From NCBI GenBank assembly GCA_903838985.1, contig CAIMAO010000038.1:1-36738 (forward strand): a stretch of 36,738 nucleotides of DNA, given 5' to 3'. The DNA comes from an uncultured bacterium (lineage in GTDB: Bacteria > Patescibacteriota > Minisyncoccia > Phycocordibacterales > UBA9973). Under the pieces are notes generated by a model that saw nothing but the letters and a program-made list of their open reading frames with translations, was not told where the DNA came from and made no database searches. Of the stretch, positions 1-36,738 are shown piece by piece; positions within the stretch are counted from its first letter, which is position 1; each line of letters opens with the position of its first letter. The position numbers and the translations under genes were made by a program.

Positions 1-1
1 A

Positions 2-244
2 TGCACTGAAGCCTTTAAGATAATAGAACAAGAATATCAATTCTACAAAAGAATGAATCTACCCATACCTCACTTATGTCCTAACTGTAGACACTACGCT
101 AGACTAAAACAAAGAAACCCTCTTAAACTCTGGCATAGACAGTGTATGAAACCCAACTGCACCAATGAATTTGAAACTTCTTATGCACCAGACTGTCCTG
201 AGATTGTTTATTGTGAGAGGTGTTATCAACAGGAAGTATATTAG
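2..244 (+). CDS. C-terminal end of a zinc-ribbon family protein (5' partial)
   Basis: The reading frame is open from the window edge (frame starting at base 2) to the TAG at 242-244, so this is the last 80 residues of a longer protein. It carries the second half of the family zinc module: a Cys, 24 residues, C-x2-C, 18 residues, then C-x4-C-x17-C-x2-C, ending in QQEVY. The same C-terminal arrangement is seen in four other genes of this window (4.9, 11.8, 30.4 and 32.2 kb). This copy varies slightly (DCPEIVYCERC where the others have DRPEIIYCEKC). Function is unknown; cysteine spacing suggests two zinc-binding knuckle pairs. The ATG at 53 is internal and is not the start. Confidence 0.85.
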   Translation, partial: CTEAFKIIEQEYQFYKRMNLPIPHLCPNCRHYARLKQRNPLKLWHRQCMKPNCTNEFETSYAPDCPEIVYCERCYQQEVY

Positions 245-250
245 CTTTTC

Positions 251-269
251 CCCTACACCAGGTGTAGGG
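251..269. terminator. Perfect 9-bp hairpin after the zinc-ribbon gene
   Basis: CCCTACACC, one base, then GGTGTAGGG form a perfect inverted repeat 7 bases after the stop codon. The downstream flank is AT-rich (AAATTAATAG) but has no clean T-run, so it is either a weak terminator or a short intergenic palindrome. Confidence 0.45.
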
Positions 270-302
270 AAATTAATAGATATTATTATTTTTTAGAATT
301 TG

Positions 303-311
303 TGTTATAAT
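303..311 (+). promoter_or_regulatory. Extended -10 promoter of the ABC exporter
   Basis: TGTTATAAT is a consensus extended -10 box. A weak -35 (TTATTA) lies at 283-288, 17 bp upstream. Transcription would start near 318, so the possible TTG start at 300 would be untranscribed. This supports the ATG at 351. Confidence 0.6.
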
Positions 312-350
312 ATAAAATTGGACATAAAGCTGTCCTATTTTTGGTTTTTT

Positions 351-2132
351 ATGGAAAAAGAAAAAGATTATTCAAATTTGCACGTTAAATTAGTGCTTAA
401 ATATTATTGGCAAGTAGTTAGGAAATTTAAAATTTCTTTTTTTACTGTTGTCACTTTTATAATAGCTGCTTCTATATTAGATGTCTATATACCACTTCAG
501 TATTTGAAACTTTGGAATGTTTTAAGTGCTAATAATTTTAATGTAGTTTCAATTGCTAAATCAATAATTATATTAATTTTGATATTAAATTTAATTCGTT
601 GGGTTGTTCGTCGAACTTCAAATTTTTCTCTCGATTATTTTGAATCAAATGTAATGGCAGGTCTTAGAGAACAATCTTTTTCTTATATGATTGGGCATTC
701 GCATTCTTTTTTTGCGAATAACTTTAGTGGATCTTTGACGCGAAAAATAAGTAAATATTCTTATGCTTTTGGAAAGTTTGCCGATAGAATGTCGGATGAT
801 GGATTACCTTTGGTTGTTCGTGGTATTGGTACAGTTATAGCTGTTTATACTTTACTTCCAAAATATTCTTATATATTAGGAATATTTTGTATTGTGTTTT
901 TATTAACAGCTTTTATTTATACTCGATATAAACTTAAATATGATGTTTTAGCTGCTTTAGCTGATAGCAAGACTAATGGAGTTTTGTCTGATGCCATTAG
1001 TAATCATTCTTCTATTCAAATCTTTACTGGGCATTCTTATGAAGAAGATATAGCTGAGAAGACAATACAAAAACAGAAAGACGCAACTGCTTTAAATTGG
1101 TATTTATGGGATGGACTTACTGTGATACAAAGTCTTTATTCAGTGACTATTGAATTCATTGTTTTTTGGGTAATTTTAAATGACTGGAAGTTTGCTCTTA
1201 TTACTTTACCGGTTGTTATTTTACTTCAAAATTATATGGTTCGTCTTACTGAAAACTTATGGAGTTTTGCTGGTATCATTCGTACATTCTATGATAGTTT
1301 TGCCGATGCACAAGAGATGGCGACTATTATGGATACACCATATGAAATTATAGATAAACCTACAGAAATTGCTAAAAATATAAAAGGTGAAGTTGTTTTT
1401 GAGAATGTCACTTATGTCTATAAAAATAATGATAATAAGGTGTTAGATAATTTTTCTTTGACCGTAAAACCTGGGCAGAAGATTGCTATTGTGGGCTCTT
1501 CTGGTGCAGGAAAAACGACGTTTGTGCGTCTTTTGATGAGACTTTTTGATTTGAATAGTGGGAGAATTTTGATTGACGGAATAGACATAAGTAAAATTTC
1601 TCAACAGAATCTTCGTGAGCAAATATCTTTTGTTCCTCAAGATCCAGTTTTATTTCATAGAACTTTGATGGAAAATATTCGCTATGGCAGACGTGATGCT
1701 ACTGATGAAGAAGTGTTAAGGGCTGCACGTCTTGCACACTGTGATGATTTTATAGAACAATTACCACTCAAATATGAAACATATGTGGGTGAACGTGGAA
1801 TTAAACTTTCTGGTGGTGAGCGTCAACGTGTGGCTATTGCTCGTGCTATTTTAAAAAATTCCCCAATTCTAATTTTAGATGAAGCTACATCTTCACTAGA
1901 CTCTCAATCAGAATCCTTGATTCAAGACGCATTAATAAAACTTATAGAAGGGAAAACAACAATAGTCATAGCGCACAGGCTTTCTACAATAAGACAAATG
2001 GATAGAATAATAGTGTTAGATAAAGGAAAAATAATTGAAGATGGAAATCACGATGAACTTTCAAACAAGAAAGGAGGTTTATATAAAAAGCTTTGGGATC
2101 TACAAGCTGGTGGTTTTAAAAATATTATTTAA
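351..2132 (+). CDS. ABC exporter, fused membrane and ATPase domains
   Basis: A 593-residue half-transporter of the type I exporter (MsbA/multidrug) fold. About the first 320 residues hold the hydrophobic membrane domain with five or six helices. The nucleotide-binding domain follows, with Walker A GSSGAGKTT near residue 382, a Q-loop (FVPQDP), the ABC signature LSGGERQRVAIARA near 485, Walker B ILILDEATSSLD and the switch histidine in IVIAHRLSTI. It should work as a homodimer, or with a partner not in this window; the substrate cannot be read from sequence. The ATG at 351 was chosen over an upstream TTG at 300 because a consensus -10 box lies between them. It converges on the PaaX-like gene, with a hairpin repeat between the two. 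Confidence 0.9.
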   Translation: MEKEKDYSNLHVKLVLKYYWQVVRKFKISFFTVVTFIIAASILDVYIPLQYLKLWNVLSANNFNVVSIAKSIIILILILNLIRWVVRRTSNFSLDYFESNVMAGLREQSFSYMIGHSHSFFANNFSGSLTRKISKYSYAFGKFADRMSDDGLPLVVRGIGTVIAVYTLLPKYSYILGIFCIVFLLTAFIYTRYKLKYDVLAALADSKTNGVLSDAISNHSSIQIFTGHSYEEDIAEKTIQKQKDATALNWYLWDGLTVIQSLYSVTIEFIVFWVILNDWKFALITLPVVILLQNYMVRLTENLWSFAGIIRTFYDSFADAQEMATIMDTPYEIIDKPTEIAKNIKGEVVFENVTYVYKNNDNKVLDNFSLTVKPGQKIAIVGSSGAGKTTFVRLLMRLFDLNSGRILIDGIDISKISQQNLREQISFVPQDPVLFHRTLMENIRYGRRDATDEEVLRAARLAHCDDFIEQLPLKYETYVGERGIKLSGGERQRVAIARAILKNSPILILDEATSSLDSQSESLIQDALIKLIEGKTTIVIAHRLSTIRQMDRIIVLDKGKIIEDGNHDELSNKKGGLYKKLWDLQAGGFKNII

Positions 2133-2134
2133 AA

Positions 2135-2239
2135 AAATAAAAGCGATGTTTTTGTCGGTACGGATTTTTTGAAGCTTAAAAAATCCTGAAATTCTCGCGC
2201 CGTCGCGCTCGAAACCCCTTAAAAACATCGCTTTTATTT
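2135..2239. repeat. Palindromic element, core family A, copy 1
   Basis: Perfect 19-bp inverted arms at 2135-2153 and 2221-2239 (AAATAAAAGCGATGTTTTT and its complement) enclose a 67-base core. The core holds an inner hairpin (GGATTTTTT/AAAAAATCC around an AAGCTT centre, 2162-2186) and a GC-rich CGCG/CGCG hairpin near 2196-2207. Copy 2 at 27173-27283 has the same core with one base changed, but quite different, equally perfect arms. It lies between convergent genes, where it could terminate transcription in both directions. Its right arm covers the last codons of the PaaX-like gene. Confidence 0.85.
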
Positions 2240-2782
2240 CTTTGTGCTTTTTAGAAAAGCTAAGTTTGTTTCGGGATCTAATTTGTTTGCGACTATTATC
2301 ATTAACTCTGTAGATAAATTTAAATCTTTTTTAATGTTTGTAAAAAGATGTTCATAAGGGTAGGGAGATATCCAAACTGTATTTTTAACACATACGAAAT
2401 TTGCTTTCTTTAAAAGATAACGTAATGATTCACGTTCGCTTTTTCTATTCTCTGGAAGATCTAGAATTATAATTCTCCAAAACCCATCCCAAATAGTAGA
2501 TACTAATGCTTCTTCTCCTTCAAGTTTTTTGGAGTTTAATTTACTTTTTCCTTTTTGAGTTAGTTTTAAATAATTTTTATTATCTGATTTAAGTATCTCT
2601 ACACACCCTGATTCGACTAAATTTTTCATTGAACGAGCAAGAGCATATTTAGACTTCACCCCTTCGCCCCTCTCCGAAGTTCGGAGAGGGGTTGGGGAGA
2701 GGTGAATTTCATCTAAAGGTATGGCTGGTTTTTCAGCCAATATTTTAAGTATTTTATTAGAATATCCTTGTTTGCTTGACAT
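2234..2782 (-). CDS. PaaX-like transcriptional regulator with Cas2-like domain
   Basis: 182 residues. The N-terminal ~85 residues look like a winged helix ending in an ALARSMKNLVESGCVEI recognition segment and the LTQKGKSKL wing. The C-terminal half has the pattern of the PaaX middle (Cas2-like) domain: WDGFWRIIILDLPENRKSER, then the helix ending in the conserved NTVWISPYPYEH. Proteins with this domain are often mis-called Cas2; there is no CRISPR array or cas gene here, so a DNA-binding repressor is likelier. An 18-residue segment encoded by a GC palindrome is inserted in frame between the helices of the N-terminal domain. Divergent from dnaK by 99 bp. The last two codons overlap the hairpin repeat. 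Targets unknown. Confidence 0.75.
   Translation of the reverse strand: MSSKQGYSNKILKILAEKPAIPLDEIHLSPTPLRTSERGEGVKSKYALARSMKNLVESGCVEILKSDNKNYLKLTQKGKSKLNSKKLEGEEALVSTIWDGFWRIIILDLPENRKSERESLRYLLKKANFVCVKNTVWISPYPYEHLFTNIKKDLNLSTELMIIVANKLDPETNLAFLKSTKK
2655..2706. repeat. GC-rich palindrome inserted in frame in the PaaX-like gene
   Basis: TTCACC at 2655-2660 pairs with GGTGAA at 2701-2706. Inside, CCCCTCTCCGAA (2667-2678) and TTCGGAGAGGGG (2680-2691) form a 12-bp perfect stem around a single G. On the coding (minus) strand it is read as SPTPLRTSERGEGV, with no frame disruption. Its GC content contrasts sharply with the AT-rich gene around it, like the Rickettsia palindromic elements that insert in coding sequence. 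Confidence 0.85.
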
Positions 2783-2871
2783 AGATATATCTTATCATAT
2801 ATACTATATTTATACAAATAATTCGTGGTCGCAAAATAATAGTTAAATTATTAAAAATTATAAATTAACCT

Positions 2872-2879
2872 TATAAAAT
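2872..2879 (+). promoter_or_regulatory. Probable -10 region of dnaK
   Basis: TATAAAAT lies 2 bases before the dnaK ATG at 2882. Transcription from it would start at or just past the start codon, giving an almost leaderless mRNA. No CIRCE-type inverted repeat is visible upstream. Confidence 0.4.
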
Positions 2880-2881
2880 AT

Positions 2882-4780
2882 ATGTCAAAAATAATAGGTA
2901 TAGACTTAGGTACAACAAACTCAGCAGTAGCAATTATTGAAGGAGGTGTGCCAAAAATTATTGAGAACGTAGAGGGGAATCGCACGACTCCTTCTGTGAT
3001 AGCCACTGCAAAAAATGGTGATCGTATTGTTGGTTTGCTTGCAAAAAGACAAGCGGTTACAAACCCAGAAAATACAATTTCTGAAATAAAAAGATATATG
3101 GGTCATCGTTTTGATGATCCTGGTGTGCAAAATGATAAAACTTCTGCTCCATTTAAAATTGAAGCAAGTGAAGATGGTGGAGTAAAAGTAAAAATGTCAG
3201 ATAAGTATTATCGTCCAGAAGAAATTTCTGCGATGGTTTTACAAAAAATTAAAGCAGATGTTGAAGCGAAATTAGGTGAAAAAGTCACTGAAGCCGTCAT
3301 AACAGTACCAGCATATTTTAATGATGCTCAAAGAAAAGCAACAAAAGATGCAGGGCAGATTGCAGGTCTTGACGTAAAAAGAATTATAAATGAACCTACT
3401 GCTGCTGCTCTTGCTTATGGTTTCAACAAAAAGAAAAATGAAAAAATAGTTGTATATGACTTTGGTGGAGGAACATTTGATGTTTCTGTGCTTGAAATTG
3501 GAGATGATGTTATTGAAGTTAAATCAACAGATGGAGACTCACACATGGGTGGTGGTGACATTGATAGAAAAGTTATAACTTGGATTGCTGAAGAATATAA
3601 AAAAGAGTCAGGTGTGGACGTAAGGAAAGATCCTCTTGCTCATCAAAGATTAAAAGAAGCAGCAGAAAAAGCTAAACATGAACTTTCTACAACAATGGAA
3701 ACTGAAATAAATATTCCATTTATTACTTCTGATGCAGAAGGTCCAAAACATTTATTATTGAAAATGTCTCGAGCAACTCTTGAATCACTAGCAAAAGAAT
3801 ATGTTGATCGTTCTATTGCAATCACAAAAAGAGCATTAGAAGCTTCACCATTTAAGATGAATGAGATAAATGAAATCATAATGGTGGGTGGACAGACAAG
3901 AATGCCAATGATTGTTGAAGCTGTGAAGAATCTTTTTGGCAAGACACCAAATATGTCTATAAATCCTGATGAAGTCGTGGCTCTCGGTGCTGCGGTCCAA
4001 GCAGGAGTACTCGCAGGAGATGTGCGTGATGTCCTACTTCTTGATGTTATACCACTTTCCTTAGGTATTGAAACACTTGGAGGAGTAGGAACAAAATTAA
4101 TTGAGAGAAACACAACAATTCCTGCTTCAAAATCTCAAGTATTTTCAACAGCAGCTGATAATCAAACTTCAGTAGAAATTCATATAGTTCAAGGAGAACG
4201 TCCTATGGCTTCTGATAACAAATCTCTTGGTCGCTTTATCTTAGATGGAATTCCACCAGCACCTCGAGGTATGCCTCAGGTAGAAGTGACATTTGATATT
4301 GATGTGAATGGTATATTGAATGTTAAAGCTATGGATAAAGCATCAGGGAAAGCTCAATCTATTAAGATAGAAGCAAGTTCAGGACTTAAAGAAGAAGATA
4401 TTAAAAAAATGCAACAAGATGCTGAACTTCATGCAGAAGAAGATAAAAAGAAAAGAGAAACTGTTGACATAAAAAATACTGCTGAAATGATTATTTATAC
4501 AGCAGAAAAAGCTTTGAAAGATAATGAAGCAAAAATCCCGGCTGATGTAAAAGATGGTGTTAATGCAAAGATAACTGCGTTACGTGGAGTTAAAGATGGA
4601 ACAGATGCTGATGCTATTAAGAAAGCAACAGAAGAACTTTCAAATGAAATGTCTAAAATCGGCGAAGCTATGAGTAAAGCCAATGCTGAGGCGGGACAAG
4701 CTGGAGCTGAATCTTCAGTCCCCGAAGAACAAAATCCTGAAGTTCAAGATGCTGAGTCTCAAGAAGGAGAAGCAAAATAA
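2882..4780 (+). CDS. dnaK: Chaperone DnaK (Hsp70)
   Basis: 632 residues, full family length. The ATPase domain begins [18 protein letters not shown] and contains the phosphate motif [17 protein letters not shown], the [11 protein letters not shown] segment and the GGQTRMPMI adenosine motif. The linker [19 protein letters not shown] leads to the substrate-binding domain and helical lid. The C-terminal tail is acidic and Gln/Glu-rich rather than ending in EEVD-type residues. It works with DnaJ (dnaJ lies at 10.4 kb); grpE is not in the window. There is no Shine-Dalgarno before the ATG. A strong terminator follows, so it appears monocistronic. Confidence 0.98.
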
Positions 4781-4792
4781 TAAGATTCTATC

Positions 4793-4828
4793 AAAAAAAC
4801 AACCAGTAAAAAGCTGGTTGTTTTTTTT
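4793..4828 (+). terminator. Rho-independent terminator of dnaK
   Basis: AAAAAAACAACCAG (4793-4806) pairs with CTGGTTGTTTTTTT (4814-4827) across a 7-base loop, followed by further T. It begins 12 bases after the dnaK stop. Confidence 0.9.
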
Positions 4829-4860
4829 GATTTTTATATAAAAAGGCATATTATATAAAT

Positions 4861-4933
4861 ATGGATTCTGAGGTAAAAATTTGTCAAAATCCCGCCCGTA
4901 CCGAACGGTACGTTCGGGCGGGTGTAAAAAAGG
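4861..4933 (+). pseudogene. 5' remnant of a zinc-ribbon gene split by a palindrome
   Basis: The ATG at 4861 reads MDSEVKICQN, matching the start of the family (compare MKSEIKNCQNCKK of the gene at 32156). Exactly between CQN and the expected CKK, a 32-base GC palindrome (4891-4922) is present; TGTAAAAAA, which would encode CKK, resumes at 4923. The fragment stops after about 25 codons and a complete family member starts at 4934. This looks like a truncated tandem copy with a palindromic insertion. The alternative is a short upstream ORF that happens to resemble the family. Confidence 0.6.
4891..4922. repeat. 32-base GC-rich palindrome
   Basis: CCCGCCCG at one end matches CGGGCGGG at the other. 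The centre can fold either as TACCG-AA-CGGTA or as CCGAACG-GTA-CGTTCGG. It is nearly 70 percent GC in an AT-rich background and interrupts the conserved CQN/CKK codons of a zinc-ribbon gene remnant, so it looks inserted. Confidence 0.8.
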
Positions 4934-5278
4934 ATGAGTAATATTTCTGAAAAAAGAATATGCCAGAACTGTAAAGGTGAATTCTTAATCGAGCCTGAAG
5001 ATTTTTCTTTTTATGAAAAAATAAAAGTTCCTCCACCTACATTTTGTCCAGAATGTAGAAGACAACGTAGAAACGCATGGAGAAATACTTTTTCTTTATA
5101 TTCTAGAAAATGTGATTTATGTAATAAATCGGTCGTTTCTATTTATTCTCTAGATTCTGGGATAATAATTTATTGTAATAAATGTTGGTGGAGTGATAAA
5201 TGGGACCCCAAAAATTATGGCGTAAATTATGATTTTTCTAAGCCATTTTTTTTTACAGCACAAAGAGCTCATGAATAA
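4934..5278 (+). CDS. Zinc-ribbon family protein, N-terminal part of a frameshifted gene
   Basis: 114 residues. The N-terminal family zinc module is intact: C10-x2-C13, 24 residues, C38-x2-C41, 18 residues, C60-x2-C63, 17 residues, C81-x2-C84. The frame then runs through a tract of nine T (5246-5254) and ends in an out-of-frame tail (TAQRAHE). Removing one T restores KPFFLQHKELMNKIP, which aligns with RPFFEQLSELFKNVP of the copy at 30.4 kb and joins this piece to the downstream frame as a 576-residue protein. It is either a real +1 frameshift (inactivation or slippage) or a homopolymer sequencing error. Confidence 0.85.
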   Translation: MSNISEKRICQNCKGEFLIEPEDFSFYEKIKVPPPTFCPECRRQRRNAWRNTFSLYSRKCDLCNKSVVSIYSLDSGIIIYCNKCWWSDKWDPKNYGVNYDFSKPFFFTAQRAHE

Positions 5279-6665
5279 AATTCCCCATATGGCTGTTGTA
5301 AATGATGATGGCATAGCTAGTGTTAATTGTGAATATACTCATGATACTTGGTTTTCTAAAAATTGTTATATGATGTTTTCTGGTTGGTATATTGAAAATA
5401 TTATGTATAGTTTTTTTGTTACTGCTGGTAAAAACATTATTGATACTATCATTAATATGGCTCGATCAGAATATCTTTATGAATGTATAAATTGTTCACA
5501 TGGTTATAATGTAAAATATTCTGAATATGCTGGAGCATGTATTGATTCTCAATTTATGTTTGACTGTAGAGATTGTTCGGATTGTTTTATGTGTTCTGGA
5601 CTCAGAAATAAAAAATACTTTTTTAAAAATAAACAATATACAAAAGAAGATTATGAAAAAATTTTGGGTGAATACAAACTAGATACTTTCTCTGGAGTAG
5701 AAAAAGCAAGAGAAGAATTTAAAGAATTTATTTTAAATTATTCTCGTAGATATGCATGGTTTAAACAAAATAAAGATTGTTCAGGTGATGTTATCTCATA
5801 TAGTAAAAATACTAAAAAATGTTTTATCTCAAAAAGATGTGAGCATTGTAAATATAGTGAATATCTAACTAGTGATAAAGACTGTTATGACCTTGTTATG
5901 TCTGGAGAGCTTTCCGAAAGCTATGAGGGGGTAGTGGTTGATCATTCTCAATTAAATCTTTTTGGACTTTTTTCAGTAAAAAGTCAGGATATTAAATATA
6001 CTCAGCATTGTCATTCTTCTAAATATTTATTTGGTTGTGTTGGTTTGAGAAACGCACAATATTGTATCTTTAATAAACAATATACAAAAGAAGAGTATGA
6101 AGAATTAATTCCAAAAATAATTAAACATATGAATGATATGCCATATATAGACAAAAATGGGAATAAATATCGTTTTGGGGAATTTTATCCAATTGAATTT
6201 TCACCTTTTGGTTATAATGAAACTCTTGCCATAGAAGATATCGCATTAACAAAAGATGAAATTATTGACAAAGGATTTAAATGGCAAGGAAACTTACAAA
6301 GAACTACTGGTAAAGAAACATTGAAACCGGAAAATATTCCTGACTCTATAAATGATGTGTCAGATTCTATTCTAGAAGAAATACTTGTTTGTATAAATTG
6401 TAAAAGAAATTATAAAATTGTTCCAAATGAACTTATTCTTTATAGAAAAATGAAAATACCAATTCCACGGAGATGTTTCCATTGTAGACATAAAAATAGA
6501 ATAAGGAAGATGAATCCTTTTAAGCTTTGGCATAGGCAATGTATGTGTGATAAAGAAAACCATGAACACAGTGAAAGATGTAATATTGAATTCGAAACTT
6601 CTTATTCATCTGATAGACCTGAAATTATCTATTGTGAAAAGTGTTATCAGCAGGAAATATATTAG
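5229..6665 (+). CDS. Zinc-ribbon family protein, remainder of the frameshifted gene
   Basis: Second frame of the gene beginning at 4934; family homology begins at the T-tract (about 5246), and the first internal ATG is at 5271. It holds the duplicated Cys/Tyr/Asn-rich core: the first half ends GLRNKKYFFKNKQYTKEDYE and the second GLRNAQYCIFNKQYTKEEYE. The C-terminal zinc module follows (C-x2-C-x24-C-x2-C-x18-C, then a knuckle widened by a His-containing insert, then C-x17-C-x2-C) and ends QQEIY. The function is not recognised. The widened knuckle (CDKENHEHSERC) is peculiar to this copy. It ends 32 bases before the next gene. Confidence 0.85.
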   Translation: MIFLSHFFLQHKELMNKIPHMAVVNDDGIASVNCEYTHDTWFSKNCYMMFSGWYIENIMYSFFVTAGKNIIDTIINMARSEYLYECINCSHGYNVKYSEYAGACIDSQFMFDCRDCSDCFMCSGLRNKKYFFKNKQYTKEDYEKILGEYKLDTFSGVEKAREEFKEFILNYSRRYAWFKQNKDCSGDVISYSKNTKKCFISKRCEHCKYSEYLTSDKDCYDLVMSGELSESYEGVVVDHSQLNLFGLFSVKSQDIKYTQHCHSSKYLFGCVGLRNAQYCIFNKQYTKEEYEELIPKIIKHMNDMPYIDKNGNKYRFGEFYPIEFSPFGYNETLAIEDIALTKDEIIDKGFKWQGNLQRTTGKETLKPENIPDSINDVSDSILEEILVCINCKRNYKIVPNELILYRKMKIPIPRRCFHCRHKNRIRKMNPFKLWHRQCMCDKENHEHSERCNIEFETSYSSDRPEIIYCEKCYQQEIY

Positions 6666-6685
6666 AAAAAGATTTTGTTTTATTG

Positions 6686-6691
6686 TATAAT
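6686..6691 (+). promoter_or_regulatory. -10 box of the first VirD4-like ATPase gene
   Basis: Consensus TATAAT ends 6 bases before the ATG at 6698, so the predicted transcript would begin at the start codon (leaderless). No ribosome-binding site is present. Confidence 0.6.
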
Positions 6692-6697
6692 AAGCTT

Positions 6698-8848
6698 ATG
6701 GATTTAAAGGAAATACCTAAAAATAGGGAACTTACATACATTGGAAATACTACTTTTAGAGATAAAAATGTGCTTTTTGGAATAAAACGCAAAGATAGAC
6801 GTCAGCATGTTTATATTCTCGGAAAGTCAGGTACAGGTAAATCTGCACTGATGTTTAATATGATTATTCAGAATATAGAAAATGGTGATGGTGTTTGTAT
6901 GGTTGATCCACACGGAGAAAACGTAGAAGCTATACTTTCAGCTATTCCACCACATCGTATGAAAGATGTCGTTTATTTTAATCCGGCAGATACAGAACAT
7001 CATATTGGTTTTAATGTTTTAGAACTTGTTGATCCAAAATATAAACATCTCGTGGCTTCTGGGCTTATGGGTATTTTTACTAAAATTTGGGCAAATGCTT
7101 GGAGCGCTAGAATGGAATACATTTTAAATAATGCGATTTTAGCATTACTTGATACACCTGGGACTACGCTTTTAGGTATACCTCGTATGCTCGTGGACAA
7201 AGATTATCGTCAAAAAATAATTACTAATTTGAAAGATCCAGTGATTAAGGCTTTTTGGGTTCACGAATATGAAGCTTGGCAAGATAAATTTAGAAATGAA
7301 GCTATTGCTCCTATTCAAAATAAAGTCGGACAATTTCTTTCTACTTCTATCATCAGAAATATTGTAGGTCAATCCACAAGTACTATAAATATTTTTGACA
7401 TAATGAATGAAGGTAAAATTTTTCTTGTGAATGTTTCCAAAGGACGCATAGGTGAAGACAACTCTTCACTTTTAGGAGGTATGATAATTACCAAAATTCA
7501 ACTTGCAGCGATGGAACGTGTACGTATTCCAGAAGATGATAGAAAAGACTTTTATCTCTATGTGGACGAATTCCAAAATTTCGTGACAGAAGCTTTTGCT
7601 GGTATTTTGTCTGAGGCCAGAAAATATAGATTAAATCTTACTGTTGCTCACCAATATACAGCTCAGCTTATTTCTGATAAAAATTCTAGTGTTCGAGATG
7701 CTATATTTGGTAACGTTGGAACAATGATAGTTTTTCGAGTAGGTGCAGACGATGCAGAATTTTTGGAAAAAGAATTTGAACCAGAATTTACTCCACAAGA
7801 CATTGTGAGTTTACCAAACTTTAAAGTTTATTTGAAATTAATGATAGATGGTGTTTCTTCACGTCCTTTTTCTGCAAAAACTCTTCCGCCAATGGTAGAA
7901 TCTGGTAATAAAGAAATTGAAGAAGAAGTCATAAAATCTTCTCGTGCTCTTTATTGTAAACCAAGAGAAGTAGTAGAAAGAGAAATAAATAATTGGAGTG
8001 GAATGTCTATTGGTGACGACATGAATACTAGTGGAGTAGAAAAATTTTCAGCAGTATGTTCTATTTGTAAAAAAGAAACGACAGTTCCTTTCAAACCAGA
8101 GCCAGGCAGAGCTGTTTATTGTAAGGATTGTATAGCTAAAATAAAATCAGGGGAATTAAAACCTATTGCTGGATCAATAAAACAAATTAAACAAGATGAG
8201 ACTAAATTTTTTAAACCATTGGCTGATTTGGGTATAGAGTTTGAGAAAAAAGATAAAAATCAAGTAGAGGAAGAAAATGAAAGGTATCCAGAAAGAGTGG
8301 ATAAAATATTGCCGCATGAAATTCCAAAGAAAGTATTTGTTAATAAAAATATTCCACAACCAGAACGTCCTAAAATATTTTCTGCAATTAAAAAAGTTTT
8401 TACCCCATCTAATTCTTTTCCTAAAAATCGTCCAGTGCAGGCCCCGATAAAAAGAGTAATTGGGGAGAATTTAGCGTTAAAAGAAATTTTAAATAAAACT
8501 CTCTCAGAAAATAAAATTTTAGAAGAGAAACAAAAAGAACCGGAAATAAAAAAAGTTGAGATACCTATTAAACCAGCAATCTCTTTAGATGAACTAAAAA
8601 ATACAAAACCCGTAAATAATAATAATCTAAAAGACAGATCAGCAAGTAAAGAAGACATGGATAAACTAAAAAGTTTTATTCAAACAACAAATGTTAAAAT
8701 TCCAGAACCCGTTGTTGAAGAGAAAAAAGAAGAAAAAGTTGAAATACCAATACCTGTTCCACCTACAAATTCACAAATTAAAGCTTCACCTGCAAGTGCA
8801 CAACCTAGAGAAGTACCAGAGGATGTTTTAAGAAAAATTTTAGAATAA
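6698..8848 (+). CDS. VirD4/TraG-like ATPase with a CxxC zinc knuckle
   Basis: 716 residues from the ATG at 6698; an earlier GTG at 6641 overlaps the preceding gene. The ATPase domain has Walker A GKSGTGKS (residues 42-49), DPHGENV, and Walker [12 protein letters not shown] near residue 288, the arrangement of VirD4/TraG/TraD coupling-type ATPases. A C-x2-C-x17-C-x2-C zinc knuckle follows near residues 454-478, then a long Lys/Glu/Pro-rich, probably disordered tail ending in a short helix. No membrane helix is evident, unlike classical coupling proteins. That knuckle has the same x17 spacing as the adjacent zinc-ribbon family. A close paralog follows directly. The role is uncertain: DNA transfer, competence or pilus-associated motor. 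Confidence 0.8.
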   Translation: MDLKEIPKNRELTYIGNTTFRDKNVLFGIKRKDRRQHVYILGKSGTGKSALMFNMIIQNIENGDGVCMVDPHGENVEAILSAIPPHRMKDVVYFNPADTEHHIGFNVLELVDPKYKHLVASGLMGIFTKIWANAWSARMEYILNNAILALLDTPGTTLLGIPRMLVDKDYRQKIITNLKDPVIKAFWVHEYEAWQDKFRNEAIAPIQNKVGQFLSTSIIRNIVGQSTSTINIFDIMNEGKIFLVNVSKGRIGEDNSSLLGGMIITKIQLAAMERVRIPEDDRKDFYLYVDEFQNFVTEAFAGILSEARKYRLNLTVAHQYTAQLISDKNSSVRDAIFGNVGTMIVFRVGADDAEFLEKEFEPEFTPQDIVSLPNFKVYLKLMIDGVSSRPFSAKTLPPMVESGNKEIEEEVIKSSRALYCKPREVVEREINNWSGMSIGDDMNTSGVEKFSAVCSICKKETTVPFKPEPGRAVYCKDCIAKIKSGELKPIAGSIKQIKQDETKFFKPLADLGIEFEKKDKNQVEEENERYPERVDKILPHEIPKKVFVNKNIPQPERPKIFSAIKKVFTPSNSFPKNRPVQAPIKRVIGENLALKEILNKTLSENKILEEKQKEPEIKKVEIPIKPAISLDELKNTKPVNNNNLKDRSASKEDMDKLKSFIQTTNVKIPEPVVEEKKEEKVEIPIPVPPTNSQIKASPASAQPREVPEDVLRKILE

Positions 8849-8869
8849 GTGTTAATATATAAAAGTATT

Positions 8870-10369
8870 ATGCCGAAGCCAAATCGAGTGCAAATAATCA
8901 AATATGGTCCACCACCACCTGAATTACCGGTGTTTGGAAAAGTTAAACCCGAAGAGGTTTCTTTTATTGGACGCACAAATTATGTAGCTTCTCTTGAAGA
9001 AAAGAAATTTATTTTTGGTATTAAGCGCGTAGACAGAAGGAGACATTTATATATCATAGGAAAGTCAGGTGTTGGAAAAACGAAACTGCTAGAGCTTTTT
9101 TTAAGACAAGACATTACTTATAATCATGGCTTGTGTCTTATCGACCCACACGGAGATGTTATAGATTCAATGCTTGATTATATTCCAAAAGAGCGAATTG
9201 AAGATGTTTGTATTATTGACCCTTCTGATATAGATTTTCCTGCATCATTCAATCCGTTGGCAAATGTTGACCCAATGTTTAAATTTCAATTGACTCAAGG
9301 TCTTATTGAAGTTTTCCAGAAACAATTCGGTGCTAATTGGACACCTCGTCTAGAGCACGTTTTTCGTTTTACTTGTTTAGCATTGCTTGATTATCCACAT
9401 GCCACAATGCGCGGAATGATTTCAATGTTAACAGATAGAAACTACAGACAGAAAGTAGTTGAATATATTACGGATGATATGGTTAAAAGATTCTTCGCTA
9501 TAGAATTTGCCGACTGGTCTGAAAAATTCGATACAGACGCTATCATACCGCTCGTAAACAAACTTGGACAATTTTTGTCTGATCCGTTACTTCGAAATAT
9601 CTTCGGACAAAAACAAAACAAAATAGATATGAGTAAGTTGATGAATGAAGGAAAAATAATTTTGATAAATCTTTCGAAAGGACGTCTTGGAGAAGAAAAT
9701 TCATCATTCTTGGGTTCAATGTTTTTGACAAAAATAAAACAAGCTGGAATGGAACGTGCGTCTATTCCTGAAAAAGACCGTGTAGATTTTTACCTATATG
9801 TAGATGAGTTCCAAAACGTTGTCACTCAAACTTTTGAAAACATTTTATCAGAAGCTAGAAAATACGGATTAAATTTAACTATTGCTCATCAATATGTCGG
9901 GCAAATTTTACCAAAAGTTCACCAAGCAGTTTTAGGTAATTGTGGTAGTATTATTACTTTCCGTATTGGCGGTGAAGATGCAGTTAAAATGAAACCAGAG
10001 TTTGCTCCTATTTTCGAAGTGAAAGATATGATTAACCTTGCTGTCGGTGAAATTTATGTAAAAATGACAATTGATGGAGAATCTTACGATCCATTTTCAG
10101 CAGAGACACTCAGGGTATTACCTCCTACACATCAATCTTATCGTCAAGAAATTATTGATGCTTCTCGTAGAAAATATTCAATACCTAAAGATGATGCTCA
10201 AAATCTTATTGCTGAAGAAGAAGCCACAATTATCAGAAGCGCTGAAGAAAAAGCAATAATTGAAGGTAAGGGTAAGAAAGTTGAAAGTGAAGAAGAATCA
10301 AGTGGAGAAGAAATTTCAGAAAAAGATACAAAAAAGAAAACTTCAGGAGAAGCCGAACCTATGATATAA
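8870..10369 (+). CDS. VirD4/TraG-like ATPase, paralog without zinc knuckle
   Basis: 499 residues from the ATG at 8870, 21 bases after the previous stop; a GTG at 8849 is possible but has no support. A proline-rich start (GPPPPELP) precedes the conserved [20 protein letters not shown] segment; Walker A GKSGVGKT is at residues 64-71. Walker B is [11 protein letters not shown], followed by [17 protein letters not shown]. It is collinear with the upstream gene through the ATPase domain, but a short Glu/Lys-rich tail replaces the zinc knuckle. Tandem paralogs of a hexameric ATPase family could form a hetero-oligomer or act at different steps; this is inference. No membrane segment is seen. Confidence 0.8.
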
Positions 10370-10370
10370 T
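10362..10370 (+). promoter_or_regulatory. Extended -10 promoter of dnaJ
   Basis: TGATATAAT overlaps the last codons of the upstream ATPase gene and ends 15 bases before the dnaJ ATG, predicting a leader of about 9 nt. Confidence 0.6.
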
Positions 10371-10385
10371 GCTCAAATAAATATT

Positions 10386-11261
10386 ATGAATAAAGACTAC
10401 TATGAAATTTTAGGAGTTAATAAAAATGCGTCAAAAGACGATATTAAAAAGGCTTTTTACAAATTAGCCCATAAATATCATCCTGACAAAAAAGACGGAA
10501 ATGAGGCAAAATTTAAACAGGTAAATGAGGCTTACCAAGTACTTTCAGATGACGCTAAACGCTCAAAATACGATCAGTTTGGCTCTGGTTTTGAAAATAT
10601 AGGTCAGCAGGGCCAGGGTGGTTATGGAGGGCATCAACAGGGTGGTTTTGGGGGCTTTGATTTTTCTGGTTTCCAAAATGGTGGAGCAGATTTTGACTTT
10701 GGAAATTTGAACGATATTTTTAGTGATTTTTTTACTGGAGGAATGGGTGGTGGCAGACCTCAACAAAGACGTGGACGTGATATTTCTACAGAAATACAAA
10801 TTTCTTTTTCGGAATCAATACTTGGTGTTGTTAGAAAACTTTTAGTTACTAAAACTTCAAGTTGTACTGTTTGTAATAATTCTGGATCAAAACTAGGTAC
10901 TAAAATGGAAACTTGTAAATATTGTAATGGTCAAGGAAAAATACATGAAGCAAAGAGAACAATTCTTGGCACTATTTCAAGTACAAAAATTTGTGAAGAG
11001 TGTTTAGGCTCTGGAGAAATACCAAAAGAAAAGTGTGAGACATGTAAAGGTAAGGGGGTACTTAGTAAGCAAGAAGAAATTTCTATAAATGTTCCTGCTG
11101 GAATTCAGAATGGGCAATCTTTAAAGATGGCAGGTTTTGGTGAAGCTGTAAAAAAAGGTAAAGAAGGTGATTTATATGTAAAAATAAATATAAAAATACC
11201 TACTAAAATTTCTAAAAGAGCTCGTGAACTTTTGGAAGAACTTAAAAAAGAGGGGATATAG
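10386..11261 (+). CDS. dnaJ: DnaJ-type co-chaperone, lacking the second C-terminal domain
   Basis: 291 residues. The J domain ([20 protein letters not shown]) includes the catalytic HPD (YHPDKK). A Gly/Phe-rich linker follows, then four zinc repeats ([32 protein letters not shown]; about residues 160-223). After the zinc domain only about 70 residues remain, against roughly 170 in typical DnaJ. The sequence runs from the first beta-domain ([18 protein letters not shown] through [10 protein letters not shown]) straight to the C-terminal helix ([13 protein letters not shown]), so the second beta-domain appears deleted. The first repeat ends NNSG instead of NGxG. It should stimulate DnaK (2.9 kb). 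The GNAT gene follows after 12 bases. Confidence 0.93.
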
Positions 11262-11273
11262 ATTAATACAAAC

Positions 11274-11780
11274 ATGGAACAAAATAAAAATTTTTTTGTT
11301 AATATAAAAAAACCAGACAATCTTACTATAGAGGAACTTATTCAAAAACGTGCTGAAAATAAAAACAATGAAATTGATTTAGAAAAAAAGGCTAAAGAAG
11401 TATGTAGTAGATATAAGAAAGGTGATATTTTTGATTTTTCTTTAAATAGGAAAGGTAATCTTTTTGAGATTATTTTAGATGAAGTAAAAGTTGGTAGTTT
11501 TAATATCTCAATTAATGATGAAGAAAGCACTCATATTGGGATGATATATATTAATGAAAATTTACAAAATAAAGGATTTGGTAAACAACTATATATTAAA
11601 TTAAATGATTATTTGAAAAATTCTGAAAATAAAGTTTTAATGACTGACAAGATGAGAAATAGTCCTGCTGCTACACATTTATGGGAATCTTTGGAAAAAG
11701 ATGGATTAGTTGAAAAACTTCCTGATAAAACATCTCCAGATGGTCATCCAGTTTATAAATTTAAAAAAGAGGGAATCTAA
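11274..11780 (+). CDS. GNAT-family N-acetyltransferase
   Basis: 168 residues. The acetyl-CoA binding motif A is visible as IGMIYINENLQNKGFGKQLY (Q-x-x-G-x-G), followed by a helix and the C-terminal segment RNSPAATHLWESLEKDGLV, typical of GNAT proteins. The N-terminal ~60 residues are charged and lysine-rich. The acceptor substrate cannot be told. It sits between dnaJ (12 bases upstream) and a zinc-ribbon gene (4 bases downstream), suggesting co-transcription. Confidence 0.8.
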   Translation: MEQNKNFFVNIKKPDNLTIEELIQKRAENKNNEIDLEKKAKEVCSRYKKGDIFDFSLNRKGNLFEIILDEVKVGSFNISINDEESTHIGMIYINENLQNKGFGKQLYIKLNDYLKNSENKVLMTDKMRNSPAATHLWESLEKDGLVEKLPDKTSPDGHPVYKFKKEGI

Positions 11781-11784
11781 ATCT

Positions 11785-13455
11785 ATGAATAATAGTGAAA
11801 AAAGAATATGTCAGAATTGTAAAAAAGATTTTGTGATAGAACAAGATGATTTTTCTTTTTATGAAAAAATAAAAGTTCCTCCACCTACATTTTGCCCAGA
11901 ATGCAGACAACAGAGAAGAATGGCATGGAGAAATGATTATGATTTTTATCATAGAAAATGTGAATTTTGTGAGGAAAGAATATTATCTATTTACTCAGAA
12001 GATAAGCCTTTTAAAATATTATGTCCAAAATGCTGGTGGGGAGATGGTTGGGATCCAAAAAAATTTTTACAAGAATTTAATTTTGGAGAATCATTTTTTT
12101 CTCAGTTTCGACGGTTTATGGAAAAAGTGCCAGTATTGGGGGTTTTAAATGATAATAATATAGCAAGTATAAATTGTGATTATACGAATTATTTTGCACT
12201 AGGAAAAAATTGCTATATGGTTATAAATTCTTGGAAAGTTGAAAATTGTATGTATTCTGTTTGTTTAGTCGATGTCAAAGATTCAATTGATTGTGCAGTT
12301 TTACTCAACGGTGGAGAAAATCTTTATCATGCTATTTATGTAGAAAATTCTTCTCGTTCAAAATATGTATATAATTCCGCATTACTTTTAGATTGTTTTT
12401 TCTGTTTTGATTGTAGGGGGTGTACTAATTGTTTTATGTGTTTTGGATTAAGAAACAAAAGTTATTGTTTTAAAAATAAACAATATAGCAAAAATGAATA
12501 TAAGAAAATTTTAGAAAAATATAAATTAAATTCTTGGACTGGAATAGAAAAAGCAAAAAACGAGTTTAAGAAATTTTCACTTAGTTTGCCTCATAAATAT
12601 GCAAATATAAATAATTGTGTGAATTGTACAGGAGAATATCTTGTTAATTCAAAAAATTCAAAACATTGTTACATTACAGTGCGTGCTGAAAATTCTAAAT
12701 ATTTTGAACGTGGAGATACTATAAAAGATAGTTATGATTGTTTAAGTGGAGGAGAACAGGAACTTTGTTATGAATCTATTAATCCTGATAATTCTTACAA
12801 AACTTTATTTACAACTTATTGTCACAGGTGTACTGATGTTCTTTATAGTGATAGTTGTCAATCATCAGAAAATCTTTTTGGATGTGTAGGACTTAAAAAA
12901 GCTAAATATTGTATTTTTAATAAGCAATATTCTAAAGAAGAATATTTTTCTATGAAAGAAAGAATTATTGAACATATGAAAAAAACATGTGAATGGGGTG
13001 AATTTTTTTCAATGAAATATTCTCCATTTGCATATAATGAATCTGTAGCGCAAGATGAGTTTCCTCTCTTAAAAGAAGAAGTTATAAAAAGAGGATTTTT
13101 TTGGCAAGAATCAATTACAAAAACAAAAGGGAAAGAGACGTTAAAAGAAATTCCAGACAATATAGAAGATATTGATGATTCTATCTTAAATGAGATATTG
13201 ATATGCCAGTCGTGTGACAGAAATTATAAAATTGTTAAAAACGAATTAAATTTTTATAAAAAGAATTTAATTCCAATACCGCGTGAATGTTTTTTTTGCA
13301 GATTAAAAGGACTTTATAAAGAAAGAGGCCCTGTAAAGCTTTGGTATAGACAATGTATGAAAGAAGGATGTACTAATAAATTTGAAACTTCTTATGCCCC
13401 TGATAGGCCAGAGATTATTTATTGTGAAAAATGTTATCAGCAAGAGGTTTATTGA
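11785..13455 (+). CDS. Zinc-ribbon family protein, intact copy
   Basis: 556 residues from the ATG at 11785; earlier in-frame starts overlap the GNAT gene. N-terminal zinc module C9/C12, C37/C40, C59/C62, C80/C83 and C-terminal module C474/C477, C502/C505, C524/C529, C547/C550 share the same spacings (24, 18, 17). Between them lie two related core units rich in Cys, Tyr, Asn and Ser, each ending in GL(R/K)xxxYCxxNKQYSK(N/E)EY. It ends QQEVY followed by TGA. Short motifs such as SKYVYNS and KNSKHCY recur about every 20 residues and could form a beta-helix; this is speculation. No signal peptide or membrane segment. The function is not known to me. Related copies in automated annotations carry unreliable names. 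Confidence 0.85.
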   Translation: MNNSEKRICQNCKKDFVIEQDDFSFYEKIKVPPPTFCPECRQQRRMAWRNDYDFYHRKCEFCEERILSIYSEDKPFKILCPKCWWGDGWDPKKFLQEFNFGESFFSQFRRFMEKVPVLGVLNDNNIASINCDYTNYFALGKNCYMVINSWKVENCMYSVCLVDVKDSIDCAVLLNGGENLYHAIYVENSSRSKYVYNSALLLDCFFCFDCRGCTNCFMCFGLRNKSYCFKNKQYSKNEYKKILEKYKLNSWTGIEKAKNEFKKFSLSLPHKYANINNCVNCTGEYLVNSKNSKHCYITVRAENSKYFERGDTIKDSYDCLSGGEQELCYESINPDNSYKTLFTTYCHRCTDVLYSDSCQSSENLFGCVGLKKAKYCIFNKQYSKEEYFSMKERIIEHMKKTCEWGEFFSMKYSPFAYNESVAQDEFPLLKEEVIKRGFFWQESITKTKGKETLKEIPDNIEDIDDSILNEILICQSCDRNYKIVKNELNFYKKNLIPIPRECFFCRLKGLYKERGPVKLWYRQCMKEGCTNKFETSYAPDRPEIIYCEKCYQQEVY

Positions 13456-13470
13456 AATTAACTAATATTT

Positions 13471-14061
13471 ATGTTTCCAGAACAAATAATTTATATTGGA
13501 GTATTTATAAACCTCATAGGAGAGTTTTTTTATCTTAAAGGGATGTTTTCTGGAAATACAAAACCGAACTTAATCAGTTGGTTTATTTGGATGTTGGCTC
13601 CATTTATTGGTGTATTTTTACAAATTAAGGCTGGAGCAGGGTTATCGATTTTACCAGTATTTATGGCAGGATTTGGACCATTTTTAGTAATAGCTTTTTC
13701 TTTGTTTAAAAAGAATGCTTATTGGAAAATAGAATCATTTGATTTACTTTGTGGATTCTTTTCTTTAGTAGCTTTATTGATTTATGTAGTTACATATAAT
13801 TTAGGGATATCAATACTTTTTGCAATTATTAGTGATGGCCTAGCAGCAATTCCAACATTAATAAAGTCTTGGAAATTTCCAGAAACAGAAACAGTTGCTA
13901 TCTTTATAGTTGGTGCGATAAATAGTGTATTTGGTTTATTAATAATCAAAAACTGGACCTTCTCAGTTTATTCTTTTGGTATTTATCTTGTGTTAATGAA
14001 TGCAGCAATAGCTTTTTGTATTCTTCATAAGAAAATGCTATATTTTAACAATGAAAAATAA
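13471..14061 (+). CDS. Small polytopic membrane protein of unknown function
   Basis: 196 residues with about seven hydrophobic segments. Two stretches look alike: NTKPNLISWFIWMLAPFIGV near residue 30 and AAIPTLIKSWKFPETE near 130. Their proline followed by a conserved Trp recalls PQ-loop/SemiSWEET-type transporters, but I cannot confirm that family. It starts 15 bases after a zinc-ribbon gene and overlaps the following aguB by 11 bases, so it is probably translated with the polyamine genes. A role in substrate movement for that pathway is only a guess from position. Confidence 0.65.
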   Translation: MFPEQIIYIGVFINLIGEFFYLKGMFSGNTKPNLISWFIWMLAPFIGVFLQIKAGAGLSILPVFMAGFGPFLVIAFSLFKKNAYWKIESFDLLCGFFSLVALLIYVVTYNLGISILFAIISDGLAAIPTLIKSWKFPETETVAIFIVGAINSVFGLLIIKNWTFSVYSFGIYLVLMNAAIAFCILHKKMLYFNNEK

Positions 14062-14908
14062 ATTCGTGACGGTTGCAGCTGTGCAAAACGGAGTAAGTGC
14101 AAACCTAGAAAGTAATTTAATAAAAACTACGAAATTAGTAGAACAAGCAGCAAAAAATGGTGCGAAAATTATTTGCTTACAAGAACTTTTTAGAACTTTA
14201 TATTTTCCGCAGTATAAAAATGCAAAGAAAGATAATTTTTCGGAAACTATTCCTGGTGAATCTACAAAGGCTTTTTCAATAATTGCAAAAAAATATAAAG
14301 TAGTGATTATTGTTCCAATTTTTGAAAAAGATAATTCTGGTAAATATCACAATTCTGTGGTGGTTGTAAATATCGATGGTAAATTGATGCCTACATATAG
14401 GAAAATTCATATACCCCAAGATCCTCTTTTTTATGAAAAAAATTATTTTGAAGATGGTGATGGCGGGTACAAAATATATAAAACAAAATATGGTACATTT
14501 GCAGTACTTATTTGTTATGATCAATGGTTTCCAGAAGCAGCTCGTTTGGTAAAGCTTGCTGGTGCTGATATTGTTTTCTACCCTACAGCAATCGGAAATA
14601 TCTTAAATGTAAAAGAAGAAGAAGGTGATTGGCATGATGCTTGGGAAACGATAATGCGTGGGCATGCGATTGCAAACAGTTTGTATGTCGTCGCTGTAAA
14701 TCGTGTGGGTATTGAAGATAAATTGAAATTCTGGGGACAATCATTTATTTGTAATCCATTCGGTAAGATAATTAAAAAAGCTTCAAAAAACAAAGATGAA
14801 GTTATTTTATCTGAAATTGATTTAGCTCAAAATAAAAAAATTGCAGAAGAATGGGGTTTTATGCGCAATCGCAGGACGGATACATATAAGGGTCTTTTAA
14901 ATAAATAA
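14051..14908 (+). CDS. aguB: N-carbamoylputrescine amidase
   Basis: 285 residues of the nitrilase (carbon-nitrogen hydrolase) superfamily. The catalytic triad is E45 (CLQELF), K118 (TYRKIHIP) and C155 (ICYDQWFPEAAR); the WFPEAARL context and RTLYFPQ after the Glu are typical of AguB rather than other nitrilases. It hydrolyses N-carbamoylputrescine to putrescine, CO2 and ammonia. The next gene encodes agmatine deiminase, the preceding step, which strengthens the assignment. The start overlaps the end of the membrane-protein gene (ATGAAAAATAA), suggesting translational coupling. Confidence 0.93.
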   Translation: MKNKFVTVAAVQNGVSANLESNLIKTTKLVEQAAKNGAKIICLQELFRTLYFPQYKNAKKDNFSETIPGESTKAFSIIAKKYKVVIIVPIFEKDNSGKYHNSVVVVNIDGKLMPTYRKIHIPQDPLFYEKNYFEDGDGGYKIYKTKYGTFAVLICYDQWFPEAARLVKLAGADIVFYPTAIGNILNVKEEEGDWHDAWETIMRGHAIANSLYVVAVNRVGIEDKLKFWGQSFICNPFGKIIKKASKNKDEVILSEIDLAQNKKIAEEWGFMRNRRTDTYKGLLNK

Positions 14909-14915
14909 TTTAATA

Positions 14916-15965
14916 ATGTTTGATAATAAAACAAATAAAAATAATTTATTTATGCCAGCTGAATGGGAAAGACATTCGGCGACTTGGCTTGCTTGGCCAA
15001 ATGATGATGATTATTTTGGTGATCGTATAGAAAAAATAAAAAAGATTTATGTGAAAATGATTAGTTTTTTACATAAAGATGAAAATATAAAATTAATTGT
15101 TTTAAACCAAGAAACTCAAGATAAAGTTGGTCTTTTATTAAAAGAAAATGGTGTTGATTTATCAAAAATTATTTTTTATCAAACTGAATATATGGATGTG
15201 TGGGTTCGAGATTATGGGCCAACTTTTATAAAAAAGGATGGCAATTTAGCTTGGGTAAAATGGCAATATGATTGTTATGGTGGTAAGTTTCCTGAATTAT
15301 CAAAAGATAATAATGTATTTTTAAATTTGGCAGATAAGATTAATTTAAAGATGTTGGAAGCAGATATTGTGATGGAAGGTGGAGCTATAGATACAAATGG
15401 GTGTGGAACAATTTTAACCACTGAAGAATGTTTAGTCTTAAATCGTAATAAAGGAAAATCAAAAAAAGACACAGAATTTGCTTTAGAAAAGATGATAGGT
15501 GCTTCCAATGTCGTTTGGCTAAATAAAGGATTATTAAATGATCATACCGATGGACATATTGATGAAGTTGCTCGTTTTGTTAGCCCTTCAAAAATTCTTT
15601 GTGGCTATGAAGATGATGCTTCAGAAGAAAATTATGAGAGACTTGATGAGAATTTTAAAATTTTAGAAAATGTTCTGGATCAAGATGGAAATAAATTTGA
15701 AGTAGTTAAACTTCCAATGCCACATATGTATTATGAAGATGGAGATAAAGAACATAATGGTAAAAAAGCTCCAGTTTCATATTCAAATTTTTATATTGGA
15801 AATAAAACAGTTTTGGTTTCCCTTTTTAATGATAAAAATGATGACAAAGCTTTGGAAATAATTAAATCTTGTTTTCCAGATAGAAATGTTGTTGGTATAG
15901 ATTGTCGTGATCTCATATATGGCGGTGGAGCATTCCATTGTATTACTCAACAAGAGCCTATTTAG
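14916..15965 (+). CDS. aguA: Agmatine deiminase
   Basis: 349 residues of the peptidyl-arginine-deiminase-like family. Diagnostic motifs are MPAEWERHSATWLAWP at the start, DVWVRDYGPTF, VMEGGAIDTNGCGT, NDHTDGHIDEVARF, and the catalytic cysteine C342 in GGGAFHCITQQEP. It converts agmatine to N-carbamoylputrescine and ammonia. With aguB 7 bases upstream it completes agmatine-to-putrescine conversion. No arginine decarboxylase is in the window, so agmatine may be imported or made elsewhere. Confidence 0.96.
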   Translation: MFDNKTNKNNLFMPAEWERHSATWLAWPNDDDYFGDRIEKIKKIYVKMISFLHKDENIKLIVLNQETQDKVGLLLKENGVDLSKIIFYQTEYMDVWVRDYGPTFIKKDGNLAWVKWQYDCYGGKFPELSKDNNVFLNLADKINLKMLEADIVMEGGAIDTNGCGTILTTEECLVLNRNKGKSKKDTEFALEKMIGASNVVWLNKGLLNDHTDGHIDEVARFVSPSKILCGYEDDASEENYERLDENFKILENVLDQDGNKFEVVKLPMPHMYYEDGDKEHNGKKAPVSYSNFYIGNKTVLVSLFNDKNDDKALEIIKSCFPDRNVVGIDCRDLIYGGGAFHCITQQEPI

Positions 15966-15973
15966 TCTCGCTA

Positions 15974-16001
15974 TTGTTTTTGCAAAAAGTAGGTCTATAA
16001 T
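15974..16001 (+). promoter_or_regulatory. Promoter of metK
   Basis: TTGTTT (15974-15979), a 16-bp spacer and TATAAT (15996-16001). The predicted start is near 16008, about 20 nt before the ATG. No SAM riboswitch fits in this space. Confidence 0.6.
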
Positions 16002-16028
16002 GTGTTTATTACAAGAATAAACTTATTT

Positions 16029-16970
16029 ATGGATATAAAAACAGCAGAATTTGTAAGTCCGAGTCATCCAGATAAAGTTTGTGATTTTATTGCAGACTCT
16101 ATTTTAGATGCTTATTTAGAAAATGATAAGAATAGTAGAGTAGCCGTGGAGGTTATGGGAGGACATAATTTAGTGACAATAAATGGTGAAGTTACTAGCG
16201 GTTCAAACCCAGATTTAGAAAAATTAGTAAAGAATATTGTAGGTGAAAATTTTAAAGTAATAATAAATTTATCAAAACAAAGTTCAAATATTGCATCTGG
16301 CGTAGATACAGGAGGAGCAGGAGATCAAGGAATAATGAAGGGATATGCAATTTCTGAGACCAAAACAATGTTGCCAATAGAATATGAATTAGCTAGAGAG
16401 CTTTGTATGAAAGTTTACGATAAATATCATTGTGATGGTAAAACTCAAGTGACTTTGGATGGGAATAAGGTAAAAACTGTAGTTGTAAGTTTTCAAAATT
16501 CAAAAAATGAAGAATTACTAATTTTTGTAAAAAGTTTGATAGATGCCGAAGAGTATTTAATAAATCCAGCAGGTGAATGGACGATAGGGAGCTTTGATGC
16601 AGATACAGGACTTTCTGGTAGAAAATTAATTGTAGATAATTATGGACCAGAAATTCCTATCGGTGGTGGTTCGTTTTCTGGAAAAGATTATACGAAAGTA
16701 GACAGAAGCGGTGCATATATGGCGAGAAAGATTGCTGTTGATTTTGTTAAAAAAGGATTAGCGAAAGAAGCATTTGTAAAATTAGCTTATGCAATAGGTA
16801 AAGCAGAACCAGTGATGTCTGTGGCTCTCTTAGACGGCAAGGAAGTTGCGATAGAGGGGTATGACCTCACTCCAAAAGGAATTAAAAAAGCTCTTAATTT
16901 AGAAAATGTAAATTTTGCTGAAACTTCAAAATGGGGACACTTTGGTAGAGATTTTAGTTGGGACAAATAA
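16029..16970 (+). CDS. metK: S-adenosylmethionine synthetase, short form
   Basis: 313 residues from the ATG at 16029; an earlier GTG at 16002 abuts the -10 box. Core motifs are SPSHPDKVCDFIADSILDA (substrate and ATP binding), GVDTGGAGDQGIMKGYA, KTQVTLDG, IGGGSFSGKDYTKVDRSGAY (P-loop-like) and KWGHFGRDFSWDK at the C-terminus. It makes SAM from methionine and ATP. Typical bacterial MetK is about 380-400 residues; here the regions around the GAGDQG loop and near the C-terminus are shortened, yet all catalytic segments remain. It is convergent with cysS, the two stop codons touching with no gap. Confidence 0.95.
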   Translation: MDIKTAEFVSPSHPDKVCDFIADSILDAYLENDKNSRVAVEVMGGHNLVTINGEVTSGSNPDLEKLVKNIVGENFKVIINLSKQSSNIASGVDTGGAGDQGIMKGYAISETKTMLPIEYELARELCMKVYDKYHCDGKTQVTLDGNKVKTVVVSFQNSKNEELLIFVKSLIDAEEYLINPAGEWTIGSFDADTGLSGRKLIVDNYGPEIPIGGGSFSGKDYTKVDRSGAYMARKIAVDFVKKGLAKEAFVKLAYAIGKAEPVMSVALLDGKEVAIEGYDLTPKGIKKALNLENVNFAETSKWGHFGRDFSWDK

Positions 16971-18362
16971 TTAAATTTTATTTAATTTATATCCTTCAGA
17001 AGAATCTTTTACTTCGTAACCTAAAGAATTTATTTTTTCTCGCAATTCGTCAGATTTTTTGAAATCTTTATTTTTGCGTGCTTGCTCACGTTCTTCTGCA
17101 AGTTTAATTATTTCTTCTGGAACTATTTCTTCTTTTAAATTTTCAAAACCAAGTCCTAAAACTTTATCAAAATCTAAAATCGTGGCTTTTCTATCAGCGG
17201 GAGAGATATGTTCATCTTTTATTACATCCCAGAGCAAAACTAAGGCTTTTGGGGTGTCTAAGTCATTTTCTATGTATTCTTTGAATTTCTGTTTATATTC
17301 TGAGTTTACTGACCCATTTTGACCCTTTATACCCCCCTCAAGCTCAATATAAAGCTTATAGAGGCGTTTTAATGCCACTTCGGCTCCTTCTAGGGCTTCC
17401 CAGCTAAAATTGACTTTTGTGCGATAATTAGCCATTAGTAGCCAAAAACGATAAGCTATGGGATTGATATTTTTTTCTAATAAATTTTCTATTCTTAAAA
17501 AATTACCAGATGATTTTGCCATTCTTTCACCTCCGATATCTACGTGTTCACTATGCATCCAAAATTTAACAAAAGGTTTTTTACCAGTTGCACATTCAGA
17601 TTGAGCAATTTCATTTGTGTGGTGTGTAGGTATGAGATCTATTCCACCGGTATGAATATCAAATTGTTCTCCTAAAAATTTCATACTCATTGCAGAACAT
17701 TCAATATGCCAACCAGGGAAACCTTTTCCAAAAGGTGATTCAAAACCAAGCTTGTCATTAAATTTCCATAAAGCAAAATCTTCAGGATTTTTTTTCTCAG
17801 AATTTTCTAAAACTCTAGCTCCTTCTTTATTCCAATTTCTTTCACCACCCCAAAGAGCACCATAATCAGACATTTTAGAAATATCAAAATAAATTCCATC
17901 GTTCGTTTTATATGCGTATTTTTTTTCTTCCAGTTTTTTAATTAATTCAATATCTTCTTTTACATAGTCACTTGCGTAATACATTCCATCAGGCATTTCT
18001 ATGTTTAAAATTTTCAAATCTTCTTTAAATTTTTCAGTATAAAATTCTGCAAGTTCTCGCATGTTTTTTAATGACAGCTCTTTTCCTTCACGCAAAAGTC
18101 CTTTTGTCATTTTATCTTCACCAGAATCTGCATCACTAGAAAGGTGTCCTATATCTGTGATATTCATTATTTGTTTTACTTTATATCCATCGTATTTTAA
18201 AGTACGACGCAAAATATCTGCAAAAAAATATGAACGCAAATTTGCTATATGAGCATAATAATAAACAGTTGGTCCGCAAGAATACATTCCTACTTCATCT
18301 TTATTGATGGGAGTGAAGTCTTCTTTTTCTCTAGTTAAAGTATTGTAAAATTTTAATGGCAT
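16971..18362 (-). CDS. cysS: Cysteine--tRNA ligase
   Basis: 463 residues, class I. The HIGH-like motif is CGPTVYYYAHIANLRS; the first zinc-binding Cys is in MYSCGPTVY and the later ligands in GWHIECSAMS and HHTNEIAQSE. The KMSKS-like loop is RMAKSSGN. The C-terminal helical domain ends in the typical REQARKNKDFKKSDELREKI. A short Gly/Gln-rich insert (ELEGGIKGQNGS) sits in the linker before that domain. It charges tRNA-Cys. It lies 9 bases downstream of the AI-2E-family gene on the same strand and is probably co-transcribed with it. Confidence 0.97.
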   Translation of the reverse strand: MPLKFYNTLTREKEDFTPINKDEVGMYSCGPTVYYYAHIANLRSYFFADILRRTLKYDGYKVKQIMNITDIGHLSSDADSGEDKMTKGLLREGKELSLKNMRELAEFYTEKFKEDLKILNIEMPDGMYYASDYVKEDIELIKKLEEKKYAYKTNDGIYFDISKMSDYGALWGGERNWNKEGARVLENSEKKNPEDFALWKFNDKLGFESPFGKGFPGWHIECSAMSMKFLGEQFDIHTGGIDLIPTHHTNEIAQSECATGKKPFVKFWMHSEHVDIGGERMAKSSGNFLRIENLLEKNINPIAYRFWLLMANYRTKVNFSWEALEGAEVALKRLYKLYIELEGGIKGQNGSVNSEYKQKFKEYIENDLDTPKALVLLWDVIKDEHISPADRKATILDFDKVLGLGFENLKEEIVPEEIIKLAEEREQARKNKDFKKSDELREKINSLGYEVKDSSEGYKLNKI

Positions 18363-18371
18363 ATAGATTAA

Positions 18372-19391
18372 TTATGAAGTTCTGACATTTTGAAATTCAT
18401 TTCTGTAAATAGAAATAAGAGTATAAAGCAAACTTATCGTTAGAGGTCCTACTATTATACCTACTGGTCCAAAAAGAGAAATGCCACCCAAGACTGCGAA
18501 TAAAATTAAAAGGGGAGGCAAACTTACTTTTTTCCCAACGATAATTGGATTTAAAATATTATCTATTGCTGCGACTAGAGCCAAACCCCAAACAGCCAAA
18601 CCTATTGCATTCAAAGTGTCACCAGTGGTATACAAATAAATTACAGCTGGGATCGTCACAAGTCCGCTACCTATTGTAGGTACCAATGCAGTAATCATTG
18701 CTAATAATCCCCACAATGCAGGGTTAGGCACTTTGAATATGGTTAAACCAATACTGACTAATGTTCCTTGAATTAAAACTATAGCTACATATCCTCTAAA
18801 TATTCCACTTATTGAAAGAGCTATTTTGTTAATTATTTTTTCATCATTTTCATCTGAAAGTGGGCTGATTATTTTTATAGATTTTTTCCAATATTTATTA
18901 TCTTTCAAAAAGAAAAACATTGATAAGAAAGTAAGGAAGAAAGAAAATATAGTAGATAGAGTTGAAGTAAAAATACTTGTGACATTGTTTGTGATGAGAG
19001 AAATAAGTGCTGTTATTTTTTCATATAAATCAAAAGATACTCCGTGTGGTAAAAAGTTATTGATAGAAGTATTTATTGAATCTATAAATGGCATAGGGTT
19101 GGCATTGTTTGTAACCATTTCATAAACATTTTGACTTTGGTTTAGAAGTATCATTGAGACACCGAAAAGTAGCCCACATATTATTATTATAAAAAGGGCA
19201 ACAGTGAGAGCGGCAGATAGCCAATCTGGTAATTTTTTATTGAACCATTGATAAATTGGGAAAAATACTATAGAAAAAGAAATACCCAATGTTAATACTA
19301 TCCAAAAAGGACGAAATATTAAAAAAGAAAAAAGAAAAACGCTAAATAATAAAATAAAGAAAAAATATCTTTCAATGATTTTTGTTTGCAT
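18372..19391 (-). CDS. AI-2E family membrane transporter
   Basis: 339 residues with about eight membrane helices. The C-terminal half has the family hallmarks: FRGYVAIVLIQGTLVSIGLT, NPALWGLLAMITALVPTIGSG and DNILNPIIVGKKVSLPPLL, followed by GPVGIIVGPL. Known members export AI-2 or act as Na+/H+ antiporters; the substrate here is unknown. The ATG at 19391 was chosen because a good extended -10 promoter (TGTTATAAT) lies just upstream and the alternative TTG at 19430 falls inside a hairpin repeat. cysS follows after 9 bases. Confidence 0.88.
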   Translation of the reverse strand: MQTKIIERYFFFILLFSVFLFSFLIFRPFWIVLTLGISFSIVFFPIYQWFNKKLPDWLSAALTVALFIIIICGLLFGVSMILLNQSQNVYEMVTNNANPMPFIDSINTSINNFLPHGVSFDLYEKITALISLITNNVTSIFTSTLSTIFSFFLTFLSMFFFLKDNKYWKKSIKIISPLSDENDEKIINKIALSISGIFRGYVAIVLIQGTLVSIGLTIFKVPNPALWGLLAMITALVPTIGSGLVTIPAVIYLYTTGDTLNAIGLAVWGLALVAAIDNILNPIIVGKKVSLPPLLILFAVLGGISLFGPVGIIVGPLTISLLYTLISIYRNEFQNVRTS

Positions 19392-19400
19392 ATAAGGCTT

Positions 19401-19429
19401 ATTATAACACTTAATATTGAGTATTAGCA
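19401..19429 (-). promoter_or_regulatory. Promoter of the AI-2E family gene
   Basis: On the minus strand TTGCTA (19429-19424), a 17-bp spacer and TATAAT (19406-19401) preceded by TG give a near-consensus extended promoter. The start would be near 19394, 3 nt before the ATG. The -35 box overlaps the outer arm of the hairpin repeat at 19426-19518. Confidence 0.7.
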
Positions 19430-19518
19430 AAAACTACCTAAAAATTTTCATCCCTGCGCCCTTCTCGGATTACCGAGTGGGACCCTCGGGAAGTGAAAAT
19501 TTTTAGGTAGTTTTTGCT
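19426..19518. repeat. Palindromic element, core family C
   Basis: Perfect 25-bp arms at 19426-19450 and 19494-19518 enclose a 43-base GC-rich core. The core contains a nested hairpin (CCC-TT-CTCGG-atta-CCGAG-T-GGG, 19459-19481) and a TCCC/GGGA pair near its ends. Organisation matches the A and B elements, but the core differs. It lies between divergent genes, with its left arm touching the -35 box of the AI-2E-family promoter. Confidence 0.85.
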
Positions 19519-19532
19519 TTACCTTGTAAAGC

Positions 19533-19559
19533 TTGCCTTTTTAAGCTTTTTAATATAAT
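19533..19559 (+). promoter_or_regulatory. Promoter of rplU
   Basis: TTGCCT (19533-19538), 15 bp, TATAAT (19554-19559). The -10 ends 9 bases before the ATG, so the leader is about 3 nt, leaving no room for an L21-binding leader structure. Confidence 0.55.
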
Positions 19560-19568
19560 ATAGAACTT

Positions 19569-19886
19569 ATGAAATTTGCAGTTATACAAACAGGGGGGAA
19601 ACAATACAAAGTCTCAAAAGACAGTCTTGTTTCTATTGAAAAAATAAAAGGGGAATACAAGGTTGGAGACAAAATTTCTTTTGATAAGGTTCTTTTAGTT
19701 GATGATGGTAAAAATACCACTATCGGCACACCTTACATAAAAGATGCCACAGTTGAAGCTGAACTTATCCAAATCGGCCGCACAAGGAAGGTTTTAGTTA
19801 TGAAATATAAACAGAAATCTCGATATCTACGTAGAAACGGTCACCGCCAACCATTTTTTAAAGTAAAAGTTTTAGATATAAAATAA
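19569..19886 (+). CDS. rplU: 50S ribosomal protein L21
   Basis: 105 residues, normal length. It begins MKFAVIQTGGKQYKVSKDS, as L21 does, and contains GTPYIKDATVEAE and the RNA-binding C-terminal KYKQKSRYLRRNGHRQPF signature. A 23S rRNA-binding large-subunit protein. The usual partner rpmA (L27) is not next to it; recR converges from the other side. Confidence 0.98.
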   Translation: MKFAVIQTGGKQYKVSKDSLVSIEKIKGEYKVGDKISFDKVLLVDDGKNTTIGTPYIKDATVEAELIQIGRTRKVLVMKYKQKSRYLRRNGHRQPFFKVKVLDIK

Positions 19887-19889
19887 ACT

Positions 19890-19919
19890 AAAAAATCACC
19901 CTAAACAGGTGATTTTTTT
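19890..19919 (+). terminator. Rho-independent terminator of rplU
   Basis: AAAAAATCACC (19890-19900) pairs with GGTGATTTTTT (19908-19918) across CTAAACA. The T-run overlaps the stop codon of convergent recR, and the A-rich left arm could make it work for recR too. Confidence 0.9.
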
Positions 19920-20532
19920 ATTGTCTATTTTTGAAAGCGTTTTTTAGAGTGTCGTTGTCTGAATATTCAAGTTCAGTGCCTGTGGAAAGACCTCTACCTA
20001 AAGAAGAAATTTTTATACCTAACGGTTCTGTAATATTAATGATTTGATTTCGAACATAAAAATCAGTATGGTTTCCTTGAGGACTTAAAGAAAAAGCTAG
20101 AATTATTTCTTTTAAAATTGTTGAATCTTTTTTTATTCTTTCTATAAGCTCATTGATTCTAATTCTTTTATTTGTATTTTTTTCAACGATAGGGACGAGT
20201 CCTCCTAAGATAAAATATTTGCCATCATAAACTCTACTTTTATTGATACTTTCTAAGTCAGAATCTTTCTCAACAATCATTAATGTAGAAGAATCAACAT
20301 TTGGATTTGCACAAATTTCACAAATTGTGGATTTATTTGTTTTTATAAGGAAAAATTTAAAACATTCTTTGCATTGTGATATTTCTTTTTTTAATTCTTT
20401 TATTAAACTAGATAAATTGGAAGTGTATTCTGGGTTTCTAGACATCAAAAAATATACAAAACGTTTTGCTTGCCTTTCTCCTATGCCAGGAAATTCTTTA
20501 AATATTTCGGTTAATTTTTCTATAATATCCAT
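19918..20532 (-). CDS. recR: Recombination protein RecR
   Basis: 204 residues, normal length. The helix-hairpin-helix segment FPGIGERQAKRFVYFL, a four-cysteine zinc finger (CKECFKFFL...CEICANP), the Toprim domain beginning LMIVEKDSDLESI, and the C-terminal GRGLSTGTELEYSD signature are all present. It loads RecA with RecF/RecO in gap repair. It follows dnaB on the same strand with a 3-base gap, so the two form an operon. Confidence 0.97.
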   Translation of the reverse strand: MDIIEKLTEIFKEFPGIGERQAKRFVYFLMSRNPEYTSNLSSLIKELKKEISQCKECFKFFLIKTNKSTICEICANPNVDSSTLMIVEKDSDLESINKSRVYDGKYFILGGLVPIVEKNTNKRIRINELIERIKKDSTILKEIILAFSLSPQGNHTDFYVRNQIINITEPLGIKISSLGRGLSTGTELEYSDNDTLKNAFKNRQ

Positions 20533-20535
20533 ATT

Positions 20536-21939
20536 TTAAAATTCGTCCAATTCCTCACTTATTTTTGTTGCAGAAAATTCACTAAGGCTACTTTTTTCAA
20601 GATTCAAGAAAGTTGTAGTTTTTTCGTCAAAGAACAAATCAACTTTTCCAGTAGGACCATTTCTGTGTTTTTCTATTAATATCTCAGCGATATTTGTCTT
20701 TTCAGATTCATCTTTACCTTTATCTTCTCGGTGAATAAACATTACCACATCAGCGTCCTGTTCGATAGAACCTGAATCACGAAGATCAGAAAGTCTTGGT
20801 CTACCTCCTCGAGATTCTACCGCACGGTTAAGCTGAGAGAGTGCAAGCACAGGCACATCGAGTTCTTTTGCTAAACTTTTCAGAGATCTTGATATTTCTG
20901 TGACTTGGTTGACCATAGAATCATAATTTTTAGAAGTGGTCATAAGTTGCAAGTAGTCTACGACGATAAGGTCCAATCCTTTTTCTGCTTTTAATCTACG
21001 GGAAAGAGCTTTCATTTTTACGATAGAGTTGCCTGGTGTGTCATCTATAAATATTTTTGCTTTGGCGAGTTTATCTAATGAATCACGAAGTTGAGAAAAA
21101 TCTCTGTCGGATGAAAGATGTCCAGTTCGTAAATTCCATGCATTCACACGTGATTGAGCTGAAAGCATTCTATCTACGAGTTGTTGAGAAGACATTTCCA
21201 AAGAGAAAATTAATATAGATTTATTGTGGGTAACAGCAGACATGCGGGCTATGTCTAGAGCAAGTGTAGTTTTACCCATAGAAGGTCTTGCTGCTAAAAT
21301 AATTAAGTCAGATTTTTGCAAACCAGAAAGTGTGCCATCTAATTCTTTGAAACCAGTAGGTAAGCCACGAAGTGCATCTTTATGTTCGTGCAATTTTTCA
21401 AGACGCTCCCATGCTTCAGGTAATGCATCTTTTAAGTTTACAAACTTTTGACTTTTTGGAGATGAAATTACACTAAAGATTTTCTTTTCTGCCATATCTA
21501 GTATGTCATCCATATGATCATCACTTTCTTCAAAGGCAAGTTCAGAGACATAGTCTGCAGCATCTATTAAACTTCTTAACACATATTTTTTTTGAACGAT
21601 ATCAGCATAATGTTTTACGTTTGTGGAAGAGGGAACGACATTTACTATTTCTGCCAAATATTGATTACCCCCAACTCTTTCTAATAATTTTTGTTCGCCT
21701 AGTTTAGTAGAAAGCGAAAGCATGTCTATCGGTTCATTTTTCAAAAATAAATCAAGCATTGCTTGGAAAATTAATTTGTGTTTTTCAACATAAAAAGAAT
21801 CTTGGTTTATTATTGCTTCCACTTCTTGGATAGCATCCTTACGAAGCATTATAGAACCGAGCACTGCTTGCTCTGATGGAATACTTTGAGGAGGAATGCG
21901 TATATTATTTTTATTTGTTTTTGTCGTCATTAGAAACAT
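20536..21939 (-). CDS. dnaB: Replicative DNA helicase DnaB
   Basis: 467 residues. The N-terminal primase-binding domain starts IPPQSIPSEQAVLGSIMLRK. The RecA-like motor has Walker A AARPSMGKTTLALDIA near residue 220, the VVDYLQLM Walker B, SQLNRAVESR, and the RLSDLRDSGSIEQDADVV segment with the arginine finger region. No intein. ATGs at 21939 and 21930 are both possible: a TATGTT or TAAAAT box just upstream would give a transcript starting at one or the other. recR is co-directional and 3 bases downstream. Divergent from trpS across a B-type hairpin element. Confidence 0.97.
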   Translation of the reverse strand: MFLMTTKTNKNNIRIPPQSIPSEQAVLGSIMLRKDAIQEVEAIINQDSFYVEKHKLIFQAMLDLFLKNEPIDMLSLSTKLGEQKLLERVGGNQYLAEIVNVVPSSTNVKHYADIVQKKYVLRSLIDAADYVSELAFEESDDHMDDILDMAEKKIFSVISSPKSQKFVNLKDALPEAWERLEKLHEHKDALRGLPTGFKELDGTLSGLQKSDLIILAARPSMGKTTLALDIARMSAVTHNKSILIFSLEMSSQQLVDRMLSAQSRVNAWNLRTGHLSSDRDFSQLRDSLDKLAKAKIFIDDTPGNSIVKMKALSRRLKAEKGLDLIVVDYLQLMTTSKNYDSMVNQVTEISRSLKSLAKELDVPVLALSQLNRAVESRGGRPRLSDLRDSGSIEQDADVVMFIHREDKGKDESEKTNIAEILIEKHRNGPTGKVDLFFDEKTTTFLNLEKSSLSEFSATKISEELDEF

Positions 21940-22010
21940 TTTAACATAGTAAAAAAATAGTCAAAATCAAAAAGTTATTAAAACTGTTATTAAGTTGGGG
22001 ACAAATACAG

Positions 22011-22099
22011 GCAGATTCTGCAAAGAATTTTTGAGTCTTCGCCCTCGGAGTCATAAAGACAGGGGACCCACGACTCTTAAAATTCTTTGCAGAATCTGC
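22011..22099. repeat. Palindromic element, core family B, copy 1
   Basis: Perfect 21-bp arms at 22011-22031 and 22079-22099 enclose a GC-rich core of about 47 bases. Within the core GAGTC (22033-22037) pairs with GACTC (22072-22076), CCCT (22042-22045) with AGGG (22061-22064) and GTC (22050-22052) with GAC (22058-22060). The same core, with three or four base changes, occurs at 29728-29813 between unrelated arms. It lies between divergent dnaB and trpS, ending about 10 bases before the trpS -10 region. Confidence 0.85.
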
Positions 22100-22109
22100 T
22101 TTCCTGCTG

Positions 22110-22115
22110 TAAAAT
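22110..22115 (+). promoter_or_regulatory. Probable -10 box of trpS
   Basis: TAAAAT ends 6 bases before the trpS ATG, predicting a leaderless message. No T-box motif or Trp operator-like palindrome is seen between the hairpin element and trpS. Confidence 0.4.
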
Positions 22116-22121
22116 ATAGTT

Positions 22122-23078
22122 ATGTCTAAAAAAGTATTATTATCAGGGGTAAAGCCAACAGGTGCACCACATATAGGTAATTATTTTGGTGCAATGAAAC
22201 AATTTGTAGAACTTCAAAATGATTATGATGGTTATGTTTTTATTGCTGATTATCACGCTTTGAATTTTATTCAAAATAAGGAAGAAATGCATAAAAATAT
22301 TATTAATATTTTACTTGATTATTTAGCTATTGGCCTCGATCCTAAAAAAATAACAATATTCAAACAATCTGATATTTTAGAACACACAGAACTTGCTTGG
22401 ATTTTTGATACTTTTACAACAATGCCATACCTTATGCGTGCTCATGCGTATAAAGATGCGCTCGGCAAAAATAAAGAAATATCTGTTGGCACATTCAACT
22501 ATCCGATGCTTATGGCAGCTGATATTTTACTTTACGATGTAGATGTAGTTCCTGTAGGACAAGATCAAAAACAACATGTAGAATATGCGAGAGATACAGC
22601 AGAGAAATTTAATTATATTTTTGGTGAAACTTTTAAACTACCAGAACCAATGATTATGAAAGATGTTGCAGTTGTTCCAGGGATAGATGGGAGAAAAATG
22701 TCAAAAAGTTATAACAATCACATTCCACTTTTTGCATCACATGAGGAGGTTAAAAAATGTGTGATGGGTATAGTCACAGACTCTAGTGGTGGTATTCCTA
22801 AAAATGTCTTTGCTATACATAGTTTGTTGAGACCAGAAAAAGAACTTTTACCAATATATGAAAGCAAGGCGGGTAAATATAAAGAATTAAAAGAATTATT
22901 AATTGAAGATTTAGAAAAATTTATTGCACCACTTCGAGAAAGAAGAAAAGAATTTGAGAAAGATATTCCCAAAGCTTTAAAAATCCTTGAAGAGGGAAGC
23001 AAAAAGGCAAAAATTGTAGCTTCAAAAAAAATGCAAGAAGTAAAAGAAAAGATAGGGGTAAATATCTATGAAAAATAA
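22122..23078 (+). CDS. trpS: Tryptophan--tRNA ligase
   Basis: 318 residues, class I. SGVKPTGAPHIGNYFGAM has the HIGH-type motif at residues 17-20. TrpRS-specific elements follow: the DYHAL loop, NYPMLMAADILLYDVDVVPV and GQDQKQHVEYARD. The KMSKS loop (GRKMSKSYNN) is near residue 191. It charges tRNA-Trp. Its 3' end overlaps the trpR-like gene by 11 bases (ATGAAAAATAA), coupling the synthetase to a presumed Trp-sensing regulator. Confidence 0.97.
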   Translation: MSKKVLLSGVKPTGAPHIGNYFGAMKQFVELQNDYDGYVFIADYHALNFIQNKEEMHKNIINILLDYLAIGLDPKKITIFKQSDILEHTELAWIFDTFTTMPYLMRAHAYKDALGKNKEISVGTFNYPMLMAADILLYDVDVVPVGQDQKQHVEYARDTAEKFNYIFGETFKLPEPMIMKDVAVVPGIDGRKMSKSYNNHIPLFASHEEVKKCVMGIVTDSSGGIPKNVFAIHSLLRPEKELLPIYESKAGKYKELKELLIEDLEKFIAPLRERRKEFEKDIPKALKILEEGSKKAKIVASKKMQEVKEKIGVNIYEK

Positions 23079-23355
23079 TTCTCAGCAATATAAAAAAGAA
23101 ATTATTGAAGTAATCTATAAAATATCTAAAGATAAAAATCTTTTAGCTGATTTTATAAAAGATATATTGACTCCTCGGGAATTTGATAATATTGGGGTTC
23201 GATGGCAAATCATAGAACGTATAGCAAAAGGGGAACATCATCAAGCTATTGCAGAGGAATTACATTTAGGAGTAGCGACCGTCACTCGTGGTTCAAGGGA
23301 AATGCGTAAAAAGGAAGGAGGATTAAGGAGAGCCTTAAAGGTTATCCACAAGTAA
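23068..23355 (+). CDS. trpR: TrpR-family repressor
   Basis: 95 residues, all helical, covering the TrpR fold. LTPREFDNIGVRWQIIERIAKG corresponds to the dimer and Trp-binding segment (E. coli [20 protein letters not shown]). The helix-turn-helix AIAEELHLGVATVTRGSREM matches LKNELGAGIATITRGSNSL. The related YerC branch shares this fold, so Trp as ligand is not proven. Two contexts favour it: the gene overlaps trpS, and a 30-bp palindrome followed by a Trp-Trp leader ORF begins 30 bases after its stop. It probably represses that promoter when Trp is plentiful. Confidence 0.85.
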   Translation: MKNNSQQYKKEIIEVIYKISKDKNLLADFIKDILTPREFDNIGVRWQIIERIAKGEHHQAIAEELHLGVATVTRGSREMRKKEGGLRRALKVIHK

Positions 23356-23368
23356 TATCTTTTCCCTA

Positions 23369-23414
23369 TTGATTTATTTTTAGTATATACTATCATACTA
23401 GTATGATAGTATAT
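23369..23414 (+). promoter_or_regulatory. Promoter with 30-bp perfect palindromic operator
   Basis: TTGATT (23369-23374), 16 bp, TATCAT (23391-23396). The -10 box lies inside a perfect palindrome, 23385-23414: ATATACTATCATACT followed by its complement, centred on ACTAGT. Known TrpR operators also carry CTAG cores. Position just downstream of trpR and over the -10 makes this a probable repressor operator; the assignment to TrpR is inference. Confidence 0.7.
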
Positions 23415-23451
23415 TGTTCTTTAATTAATTTACATAAAGGAGGTGATTTAG

Positions 23452-23496
23452 ATGGGTTGGTCTTCGTTAGACGACTGGTGGTGTTTAGGGCTTTGA
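23452..23496 (+). CDS. Trp-rich leader peptide, 14 codons
   Basis: The ORF encodes MGWSSLDDWWCLGL and stops with TGA. Three of 14 residues are Trp, two in tandem (TGG TGG, 23476-23481), as in trp leader peptides. It has a perfect Shine-Dalgarno, AAAGGAGGTGAT at 23436-23447, with 8 bases between GGAGG and the ATG, in a region where other genes have none. A terminator hairpin follows 32 bases after the stop. In the leader RNA GGTGG (23477-23481) can pair with CCACC (23515-23519), while TGTTT (23482-23486) can pair with AAACA of the terminator arm. No trp biosynthetic gene follows in the window. Expected role: sensing charged tRNA-Trp. Confidence 0.75.
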   Translation: MGWSSLDDWWCLGL

Positions 23497-23528
23497 TTTT
23501 TAAAACGGCTTTGCCCACCGTATCATTT

Positions 23529-23569
23529 TTGCCAAACATTATATCTGTGATGTTTGGCAATTTTTTATA
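23529..23569 (+). terminator. Terminator of the Trp leader
   Basis: TTGCCAAACAT (23529-23539) pairs perfectly with ATGTTTGGCAA (23550-23560) across a 10-base loop, followed by TTTTTTATAATTT. A canonical intrinsic terminator placed where an attenuator would be. Confidence 0.9.
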
Positions 23570-23611
23570 ATTTAGTTTTTCCACAGATGGTTTTGATATA
23601 AGGTTTATATA

Positions 23612-23620
23612 TGTTATAAT
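23612..23620 (+). promoter_or_regulatory. Extended -10 promoter upstream of the second leader
   Basis: TGTTATAAT matches the extended -10 used elsewhere in the window. The predicted start near 23627 is about 6 nt before the ATG of a 27-codon ORF. It is independent of the Trp leader promoter upstream. Confidence 0.6.
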
Positions 23621-23632
23621 GTTAATTCAATT

Positions 23633-23716
23633 ATGAAAGGTTTTAAAAATACAAAAATTATTGGTCTCGTCTGCCCAGTCCTCTTTATTAAAAAGGAGCC
23701 GTTTGTTTTTGTATAA
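23633..23716 (+). CDS. Possible 27-residue leader ORF
   Basis: The ORF reads MKGFKNTKIIGLVCPVLF and continues for nine more residues to the TAA at 23714-23716. It has no Shine-Dalgarno and would be near-leaderless. The middle (IIGLVCPVLFI) is rich in Ile, Leu and Val, and in C-ending codons (CTC GTC TGC CCA GTC CTC) that are unusual for this AT-rich DNA. Its stop codon lies inside the left arm of a predicted antiterminator. This suits a leader peptide whose translation chooses between two hairpins; it may also be a chance ORF. Confidence 0.4.
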   Translation: MKGFKNTKIIGLVCPVLFIKKEPFVFV

Positions 23717-23777
23717 AATTAATTAAATTTAAACAAAAAAACAAAACTGGCTCCGAATAAAATCGAAGCCAGTTTTT
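23695..23777 (+). promoter_or_regulatory. Candidate attenuator: competing hairpins
   Basis: GGAGCC (23695-23700) can pair with GGCTCC (23749-23754), extended by a GTTTGTTTTTGT / ACAAAAAAACAAAAC pairing, giving a long imperfect stem. Alternatively AAAACTGGCT (23743-23752) pairs with AGCCAGTTTT (23767-23776), with a further CG/CG and five T, an intrinsic terminator. The two folds share 23743-23754 and exclude each other. The downstream gene would be the 77-residue ORF at 23891. Confidence 0.6.
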
Positions 23778-23786
23778 CGTTTAAGG

Positions 23787-23854
23787 TTTGAGTTTGATGT
23801 ATGTGCTTTTATAAACATATACACCAGCCTCAAATAAATAACTGTTGAGGGGTG
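23787..23854 (+). promoter_or_regulatory. Structured, possibly switchable 5' UTR
   Basis: Fold 1: TTTGAG (23787-23792) with CTCAAA (23829-23834), enclosing TGTATGTG (23798-23805) with CATATACA (23816-23823). Fold 2: CACC (23822-23825) and CCTCAA (23828-23833) with TTGAGG (23845-23850) and GGTG (23851-23854). They overlap and cannot coexist. This matches no riboswitch class I recognise. It ends 36 bases before the ATG of the 77-residue ORF. Confidence 0.4.
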
Positions 23855-23890
23855 GAAATAGTTCTTCATAAAAACTAGAAGGAGTCGTTT

Positions 23891-24124
23891 ATGTGTGGTT
23901 TTTTTGACGAAGAGGATCCTAATCTAAGAAATCTAGGGAAAAAAATCGCTAGAGAGAACTCGAGAGGGATAAAAAAAGAAAAAGGTGAGAAAATTAAGTT
24001 TGATACAAACTTTATACCACCTAAAGATTACCATTTTTGTTCTTCTCTCACAAATAATAAAGAAGATACAAAAATTTCTTCCTCTAATTCTGTAGATGAA
24101 CAACATCTCAGGGTTATGATGTGA
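23891..24124 (+). CDS. Uncharacterised 77-residue protein
   Basis: It starts MCGFFDEEDPNLRNLGKKIA, then a Lys-rich middle and a Ser/Asn-rich end; no signal peptide, membrane segment or recognised domain. It has a good Shine-Dalgarno (AGAAGGAG ending 6 bases before the ATG), rare among the genes here. Just upstream are two sets of competing hairpins, and a strong terminator follows 10 bases after the stop, so it forms its own regulated transcription unit. The segment AAGGAGTCGTTT before its ATG resembles AAGGAGCCGTTT at 23693-23704, suggesting a partial duplication of the leader. The function is unknown. Confidence 0.6.
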   Translation: MCGFFDEEDPNLRNLGKKIARENSRGIKKEKGEKIKFDTNFIPPKDYHFCSSLTNNKEDTKISSSNSVDEQHLRVMM

Positions 24125-24134
24125 AATAACGATG

Positions 24135-24170
24135 ATAGCGGAGAGGACAAAAATCTTCTTCGCTATTTTT
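24135..24170 (+). terminator. Terminator after the 77-residue ORF
   Basis: A 13-bp stem, ATAGCGGAGAGGA (24135-24147) with TCTTCTTCGCTAT (24154-24166) including two G-T wobbles, loop CAAAAA, then T-rich sequence. Confidence 0.85.
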
Positions 24171-24196
24171 ATTTGATTTGCTTGCAAAAATAAATA

Positions 24197-24205
24197 TGGT
24201 ATTAT
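24197..24205 (+). promoter_or_regulatory. Extended -10 promoter of the T-box/aspS unit
   Basis: TGGTATTAT is an extended -10 with one mismatch. TTGCAA at 24182-24187 is too close to be a normal -35. Predicted start near 24212. Confidence 0.45.
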
Positions 24206-24211
24206 ATGTAT

Positions 24212-24406
24212 ACAGCCATTGAACCAGCAAACACTGGGGAGGTGGGAAAAGAAAACCCTGAGTTTATCAAAGGGTAAGTAGAATTCCCCGTTTACCGCGT
24301 TAAGGTTTAAATTAAGTTAAAAGTAGGGTGGTACCGCGACATGAAAAATCGCCCCTGCAAATTTATCAATTAAGATAAGTTTGGAGAGGCGATTTTTTAT
24401 TTTCTC
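24212..24406 (+). ncRNA. T-box leader controlling aspS
   Basis: AGGGTGGTACCGCG at 24325-24338 is the consensus T-box sequence. Its AGGG and GCG pair with CCCT and CGC of 24350-24355 (antiterminator, UGGU bulge at 24329-24332). The competing terminator pairs AAAAATCGCC (24344-24353) with GGCGATTTTT (24388-24397), with an inner CAAATTTATC/GATAAGTTTG stem, then a T-run. The 5' part holds CCAG/CTGG (24224-24237) and GGGGA/TCCCC (24236-24240 with 24285-24289). It is short for a T-box (about 110 nt before the motif) and I cannot assign the specifier codon; AAC at 24253-24255 is one candidate. Readthrough should rise when the cognate tRNA is uncharged. Confidence 0.92.
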
Positions 24407-24419
24407 CATCAAAAAATAT

Positions 24420-25769
24420 ATGAAGAATAGAATATATATAAAAGATTTAAAAGACAATATAAGTAAAGAAGTTATTATAGCTGGTTGGGTTGATGTAAGG
24501 CGTGACCAAGGGAAAATGGTATTTTTTGATATGCGTGACATGACAGGACGTGTTCAAGCAGTAGCATTACCAAATAGGACAGAAGTTATTGAGCAAGCAA
24601 AAGAGATTAGACTTGAGTGGGCTCTTAAAGTTATTGGTTTAGTAAATAAACGTCCAGAAAGAAATATTAAAGAAGGAATACTAAATGGGGATATAGAACT
24701 TGAAATTACAAAAATAGAAGTATTATCAGAAGCTCTTCCTCTTCCATTTGATATGTCTTTGGATGGTTATAATCTAGAATTGACAACAGAGTTAGACAAT
24801 AGATCATTGGTTTTAAGACAACCAAAAAATCAAGCAATTTTTAAAGTTCAGGAAACCGTTATAGATTCTTTCAGAGAATTTATGAAAAAGAATATGTTTT
24901 TTGAATTTCAGGCTCCAGCTATAACTCCTGCGACAGCAGAAGGTGGAGCTGAGGTTTTTCAAGTTGATTACTTTGATAAAAAAGCATACTTAACACAATC
25001 ACCTCAATTATATAAACAGATAGTTATGTCAGCTTTTGAAAGATGTTTTTCTGTAAACAAAGTATTCCGAGCTGAACCATCTTCAACAACAAGACATTTA
25101 ACGGAAATAGTTTGTTTAGATGTAGAAATGGGTTTTATTGATTCTTGGACAGATGTGCGTGACGTAGCAGAAGAAACTTTTAGATATATTTTAGAACAAG
25201 TGCAAACAAAAAACGCAGAACATTTGAAACTGTTAGGTGTCACACTTCCTGTAATGACAGAAAAGACTCCCACATATTCTCTAAGAGAAGTTCAACAAAA
25301 GATTTTTGAAGTTTATGGTCGTGATGTTAGAGGGGAAAAAGATACAAATCCTCAAGATGAAAGAGAGATCTCTGAAATAGTTAAAAAAGAAACAGGTTCT
25401 GACTTTGTATTTATTTATGGGTACCCTACAAGAAAGAAGCCTTTTTATGTCTATCCAAATCCAGATGAACCAGAATACAATGAAGGTATGGATTTGATAT
25501 GTCGTGGAGTAGAATGGTTATCCGGAGGAAGAAGAATAAATAATTATAATCAACTAATGGAACATGTAAAAATTTGGGGAATGGATCCAAATAAAGTTAA
25601 AATGTTTCTTGAGGCATTTAAATATGGAGTTCCGCCTGAAGGAGGTTTTTCTTTTGGAGCAGAACGTATAACTATGCAGTTGCTTAATTTGAAAAATATT
25701 CGTGAAGCAGCAATGTTTCCAAGAGACATGAATAGAATTGACGAAAAATTAAATAGCGATGGTTATTAA
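24420..25769 (+). CDS. aspS: Aspartate--tRNA ligase, archaeal/short type
   Basis: 449 residues from the ATG at 24420; the TTG at 24381 lies in the terminator stem. The N-terminal OB domain (VIIAGWVDVRRDQGKMVFFDMRD) binds the anticodon. The class II core has motif 2 FRAEPSSTTRHLTEIVCLDVEMGF and motif 3 GGFSFGAERITMQLL, ending NIREAAMFPRD. The roughly 120-residue GAD insert of ordinary bacterial AspRS (about 590 residues) is absent, so this is the archaeal/AspRS2 type, often non-discriminating and used with GatCAB to make Asn-tRNA. Discrimination cannot be read here with confidence. It is controlled by the T-box upstream; pepA follows after 17 bases. Confidence 0.95.
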   Translation: MKNRIYIKDLKDNISKEVIIAGWVDVRRDQGKMVFFDMRDMTGRVQAVALPNRTEVIEQAKEIRLEWALKVIGLVNKRPERNIKEGILNGDIELEITKIEVLSEALPLPFDMSLDGYNLELTTELDNRSLVLRQPKNQAIFKVQETVIDSFREFMKKNMFFEFQAPAITPATAEGGAEVFQVDYFDKKAYLTQSPQLYKQIVMSAFERCFSVNKVFRAEPSSTTRHLTEIVCLDVEMGFIDSWTDVRDVAEETFRYILEQVQTKNAEHLKLLGVTLPVMTEKTPTYSLREVQQKIFEVYGRDVRGEKDTNPQDEREISEIVKKETGSDFVFIYGYPTRKKPFYVYPNPDEPEYNEGMDLICRGVEWLSGGRRINNYNQLMEHVKIWGMDPNKVKMFLEAFKYGVPPEGGFSFGAERITMQLLNLKNIREAAMFPRDMNRIDEKLNSDGY

Positions 25770-25786
25770 AATAATTAAAATCTAAT

Positions 25787-27166
25787 ATGAAAATAAATTT
25801 TAAAAAACCAACAAATGAAAAAGAAATTCTTTTTGTATCTGTTGACTCAAAAAATAAAGATGAAGTTGTAAAAGAAAATGGAGTAAAAACACTTTACCTA
25901 AAAAGTGACGAAGAAATGAACTTAAGAAAGTTATTTTTACTTGTCCGTAAAATGATTCAGATGGCTAAGGGTGTAAAAGCAGAGAAAGTAAGTTTTGATT
26001 TTAATGACTTTAAATTTAAAAATATTAATTTAACAGATATAGAGCTTGGAGAAATTATTGGAACTCAACTTGATTTTGCAAATTATGAATTTGTTGAATA
26101 CAAAACACCTACAAAAGAAGGTTTTCCTTTTGTAAAAGAAATTTATATTTCAGGGGTAAACAGTGAAATAGAAAAAGCAATTTTAAAAGGAAATGTTATT
26201 GCTGATGAGGTGAATAAAACTAGAACACTTTCAAATATGCCGGGTGGGGATATGACTCCAGAAATCTTATCAAAAAAAGCAAAAGAAGCTGTGAAAGGTT
26301 TGCCAGTGAAAGTTGTAGTATTGGGTGAAAAAGAAATGCAAAAACAGAATATGCAAGCTATTCTTTCTGTCGGACGTGGATCAGAAGAAGAATCTAAATT
26401 CATTATTTTAGAATATTTTGGTGGTAATAAGAAAGAAAAACCAATAGTATTAGTCGGTAAAGGTGTGACCTTTGACACAGGTGGAATAAATTTAAAACCC
26501 TCAAATAGTCTTCTTGGTATGAATATGGATATGTCCGGAGGTGCGGCTGTAATACACACTATTGCTCTCGTTGCAAAAATGAAATTAAAAAAGAATGTGA
26601 TTGGTTTGATACCTTCTGTCGAAAATATGGCATCTGGAAAAAGTTATAGACCTGGAGACGTAATACGTTCAATGTCGGGAAAAACTATTGAAGTTTTAAA
26701 TACTGATGCAGAAGGAAGAGTGATACTTGCAGATGCATTAACATATTCTCAAAAATATAAACCAGAAATTGTGATAGATATAGCGACTCTTACAGGAGCT
26801 GCTTGTGTATCCCTGGGAGAAAGAGCTTCAGCTATTTTTACAACAGATGATGATTTATCAAAAAAAATGGAAAAAATTGCAGAGGAAACGGGGGATTATA
26901 TTTGGCGTTTACCTTTGTGGGAAGAATATGAAAATGAAATAAAAGGATCACTTGGAGATTGGACAAATATTCAAAATAAAAATTCTGGTTATGGTGGAGC
27001 TATTTATGCGGCTGTATTTTTATACCAGTTTATAAAAGGCCATAAATGGGCACATTTAGACATAGCCCCTCGTATGACAGCGATGCAGGGGGAAAATCTA
27101 GCTAGTGGAGCTTTAGGTACTTCTGTGAGGCTTCTATATAAGTTTATTGAAGAATACAAGGCATAA
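25787..27166 (+). CDS. pepA: Leucyl aminopeptidase (M17 family)
   Basis: 459 residues. The N-terminal ~150 residues form the variable domain. The catalytic domain has VGKGVTFDTGGINLKPS, MNMDMSGGAAVIHT, and the M17 signature NTDAEGRVILADAL, which supply the two-metal site and catalytic Lys/Arg. The end (APRMTAMQGENLASGALGTSVR) is also typical. It releases N-terminal residues from peptides as a hexamer. Start ATG at 25787, 17 bases after aspS and without a Shine-Dalgarno, so it probably reads through from the T-box transcript. A core-A hairpin element follows. Confidence 0.96.
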   Translation: MKINFKKPTNEKEILFVSVDSKNKDEVVKENGVKTLYLKSDEEMNLRKLFLLVRKMIQMAKGVKAEKVSFDFNDFKFKNINLTDIELGEIIGTQLDFANYEFVEYKTPTKEGFPFVKEIYISGVNSEIEKAILKGNVIADEVNKTRTLSNMPGGDMTPEILSKKAKEAVKGLPVKVVVLGEKEMQKQNMQAILSVGRGSEEESKFIILEYFGGNKKEKPIVLVGKGVTFDTGGINLKPSNSLLGMNMDMSGGAAVIHTIALVAKMKLKKNVIGLIPSVENMASGKSYRPGDVIRSMSGKTIEVLNTDAEGRVILADALTYSQKYKPEIVIDIATLTGAACVSLGERASAIFTTDDDLSKKMEKIAEETGDYIWRLPLWEEYENEIKGSLGDWTNIQNKNSGYGGAIYAAVFLYQFIKGHKWAHLDIAPRMTAMQGENLASGALGTSVRLLYKFIEEYKA

Positions 27167-27172
27167 AAGTGA

Positions 27173-27283
27173 AAAAATCCCAAATAAAGTTTTTGCCGGT
27201 ACGGATTTTTTGAAGCTTAAAAAATCCTGAAATTCTCGCGCCGTCGCGCTCGAAACCCCTTAAAAACTTTATTTGGGATTTTT
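27173..27283. repeat. Palindromic element, core family A, copy 2
   Basis: Perfect 22-bp arms (27173-27194 and 27262-27283) enclose a 67-base core that differs from copy 1 at 2154-2220 by one base. Both copies share GTTTTT/AAAAAC next to the core; beyond that the arms are unrelated (TCCCAAATAAA here, AAAAGCGAT there), yet each is perfectly self-complementary. As in copy 1, it lies between two convergent genes (pepA and the MFS gene) and could terminate both. Confidence 0.85.
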
Positions 27284-27287
27284 GTGT

Positions 27288-28514
27288 TTACAAAACCTCT
27301 ACGGGTTCTACTTCGATGTGTTCGTGTTCTTTGGGTTTTATATTTTTATATGTATTAAATATAAATATAAAAGAAATAGATAAAATTAATCCTGATAAAA
27401 CATAAGGCAAACTTGCACCTATGCCATAAACTAGTCCACCCAAAAGTGGTCCGATGATCATTGAAAGTGACATAAGTGAAGCTAAAATCCCCATCATTTC
27501 TCCTTGCTCTTTTTTATCTGAGAAACTAATTATTTGACTATTCATAACTACGCGCATTGTTGAATGTCCAAAAGCAGTGACGATTAATCCGAAAAAGAAA
27601 GCAAACTTATATGGTAATGCCATTACAAAATATCCTAAAGCAAAAGGTATGAGCATATAAACCATCAAGAAAGATTCTTCAAAATATTTGAGCCAAACTT
27701 TACGAATAAAGAATGCTTGATTGAGAGAAATTATTATTCCAACGAATGCCATAAGTAAACCAGAGGCAACGACTGTCCAAGAAAATATTTTTGCAATATA
27801 TAGGGCAAATATTGATTGATTGAGCGAGATAGCTATTCCAAAAAACAACCAAGCCAAATAAAGTGGGAGAATATTTTTATTTTTCCAAGCTTTGATTATA
27901 GGTGCGAATGGATTTAAAGAAATTTCTTTTGTATTTCTGTCATGATGCGTTTCTGGTAAAAAGAAATAAGCCAAAATTGTATTTATTGTGGCTAATACTC
28001 CCACAACGATGAATGGCAATTTCATACTAAAAGTAGAAAGTACTCCGCCTACTAAAGGTCCAATGATAAAAGCTATTCCAAAAATTGCACCGATTAATCC
28101 TAAATTTTTTGTTTGTTCTTTTCTATCTTTTGATATATCTATTAAATAATTTTGAGCAGTTGAAATATTTCCTGCAGCTGAACCGTCTATTATTCTTCCC
28201 AAGAAAAGTCCGAAAAGTGTTTTTGAAAAAGCAAAAATTATCCAGCCAATCGCTGAAGATGCGAGACTCACGAGTAATACTGGACGTCTGCCTTTTCTGT
28301 CAGAAATCATTCCTAATATAGGTGCACTGAAAAATGCAAAAAGAGAGAAAACAGCAAAAAGTAATGTAACTACAATGTCTGGGACGTTAAAAGATTCTAC
28401 ATAATATGGAAGTATAGGTACGATAAGGCCTATACCTAAAACATCTAAAAATACTGTAGATAATATTATAATTTTTGGTGAGAATTTTGATTTATTTTCA
28501 ATATTTTCCTGCAT
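27288..28514 (-). CDS. MFS drug exporter, TetA-like
   Basis: 408 residues with 12 predicted membrane helices. DVLGIGLIVPILPYYV opens helix 1 as in TetA/DHA1 exporters, and the loop between helices 2 and 3 has motif A, GMISDRKGRRPVLL. Motif C-like Gly/Pro-rich sequence (GAIFGIAFIIGPLVGG) is in helix 5. Proton-coupled efflux is expected; the drug or metabolite is unknown. On the minus strand TGCTAAATT just upstream could serve as an extended -10 giving a near-leaderless message. Divergent from tspO by 61 bases. Confidence 0.9.
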   Translation of the reverse strand: MQENIENKSKFSPKIIILSTVFLDVLGIGLIVPILPYYVESFNVPDIVVTLLFAVFSLFAFFSAPILGMISDRKGRRPVLLVSLASSAIGWIIFAFSKTLFGLFLGRIIDGSAAGNISTAQNYLIDISKDRKEQTKNLGLIGAIFGIAFIIGPLVGGVLSTFSMKLPFIVVGVLATINTILAYFFLPETHHDRNTKEISLNPFAPIIKAWKNKNILPLYLAWLFFGIAISLNQSIFALYIAKIFSWTVVASGLLMAFVGIIISLNQAFFIRKVWLKYFEESFLMVYMLIPFALGYFVMALPYKFAFFFGLIVTAFGHSTMRVVMNSQIISFSDKKEQGEMMGILASLMSLSMIIGPLLGGLVYGIGASLPYVLSGLILSISFIFIFNTYKNIKPKEHEHIEVEPVEVL

Positions 28515-28551
28515 ATATCTAATTTAGCACAAATAACTTGTATTTTATAAT

Positions 28552-28568
28552 TATAATAGTGTTATAAT
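28552..28568 (+). promoter_or_regulatory. Tandem -10 boxes upstream of tspO
   Basis: Two TATAAT boxes, 28552-28557 and 28563-28568; the second is extended (TGTTATAAT). The second ends 7 bases before the ATG (leaderless start); the first would give a leader of about 12 nt. A TTGTAT -35 candidate lies at 28538-28543. Confidence 0.6.
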
Positions 28569-28575
28569 AAATATT

Positions 28576-28974
28576 ATGAACAACAATTATAATTGGTATT
28601 CGCAGTTAATTAAACCAAGTTGGGCTCCACCAAGTTGGTTGTTTGGACCAGTTTGGAGTGTGCTTTATGCATTGATCTTTGTTTCTTTTGGAACAGTTTT
28701 TTATAAAGTTTCTAAAAAAGAATTGCCCGCTATTGTTTTGATTCCATTTGTTTTAAATTTGTTTTTTAATTTTATTTTTACTTATTTACAATTTGGGTTA
28801 AAAAATAATATTTTGGCAGCTGTGGATATACTTTTAGTTTTGGGTACATTAATCTGGGCAATAATAATAATTTATCCATATGTAAAATGGATTGCGCTCA
28901 TAAACATTCCATATCTTTTATGGGTTAGTTTTGCTACTGTGTTGCAACTTACTGTCACATATTTAAACAAATAA
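28576..28974 (+). CDS. tspO: TspO/MBR family protein, lacking the first helix
   Basis: 132 residues. It has the TspO signature WYSQLIKPSWAPPSWLFGPV, with Trp-rich start and PP-W, then LYALIFVSFG, an FVLNLFFNFIFTYLQFG helix, and the final PYLLWVSFATVLQLTVTYLN. TspO proteins usually have five helices and about 150-160 residues; here the conserved block begins at residue 7, so helix 1 is missing and four remain. No upstream in-frame extension fits, because the promoter abuts the ATG. Known members bind porphyrins or tryptophan-like ligands; the role here is unknown. Confidence 0.9.
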   Translation: MNNNYNWYSQLIKPSWAPPSWLFGPVWSVLYALIFVSFGTVFYKVSKKELPAIVLIPFVLNLFFNFIFTYLQFGLKNNILAAVDILLVLGTLIWAIIIIYPYVKWIALINIPYLLWVSFATVLQLTVTYLNK

Positions 28975-29013
28975 AAACTCGCTAAAATAGTAAAAAAGGT
29001 ATATAGTTTAAAG

Positions 29014-29772
29014 GTGGAAACTGAAGCGTATAAGATAAAAACTCAAAATTTTGAAGGGCCATTTCATTTATTACTTTCTTTAATTGAAGAAAGGAAGTTT
29101 TTTATTAATGATTTGTCTTTGGCACAAGTGACAGAAGATTATTTGAAGTATGTTAATACTTTAGATGAATTAAATACACATGAAATTTCTAATTTTATAG
29201 TTATTGCTGCTACTCTCATTCTAATAAAATCAAAATCCCTTTTACCTAATTTAAATCTTACTTCAGAAGAAGAGAGCGATATCCATAATTTAGAAGATAG
29301 GTTAAAACTATACGAAATTTATACAAAATTAGCTGAAAACATTAAAAATGTTTTTGGAGAGAAAATTATTTTTGCTCCACTTGAAAGAAAAAATGAAGTT
29401 TTAATCTTTTTGCCTGATGATCAGATTACAAAAGAGAATATGATGACTTTTGCACGTGATGCGTTAGGTAGAATTCCAAAAAAAGTTTTATTGCCTGAAG
29501 TGGAAGTTAAAAAAGTAATGAGCATAGAAGAAATGATAGATAAACTAACAGAAAGAATACAAGATTCTTTCAAAATGAGTTTTAAAGATTTTTCTGGGGT
29601 TGCAAAGACAAAAGAAGAAAAAGTGCTTGTAATTGTTAGTTTTCTTGCTATGCTAGAACTTGTAAGGCAAGGTATACTTCATGTAGTGCAAGATAATATT
29701 TTTGAAGATATTTTAATAGAAAAATATGATAAAAATTCAAAAATTTTTGAGCCTTCGCCCTCGGAGTCATAA
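29014..29772 (+). CDS. scpA: Segregation and condensation protein ScpA
   Basis: 252 residues from a GTG at 29014. The N-terminal SMC-binding region has the usual FEGPFHLLLSLIEERKFFIND, followed by the SNFIVIAATLILIKSKSLLP helix; the C-terminal winged helix includes VIVSFLAMLELVRQGILHVVQ. It is the kleisin subunit bridging SMC heads, with ScpB. The last ~15 residues (ending KIFEPSPSES) and the stop codon are encoded by a core-B palindromic element, so the native tail has been replaced. scpB starts 53 bases downstream. Confidence 0.94.
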   Translation: METEAYKIKTQNFEGPFHLLLSLIEERKFFINDLSLAQVTEDYLKYVNTLDELNTHEISNFIVIAATLILIKSKSLLPNLNLTSEEESDIHNLEDRLKLYEIYTKLAENIKNVFGEKIIFAPLERKNEVLIFLPDDQITKENMMTFARDALGRIPKKVLLPEVEVKKVMSIEEMIDKLTERIQDSFKMSFKDFSGVAKTKEEKVLVIVSFLAMLELVRQGILHVVQDNIFEDILIEKYDKNSKIFEPSPSES

Positions 29773-29813
29773 GGACAGGGAACCCACGACTCTTAAAATT
29801 TTTAATTTTTATC
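29728..29813. repeat. Palindromic element, core family B, copy 2, inside the scpA 3' end
   Basis: Left arm 29728-29747 (20 nt) and right arm 29795-29813 (19 nt) pair fully except for one bulged C. The core (GCCCTCGGAGTCATAA, then GACAGGG and ACCCACGACTCTTAAAA) matches copy 1 at 22011-22099 apart from a few substitutions, while the arms are unrelated. It supplies the last codons and the TAA of scpA and fills most of the scpA-scpB gap. Confidence 0.85.
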
Positions 29814-29825
29814 AATTTAAATAAT

Positions 29826-30386
29826 ATGAACATAGAACAAAAAATAGAAGCAATACTTTTCTTTAAAGGAGAGCCAGTATCAAGGAAAAAACTTGGAGAA
29901 GTCTTGGGAGTTGGTCAATTAGAAATAAACGAAGGGTTAGATAAATTAAAAGAAAATTTAAAAGAAAGAGGAATAGTTTTACAAGAAAAAGATGATGAAG
30001 TTTTACTCGGGACTTCGCCACAATTTTCTGATTTGATTGAGAATTTACAAAAGGAAGAATTAAATAAAGAACTTTCAAAAGCAAGCTTAGAAACACTGTC
30101 TATTATTCTCTATAAAAATGGCGTAGGCAGGTCTTTAATTGATTACATAAGAGGTGTTAATTCTAGCTTCACTTTAAGAGCACTTTCTATAAGAGGTTTG
30201 ATTGAAAAAAGTATTGATCCTGAAGACAGTAGACGCTATATTTATAAGCCTACTTTTGAATTGTTATCTTTTATGGGAGTTAAGTCTGTGGAAGAATTAC
30301 CTGATTATGAATCTGTAAATAGTTCTATTTCATCTGCAGCAGAAAATTTTGCTGAAGAATTAAATAACGAACAAAGTTCTAATTAA
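29826..30386 (+). CDS. scpB: Segregation and condensation protein ScpB
   Basis: 186 residues with two winged-helix domains. It begins IEQKIEAILFFKGEPVSRKKL, and the second domain has LETLSIILYKNGVGRSLIDYIRGVNSSFTLRALSIRGLIEK, the typical ScpB block. The C-terminus is short and Ser/Glu/Asn-rich. It works with ScpA and SMC in chromosome compaction. No Shine-Dalgarno. The next zinc-ribbon gene starts 11 bases after the stop. Confidence 0.94.
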   Translation: MNIEQKIEAILFFKGEPVSRKKLGEVLGVGQLEINEGLDKLKENLKERGIVLQEKDDEVLLGTSPQFSDLIENLQKEELNKELSKASLETLSIILYKNGVGRSLIDYIRGVNSSFTLRALSIRGLIEKSIDPEDSRRYIYKPTFELLSFMGVKSVEELPDYESVNSSISSAAENFAEELNNEQSSN

Positions 30387-30397
30387 TTATTCTTATT

Positions 30398-32134
30398 ATG
30401 GAAGCAGAAAAGAAAATACATTCGATAAACTCAGTATCTACGAACTGCCAGAATTGCAAAGGTGAATTTTTGATTGAGCCAGATGATTTTTCTTTTTATA
30501 AAAAAATGAAAGTGCCAGCACCTACATGGTGTCCTGAATGTAGAATAATAAGAAGGATGTTGTATAGAAACGAAAGATCTTTATACAAACAAAATTGTGA
30601 TCTTTGTAATAAACCTACCATTTCAATGTATGATCCTAGAGATAAGTATGTTGTATACTGCAATGATTGTTATGCTTCTGATAAATGGGATCCAATAAAT
30701 TATGGAGTAGATTACGATTTTTCAAGACCATTTTTTGAGCAATTAAGTGAATTATTTAAAAATGTTCCACGAAGGGCTTTGTATAAAGATTATGCTGTAA
30801 ATAGTGAATATACAAATCAATCAGTATATATGAAAAATTGCTATCTTTGTTTTGGTGGACATCATTATGAAGATAGTGCTTATTGTGCTCAAAATTTTTA
30901 TTTAAAAAATTGTTTAGACACTGATTTCTCTCATAAAAGTGAATTCTGTTTTGAATCGCTTCATTTAAAAAATTGTTTTAGAGTTAGATATGGATTTTAT
31001 TCTGAAAGTTGTATGGATTCTTGGTTGATTTATGGTTGTCGTAATTGCTCAAATTGTGTTGGTTGTACAAATTTGATAAATAAAAATTTCTGTATTTTTA
31101 ATCAACAATATACCAAAGAAGAATATGAAAAAAAAGTTGAAGAAATGGGCCTTTCTAATCCAGAAAATTTAGAAAAAATTAAATTAGAATTTTTTAAAGA
31201 TTCTTTAAAATTTCCAAGAAAATATGCGAATATAAAAAATATTGTAAATTCTACGGGAGACGACATAGAACAAGTAAGGAATTGTAAATATGTTTTTTCT
31301 GTGACTGAAGGTGAAAATATTAGATATTCTTTTTTTTCTCCAACAGGAGCAAAAGATTGTTTTGATATAGATCATGCTGGGCTCGGTCTTACTGAGGCTT
31401 ATGAATTACATAGCGGTTTTGGTGACAACAGAGTTTTATTTTCCAATAGAATCTATGATTCTCACAATGTTGAATATTCAGATGATTGTTATAACGATGA
31501 ATATCTTTTTGCTTGCGCCGGATTACGTAAAAAATCATACTGTATTTTTAACAAGGAATATAGCAAAGAAGAATACGGCATACTCGTAGAAAAAATTAAA
31601 AAGCACATGGATGATATGCCTTATGTAGATAAGAAAGATAGAGTATTTAAATACGGAGAATTTTTCCCAATAGAAGTTATTCCTTTTAGTTATAATGATT
31701 CTGTTATTTGTGAATATTTTCCTTTGACTAAAGAAGAAATTATAGAAAGAGGTTATAAATATGTCGAACCAGAAATAAAAAATTATAAACCAACCATTTT
31801 GCCGCATCAGTTGCCCTCTGTTGAAGATGTAGATGAAAATATTTTGCAGGAGGTTATTCAATGTGAGCATATGGGTCATTGTAATGATAGATGCACTTCA
31901 GCTTTTAGAATAATTCAAAATGAATTAAATATTTGTAAAATGTTAAAAGTTCCGTTACCAAAACTTTGTCCAAATTGTCGTCACATGTCTAGAATTAGTT
32001 TATTAAATGCACCTAGGCTTTATGATAGAAAATGTATGAAAGAAGGCTGTCAAAATAAATTTGAAACAAGCTATGCTCCAGATAGACCTGAAATTATTTA
32101 TTGTGAAAAGTGTTATCAGCAAGAAGTTTACTAG
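30398..32134 (+). CDS. Zinc-ribbon family protein, first of a tandem pair
   Basis: 578 residues. N-terminal module C17/C20, C45/C48, C67/C70, C88/C91. The C-terminal module has the same spacing but a widened first knuckle (CEHMGHCNDRC, residues 489-499), then C524/C527, C546/C551, C569/C572, ending QQEVY. The central two-unit core includes NCYLCFGGHHYEDSAYC, a CRNCSNCVGCTNL cysteine cluster, and NFCIFNQQYTKEEY / SYCIFNKEYSKEEY closing each unit. It directly follows scpB and is followed after 21 bases by a second family member. No catalytic motif, signal peptide or membrane segment; the function is unknown. Metal binding follows from the cysteine pattern. Confidence 0.87.
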   Translation: MEAEKKIHSINSVSTNCQNCKGEFLIEPDDFSFYKKMKVPAPTWCPECRIIRRMLYRNERSLYKQNCDLCNKPTISMYDPRDKYVVYCNDCYASDKWDPINYGVDYDFSRPFFEQLSELFKNVPRRALYKDYAVNSEYTNQSVYMKNCYLCFGGHHYEDSAYCAQNFYLKNCLDTDFSHKSEFCFESLHLKNCFRVRYGFYSESCMDSWLIYGCRNCSNCVGCTNLINKNFCIFNQQYTKEEYEKKVEEMGLSNPENLEKIKLEFFKDSLKFPRKYANIKNIVNSTGDDIEQVRNCKYVFSVTEGENIRYSFFSPTGAKDCFDIDHAGLGLTEAYELHSGFGDNRVLFSNRIYDSHNVEYSDDCYNDEYLFACAGLRKKSYCIFNKEYSKEEYGILVEKIKKHMDDMPYVDKKDRVFKYGEFFPIEVIPFSYNDSVICEYFPLTKEEIIERGYKYVEPEIKNYKPTILPHQLPSVEDVDENILQEVIQCEHMGHCNDRCTSAFRIIQNELNICKMLKVPLPKLCPNCRHMSRISLLNAPRLYDRKCMKEGCQNKFETSYAPDRPEIIYCEKCYQQEVY

Positions 32135-32140
32135 CCCTTG

Positions 32141-32160
32141 GATAGTATATTAGATATGAA
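32141..32160 (+). repeat. 20-bp direct repeat at a gene junction, copy 1
   Basis: GATAGTATATTAGATATGAA begins after the stop of the first tandem zinc-ribbon gene and runs into the start codon of the next gene. An identical 20-mer occurs at 33866-33885 after the second. The bases between stop and repeat also align (TAGCCCTTG versus TAGTCTTTA). It contains TATATT, a possible -10 box. Confidence 0.8.
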
Positions 32161-33859
32161 AAGTGAAATAAAAAATTGTCAAAACTGTAAAAAAGATTTT
32201 GTTATAGAGCCAGATGATTTTTCTTTTTACGAAAAAATAAAAGTACCAGCACCGACATGGTGTCCAGATTGTCGTTTTCAAAGGAGATGTGTTTTTAGAA
32301 ACGAGAGAAAACTTTTTAGAAACATAGACGCAATTTCTAAAAAATCCATAATCTCTCTTTTTCCTCCTGAGGCAAATTTTCCTATTTATGAGGACAGTTA
32401 TTGGTGGAGTGACAAATGGGATCCTTGTGAATATGGCATAGATTTTGATAGATCAAGACCATTTCTTTCTCAACTTTATGAATTAAGCAAAAAAGTTCCA
32501 CATCCTCGTTCTGATGCTACTAGAATGGTAAGAAGTGAATATTCTGCAAATGCAGCAGATCTTAAAAATTGTTATCTAATATTTAATTCAACTTCAACCG
32601 AGGATTCTGCTTATGGTAATGCAGTAGATTACTGTAAAAATACATTTGATAACTCACATATTCAATCTTCAGAAAAATGTTACGAATCCTTTTGGTTAAA
32701 TAAATGTTATGATACTTATTTTTCTTCTCAGTGTGAAGAATGTGTTTCAGTATGGTTTTGTAAAAATTGTTATGGATGTATGAATTGTTTTGGTTGTGTC
32801 AATTTAGTAAATAAGTCATATTATTTTTTTAATGAGCCGATGTCTAAAGAAAATTATTTAAATAAAATAAAATTGGTAAATTTATTTAGATGGACGGATC
32901 TTGAAAAAATAAAAAATGAAGTTAAAGATTTTTGGATTAATTTTCCTAATAGATATTTACAAGGAATAAAGAATCATTTGTGTAGTGGAGAATATATTTC
33001 ACATTCAAAAAATGTCCGTGATAGTTATTTAATAAGAGAAGGACAAGATTTAAAATATGTCCAATATGGTTTAGTTCCTAGTTTGAGGGATTGTATGGAT
33101 GTTTCTGTTAGTGGTAATAATAGTGAACTTATTTATGAAAGTGTAACATCAGGGTGGAATTCTTCACAAATAAAATTTTGTTATGAATGTTGGGATGGTG
33201 GGACAGATTTTGAATATAGTGTATTTTGTGGAAATAAAGCAAACCATGTTTTTGGTAGTGTGGCTATAAAAAGTGGTAATTACATTATTTTAAATAAAAA
33301 ATATTCAAAAGAAGAATTTATAAAACTTAGAGATGAAATTCGTGAACATATGGATAAAATGCCATATATAGATTCTCAAGATAGAGTTTATAAATATGGG
33401 GAATTTCTTCCTCCAGAATTTTCTCCATTTGCTTATAATGATACTATTGCCCCAGAACATTTTAGTCTTTCAAAAGAGGAAATTATTAAATATGGTGGTA
33501 ATTGGTATGAAATACCTAAGGCTGAATATTCAATAACTGTAAAAGCAGAAGATATTCCAAATGATATTCATGATATTCATGATAATTTTTTAGATGAAAT
33601 TATTTCATGTTTGAAATGTGGTCATGCGTATAAAATAATAATTTCTGAATTACAATTTTTAAAACAAAATAATATATCAGTACCAAGGTATTGTGTAAAT
33701 TGTCGTCACAATGAACGTATTTCTCAAAGAAATAAAAGTAAACTATATCATCGTTCATGTATGAAAGAAGGATGTCAAAATGAATTTGAAACTTCCTATG
33801 CGCCAGATAGACCTGAAATTATATATTGCGAGAAGTGTTATCAACAAGAAGTTTACTAG
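32156..33859 (+). CDS. Zinc-ribbon family protein with a degenerate N-terminal knuckle
   Basis: 567 residues from the ATG at 32156; a TTG at 32138 is possible, but the equivalent position after this gene reads TTA while the ATG is conserved. The first knuckle pair is intact (C8/C11, C36/C39), but all four ligands of the second are lost: by spacing they fall at D58, S61, E79 and Y82. The C-terminal module is complete and ends QQEVY. The core keeps the two-unit layout, with a CEECVSVWFCKNCYGCMNC cluster; the second unit ends YIILNKKYSKEEF. It arose in tandem with the upstream gene, judged by the shared 20-bp junction repeat. Partial loss of metal sites suggests divergence of function. Confidence 0.87.
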   Translation: MKSEIKNCQNCKKDFVIEPDDFSFYEKIKVPAPTWCPDCRFQRRCVFRNERKLFRNIDAISKKSIISLFPPEANFPIYEDSYWWSDKWDPCEYGIDFDRSRPFLSQLYELSKKVPHPRSDATRMVRSEYSANAADLKNCYLIFNSTSTEDSAYGNAVDYCKNTFDNSHIQSSEKCYESFWLNKCYDTYFSSQCEECVSVWFCKNCYGCMNCFGCVNLVNKSYYFFNEPMSKENYLNKIKLVNLFRWTDLEKIKNEVKDFWINFPNRYLQGIKNHLCSGEYISHSKNVRDSYLIREGQDLKYVQYGLVPSLRDCMDVSVSGNNSELIYESVTSGWNSSQIKFCYECWDGGTDFEYSVFCGNKANHVFGSVAIKSGNYIILNKKYSKEEFIKLRDEIREHMDKMPYIDSQDRVYKYGEFLPPEFSPFAYNDTIAPEHFSLSKEEIIKYGGNWYEIPKAEYSITVKAEDIPNDIHDIHDNFLDEIISCLKCGHAYKIIISELQFLKQNNISVPRYCVNCRHNERISQRNKSKLYHRSCMKEGCQNEFETSYAPDRPEIIYCEKCYQQEVY

Positions 33860-33865
33860 TCTTTA

Positions 33866-33885
33866 GATAGTATATTAGATATGAA
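33866..33885 (+). repeat. 20-bp direct repeat at a gene junction, copy 2
   Basis: Identical to 32141-32160. It runs into the ATG of the M24 peptidase gene, so a duplicated gene end plus spacer and promoter now serves an unrelated gene. Confidence 0.8.
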
Positions 33886-34612
33886 CACAAAATTAATTCA
33901 CGAAGTTCGTGCTGTAAAAAACAAAAAAGAACTTGGATATATTATTAAAGCTCAAAGGATAAGTGAGCGGGTTTTATATGACACATTAAAATATTTAAAA
34001 GAAGGAATGCCCGAAGTAGAAGTTTCTAATTTTATTAAAAAATCTTTTATAAAATATGGTGCACCCATCTTATCCTTTCCACCAATAGTAGCTTTTGGAA
34101 AAAATACAGCAAATATTCATCATCTTGTTCCGACAAAAAATAAATTAAAAAAAGGAGATATTTTGATGTTTGATATTGGTTGTACAGTAAATCATTATTG
34201 TTCAGACATGACCCGTACATATTTTTTGGGTGAACCTTCAAAAAAGCAAAAGAAAATTTATATAAATGTCCTTGAAGCTCAAAATCGTGCAATTTTAAAA
34301 ATTGAAAAAGGTGAACGTAACGCAAAATTAATTGATAAAGCGGCAAGAGAATTTTTGAACAAAAAATTTGGAGTAAAAAAATTTGCTCATGGTTTAGGAC
34401 ATGGGGTAGGAACTGTAATACATGAATGGCCAAATTTAAAACCAAAAAGTGAAGATATTATACCAGTTGGTTGTGTCATGACAGTTGAACCAGGCATATA
34501 TTTAAAAGGTTTTGGTGGTGTACGGATAGAAGATATGGTTTTAATTACCCCAAACAGTTGTAGAAATTTGACTAAGATTCCGAAGGATTTAGACAGTGTA
34601 ATACTAAAATAA
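33881..34612 (+). CDS. M24 family metallopeptidase (Xaa-Pro/Met aminopeptidase type)
   Basis: 243 residues, the pita-bread catalytic domain only. Metal ligands are visible: Asp in LMFDIGC, Asp in CSDMTRTYFLG, His in HGLGHGVGT, Glu in TVEPGIYL and Glu in VRIEDMVLI. SDMTRT and HGLGHGVG resemble PepQ/Xaa-Pro dipeptidases rather than the MetAP consensus, but the N-terminal creatinase-like domain of those enzymes is missing. It removes an N-terminal residue from peptides; the exact specificity is undecided. The ATG lies in the 20-bp junction repeat. Confidence 0.88.
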   Translation: MNTKLIHEVRAVKNKKELGYIIKAQRISERVLYDTLKYLKEGMPEVEVSNFIKKSFIKYGAPILSFPPIVAFGKNTANIHHLVPTKNKLKKGDILMFDIGCTVNHYCSDMTRTYFLGEPSKKQKKIYINVLEAQNRAILKIEKGERNAKLIDKAAREFLNKKFGVKKFAHGLGHGVGTVIHEWPNLKPKSEDIIPVGCVMTVEPGIYLKGFGGVRIEDMVLITPNSCRNLTKIPKDLDSVILK

Positions 34613-34615
34613 AAA

Positions 34616-34624
34616 TGATATAAT
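34616..34624 (+). promoter_or_regulatory. Extended -10 promoter of ddl
   Basis: TGATATAAT ends 6 bases before the ddl ATG, so transcription should begin at the start codon. Same sequence as the dnaJ extended -10. Confidence 0.65.
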
Positions 34625-34630
34625 ACCAAA

Positions 34631-35605
34631 ATGGCGAAAAATAAATTAAAAATTGGGGTGCTTTTTGGGGGGAAATCAGCTGAGCATGATGTATCTGTTG
34701 TATCAGCAAAAAATATTATTGGAGCACTAGACAAAAGTAAATATCAAATATATCCAATAAAAGTTCACAGAGATGGAAGTTTTGATTTAAAATCTCTTAA
34801 AAAAGTAGATTTTGTTTTTCCTGTTCTTCATGGACCTTATGGGGAAGATGGAAGCATGCAAGGTCTATTAAAAATTCTAAAAAAACCATTTGTTGGGCCA
34901 AGTGTTTTAGGTTCTGCTGTTGGTATGGATAAAGATGTAATGAAAAGATTGTTTAGAGATGCAAAGATACCTATTGGTAAATTTGTTGTTATTCGTAGTG
35001 TAGATGAAAAAATACCTTTTGAAAAAATACAAAAAATATTAGGTCCTTCAGTTTTTGTTAAACCAGCAAACATGGGTTCTTCGGTGGGAATTAATAAAGT
35101 CGAAAATAAAAAAGATTGGGATAAAGCTTTAAAAGATGCTTTTTTGTATGATACAAAAGTTATTGTTGAAGAAACAATAATTGGGCAAGAGATAGAATGT
35201 TCTGTTATAGGTAATGAAAATATTATTGTCTCTGCACTAGGAGAAATTGTTCCGAAAAATGATTTTTATTCTTATAAAGCAAAATACATTGCTAAAGATG
35301 GTGCTGCTCTTATAATACCTGCTAGACTTCCTAAAGCAGTAACTAGAAAAGTTCAGCGTATTGCTGCTGAGGTATTTAAGACTTTATGTTGTGAAGGAAT
35401 GGGACGAGTTGATTTTTTTGTGACAAAAAAAGGAAAAATTTATGTAAATGAAATAAATACTATTCCTGGTTTTACTGAAATAAGTATGTATCCAAAATTA
35501 TGGGAAGCTGACGGCATTACTACGACAAAACTTTTAGATAGATTAATTGATCTTGGATTGGAAAGATTTGAAAGAGAACAAAACTTAAAAACTATAGTTA
35601 GTTAA
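34631..35605 (+). CDS. ddl: D-alanine--D-alanine ligase
   Basis: 324 residues of the ATP-grasp family. KIGVLFGGKSAEHDVSVVSA opens the first domain; HGPYGEDGSMQGLL, VKPANMGSSVGINKV (ATP lid), VEETIIGQEIECSV and VNEINTIPGFTEISMYP follow. FYSYKAKYI carries the Tyr associated with D-Ala-D-Ala rather than D-Ala-D-lactate specificity. It joins two D-Ala for peptidoglycan precursors. alr, which supplies D-Ala, starts 4 bases after the stop. Confidence 0.97.
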   Translation: MAKNKLKIGVLFGGKSAEHDVSVVSAKNIIGALDKSKYQIYPIKVHRDGSFDLKSLKKVDFVFPVLHGPYGEDGSMQGLLKILKKPFVGPSVLGSAVGMDKDVMKRLFRDAKIPIGKFVVIRSVDEKIPFEKIQKILGPSVFVKPANMGSSVGINKVENKKDWDKALKDAFLYDTKVIVEETIIGQEIECSVIGNENIIVSALGEIVPKNDFYSYKAKYIAKDGAALIIPARLPKAVTRKVQRIAAEVFKTLCCEGMGRVDFFVTKKGKIYVNEINTIPGFTEISMYPKLWEADGITTTKLLDRLIDLGLERFEREQNLKTIVS

Positions 35606-35609
35606 TAAA

Positions 35610-36738
35610 ATGAAAAAACTCCCGCTTTCTTATGTTGAACTTTCTAAAGAGAATTTAATTCATAATTTTAAAGCGTTAAAAAGTGTAGCTAAAAAAGGTA
35701 CTAAGTTTTCTGTTGCAATAAAAGGGAATGCTTATGGTCATGGACAAAATGAAATAGCCAAAATATTAGAACCATTTGTGGATTATTTTCAAGTGAATAG
35801 CATAGAAGAATTAAAATTATTACGTAAAGTTAGTAAGAAAAAAACATTTGTTTTGGGTTATATTAAAAAAGAAGATTTATTAGATGCAATAAAATTGGGT
35901 TGTATTTTATCTATTTTCTCTTTAGAAAGTTTGAAAGAAATTGAGAGTATAGCAAAAAAACTAAAAATAAAACAAGAAATACATTTACCCATTGATGCTT
36001 CTTTAGGTAGAGAAGGATTTTTAATAAATGATTTGTCCAAAATTTTTGAAGAAATAAAAAAATCTAAACATATAAAACTTGGAGGTATCTATGCACATTT
36101 TGCGAACATTGAAGATACCAATAATTTTACTCATGCTCAAAAACAGATATTTATTTATAATAAAGCCATAAAACTAGCTGAAAAATTTGGTTTTAAAAAT
36201 TTTCAGACTCATATTTCTGCTACCTCTGGCCTTCTTGTTTATGAAAAAGATAAAGGAATTAATTCTATTATCCGTTTAGGGATAGGTATTTATGGAATGT
36301 GGCCTTCAGAGCATATTAAATTTTTGTATAAAGATAAAATAGAACTTAAGCCAGTACTTTCTTGGAAAACAAAAATAGCTCAAATAAAAACATTAAAAGC
36401 GGGAAGTACCATTGGTTACGGTTTAACCCACACAGTTTATGATTCAATAAAAATAGCTGTAATACCACAGGGTTATGCTGATGGGTTAGACAGAGGATTA
36501 TCAAATAAAGGAGAAGTTTTGATTAATGGAACTAGGTGTAAGATTTTAGGCAGAGTAGCTATGAATATGTTTGTCGTAGATGTAAATCACTTAGAAAATG
36601 TAAAAATTGAGGATGAGGTTGTAATTATTGGATATCAAGGAGATGAACAAATTTCAGCAGAAGAAATAGCTGAAAAAATTGATACGATAAATTATGAAAT
36701 TACTACACGTTTAAGTTCAATTTTACCTAGGGTTATAG
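35610..36738 (+). CDS. alr: Alanine racemase (3' end beyond the window)
   Basis: 376 residues are visible, running off the right edge; the terminal bases TAG are out of frame (the last codons read LPRVI). The PLP lysine is K38 in VAIKGNAYGHG. GIYAHFANIED, HISATSGLLVY, IIRLGIGIYGMWP and the catalytic Tyr region in STIGYGLTHTV follow, then VIPQGYADGLDRGL and ILGRVAMNMFVVDV. LSSILPRV is normally within a few residues of the C-terminus, so nearly the whole protein is here. It converts L-Ala to D-Ala for Ddl, its immediate upstream neighbour. Confidence 0.96.
   Translation, partial: MKKLPLSYVELSKENLIHNFKALKSVAKKGTKFSVAIKGNAYGHGQNEIAKILEPFVDYFQVNSIEELKLLRKVSKKKTFVLGYIKKEDLLDAIKLGCILSIFSLESLKEIESIAKKLKIKQEIHLPIDASLGREGFLINDLSKIFEEIKKSKHIKLGGIYAHFANIEDTNNFTHAQKQIFIYNKAIKLAEKFGFKNFQTHISATSGLLVYEKDKGINSIIRLGIGIYGMWPSEHIKFLYKDKIELKPVLSWKTKIAQIKTLKAGSTIGYGLTHTVYDSIKIAVIPQGYADGLDRGLSNKGEVLINGTRCKILGRVAMNMFVVDVNHLENVKIEDEVVIIGYQGDEQISAEEIAEKIDTINYEITTRLSSILPRVI

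Follow-up and report, generated by a model that had tools for sequence, protein, structure and literature searches.

The hairpins dispersed through this genome appear to be old transposon-like repeats in which the arms change as matched pairs, and not a wholly new kind of element. With moderate confidence, we read them as small, non-coding palindromic repeats of the MITE type (miniature inverted-repeat transposable element), with a conserved two-hairpin centre, arms that are remodelled by template switching, and selection on both the centre and the pairing. In the genome of one sister species, G030, the element has moved whole, arms included, and is an ordinary MITE. At most loci outside G030, the centre is kept and often flipped, the arms drift as matched pairs, and the pairing can reach the end of the neighbouring gene. 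The window is the whole stretch of 36,738 nucleotides that was analysed; G and L numbers label genomes and loci, and G000 is the window's own genome.

Two hairpins between convergent genes

The window contains two copies of a 67-nt centre, core A, that differ by one base, and the coordinates and sizes given for them in an earlier note hold. The arms are, as claimed there, perfectly self-complementary over 19 and 22 bp, and both copies lie between convergent open reading frames (ORFs). The features are as follows.

300–2132, plus strand: ABC transporter ORF, stop 2 nt upstream of copy 1
2135–2153, plus strand: 5' arm of copy 1, 19 bp, perfect complement of 2221–2239
2154–2220, plus strand: core A, copy 1, 67 nt; the conserved part, CGGTACGG...AAACCCC, starts at 2156
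2162–2186, plus strand: core hairpin 1, GGATTTTTT-GAAGCTT-AAAAAATCC, based on covariation
2192–2213, plus strand: core hairpin 2, with a UC/UC internal loop on the plus strand (tandem G.A on the minus strand) and a CGTC loop
2221–2239, plus strand: 3' arm of copy 1, extending into the last codons of the convergent ORF at 2234–2782
2234–2782, minus strand: ORF with a PaaX_M (Cas2-like) domain, convergent to the ABC transporter ORF
19426–19518: hairpin of core family B, 25-bp perfect arms and 43-nt core
22011–22099: hairpin of core family C, 21-bp perfect arms and 47-nt core
25787–27166, plus strand: M17 aminopeptidase ORF, stop 6 nt upstream of copy 2
27173–27194, plus strand: 5' arm of copy 2, 22 bp, perfect complement of 27262–27283
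27195–27261, plus strand: core A, copy 2, 67 nt, one base different from copy 1
27262–27283, plus strand: 3' arm of copy 2
27288–28514, minus strand: MFS transporter ORF, convergent to the M17 aminopeptidase ORF
29739–29803: second copy of core family C, a hairpin with different arms

Both core-A hairpins fold far beyond shuffled sequences (z of -6.4 to -7.7, matched by 0 of 200 shuffles). Their arms had been described as unrelated, which is correct for the outer arms, since these are locus-specific, but the inner 12 nt outside TTTTT carry a weak common consensus that the two copies fit at p=0.013 and 0.017 against shuffles. Target-site duplications, found in G030 copies, were not established for the two window copies. 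Core A is accompanied by at least three further core families (B, C and D), each found in hairpins with their own locus-specific arms. At the second core-C hairpin (29739–29803), the repeat provides the final codons and stop of a plus-strand ORF, 29014–29772, that runs into it. Elsewhere in the window, stretches 115–6665, 11788–13492 and 30425–33896 contain diverged repeats common to several ORFs (families D1–D7 of the repeat search), apparently members of a single expanded family of paralogues.

Core A is a covarying three-way junction

Core A is a three-way junction whose pairs covary. Two-sided changes were found at 12 of 19 core pairs, and at 7 of 7 pairs in core hairpin 2, and the covariation score of 0.262, compared with 0.083 for shuffled alignments, was reached by 0 of 500 shuffles. 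The two strands are not equivalent. Wobble pairs in the arms favour the strand opposite to the written one (71 vs 27), as do those in the core stems, where the written strand has 11 A.C/C.A and no G.T/T.G pairs; read on the minus strand, hairpin 2 would also hold a conserved loop of tandem G.A pairs. Of 59 tandem cases, 42 place the wobble-favoured strand antisense to the upstream gene (p=0.0015), and no replication-strand bias was seen by local GC skew (58 vs 49). Genes tend to end close to the core: 99 of 124 facing 3' ends lie within 35 nt of it, compared with 31 of 85 gene 5' ends. Searches of Rfam gave no match in the window at gathering score, and permissive searches stayed far below gathering scores. 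TIGR arrays were considered and set aside, as their architecture differs.

Copy number and spread

The 751-kb genome (46 contigs) carries 16 good and 2 degenerate copies of core A. Across the window genome and 59 relatives, 29 of 60 genomes have a match at E<=0.01, and a search of 247 genomes of the order with the core covariance model finds a match in 28. Among named genomes, the exact core pattern occurs only in one Candidatus Paceibacterota MAG, on which basis the host is likely a member of Paceibacterota; the pattern is absent from the viral contigs searched. An origin from phage DNA was also rejected, the aminopeptidase stretch having no match in the phage collection.

Arms were scored in stretches of 13 genomes that total about 1.73 Mb, where 117 of 126 matches were used (those dropped were short, weak or at a contig edge); later counts exclude 10 copies of the G030 subfamily and refer to the remaining 107. 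Comparison of the 117 copies, a kind of check that the earlier note had proposed, supports its expectation that arms pair inside each copy and differ across copies. The median pairing score is 21 for a copy's own arms and 10 across loci, and the 5' arms of separate copies have little mutual resemblance. A reverse design was also observed, in which constant arms, ATCCCGTTAGAGAT or near variants, surround interiors of about 60–95 nt that vary by copy (L123:16205-16325, L112:3770-3858, L114:16880-17001, L148:16393-16513, L100:2154-2274 and L082:3908-4030; also L174 and L233).

Arms change in matched pairs

The arms do belong to their locus: arm similarity is higher between orthologues (0.77/0.75) than between paralogues (0.61/0.60), with cores equally similar. 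At orthologous sites, core identity averages 92.0% and that of the arms 66% and 69%, in 52 strict ortholog pairs that share copies and are not independent. Of 1076 paired arm cells in these pairs, 845 are unchanged, 137 have changed on one side, 74 have changed on two sides and still pair, and 20 have changed on two sides and no longer pair. The 74 double paired changes compare with 8.2 expected if the sides were independent. Watson-Crick pairing is found in 2534 of 2742 arm cells, and one ortholog pair has an identical two-base indel on both arms. The core itself is flipped in 23 of the 52 pairs, and among the 11 G030 copies in which the interior can be judged, 4 have it reversed relative to the outer ends. 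Separate insertion events of opposite orientation could give the same picture. The closest genomes compared are about 77% identical, and so no single template-switch event was seen.

Locus specificity is graded along the arm. Of the 38 type-1 copies, 26 fit an inner-arm consensus of 12 positions outside TTTTT better than shuffles do (p<=0.05); past about 20 nt, the arms have nothing in common. An extra base, mostly C, occurs on the 5' arm 9–14 nt from the core, with 54 events on that arm and none on the 3' arm in 107 copies. Outer arms can also include coding sequence. When 95 of 104 gene ends were taken, the last 9 coding nt paired with the opposite arm at 8 or more of 9 positions in 19, compared with 1.6% in a swapped null. 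For example, a 12-bp outer arm at L148:15013 matches the last part of an AdoHcyase-family gene; G030 has the homologous codons too, at a site without a core. Among the matches listed, arms holding the last codons of conserved genes were found at L148:15013, L134:5363 and L105:16953, and in a core-B hairpin at L125:1765.

A MITE in a related genome

G030 has 12 full-length copies with common arms and ends, CTTTGAATTACGAAACTC...GAGTTTCGTAATTCACGA, in an element of about 135 bp plus ends, and 10 of the 12 have target duplications of 6–8 nt. A search for empty sites of these 12 copies gave 3 weak orthologous junctions. The shared arms and target duplications define a MITE, which weakens the earlier statement that no named class fits. 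That note had also taken shared arms in other copies as the mark of an ordinary element, and these do exist in G030, but descent of the G000 arms from the MITE was not shown: at p<=0.05, a MITE end is detectable in 0 of 16 G000 copies. Outside the G030 subfamily it is detectable at that level in 10 of 107 copies (reversed control, 2 of 107). With these counts, common descent can only be inferred for most copies, and the simplest version, in which every copy is a diverged MITE, is weakened. Diverged copies at L104:7910 and L106:1723 still have the MITE outer ends. Within the order, G030-type ends also flank core A in genomes of other families (G314, G039 and G258), and they surround other cores in G039. 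Two copies of the G030 MITE, L110:10246-10400 and L105:7384-7528, measure 155 and 145 nt instead of 135; the additional nucleotides lie within the loop of core hairpin 1, which shows that this loop tolerates insertions.

A search for a partner transposase with MITE ends found, among the matches listed, end pairs at the distances expected of short elements; in the two wider pairings, of 644 and 1371 nt, a separate end match is linked to a neighbouring short element. A RAYT/Y1 transposase was ruled out as the mover by lack of linkage, with 0 of 30 Y1-transposase loci having the core at a significant score, and by its absence from G000, which has no Y1_Tnp match (55 of 80 genus genomes have one). 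Some of the Y1 (RAYT-like) transposases at L186-L215 are close to short palindromes such as AACATGTCAAAGAG.

Orthologous sites with and without core A

Relatives show a variety of states at the same gene junctions. The site downstream of the aminopeptidase is occupied by core C with its own arms in G003, by reversed core A in G073 and by a small hairpin in G062, and G100 has none. Behind the ABC transporter, core C is found in G003 and G088, and short gaps in G062, G093 and G027. The MraZ-RsmH junction has full core-A copies in G030, G073 and G067 and damaged ones in G004 and G072; at most other loci shown it is short and without core A. Copies also lie behind ATP synthase subunit C; in relatives the genes at this junction overlap or are separated by a short gap, and no such hairpin is present. 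Single-arm remnants without a core were found in G088, G021 and possibly G089. Loci with a lone core-A-type arm, with neither core nor partner arm, are L161, L237 and L250; these arms are probably deletion remnants. When empty sites were searched for the ancestry of a single arm (72 of 93 empty-site pairs scored), p<=0.05 was reached for 21% of 5' arms and 15% of 3' arms.

Weighing the alternatives

The earlier note offered two routes to hairpins of this kind. In one, bidirectional terminators were there first and the core entered their loops, which makes the arms old terminator stems. Convergent gaps are indeed enriched for copies (27/94 vs 186/1537, p=2.7e-5), type-1 copies often have an A/T tract 20–25 nt from the core, and some relatives have plain short-loop hairpins at matching places (among the matches listed, window position 19895 vs L089, L066:15655, and L093 vs L075). 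However, these plain hairpins have a stem unlike the core-bearing arms, the inner arms have a common consensus, and copies occur inside operons, including MraZ-RsmH, and behind ATP synthase subunit C. The T-tract is also no stronger on the side predicted by gene direction (16 vs 16 tandem cases; 5.92 vs 5.83, p=0.62). Loop insertion is quite unlikely, and the operon copies and T-tract counts speak against it as a general route, although a few loci fit. Intrinsic termination was likewise rejected as the general function, since the T-tract (a U-tract on the transcribed strand) ignores gene direction. In the other route, flanking DNA is copied in inverted form as a step of the insertion, such that arms are created at each landing. 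Arms containing the last codons of conserved genes are consistent with this, as are the G048 arms, which are unrelated right up to the core. Those codons are equally explained by copying after insertion, however, and the clear recent insertions in G030 bring their own arms and make target-site duplications. We consider creation at landing unlikely; inverted copying of flanking DNA is supported for part of the arms, where gene ends pair well above the null. The inner arms are related across loci. The idea that all arms are made by their locus was dropped, given the inner-arm consensus and the G030 MITE.

The hairpins might instead be a functional structured RNA of gene 3' ends, with a closing stem that is free to vary and no current mobility. 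The closeness of the core to facing 3' ends, the strong covariation, the wobble preference for one strand in both arms and core stems, the extra base confined to the 5' arm and the putative tandem G.A loop of the minus strand would all suit an RNA. Against it, the wobble-favoured strand is mostly antisense to the upstream gene, no Rfam family matches, the G030 copies are a mobile family, and orthologous sites are often without core A or have another core family; this account is improbable in our estimate. It would be a long shot for the core to be a mobile or functional module, recognised by its structure, that builds or rebuilds its closing stem out of local DNA by inverted copying, with a protein that reads shape (the three-way junction, the strand-specific 5'-arm bulge and the tandem G.A) and not arm sequence, and with the unrelated cores A, B, C and D acting likewise in one genus. 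A MITE-like repeat with a constrained centre and paired arm remodelling explains most of the data by known processes, and does so better than both earlier ideas.

Under this MITE-like explanation, copies with locus-specific arms would be older relatives of the G030 element, whose arms may have been repeatedly re-copied from each other by template switching at short range in the course of replication. When it occurs between inverted repeats, such switching is described as homogenising arms and inverting spacers in the available text of PMC8604942, and as able to create and maintain hairpins in that of PMC8794818. The same process may act here, as the arm homogenisation and core flips match these two documented outcomes. 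Selection would then maintain the centre and the arm pairing, and the centre presumably acts as a folded strand of RNA or single-stranded DNA, the complement of the written strand being the likelier of the two. The constant 5'-arm bulge counts against the re-copying model, being unlike what homogenisation alone leaves.

Comparison with known systems

Relative to textbook MITEs, the repeats described here have frequent flips, strand-specific features and several cores built in one style. Double-hairpin elements of fungal mitochondria are compact mobile two-hairpin units in AT-rich genomes, and core-A repeats resemble them in both respects, on a general likeness. The attC site of integrons has a variable loop and a conserved stem base; it was rejected as a model, as core A is arranged in reverse, with a conserved centre and a variable stem.

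Bacterial MITEs, as portrayed in the accessible part of PMC10969869, are similarly short, non-coding and AT-rich, with inverted-repeat ends and target-site duplications (6–8 nt in G030), and they too are intergenic stem-loops that can have common ends around different interiors. Relative to that portrayal, the present repeats differ in their mostly locus-specific arms, paired changes and conserved centre, and no partner transposase was found for them. The SPRITE repeat of Streptococcus pneumoniae, in the portion of PMC3049150 available, is also a terminator-like dispersed repeat near the 3' ends of coding sequences, with AAAA/TTTT ends and an 18-bp duplex. By that description it is set apart from core A, since SPRITE is one family with its own stem, whereas the core-A stem varies per locus, encloses a three-way junction, and has a T-tract that does not track gene direction. 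REP/BIME elements with RAYT, going by the text available of PMC3733652, are likewise dispersed palindromes downstream of genes, with paired hairpins and a CGTC motif. In core A, however, CGTC is the loop of hairpin 2 and not an unpaired end tag as that text has it, and there is no RAYT linkage (0 of 30 Y1 loci) and no RAYT in G000. Similar in their pattern of change are the template-switch inverted repeats in the available sections of PMC8604942 and PMC8794818, which have perfect arms, paired multi-base changes and spacer inversion; those are short inverted repeats in yeast coding DNA and in RNA genes, whereas the present case is a dispersed repeat family. Literature searches gave no prior account of such elements in this group, which does not prove that none exists.

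Significance

If this explanation is right, one genus provides a natural series of more than 100 related hairpins in which the centre and the arms follow different rules. The part that template switching plays in maintaining and lengthening perfect stems could then be tested at many loci together, and the series would supply a structured element, strongly covarying and asymmetric between strands, as an object of study. Care must also be taken in interpreting such hairpins, as perfect locus-specific arms need not imply that a core has jumped into ready-made ones.

Follow-up and report, generated by a model that had tools for sequence, protein, structure and literature searches.

The window (the whole stretch of 36,738 nucleotides analyzed here) comes from an uncultured, ultra-small bacterium (Candidatus Nomurabacteria) and forms contig 38 of its 751-kb assembly. 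It carries a tryptophanyl-tRNA synthetase gene and a Trp repressor family gene, which overlap by 11 nt and presumably share one transcript (Table 1). The protein encoded by trpR matched the Trp_repressor domain PF01371 with 53.6 bits (gathering threshold, 27) and aligned with E. coli TrpR structures at 2e-7. Its score against the NCBIfam equivalog TIGR01321 (TrpR) was 43.8 bits, under the cut-off of 67.25, and we therefore refer to it as a TrpR-family protein and not as an equivalog of that model. The equivalents of E. coli T44, R54, T81, R84, and G85, which we take to be the L-Trp contact residues in the E. coli TrpR structure, were invariant among 13 aligned TrpR proteins from relatives. Comparison of the window trpR with the genes of relatives revealed purifying selection (dN/dS 0.05 to 0.12). 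On the 5′ side of trpS lies a long hairpin (22011 to 22099, arms GCAGATTCTGCAAAGAATTTT) that was found nowhere else in the genome.

Table 1. Features of the trpS-trpR locus and of the Trp unit behind it
Feature	Position	Strand	Remarks
trpS (tryptophanyl-tRNA synthetase)	22122..23078	+	TIGR00233, 288 bits vs cut-off 176.75
trpR (Trp repressor family, 95 aa)	23068..23355	+	PF01371, E=2.3e-14
Promoter TTGATT-16-TATCAT	23369..23396	+	-10 within the palindrome
TrpR operator (predicted), perfect 30-bp palindrome	23385..23414		Boxes CTAT, CTAG, ATAG spaced 8 bp
boxA-like tail TTGTTCTTT	23414..23422	+	In relatives, 3′ of the trp attenuator terminator
Shine-Dalgarno AAAGGAGGTGAT	23436..23447	+	Same SD precedes the mini-ORFs of relatives
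W-rich mini-ORF MGWSSLDDWWCLGL	23452..23496	+	Counterparts in relatives
H-type pseudoknot	23488..23521	+	S1 23488-23491/23513-23516 (GGGC/GCCC); S2 23505-23508/23518-23521 (ACGG/CCGU)
Intrinsic terminator of the Trp unit	about 23529..23566	+	Terminator scan and minimum-free-energy fold

A preliminary description of this DNA had listed, behind trpS-trpR, a perfect palindrome over a promoter -10, a strong Shine-Dalgarno (SD) sequence, an ORF with tandem Trp codons, and an intrinsic terminator, and all of these are present in the sequence. The arms of the palindrome (23385 to 23399 and 23400 to 23414) match at 15 of 15 positions with zero spacer. By our own estimate, the chance of a perfect 30-mer inverted repeat in 36.7 kb of A+T-rich sequence is roughly 2e-4. 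The palindrome is present as a single copy in the assembly, with up to 3 mismatches allowed, and a looser scan of the genome for further TrpR operators returned one match within the coding sequence of a murD-like gene plus some further weak ones, none of them convincing. The 8-bp spacing of its boxes is that of the E. coli trp operator. The promoter scan overall did not rise above shuffles; support for the window promoter comes from a register that is conserved in relatives (see below). The terminator scan of a 3-kb stretch found 3 terminators against 1.0 expected, and the terminator hairpin was present in the minimum-free-energy fold of positions 23403 to 23566 (z=-2.6). Presumably, this terminator also ends read-through from trpS-trpR. 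An ATG at the predicted +1, within the operator, starts a reading frame of 55 codons (MIVYCSLINLHKGGDLDG..., 23403 to 23570) that spans the whole Trp unit; it had no Pfam match and may be due to chance.

No Rfam family matched the Trp unit (23356 to 23570) at the gathering threshold or up to E=1. The preliminary description had also remarked that no trp gene follows in the window. This holds for the whole genome, in which we detected no match for trpB or for a chorismate-binding protein (trpE).

We compared the locus with those of relatives, most of which are listed in the genome collection as Candidatus Nomurabacteria (Patescibacteria). With an E-value limit of 0.001, 60 of 147 family genomes gave a TrpR-like match, and 46 of these held close homologues (E below 1e-16). 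Forty surrounding regions were taken, and trpR was found in 39. At 36 of these 39 loci, an operator of the same kind was located 3′ of trpR. The comparison supports the proposed TrpR/operator circuit and also indicates that the Trp codons are under selection. In the window's clade, 16 aligned loci gave the operator consensus TATACTAGCATACTAGTATGATGATATT and a common promoter register, TTGCTT/TTGACT-17-TAGCAT/TATCAT.

Next after the operator, most loci have a short ORF containing tandem Trp codons (typically ...KSWWGAE...FALFC), and a terminator comes behind it. Region 2 has two alternative partners, region 1 (the one with the Trp codons) and region 3, and regions 3 and 4 together form the terminator. 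In the alignment of these leaders (A5), 93.9% of the cells were paired in the 1:2 plus 3:4 fold, with a covariation of 0.320 versus at most 0.144 when slid, and 96.1% were paired in the exclusive 2:3 fold. Judged from these alignments, this is a classical trp attenuator, with a Trp leader, 1:2/3:4 and 2:3 alternatives, and trp genes. At the 3′ end of A5, the boxA-like tail forms a conserved block of columns. This sequence, TGTTCTTT, lies just 3′ of the attenuator terminators (positions 23414 to 23422 in the window) and resembles the boxA of NusB/S10; it is a possible antitermination site. In one clade the leader ATG is located 7 nt after the -10, which would place it at or near +1 and make the leader leaderless.

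The attenuator model derived from the relatives (R3) matched 41 of the 147 family genomes, mostly in the window's genus. In the window itself, R3 gave chance-level matches only. The leader next to trpR is likewise missing or replaced in three other genomes (G118, G098, and G126); in G118, the attenuator is missing too and the operator is joined to the boxA-like tail as in the window. In G098, a gene of the Asp/Glu racemase family shares the frame of the operator's ATG and itself seems to replace leader and attenuator.

The genes between trpR and aspS differ from genome to genome. The preliminary description had suggested checking sister genomes for trp genes at the corresponding place, and such genes do lie behind the operator there: trpB alone in G096, G122, and G128; trpBA in G073 and, by resemblance, in G079 and G146; and trpE or trpEG in G140 (with shikimate genes), G101, G081, and G145. 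Elsewhere the cargo is the protein of the Asp/Glu racemase family (G098), one of AstE/AspA type (G102), or a set of small proteins that lack annotation.

Beyond what had been described for the window, relatives hold two distinct conserved RNA elements in this region, of which the window carries the second alone. This element is found at the operon end and consists of an SD sequence, (A)AAGGAGGTGAT, a W-rich ORF of 3 to 14 residues, an H-type pseudoknot, and a terminator. The mini-ORF is followed by GGGCY...CGG.UUGGCCCACCGCA, and the terminator begins 0 to 7 nt further on in most cases. The encoded peptides in relatives include MLWDPEWR, MLWDNEVEIDWWR, MGWDVDWW, MWPAADEVWS, MRSLWDPW, MSMAWNIDEDWF, MWW, and MWGMV. 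Trp accounts for 21 of 79 mini-ORF residues versus 0.93% in window proteins; because the mini-ORFs were partly collected by seeking W, this excess carries a bias from which the model-only finds alone are free.

Stem S1 of the knot is GGGCY/RGCCC, and S2 occurs as GCGG/CCGC, ACGG/CCGU (window), GCGU/ACGC, ACGA/UCGU, and GAAGG/CUUUC. In the alignment of 11 instances (A4), 86.9% of the cells pair; the S2 pair count is lowered since the length of loop 2 varies and some rows are off by one column. None of 500 shuffles reached the covariation of 0.236 (shuffles, 0.148), which came to no more than 0.121 when slid. A knot-only model with S1 as its only structure (R1) found two genomes outside its training set, G091 and G130. 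Both carry a W-rich mini-ORF with a strong SD (MRSLWDPW and MSMAWNIDEDWF, respectively) just 5′ of the knot and behind a Trp attenuator. The family-wide TrpR search gave no close match in either of them, which suggests that the terminal element travels with the attenuator operon and not with TrpR itself.

Outside the window, all strong matches were on the same strand and 0.2 to 2.7 kb 3′ of a Trp attenuator. Two genomes, G117 (MYHYWPFR) and G102, hold a second copy of the element further downstream. The pseudoknot is limited to a single genus, in which about nine genomes carry it, and searches outside this genus returned weak matches only, at chance level or marginal. It is absent from G096, the nearest relative of the window that we found.

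The mini-ORF and pseudoknot of the window are, by alignment and profile, homologous to this operon-terminal element, and this homology is much firmer than any function. A leave-one-out two-block profile, trained with the window left out, scored 37.1 at the window element, 15.9 at the next site in the window, and 15.2 in the best of 20 shuffles. S1 of the window has 4 bp, and the stop codon of the mini-ORF is shifted into it: the stop at TTAGGG used by relatives falls in another frame in the window, so that the ORF extends four codons past the WWC cysteine region into S1 and then reaches TGA. We also considered the ORF as a homologue of the KSWWGA leader of the relatives. This was rejected, as R3 had no match in the window and the ORF aligned to the terminal element. 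In the window the operator abuts this element directly, through TTGTTCTTTAA (the boxA-like tail) and then the SD of the mini-ORF, and the element is the sole operator target detected in the genome.

Our search for a conserved antiterminator in ten instances of the element (the window and nine others) gave no consistent excess over shuffles. The element is thus not established as an attenuator, and the function that we assign to it is a proposal. Since the 5′ arm of the terminator has no conserved competing partner, control of 3′-end fate or stability is likelier than control of termination. We rejected programmed frameshifting or read-through at the knot, for which there was neither a common slippery site nor a common frame past the stop. 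A miniature T-box, in which UGGC of the knot would pair with GCCA of tRNA-Trp, was also rejected, as UGG varies along with S1.

We consider it rather probable that the window holds a reduced Trp-regulated transcription unit with a translation-coupled Trp sensor. According to our model, when Trp is plentiful TrpR would bind the palindrome and shut the promoter embedded in it, as its homology and the form of the operator suggest. Under Trp shortage, the promoter would yield an RNA of about 160 nt, consisting of the Trp-rich mini-ORF with its strong SD, the pseudoknot, and the terminator. The first strand of the knot is located at the end of the mini-ORF, and a ribosome held on UGG or at the stop codon would cover S1. 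The UGGUGG codons, when free, could pair with the CCACC that S2 needs, and this pairing was seen in the minimum-free-energy fold of 23403 to 23566. The supply of charged tRNA-Trp would then set knot formation and, hence, the fate of the 3′ end of the transcript. We put forward only tentatively the wider proposal that a W-rich mini-ORF with an abutting H-type pseudoknot represents a new class of operon-end, translation-coupled amino acid sensor, which in the window would be the sole target of TrpR, the only output of the repressor being a 160-nt sensing transcript.

The simplest account of the stripped layout is that attenuator and cargo were lost in the window's lineage, so that the operator came to abut the terminal element; the comparison with relatives shows that both are missing in the window, and from it we infer the deletion itself. 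Such a history could also have left an orphan remnant, in which the operator and terminal element, having lost their trp genes, are nonfunctional and decaying and only the terminator still serves trpS-trpR. The missing trpB, trpE, and attenuator are in line with this alternative, as are the displaced stop codon of the mini-ORF, the presence of trpB without the element in G096, and the fact that none of the sister genomes among the relatives showed the stripped layout. However, the operator and SD are perfect, all W codons are kept, the terminator is intact, and the S2 pairs are compensated (ACGG/CCGU). The otherwise intact element and the low dN/dS of trpR (about 0.1), a gene with no other visible target, argue against plain decay, and we regard a remnant as unlikely.

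The preliminary description had read the layout as dual repressor/attenuator control. The repressor half of this claim agrees with the operator circuit described above, but the comparison does not support the ORF of the window as the attenuator leader. In a classical attenuator, stalling at the tandem Trp codons would let an antiterminator form and transcription continue to a 77-residue ORF (see below) or to aspS. The tandem UGG codons, the strong SD, and the terminator do follow in the correct order, and an upstream sequence, GUGUUUAGGGC, can pair with the 5′ arm of the terminator (-10.8 kcal/mol; 11 of 200 shuffles as low). However, this pairing uses codons just past the Trp pair, which a stalled ribosome would cover, and such an antiterminator was conserved in none of the nine other testable instances. 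The relatives' attenuator, which the window lacks, is not this element, and the next genes have a promoter of their own (11 of 12 matches), a second leader and terminator, and a T-box. We find this alternative improbable. The 77-residue ORF, which had been suggested as a possible output of the circuit, is not that output, since it is set apart from the Trp unit by that promoter, the second leader ORF, and its terminator. There is also little to recommend a reading in which the encoded peptide, tiny, acidic, and rich in Trp (M-L/G-W-D...D/E-W-W), is itself the product and acts on TrpR, TrpS, or the ribosome: codons differ synonymously around the recurring W-D/E-W pattern and ten peptides hold 16 acidic versus 4 basic residues, but the length ranges from 3 (MWW) to 14 residues, and a product that requires Trp would oddly be made in Trp shortage.

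The reduced Trp-regulated unit that we favor resembles the E. coli trp operon (TrpR plus the trpL attenuator) in its TrpR family repressor and in operator CTAG boxes 8 bp apart, and the relatives share with that operon the Trp-codon leader, the exclusive 1:2/3:4 and 2:3 hairpins, and the trp genes behind them. Unlike E. coli, the window lacks the attenuator and the trp genes, and in the relatives trpR lies beside trpS, the leader ATG of one clade is at the predicted +1, and the cargo is often non-trp. The relatives are new members of the E. coli kind of TrpR-plus-attenuator control, and the RNA element within it is possibly new.

The chlamydial trpR-trpBA intergenic region (PMC6504234, PMC7755916) is similar to that of the relatives in that a palindrome and trpBA come right after trpR in a reduced genome. 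The likeness of the window to it, noted in the preliminary description, is superficial: the layout is similar, but the window has no trpBA, and the chlamydial attenuator is only predicted and not experimentally established (PMC6504234). Moreover, YtgR has been reported to bind the chlamydial palindrome, with no binding of TrpR seen at this site (PMC6504234). Actinobacterial trp and trpS attenuators (PMC1262725) share a Trp-codon leader and an overlapping antiterminator and terminator with the relatives; they belong to another phylum, and the window element differs from them in having no conserved antiterminator. The window element also resembles in form the LEU element of actinobacterial leuA, in which a short ORF of regulatory codons lies beside a conserved pseudoknot and the codon run can pair with nearby sequence (PMC1262725). 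In LEU, the Leu codons pair with the SD of the following gene (PMC1262725), whereas the window has a terminator in place of a following gene.

We found no published Trp repressor/attenuator circuit in Patescibacteria in an open-access library. A full textbook TrpR-plus-attenuator arrangement in a genome-reduced, presumably host-dependent genus shows that amino acid sensing can outlive the loss of the pathway. One conserved switch is used with swapped cargo (trpB, trpBA, trpE(G), or unrelated genes), and the W-ORF/pseudoknot offers a concrete and testable RNA element, of which the window is the simplest form, in a group for which little RNA-based control has been described.

Behind the Trp unit lies a second attenuator-like unit (23593 to 23780) with its own promoter (23593 to 23620), an ORF (23633 to 23716, MKGFKNTKIIGLVCPVLFIKKEPFVFV), a terminator (23743 to 23776), and a competing GGAGCC pairing. 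Leaders at this position in relatives (L039, L048, L053, L054, L055, L059, L064, and L079) are rich in Phe (VNKNIQANSYFFFSF...LRRLIFAL; MKGLKNTKINSLWNFFFFKKELFVFV), which makes the second unit probably a Phe attenuator. The Rfam Phe_leader model scored 27 of 55 bits at 23686 to 23778, below threshold. The 77-residue ORF (MCGFFDEEDP..., 23891 to 24124) is located behind this Phe-type leader, as part of the unit after the Trp unit, and had no Pfam or NCBIfam match. The cargo at its position in relatives sometimes also starts Phe-rich (MFCFFNGPWDYP in L064).

A T-box leader (24210 to 24359; RF00230, 52.4 bits, E=5.6e-10, below the gathering threshold of 93) precedes a nondiscriminating aspS (24429 to 25769), and T-boxes before aspS are also found at L043, L049, L068, and L071. 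Stem I seems reduced to a tiny hairpin, with the loop CAAACA (AAC, Asn) in the window and L049 and CUGACA (GAC, Asp) in L068 and L071. We are aware of no published T-box from Patescibacteria, and a literature search found none. Elsewhere, the window carries paralogous long ORFs of about 570 to 580 aa, one of them split (4934 to 6665, 11710 to 13455, 30398 to 32134, 32138 to 33859, and 53 to 244), with Cys-rich ends and the common C terminus PEIIYCEKCYQQEVY.

Follow-up and report, generated by a model that had tools for sequence, protein, structure and literature searches.

A dispersed hairpin element supplies the end of scpA and recurs in frame within conserved genes of one Nomurabacteria genus

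The element in which scpA ends

The scpA gene at positions 29014–29772 (plus strand) closes inside a long palindrome, which raises the question of whether this palindrome belongs to the gene, terminates its transcript or came from elsewhere. We examined the whole stretch of 36,738 nucleotides (the window), which is one contig (C38) of a 751-kb genome that is 97% complete (G000). A repeat search of the window paired 29739–29803 with 22023–22087 over 65 nt at 92% identity. Both are cores of a dispersed hairpin element, core-B, in which two arms, complementary to each other in any one copy but different from copy to copy, enclose a conserved core of 63–65 bp. In the scpA copy the core, delimited by the repeat and by comparison of the family and including the inner AAAATTT/AAATTTT ends, is flanked by a left outer arm (GATAAAAATTC, 29728–29738) that is the reverse complement of the right outer arm (29804–29813) save for one unpaired C. 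The other copy, also read on the plus strand, lies between the divergent genes dnaB (20536–21939, minus strand; NCBIfam TIGR00665 above cut-off) and trpS (22122–23078, plus strand; NCBIfam TIGR00233 above cut-off), and its outer arms, 22011–22022 and 22088–22099, are exact reverse complements. The preliminary description of this DNA had placed two copies with nearly identical cores and unrelated arms at 22011–22099 and 29728–29813, and that is where they are. A DNA search of G000 itself found core-B at 10 places with E-values from 7e-40 to 2e-10, which excludes a chance resemblance, and 3 of the 10 are identical across the full 65 nt.

Core-B is not the only hairpin in the window. Positions 2122–2226 and 27163–27267 belong to a second family (105 nt, 88% identical, with different outer arms), the core of which carries GTACGGATTTTTTGAAGC and GAAACCCC; this family also occurs in the scpA-scpB gap of two relatives, G095 and G100. 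A third family, at 19426–19518, consists of a GC-rich core of 43 nt enclosed by perfectly matching arms of 25 bp.

ScpA is 252 residues long and matches Pfam SMC_ScpA over residues 23–235. Residues 239–252 (DKNSKIFEPSPSES) and the stop codon TAA (29770–29772) are element sequence. The earlier claim that the element supplies the terminal residues and the stop codon of scpA therefore stands, with 14 residues in place of the "about 15" given. It had also been argued that the element is not simply a terminator. In agreement with this, no U tract lies 3' of either copy on the plus strand (no T run was found after 22099 or 29813; a terminator scan is blind to loops longer than 8 nt), and scpB (29826–30386, plus strand; Pfam SMC_ScpB) begins 12 nt past the right arm. 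An intrinsic terminator was ruled out because there is no U tract and scpB follows immediately.

The C-terminus of ScpA and the scpA-scpB gap were compared at 30 loci of the genus. Of the relatives, G027 alone (...ENSKIFEPSPSES) shares the tail of G000, and it carries the element too; no relative had this tail without a sign of insertion, as would be expected if the element had been inserted at the end of scpA. Core-B is present at the scpA-scpB junction in six relatives (G027, G032, G024, G096, G078 and, with an inverted core, G079). G000, G027 and G024 have the stop codon of scpA within the core; in G096, G078 and G079 it falls in the left arm, and in G032 it lies upstream. Stretches in G003 (after its own stop codon), G070 (tail ISETAS), G100 (tail KISEPN) and G026 are read as remnants of the element; that the stretch in G095 is a remnant is doubtful. 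Other palindromes occupy the junction in G060, G082 and G004, and also in G095 and G100 beside the remnant, and some relatives, for example G083, G028 and G102, have a short plain gap. Loci without traces of the element end in different, unrelated tails. Because the loci of relatives hold the element, its remnants, other palindromes or plain gaps, the tail of ScpA, a part of the protein not covered by the Pfam domain, appears from these alignments to have been remodelled by insertion and decay of the element. The earlier reading, that of an inserted element that ends scpA and is no terminator, is thus supported and largely holds.

Copies in the genus and sites without them

Matches to core-B were found in 17 of the 60 genomes searched, all among the 36 genomes from within the genus (17/36) and none among the 24 from other families of the order (0/24). 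The highest number in one relative was 15 places. After removal of duplicates from all listed copies, 93 distinct copies from the genus remained, with a consensus of about AAAATTTYTGAGCCTTCGCCCTCGGAGNCATAAGGACAGGGRACCCACGACTCTTAAAATTTT. Beyond the core, copies have only the inner AAAATTT/AAATTTT in common. Nonetheless, each copy pairs with its own flanks, with a median of 14 pairs beyond the core: a stem score of at least 8 was reached in 74 of the 93 copies, versus 1.2% of 3,682 mismatched flank pairings. The core itself also folds. Its alignment gave an alifold energy of -23.6, compared with -14.6 (sd 3.1) for column shuffles, the lowest of 60 shuffles being -22.6, and sub-variants exist in which the inner stem is altered on both sides (GAG/CTC, GCG/CGC, GAAAC/GTTTC).

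The core pattern was found in 63 GTDB contigs, 58 of which are labelled Nomurabacteria and none Rickettsia. The remaining five are labelled Parcubacteria group (one), uncultured bacterium (one), Burkholderiales (two) and Methylococcaceae (one). The two Burkholderiales-labelled contigs carry loci L253 and L290 (JAMPXW010000002.1 and JAMPXW010000004.1), and for one of them the label is taken to be wrong. Viral contigs gave no match to the exact core pattern, a search that would miss diverged copies, and a phage origin of core-B was rejected on that result alone.

Empty sites were revealed by comparison with 12 relatives at the sites of the two other G000 copies that share the identical core with the scpA copy (L002 and L003), and by comparison with relatives at dnaB-trpS. 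At L002 the G000 sequence is 95 nt long and that of G102 7, G070 1, G100 5 and G083 24 nt; at L003 it is 96 nt, against 5 nt in G027 and 11 nt in G100; and at dnaB-trpS it is 97 nt, against 9 nt in both G006 and G081, 3 in G083, 25 in G027 and 24 in G032. Several relatives had other palindromes or a missing anchor at these sites and allowed no verdict. The inserted unit is arm, core and arm, about 90–100 nt, without counterpart at the same place in these relatives. At all three sites both arms are missing too from the empty sites, and therefore the unit arrived with its arms and its target was not a palindrome. This bears on the idea that a bare core inserts into palindromes already standing, such as terminator stems, which then become its arms. 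Such a process would explain site-specific arms of different sequence around identical cores; however, the relatives' empty sites contain no palindrome and leave no room for one, and at three in-gene sites the net insertion is longer than the core, so that we regard it as very improbable. No target duplication was seen by eye at the empty sites, although the relatives are so diverged (~70–86% DNA identity) that neither the exact joints nor such a duplication can be resolved. In G100 and G082 a right-arm-like stretch stands alone at dnaB-trpS. It may be either a remnant or the state before insertion, and the latter would count against an insertion of the whole unit as a selfish repeat.

Copies in frame within conserved genes

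Core-B is not confined to intergenic gaps. Twenty-four of the 93 copies lie in frame and on the sense strand within ORFs, with at least 50 codons on each side. The host genes include MnmA (tRNA_Me_trans), the CCA-adding enzyme (PolyA_pol and HD), RecJ, UvrC (twice), LigA, LeuRS, a class II tRNA synthetase and a methyltransferase.

Three of these sites, in MnmA, the CCA-adding enzyme and the methyltransferase, were followed through 108 gene copies. Each search contributed its 30 best matches, to which 20 selected MnmA stretches were added, so that the loci are not a random sample of the 80 species; two further methyltransferase loci fell outside the 108, where the search patterns were not matched in one frame (one of these, L142, carries a frameshift and has no insert). 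An insert, defined as a sequence at least 24 nt longer than the shortest, was present in 83 of the 108 copies (MnmA 41/50, CCA-adding enzyme 28/30, methyltransferase 14/28). Every one of the 108 lengths is divisible by three, and the 83 inserts are free of stop codons. The best arm score was at least 12 in 59 of the 83 inserts and in none of 83 shuffles. By their cores the inserts form 43 clusters, of which 30 are single and the largest is core-B (16); six core clusters are shared by two or by all three genes. On this clustering, core-B is one of many unrelated hairpin families in the genus, often in frame in essential genes. The mnmA gene of G000 itself (L161, on contig C4) has an in-frame hairpin from a family other than core-B, and the core of the hairpin at 19426–19518 of the window resembles the core of that insert.

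Inserts of about 70–100 nt within conserved domains of essential enzymes could suggest an intervening sequence that is removed before or during translation, by splicing or by bypassing as in Magnusiomyces mitochondria. If an insert were removed, nothing would keep it from holding stop codons or shifting the frame, and the complete set of in-frame, stop-free inserts, which also sets core-B apart from the translational bypassing element (byp), leaves this explanation hardly credible. We have no protein data; by sequence, an in-gene element should be translated as about 24–30 extra residues. Models of excision from MnmA could not be separated: of 36 cases, models in which one arm was kept were best in 14 and 12, and the model in which both arms were kept in 10. 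These models do not discriminate in favor of a selfish repeat either.

Arms, cores and the spread of copies

The arms of a copy change together. Among six orthologous copies in the CCA-adding enzyme gene, 5 of the 19 outer-helix pairs were changed on both sides, giving 9 double-changed cells versus 0–2 in slid controls, and similar paired drift of the arms was seen at dnaB-trpS (G000, G095 and G070) and at scpA (G078 and G079). The core behaves differently from the codons around it. Its third codon positions are 88, 76 and 92% identical between orthologues, compared with 55, 49 and 50% in the flanking codons of the same genes, and the core exceeded the flank in all 31 pairs. The core therefore does not evolve as codons do, and is either selected or homogenised. 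In gene-anchored comparisons, the only ones from which flips were taken, G079 (at scpA and in the CCA-adding enzyme gene) and G095 and G070 (at dnaB-trpS) hold the core in the opposite orientation between its arms. As far as alignments can tell, this speaks for cores being exchanged or flipped while the arms stay in place.

Core-B is also oriented. Between co-directional genes 40 copies are sense and 8 antisense, and within ORFs 25 are sense and 2 antisense, with p about 3e-6 for spacers and 6e-6 for ORFs if copies are independent; they are not fully so, related ones being counted repeatedly. Two of these ORFs are probably spurious, that of the antisense copy L079, which lies next to a tRNA-like stretch, and that of the sense copy L019. 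A passenger that acts purely at the DNA level would not be expected to show such a bias, and a core more conserved than neutrality predicts is also compatible with functional selection. Both would be predicted if the sense hairpin with its conserved core were kept for a role in the mRNA, as a binding site, a processing or stability signal or an attenuator, and the paired changes in the core stem and the alifold result point the same way. Nonetheless, the genes and spacers in which it occurs are unrelated and have no function in common, many relatives lack the element at the same sites, unrelated families occupy those sites and the core is inverted in several orthologues. Furthermore, Rfam 15 gave no core-B match at the gathering score: one match to mir-577, on the bare palindrome, scored 21 bits against a cut-off of 100, and matches elsewhere in the loci were at chance level. 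We consider a functional RNA element unlikely, though not to be dismissed.

No transposase could be linked to core-B. The hairpin shape suggests a REP/RAYT-like or other transposase-driven repeat mobilised by a Y1 (HUH) transposase or a reverse transcriptase, and such enzymes are common in the genus (Y1_Tnp in 55 and RVT_1 in 43 of 80 genomes). However, G000, which is 97% complete, has no match to Y1_Tnp, unlike REP/RAYT systems, and none to RVT_1, yet it holds 10 core-B places, and neither enzyme is associated with the element: Y1 occurs in 14/17 genomes with core-B versus 14/19 without, and RVT_1 in 9/17 versus 11/19. This makes a transposase-driven repeat quite improbable, although a mover enzyme that resides in a coexisting cell or has since been lost is not excluded.

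Dispersed hairpin repeats of this kind are known elsewhere. Rickettsia palindromic elements (RPE) are dispersed hairpin repeats of ~100–150 bp, of several families, that lie in spacers and in frame in conserved protein genes (PMC2229807, PMC10969869), and for one of them translation within guanylate kinase has been shown (PMC2229807, PMC10969869, PMC2635572). Core-B resembles them in its dispersed copies with a long stem-loop (93 distinct copies) and in its presence both in intergenic gaps and in frame inside conserved protein genes. It differs in its host, which is not a member of the Rickettsiales and belongs to another phylum (Patescibacteria); in its arms, which are site-specific and stay complementary through paired changes, whereas those of RPE are reported to lose identity over time (PMC6649704); and in the flips of its core and the many families at one site. 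Without a sequence comparison with RPE, we regard them as the closest working analogue. The protein-coding palindromic repeats of Wolbachia would, judged by the title of a paper cited in PMC2229807, represent the same idea in another reduced genome, again without a sequence comparison. In coding palindromes of Nematomorpha mitochondria, arms within genes are kept complementary, as in core-B, and template switching was proposed (PMC6649704); there, in contrast, the two arms code for native, conserved protein without any inserted shared core, whereas in core-B a foreign core has been inserted together with its arms. Bacterial MITEs (ERIC, RUP, Correia) are likewise small, non-autonomous and hairpin-forming and sometimes make in-frame fusions, but their copies share terminal inverted repeats, whereas the outer arms of core-B vary by copy (only 1.2% of mismatched flanks reach a score of 8); no target duplication is evident among the diverged relatives, and Y1_Tnp and RVT_1 offer no parent. 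Searches restricted to listings of open-access papers turned up no description of an element of this kind, whether for Patescibacteria, CPR, Nomurabacteria or Parcubacteria.

We thus propose, with a probability of roughly 0.6, that core-B is a short non-autonomous hairpin repeat that spread through one Nomurabacteria genus, RPE-like in function, mainly selfish and tolerated, and neither a terminator nor a host regulator. What the comparisons show is that the unit settles in operon gaps and also inside genes, provided that it is a multiple of three in length and a frame is open; at scpA it has taken over the end of the gene. We infer that single-stranded DNA at the replication fork folds into the hairpin, that template switching between the arms may keep them complementary, and that exchange or flipping through the common AAAATTT/AAATTTT ends may keep the cores uniform. 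Our confidence that template switching at the fork underlies both arm matching and core exchange is moderate, no step having been shown. The mover of new copies, if it is an enzyme, remains unidentified, and the template-switch mechanism is an inference.

A broader picture can be entertained only tentatively: an ecosystem of unrelated hairpin cassettes with a shared insertion logic, in which different families repeatedly use a few tolerant loops of essential enzymes, arms are renewed or corrected to match, cores are exchanged or flipped in standing arms, and mobility by core exchange arises from template switching at the replication fork without a dedicated transposase. In-frame selfish palindromes, our preferred reading of core-B, have so far been a Rickettsiales curiosity and would now extend to a phylogenetically remote, ultra-reduced lineage. 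Their density in the three conserved genes opens dozens of species to the study of element insertion, arm matching and the accommodation of foreign loops by proteins. For annotation, protein tails and loops in Nomurabacteria genomes may be element and not protein.

The window holds other content that we record here. Positions 4940–6665, 11788–13455 and 30398–33859 are arrays of diverged paralogous ORFs with repeated cysteine-rich segments, ~60–82% alike (families D1–D7), and 27288–28514 (minus strand) encodes an MFS transporter resembling a tetracycline efflux pump, with a best match below the curated cut-off.
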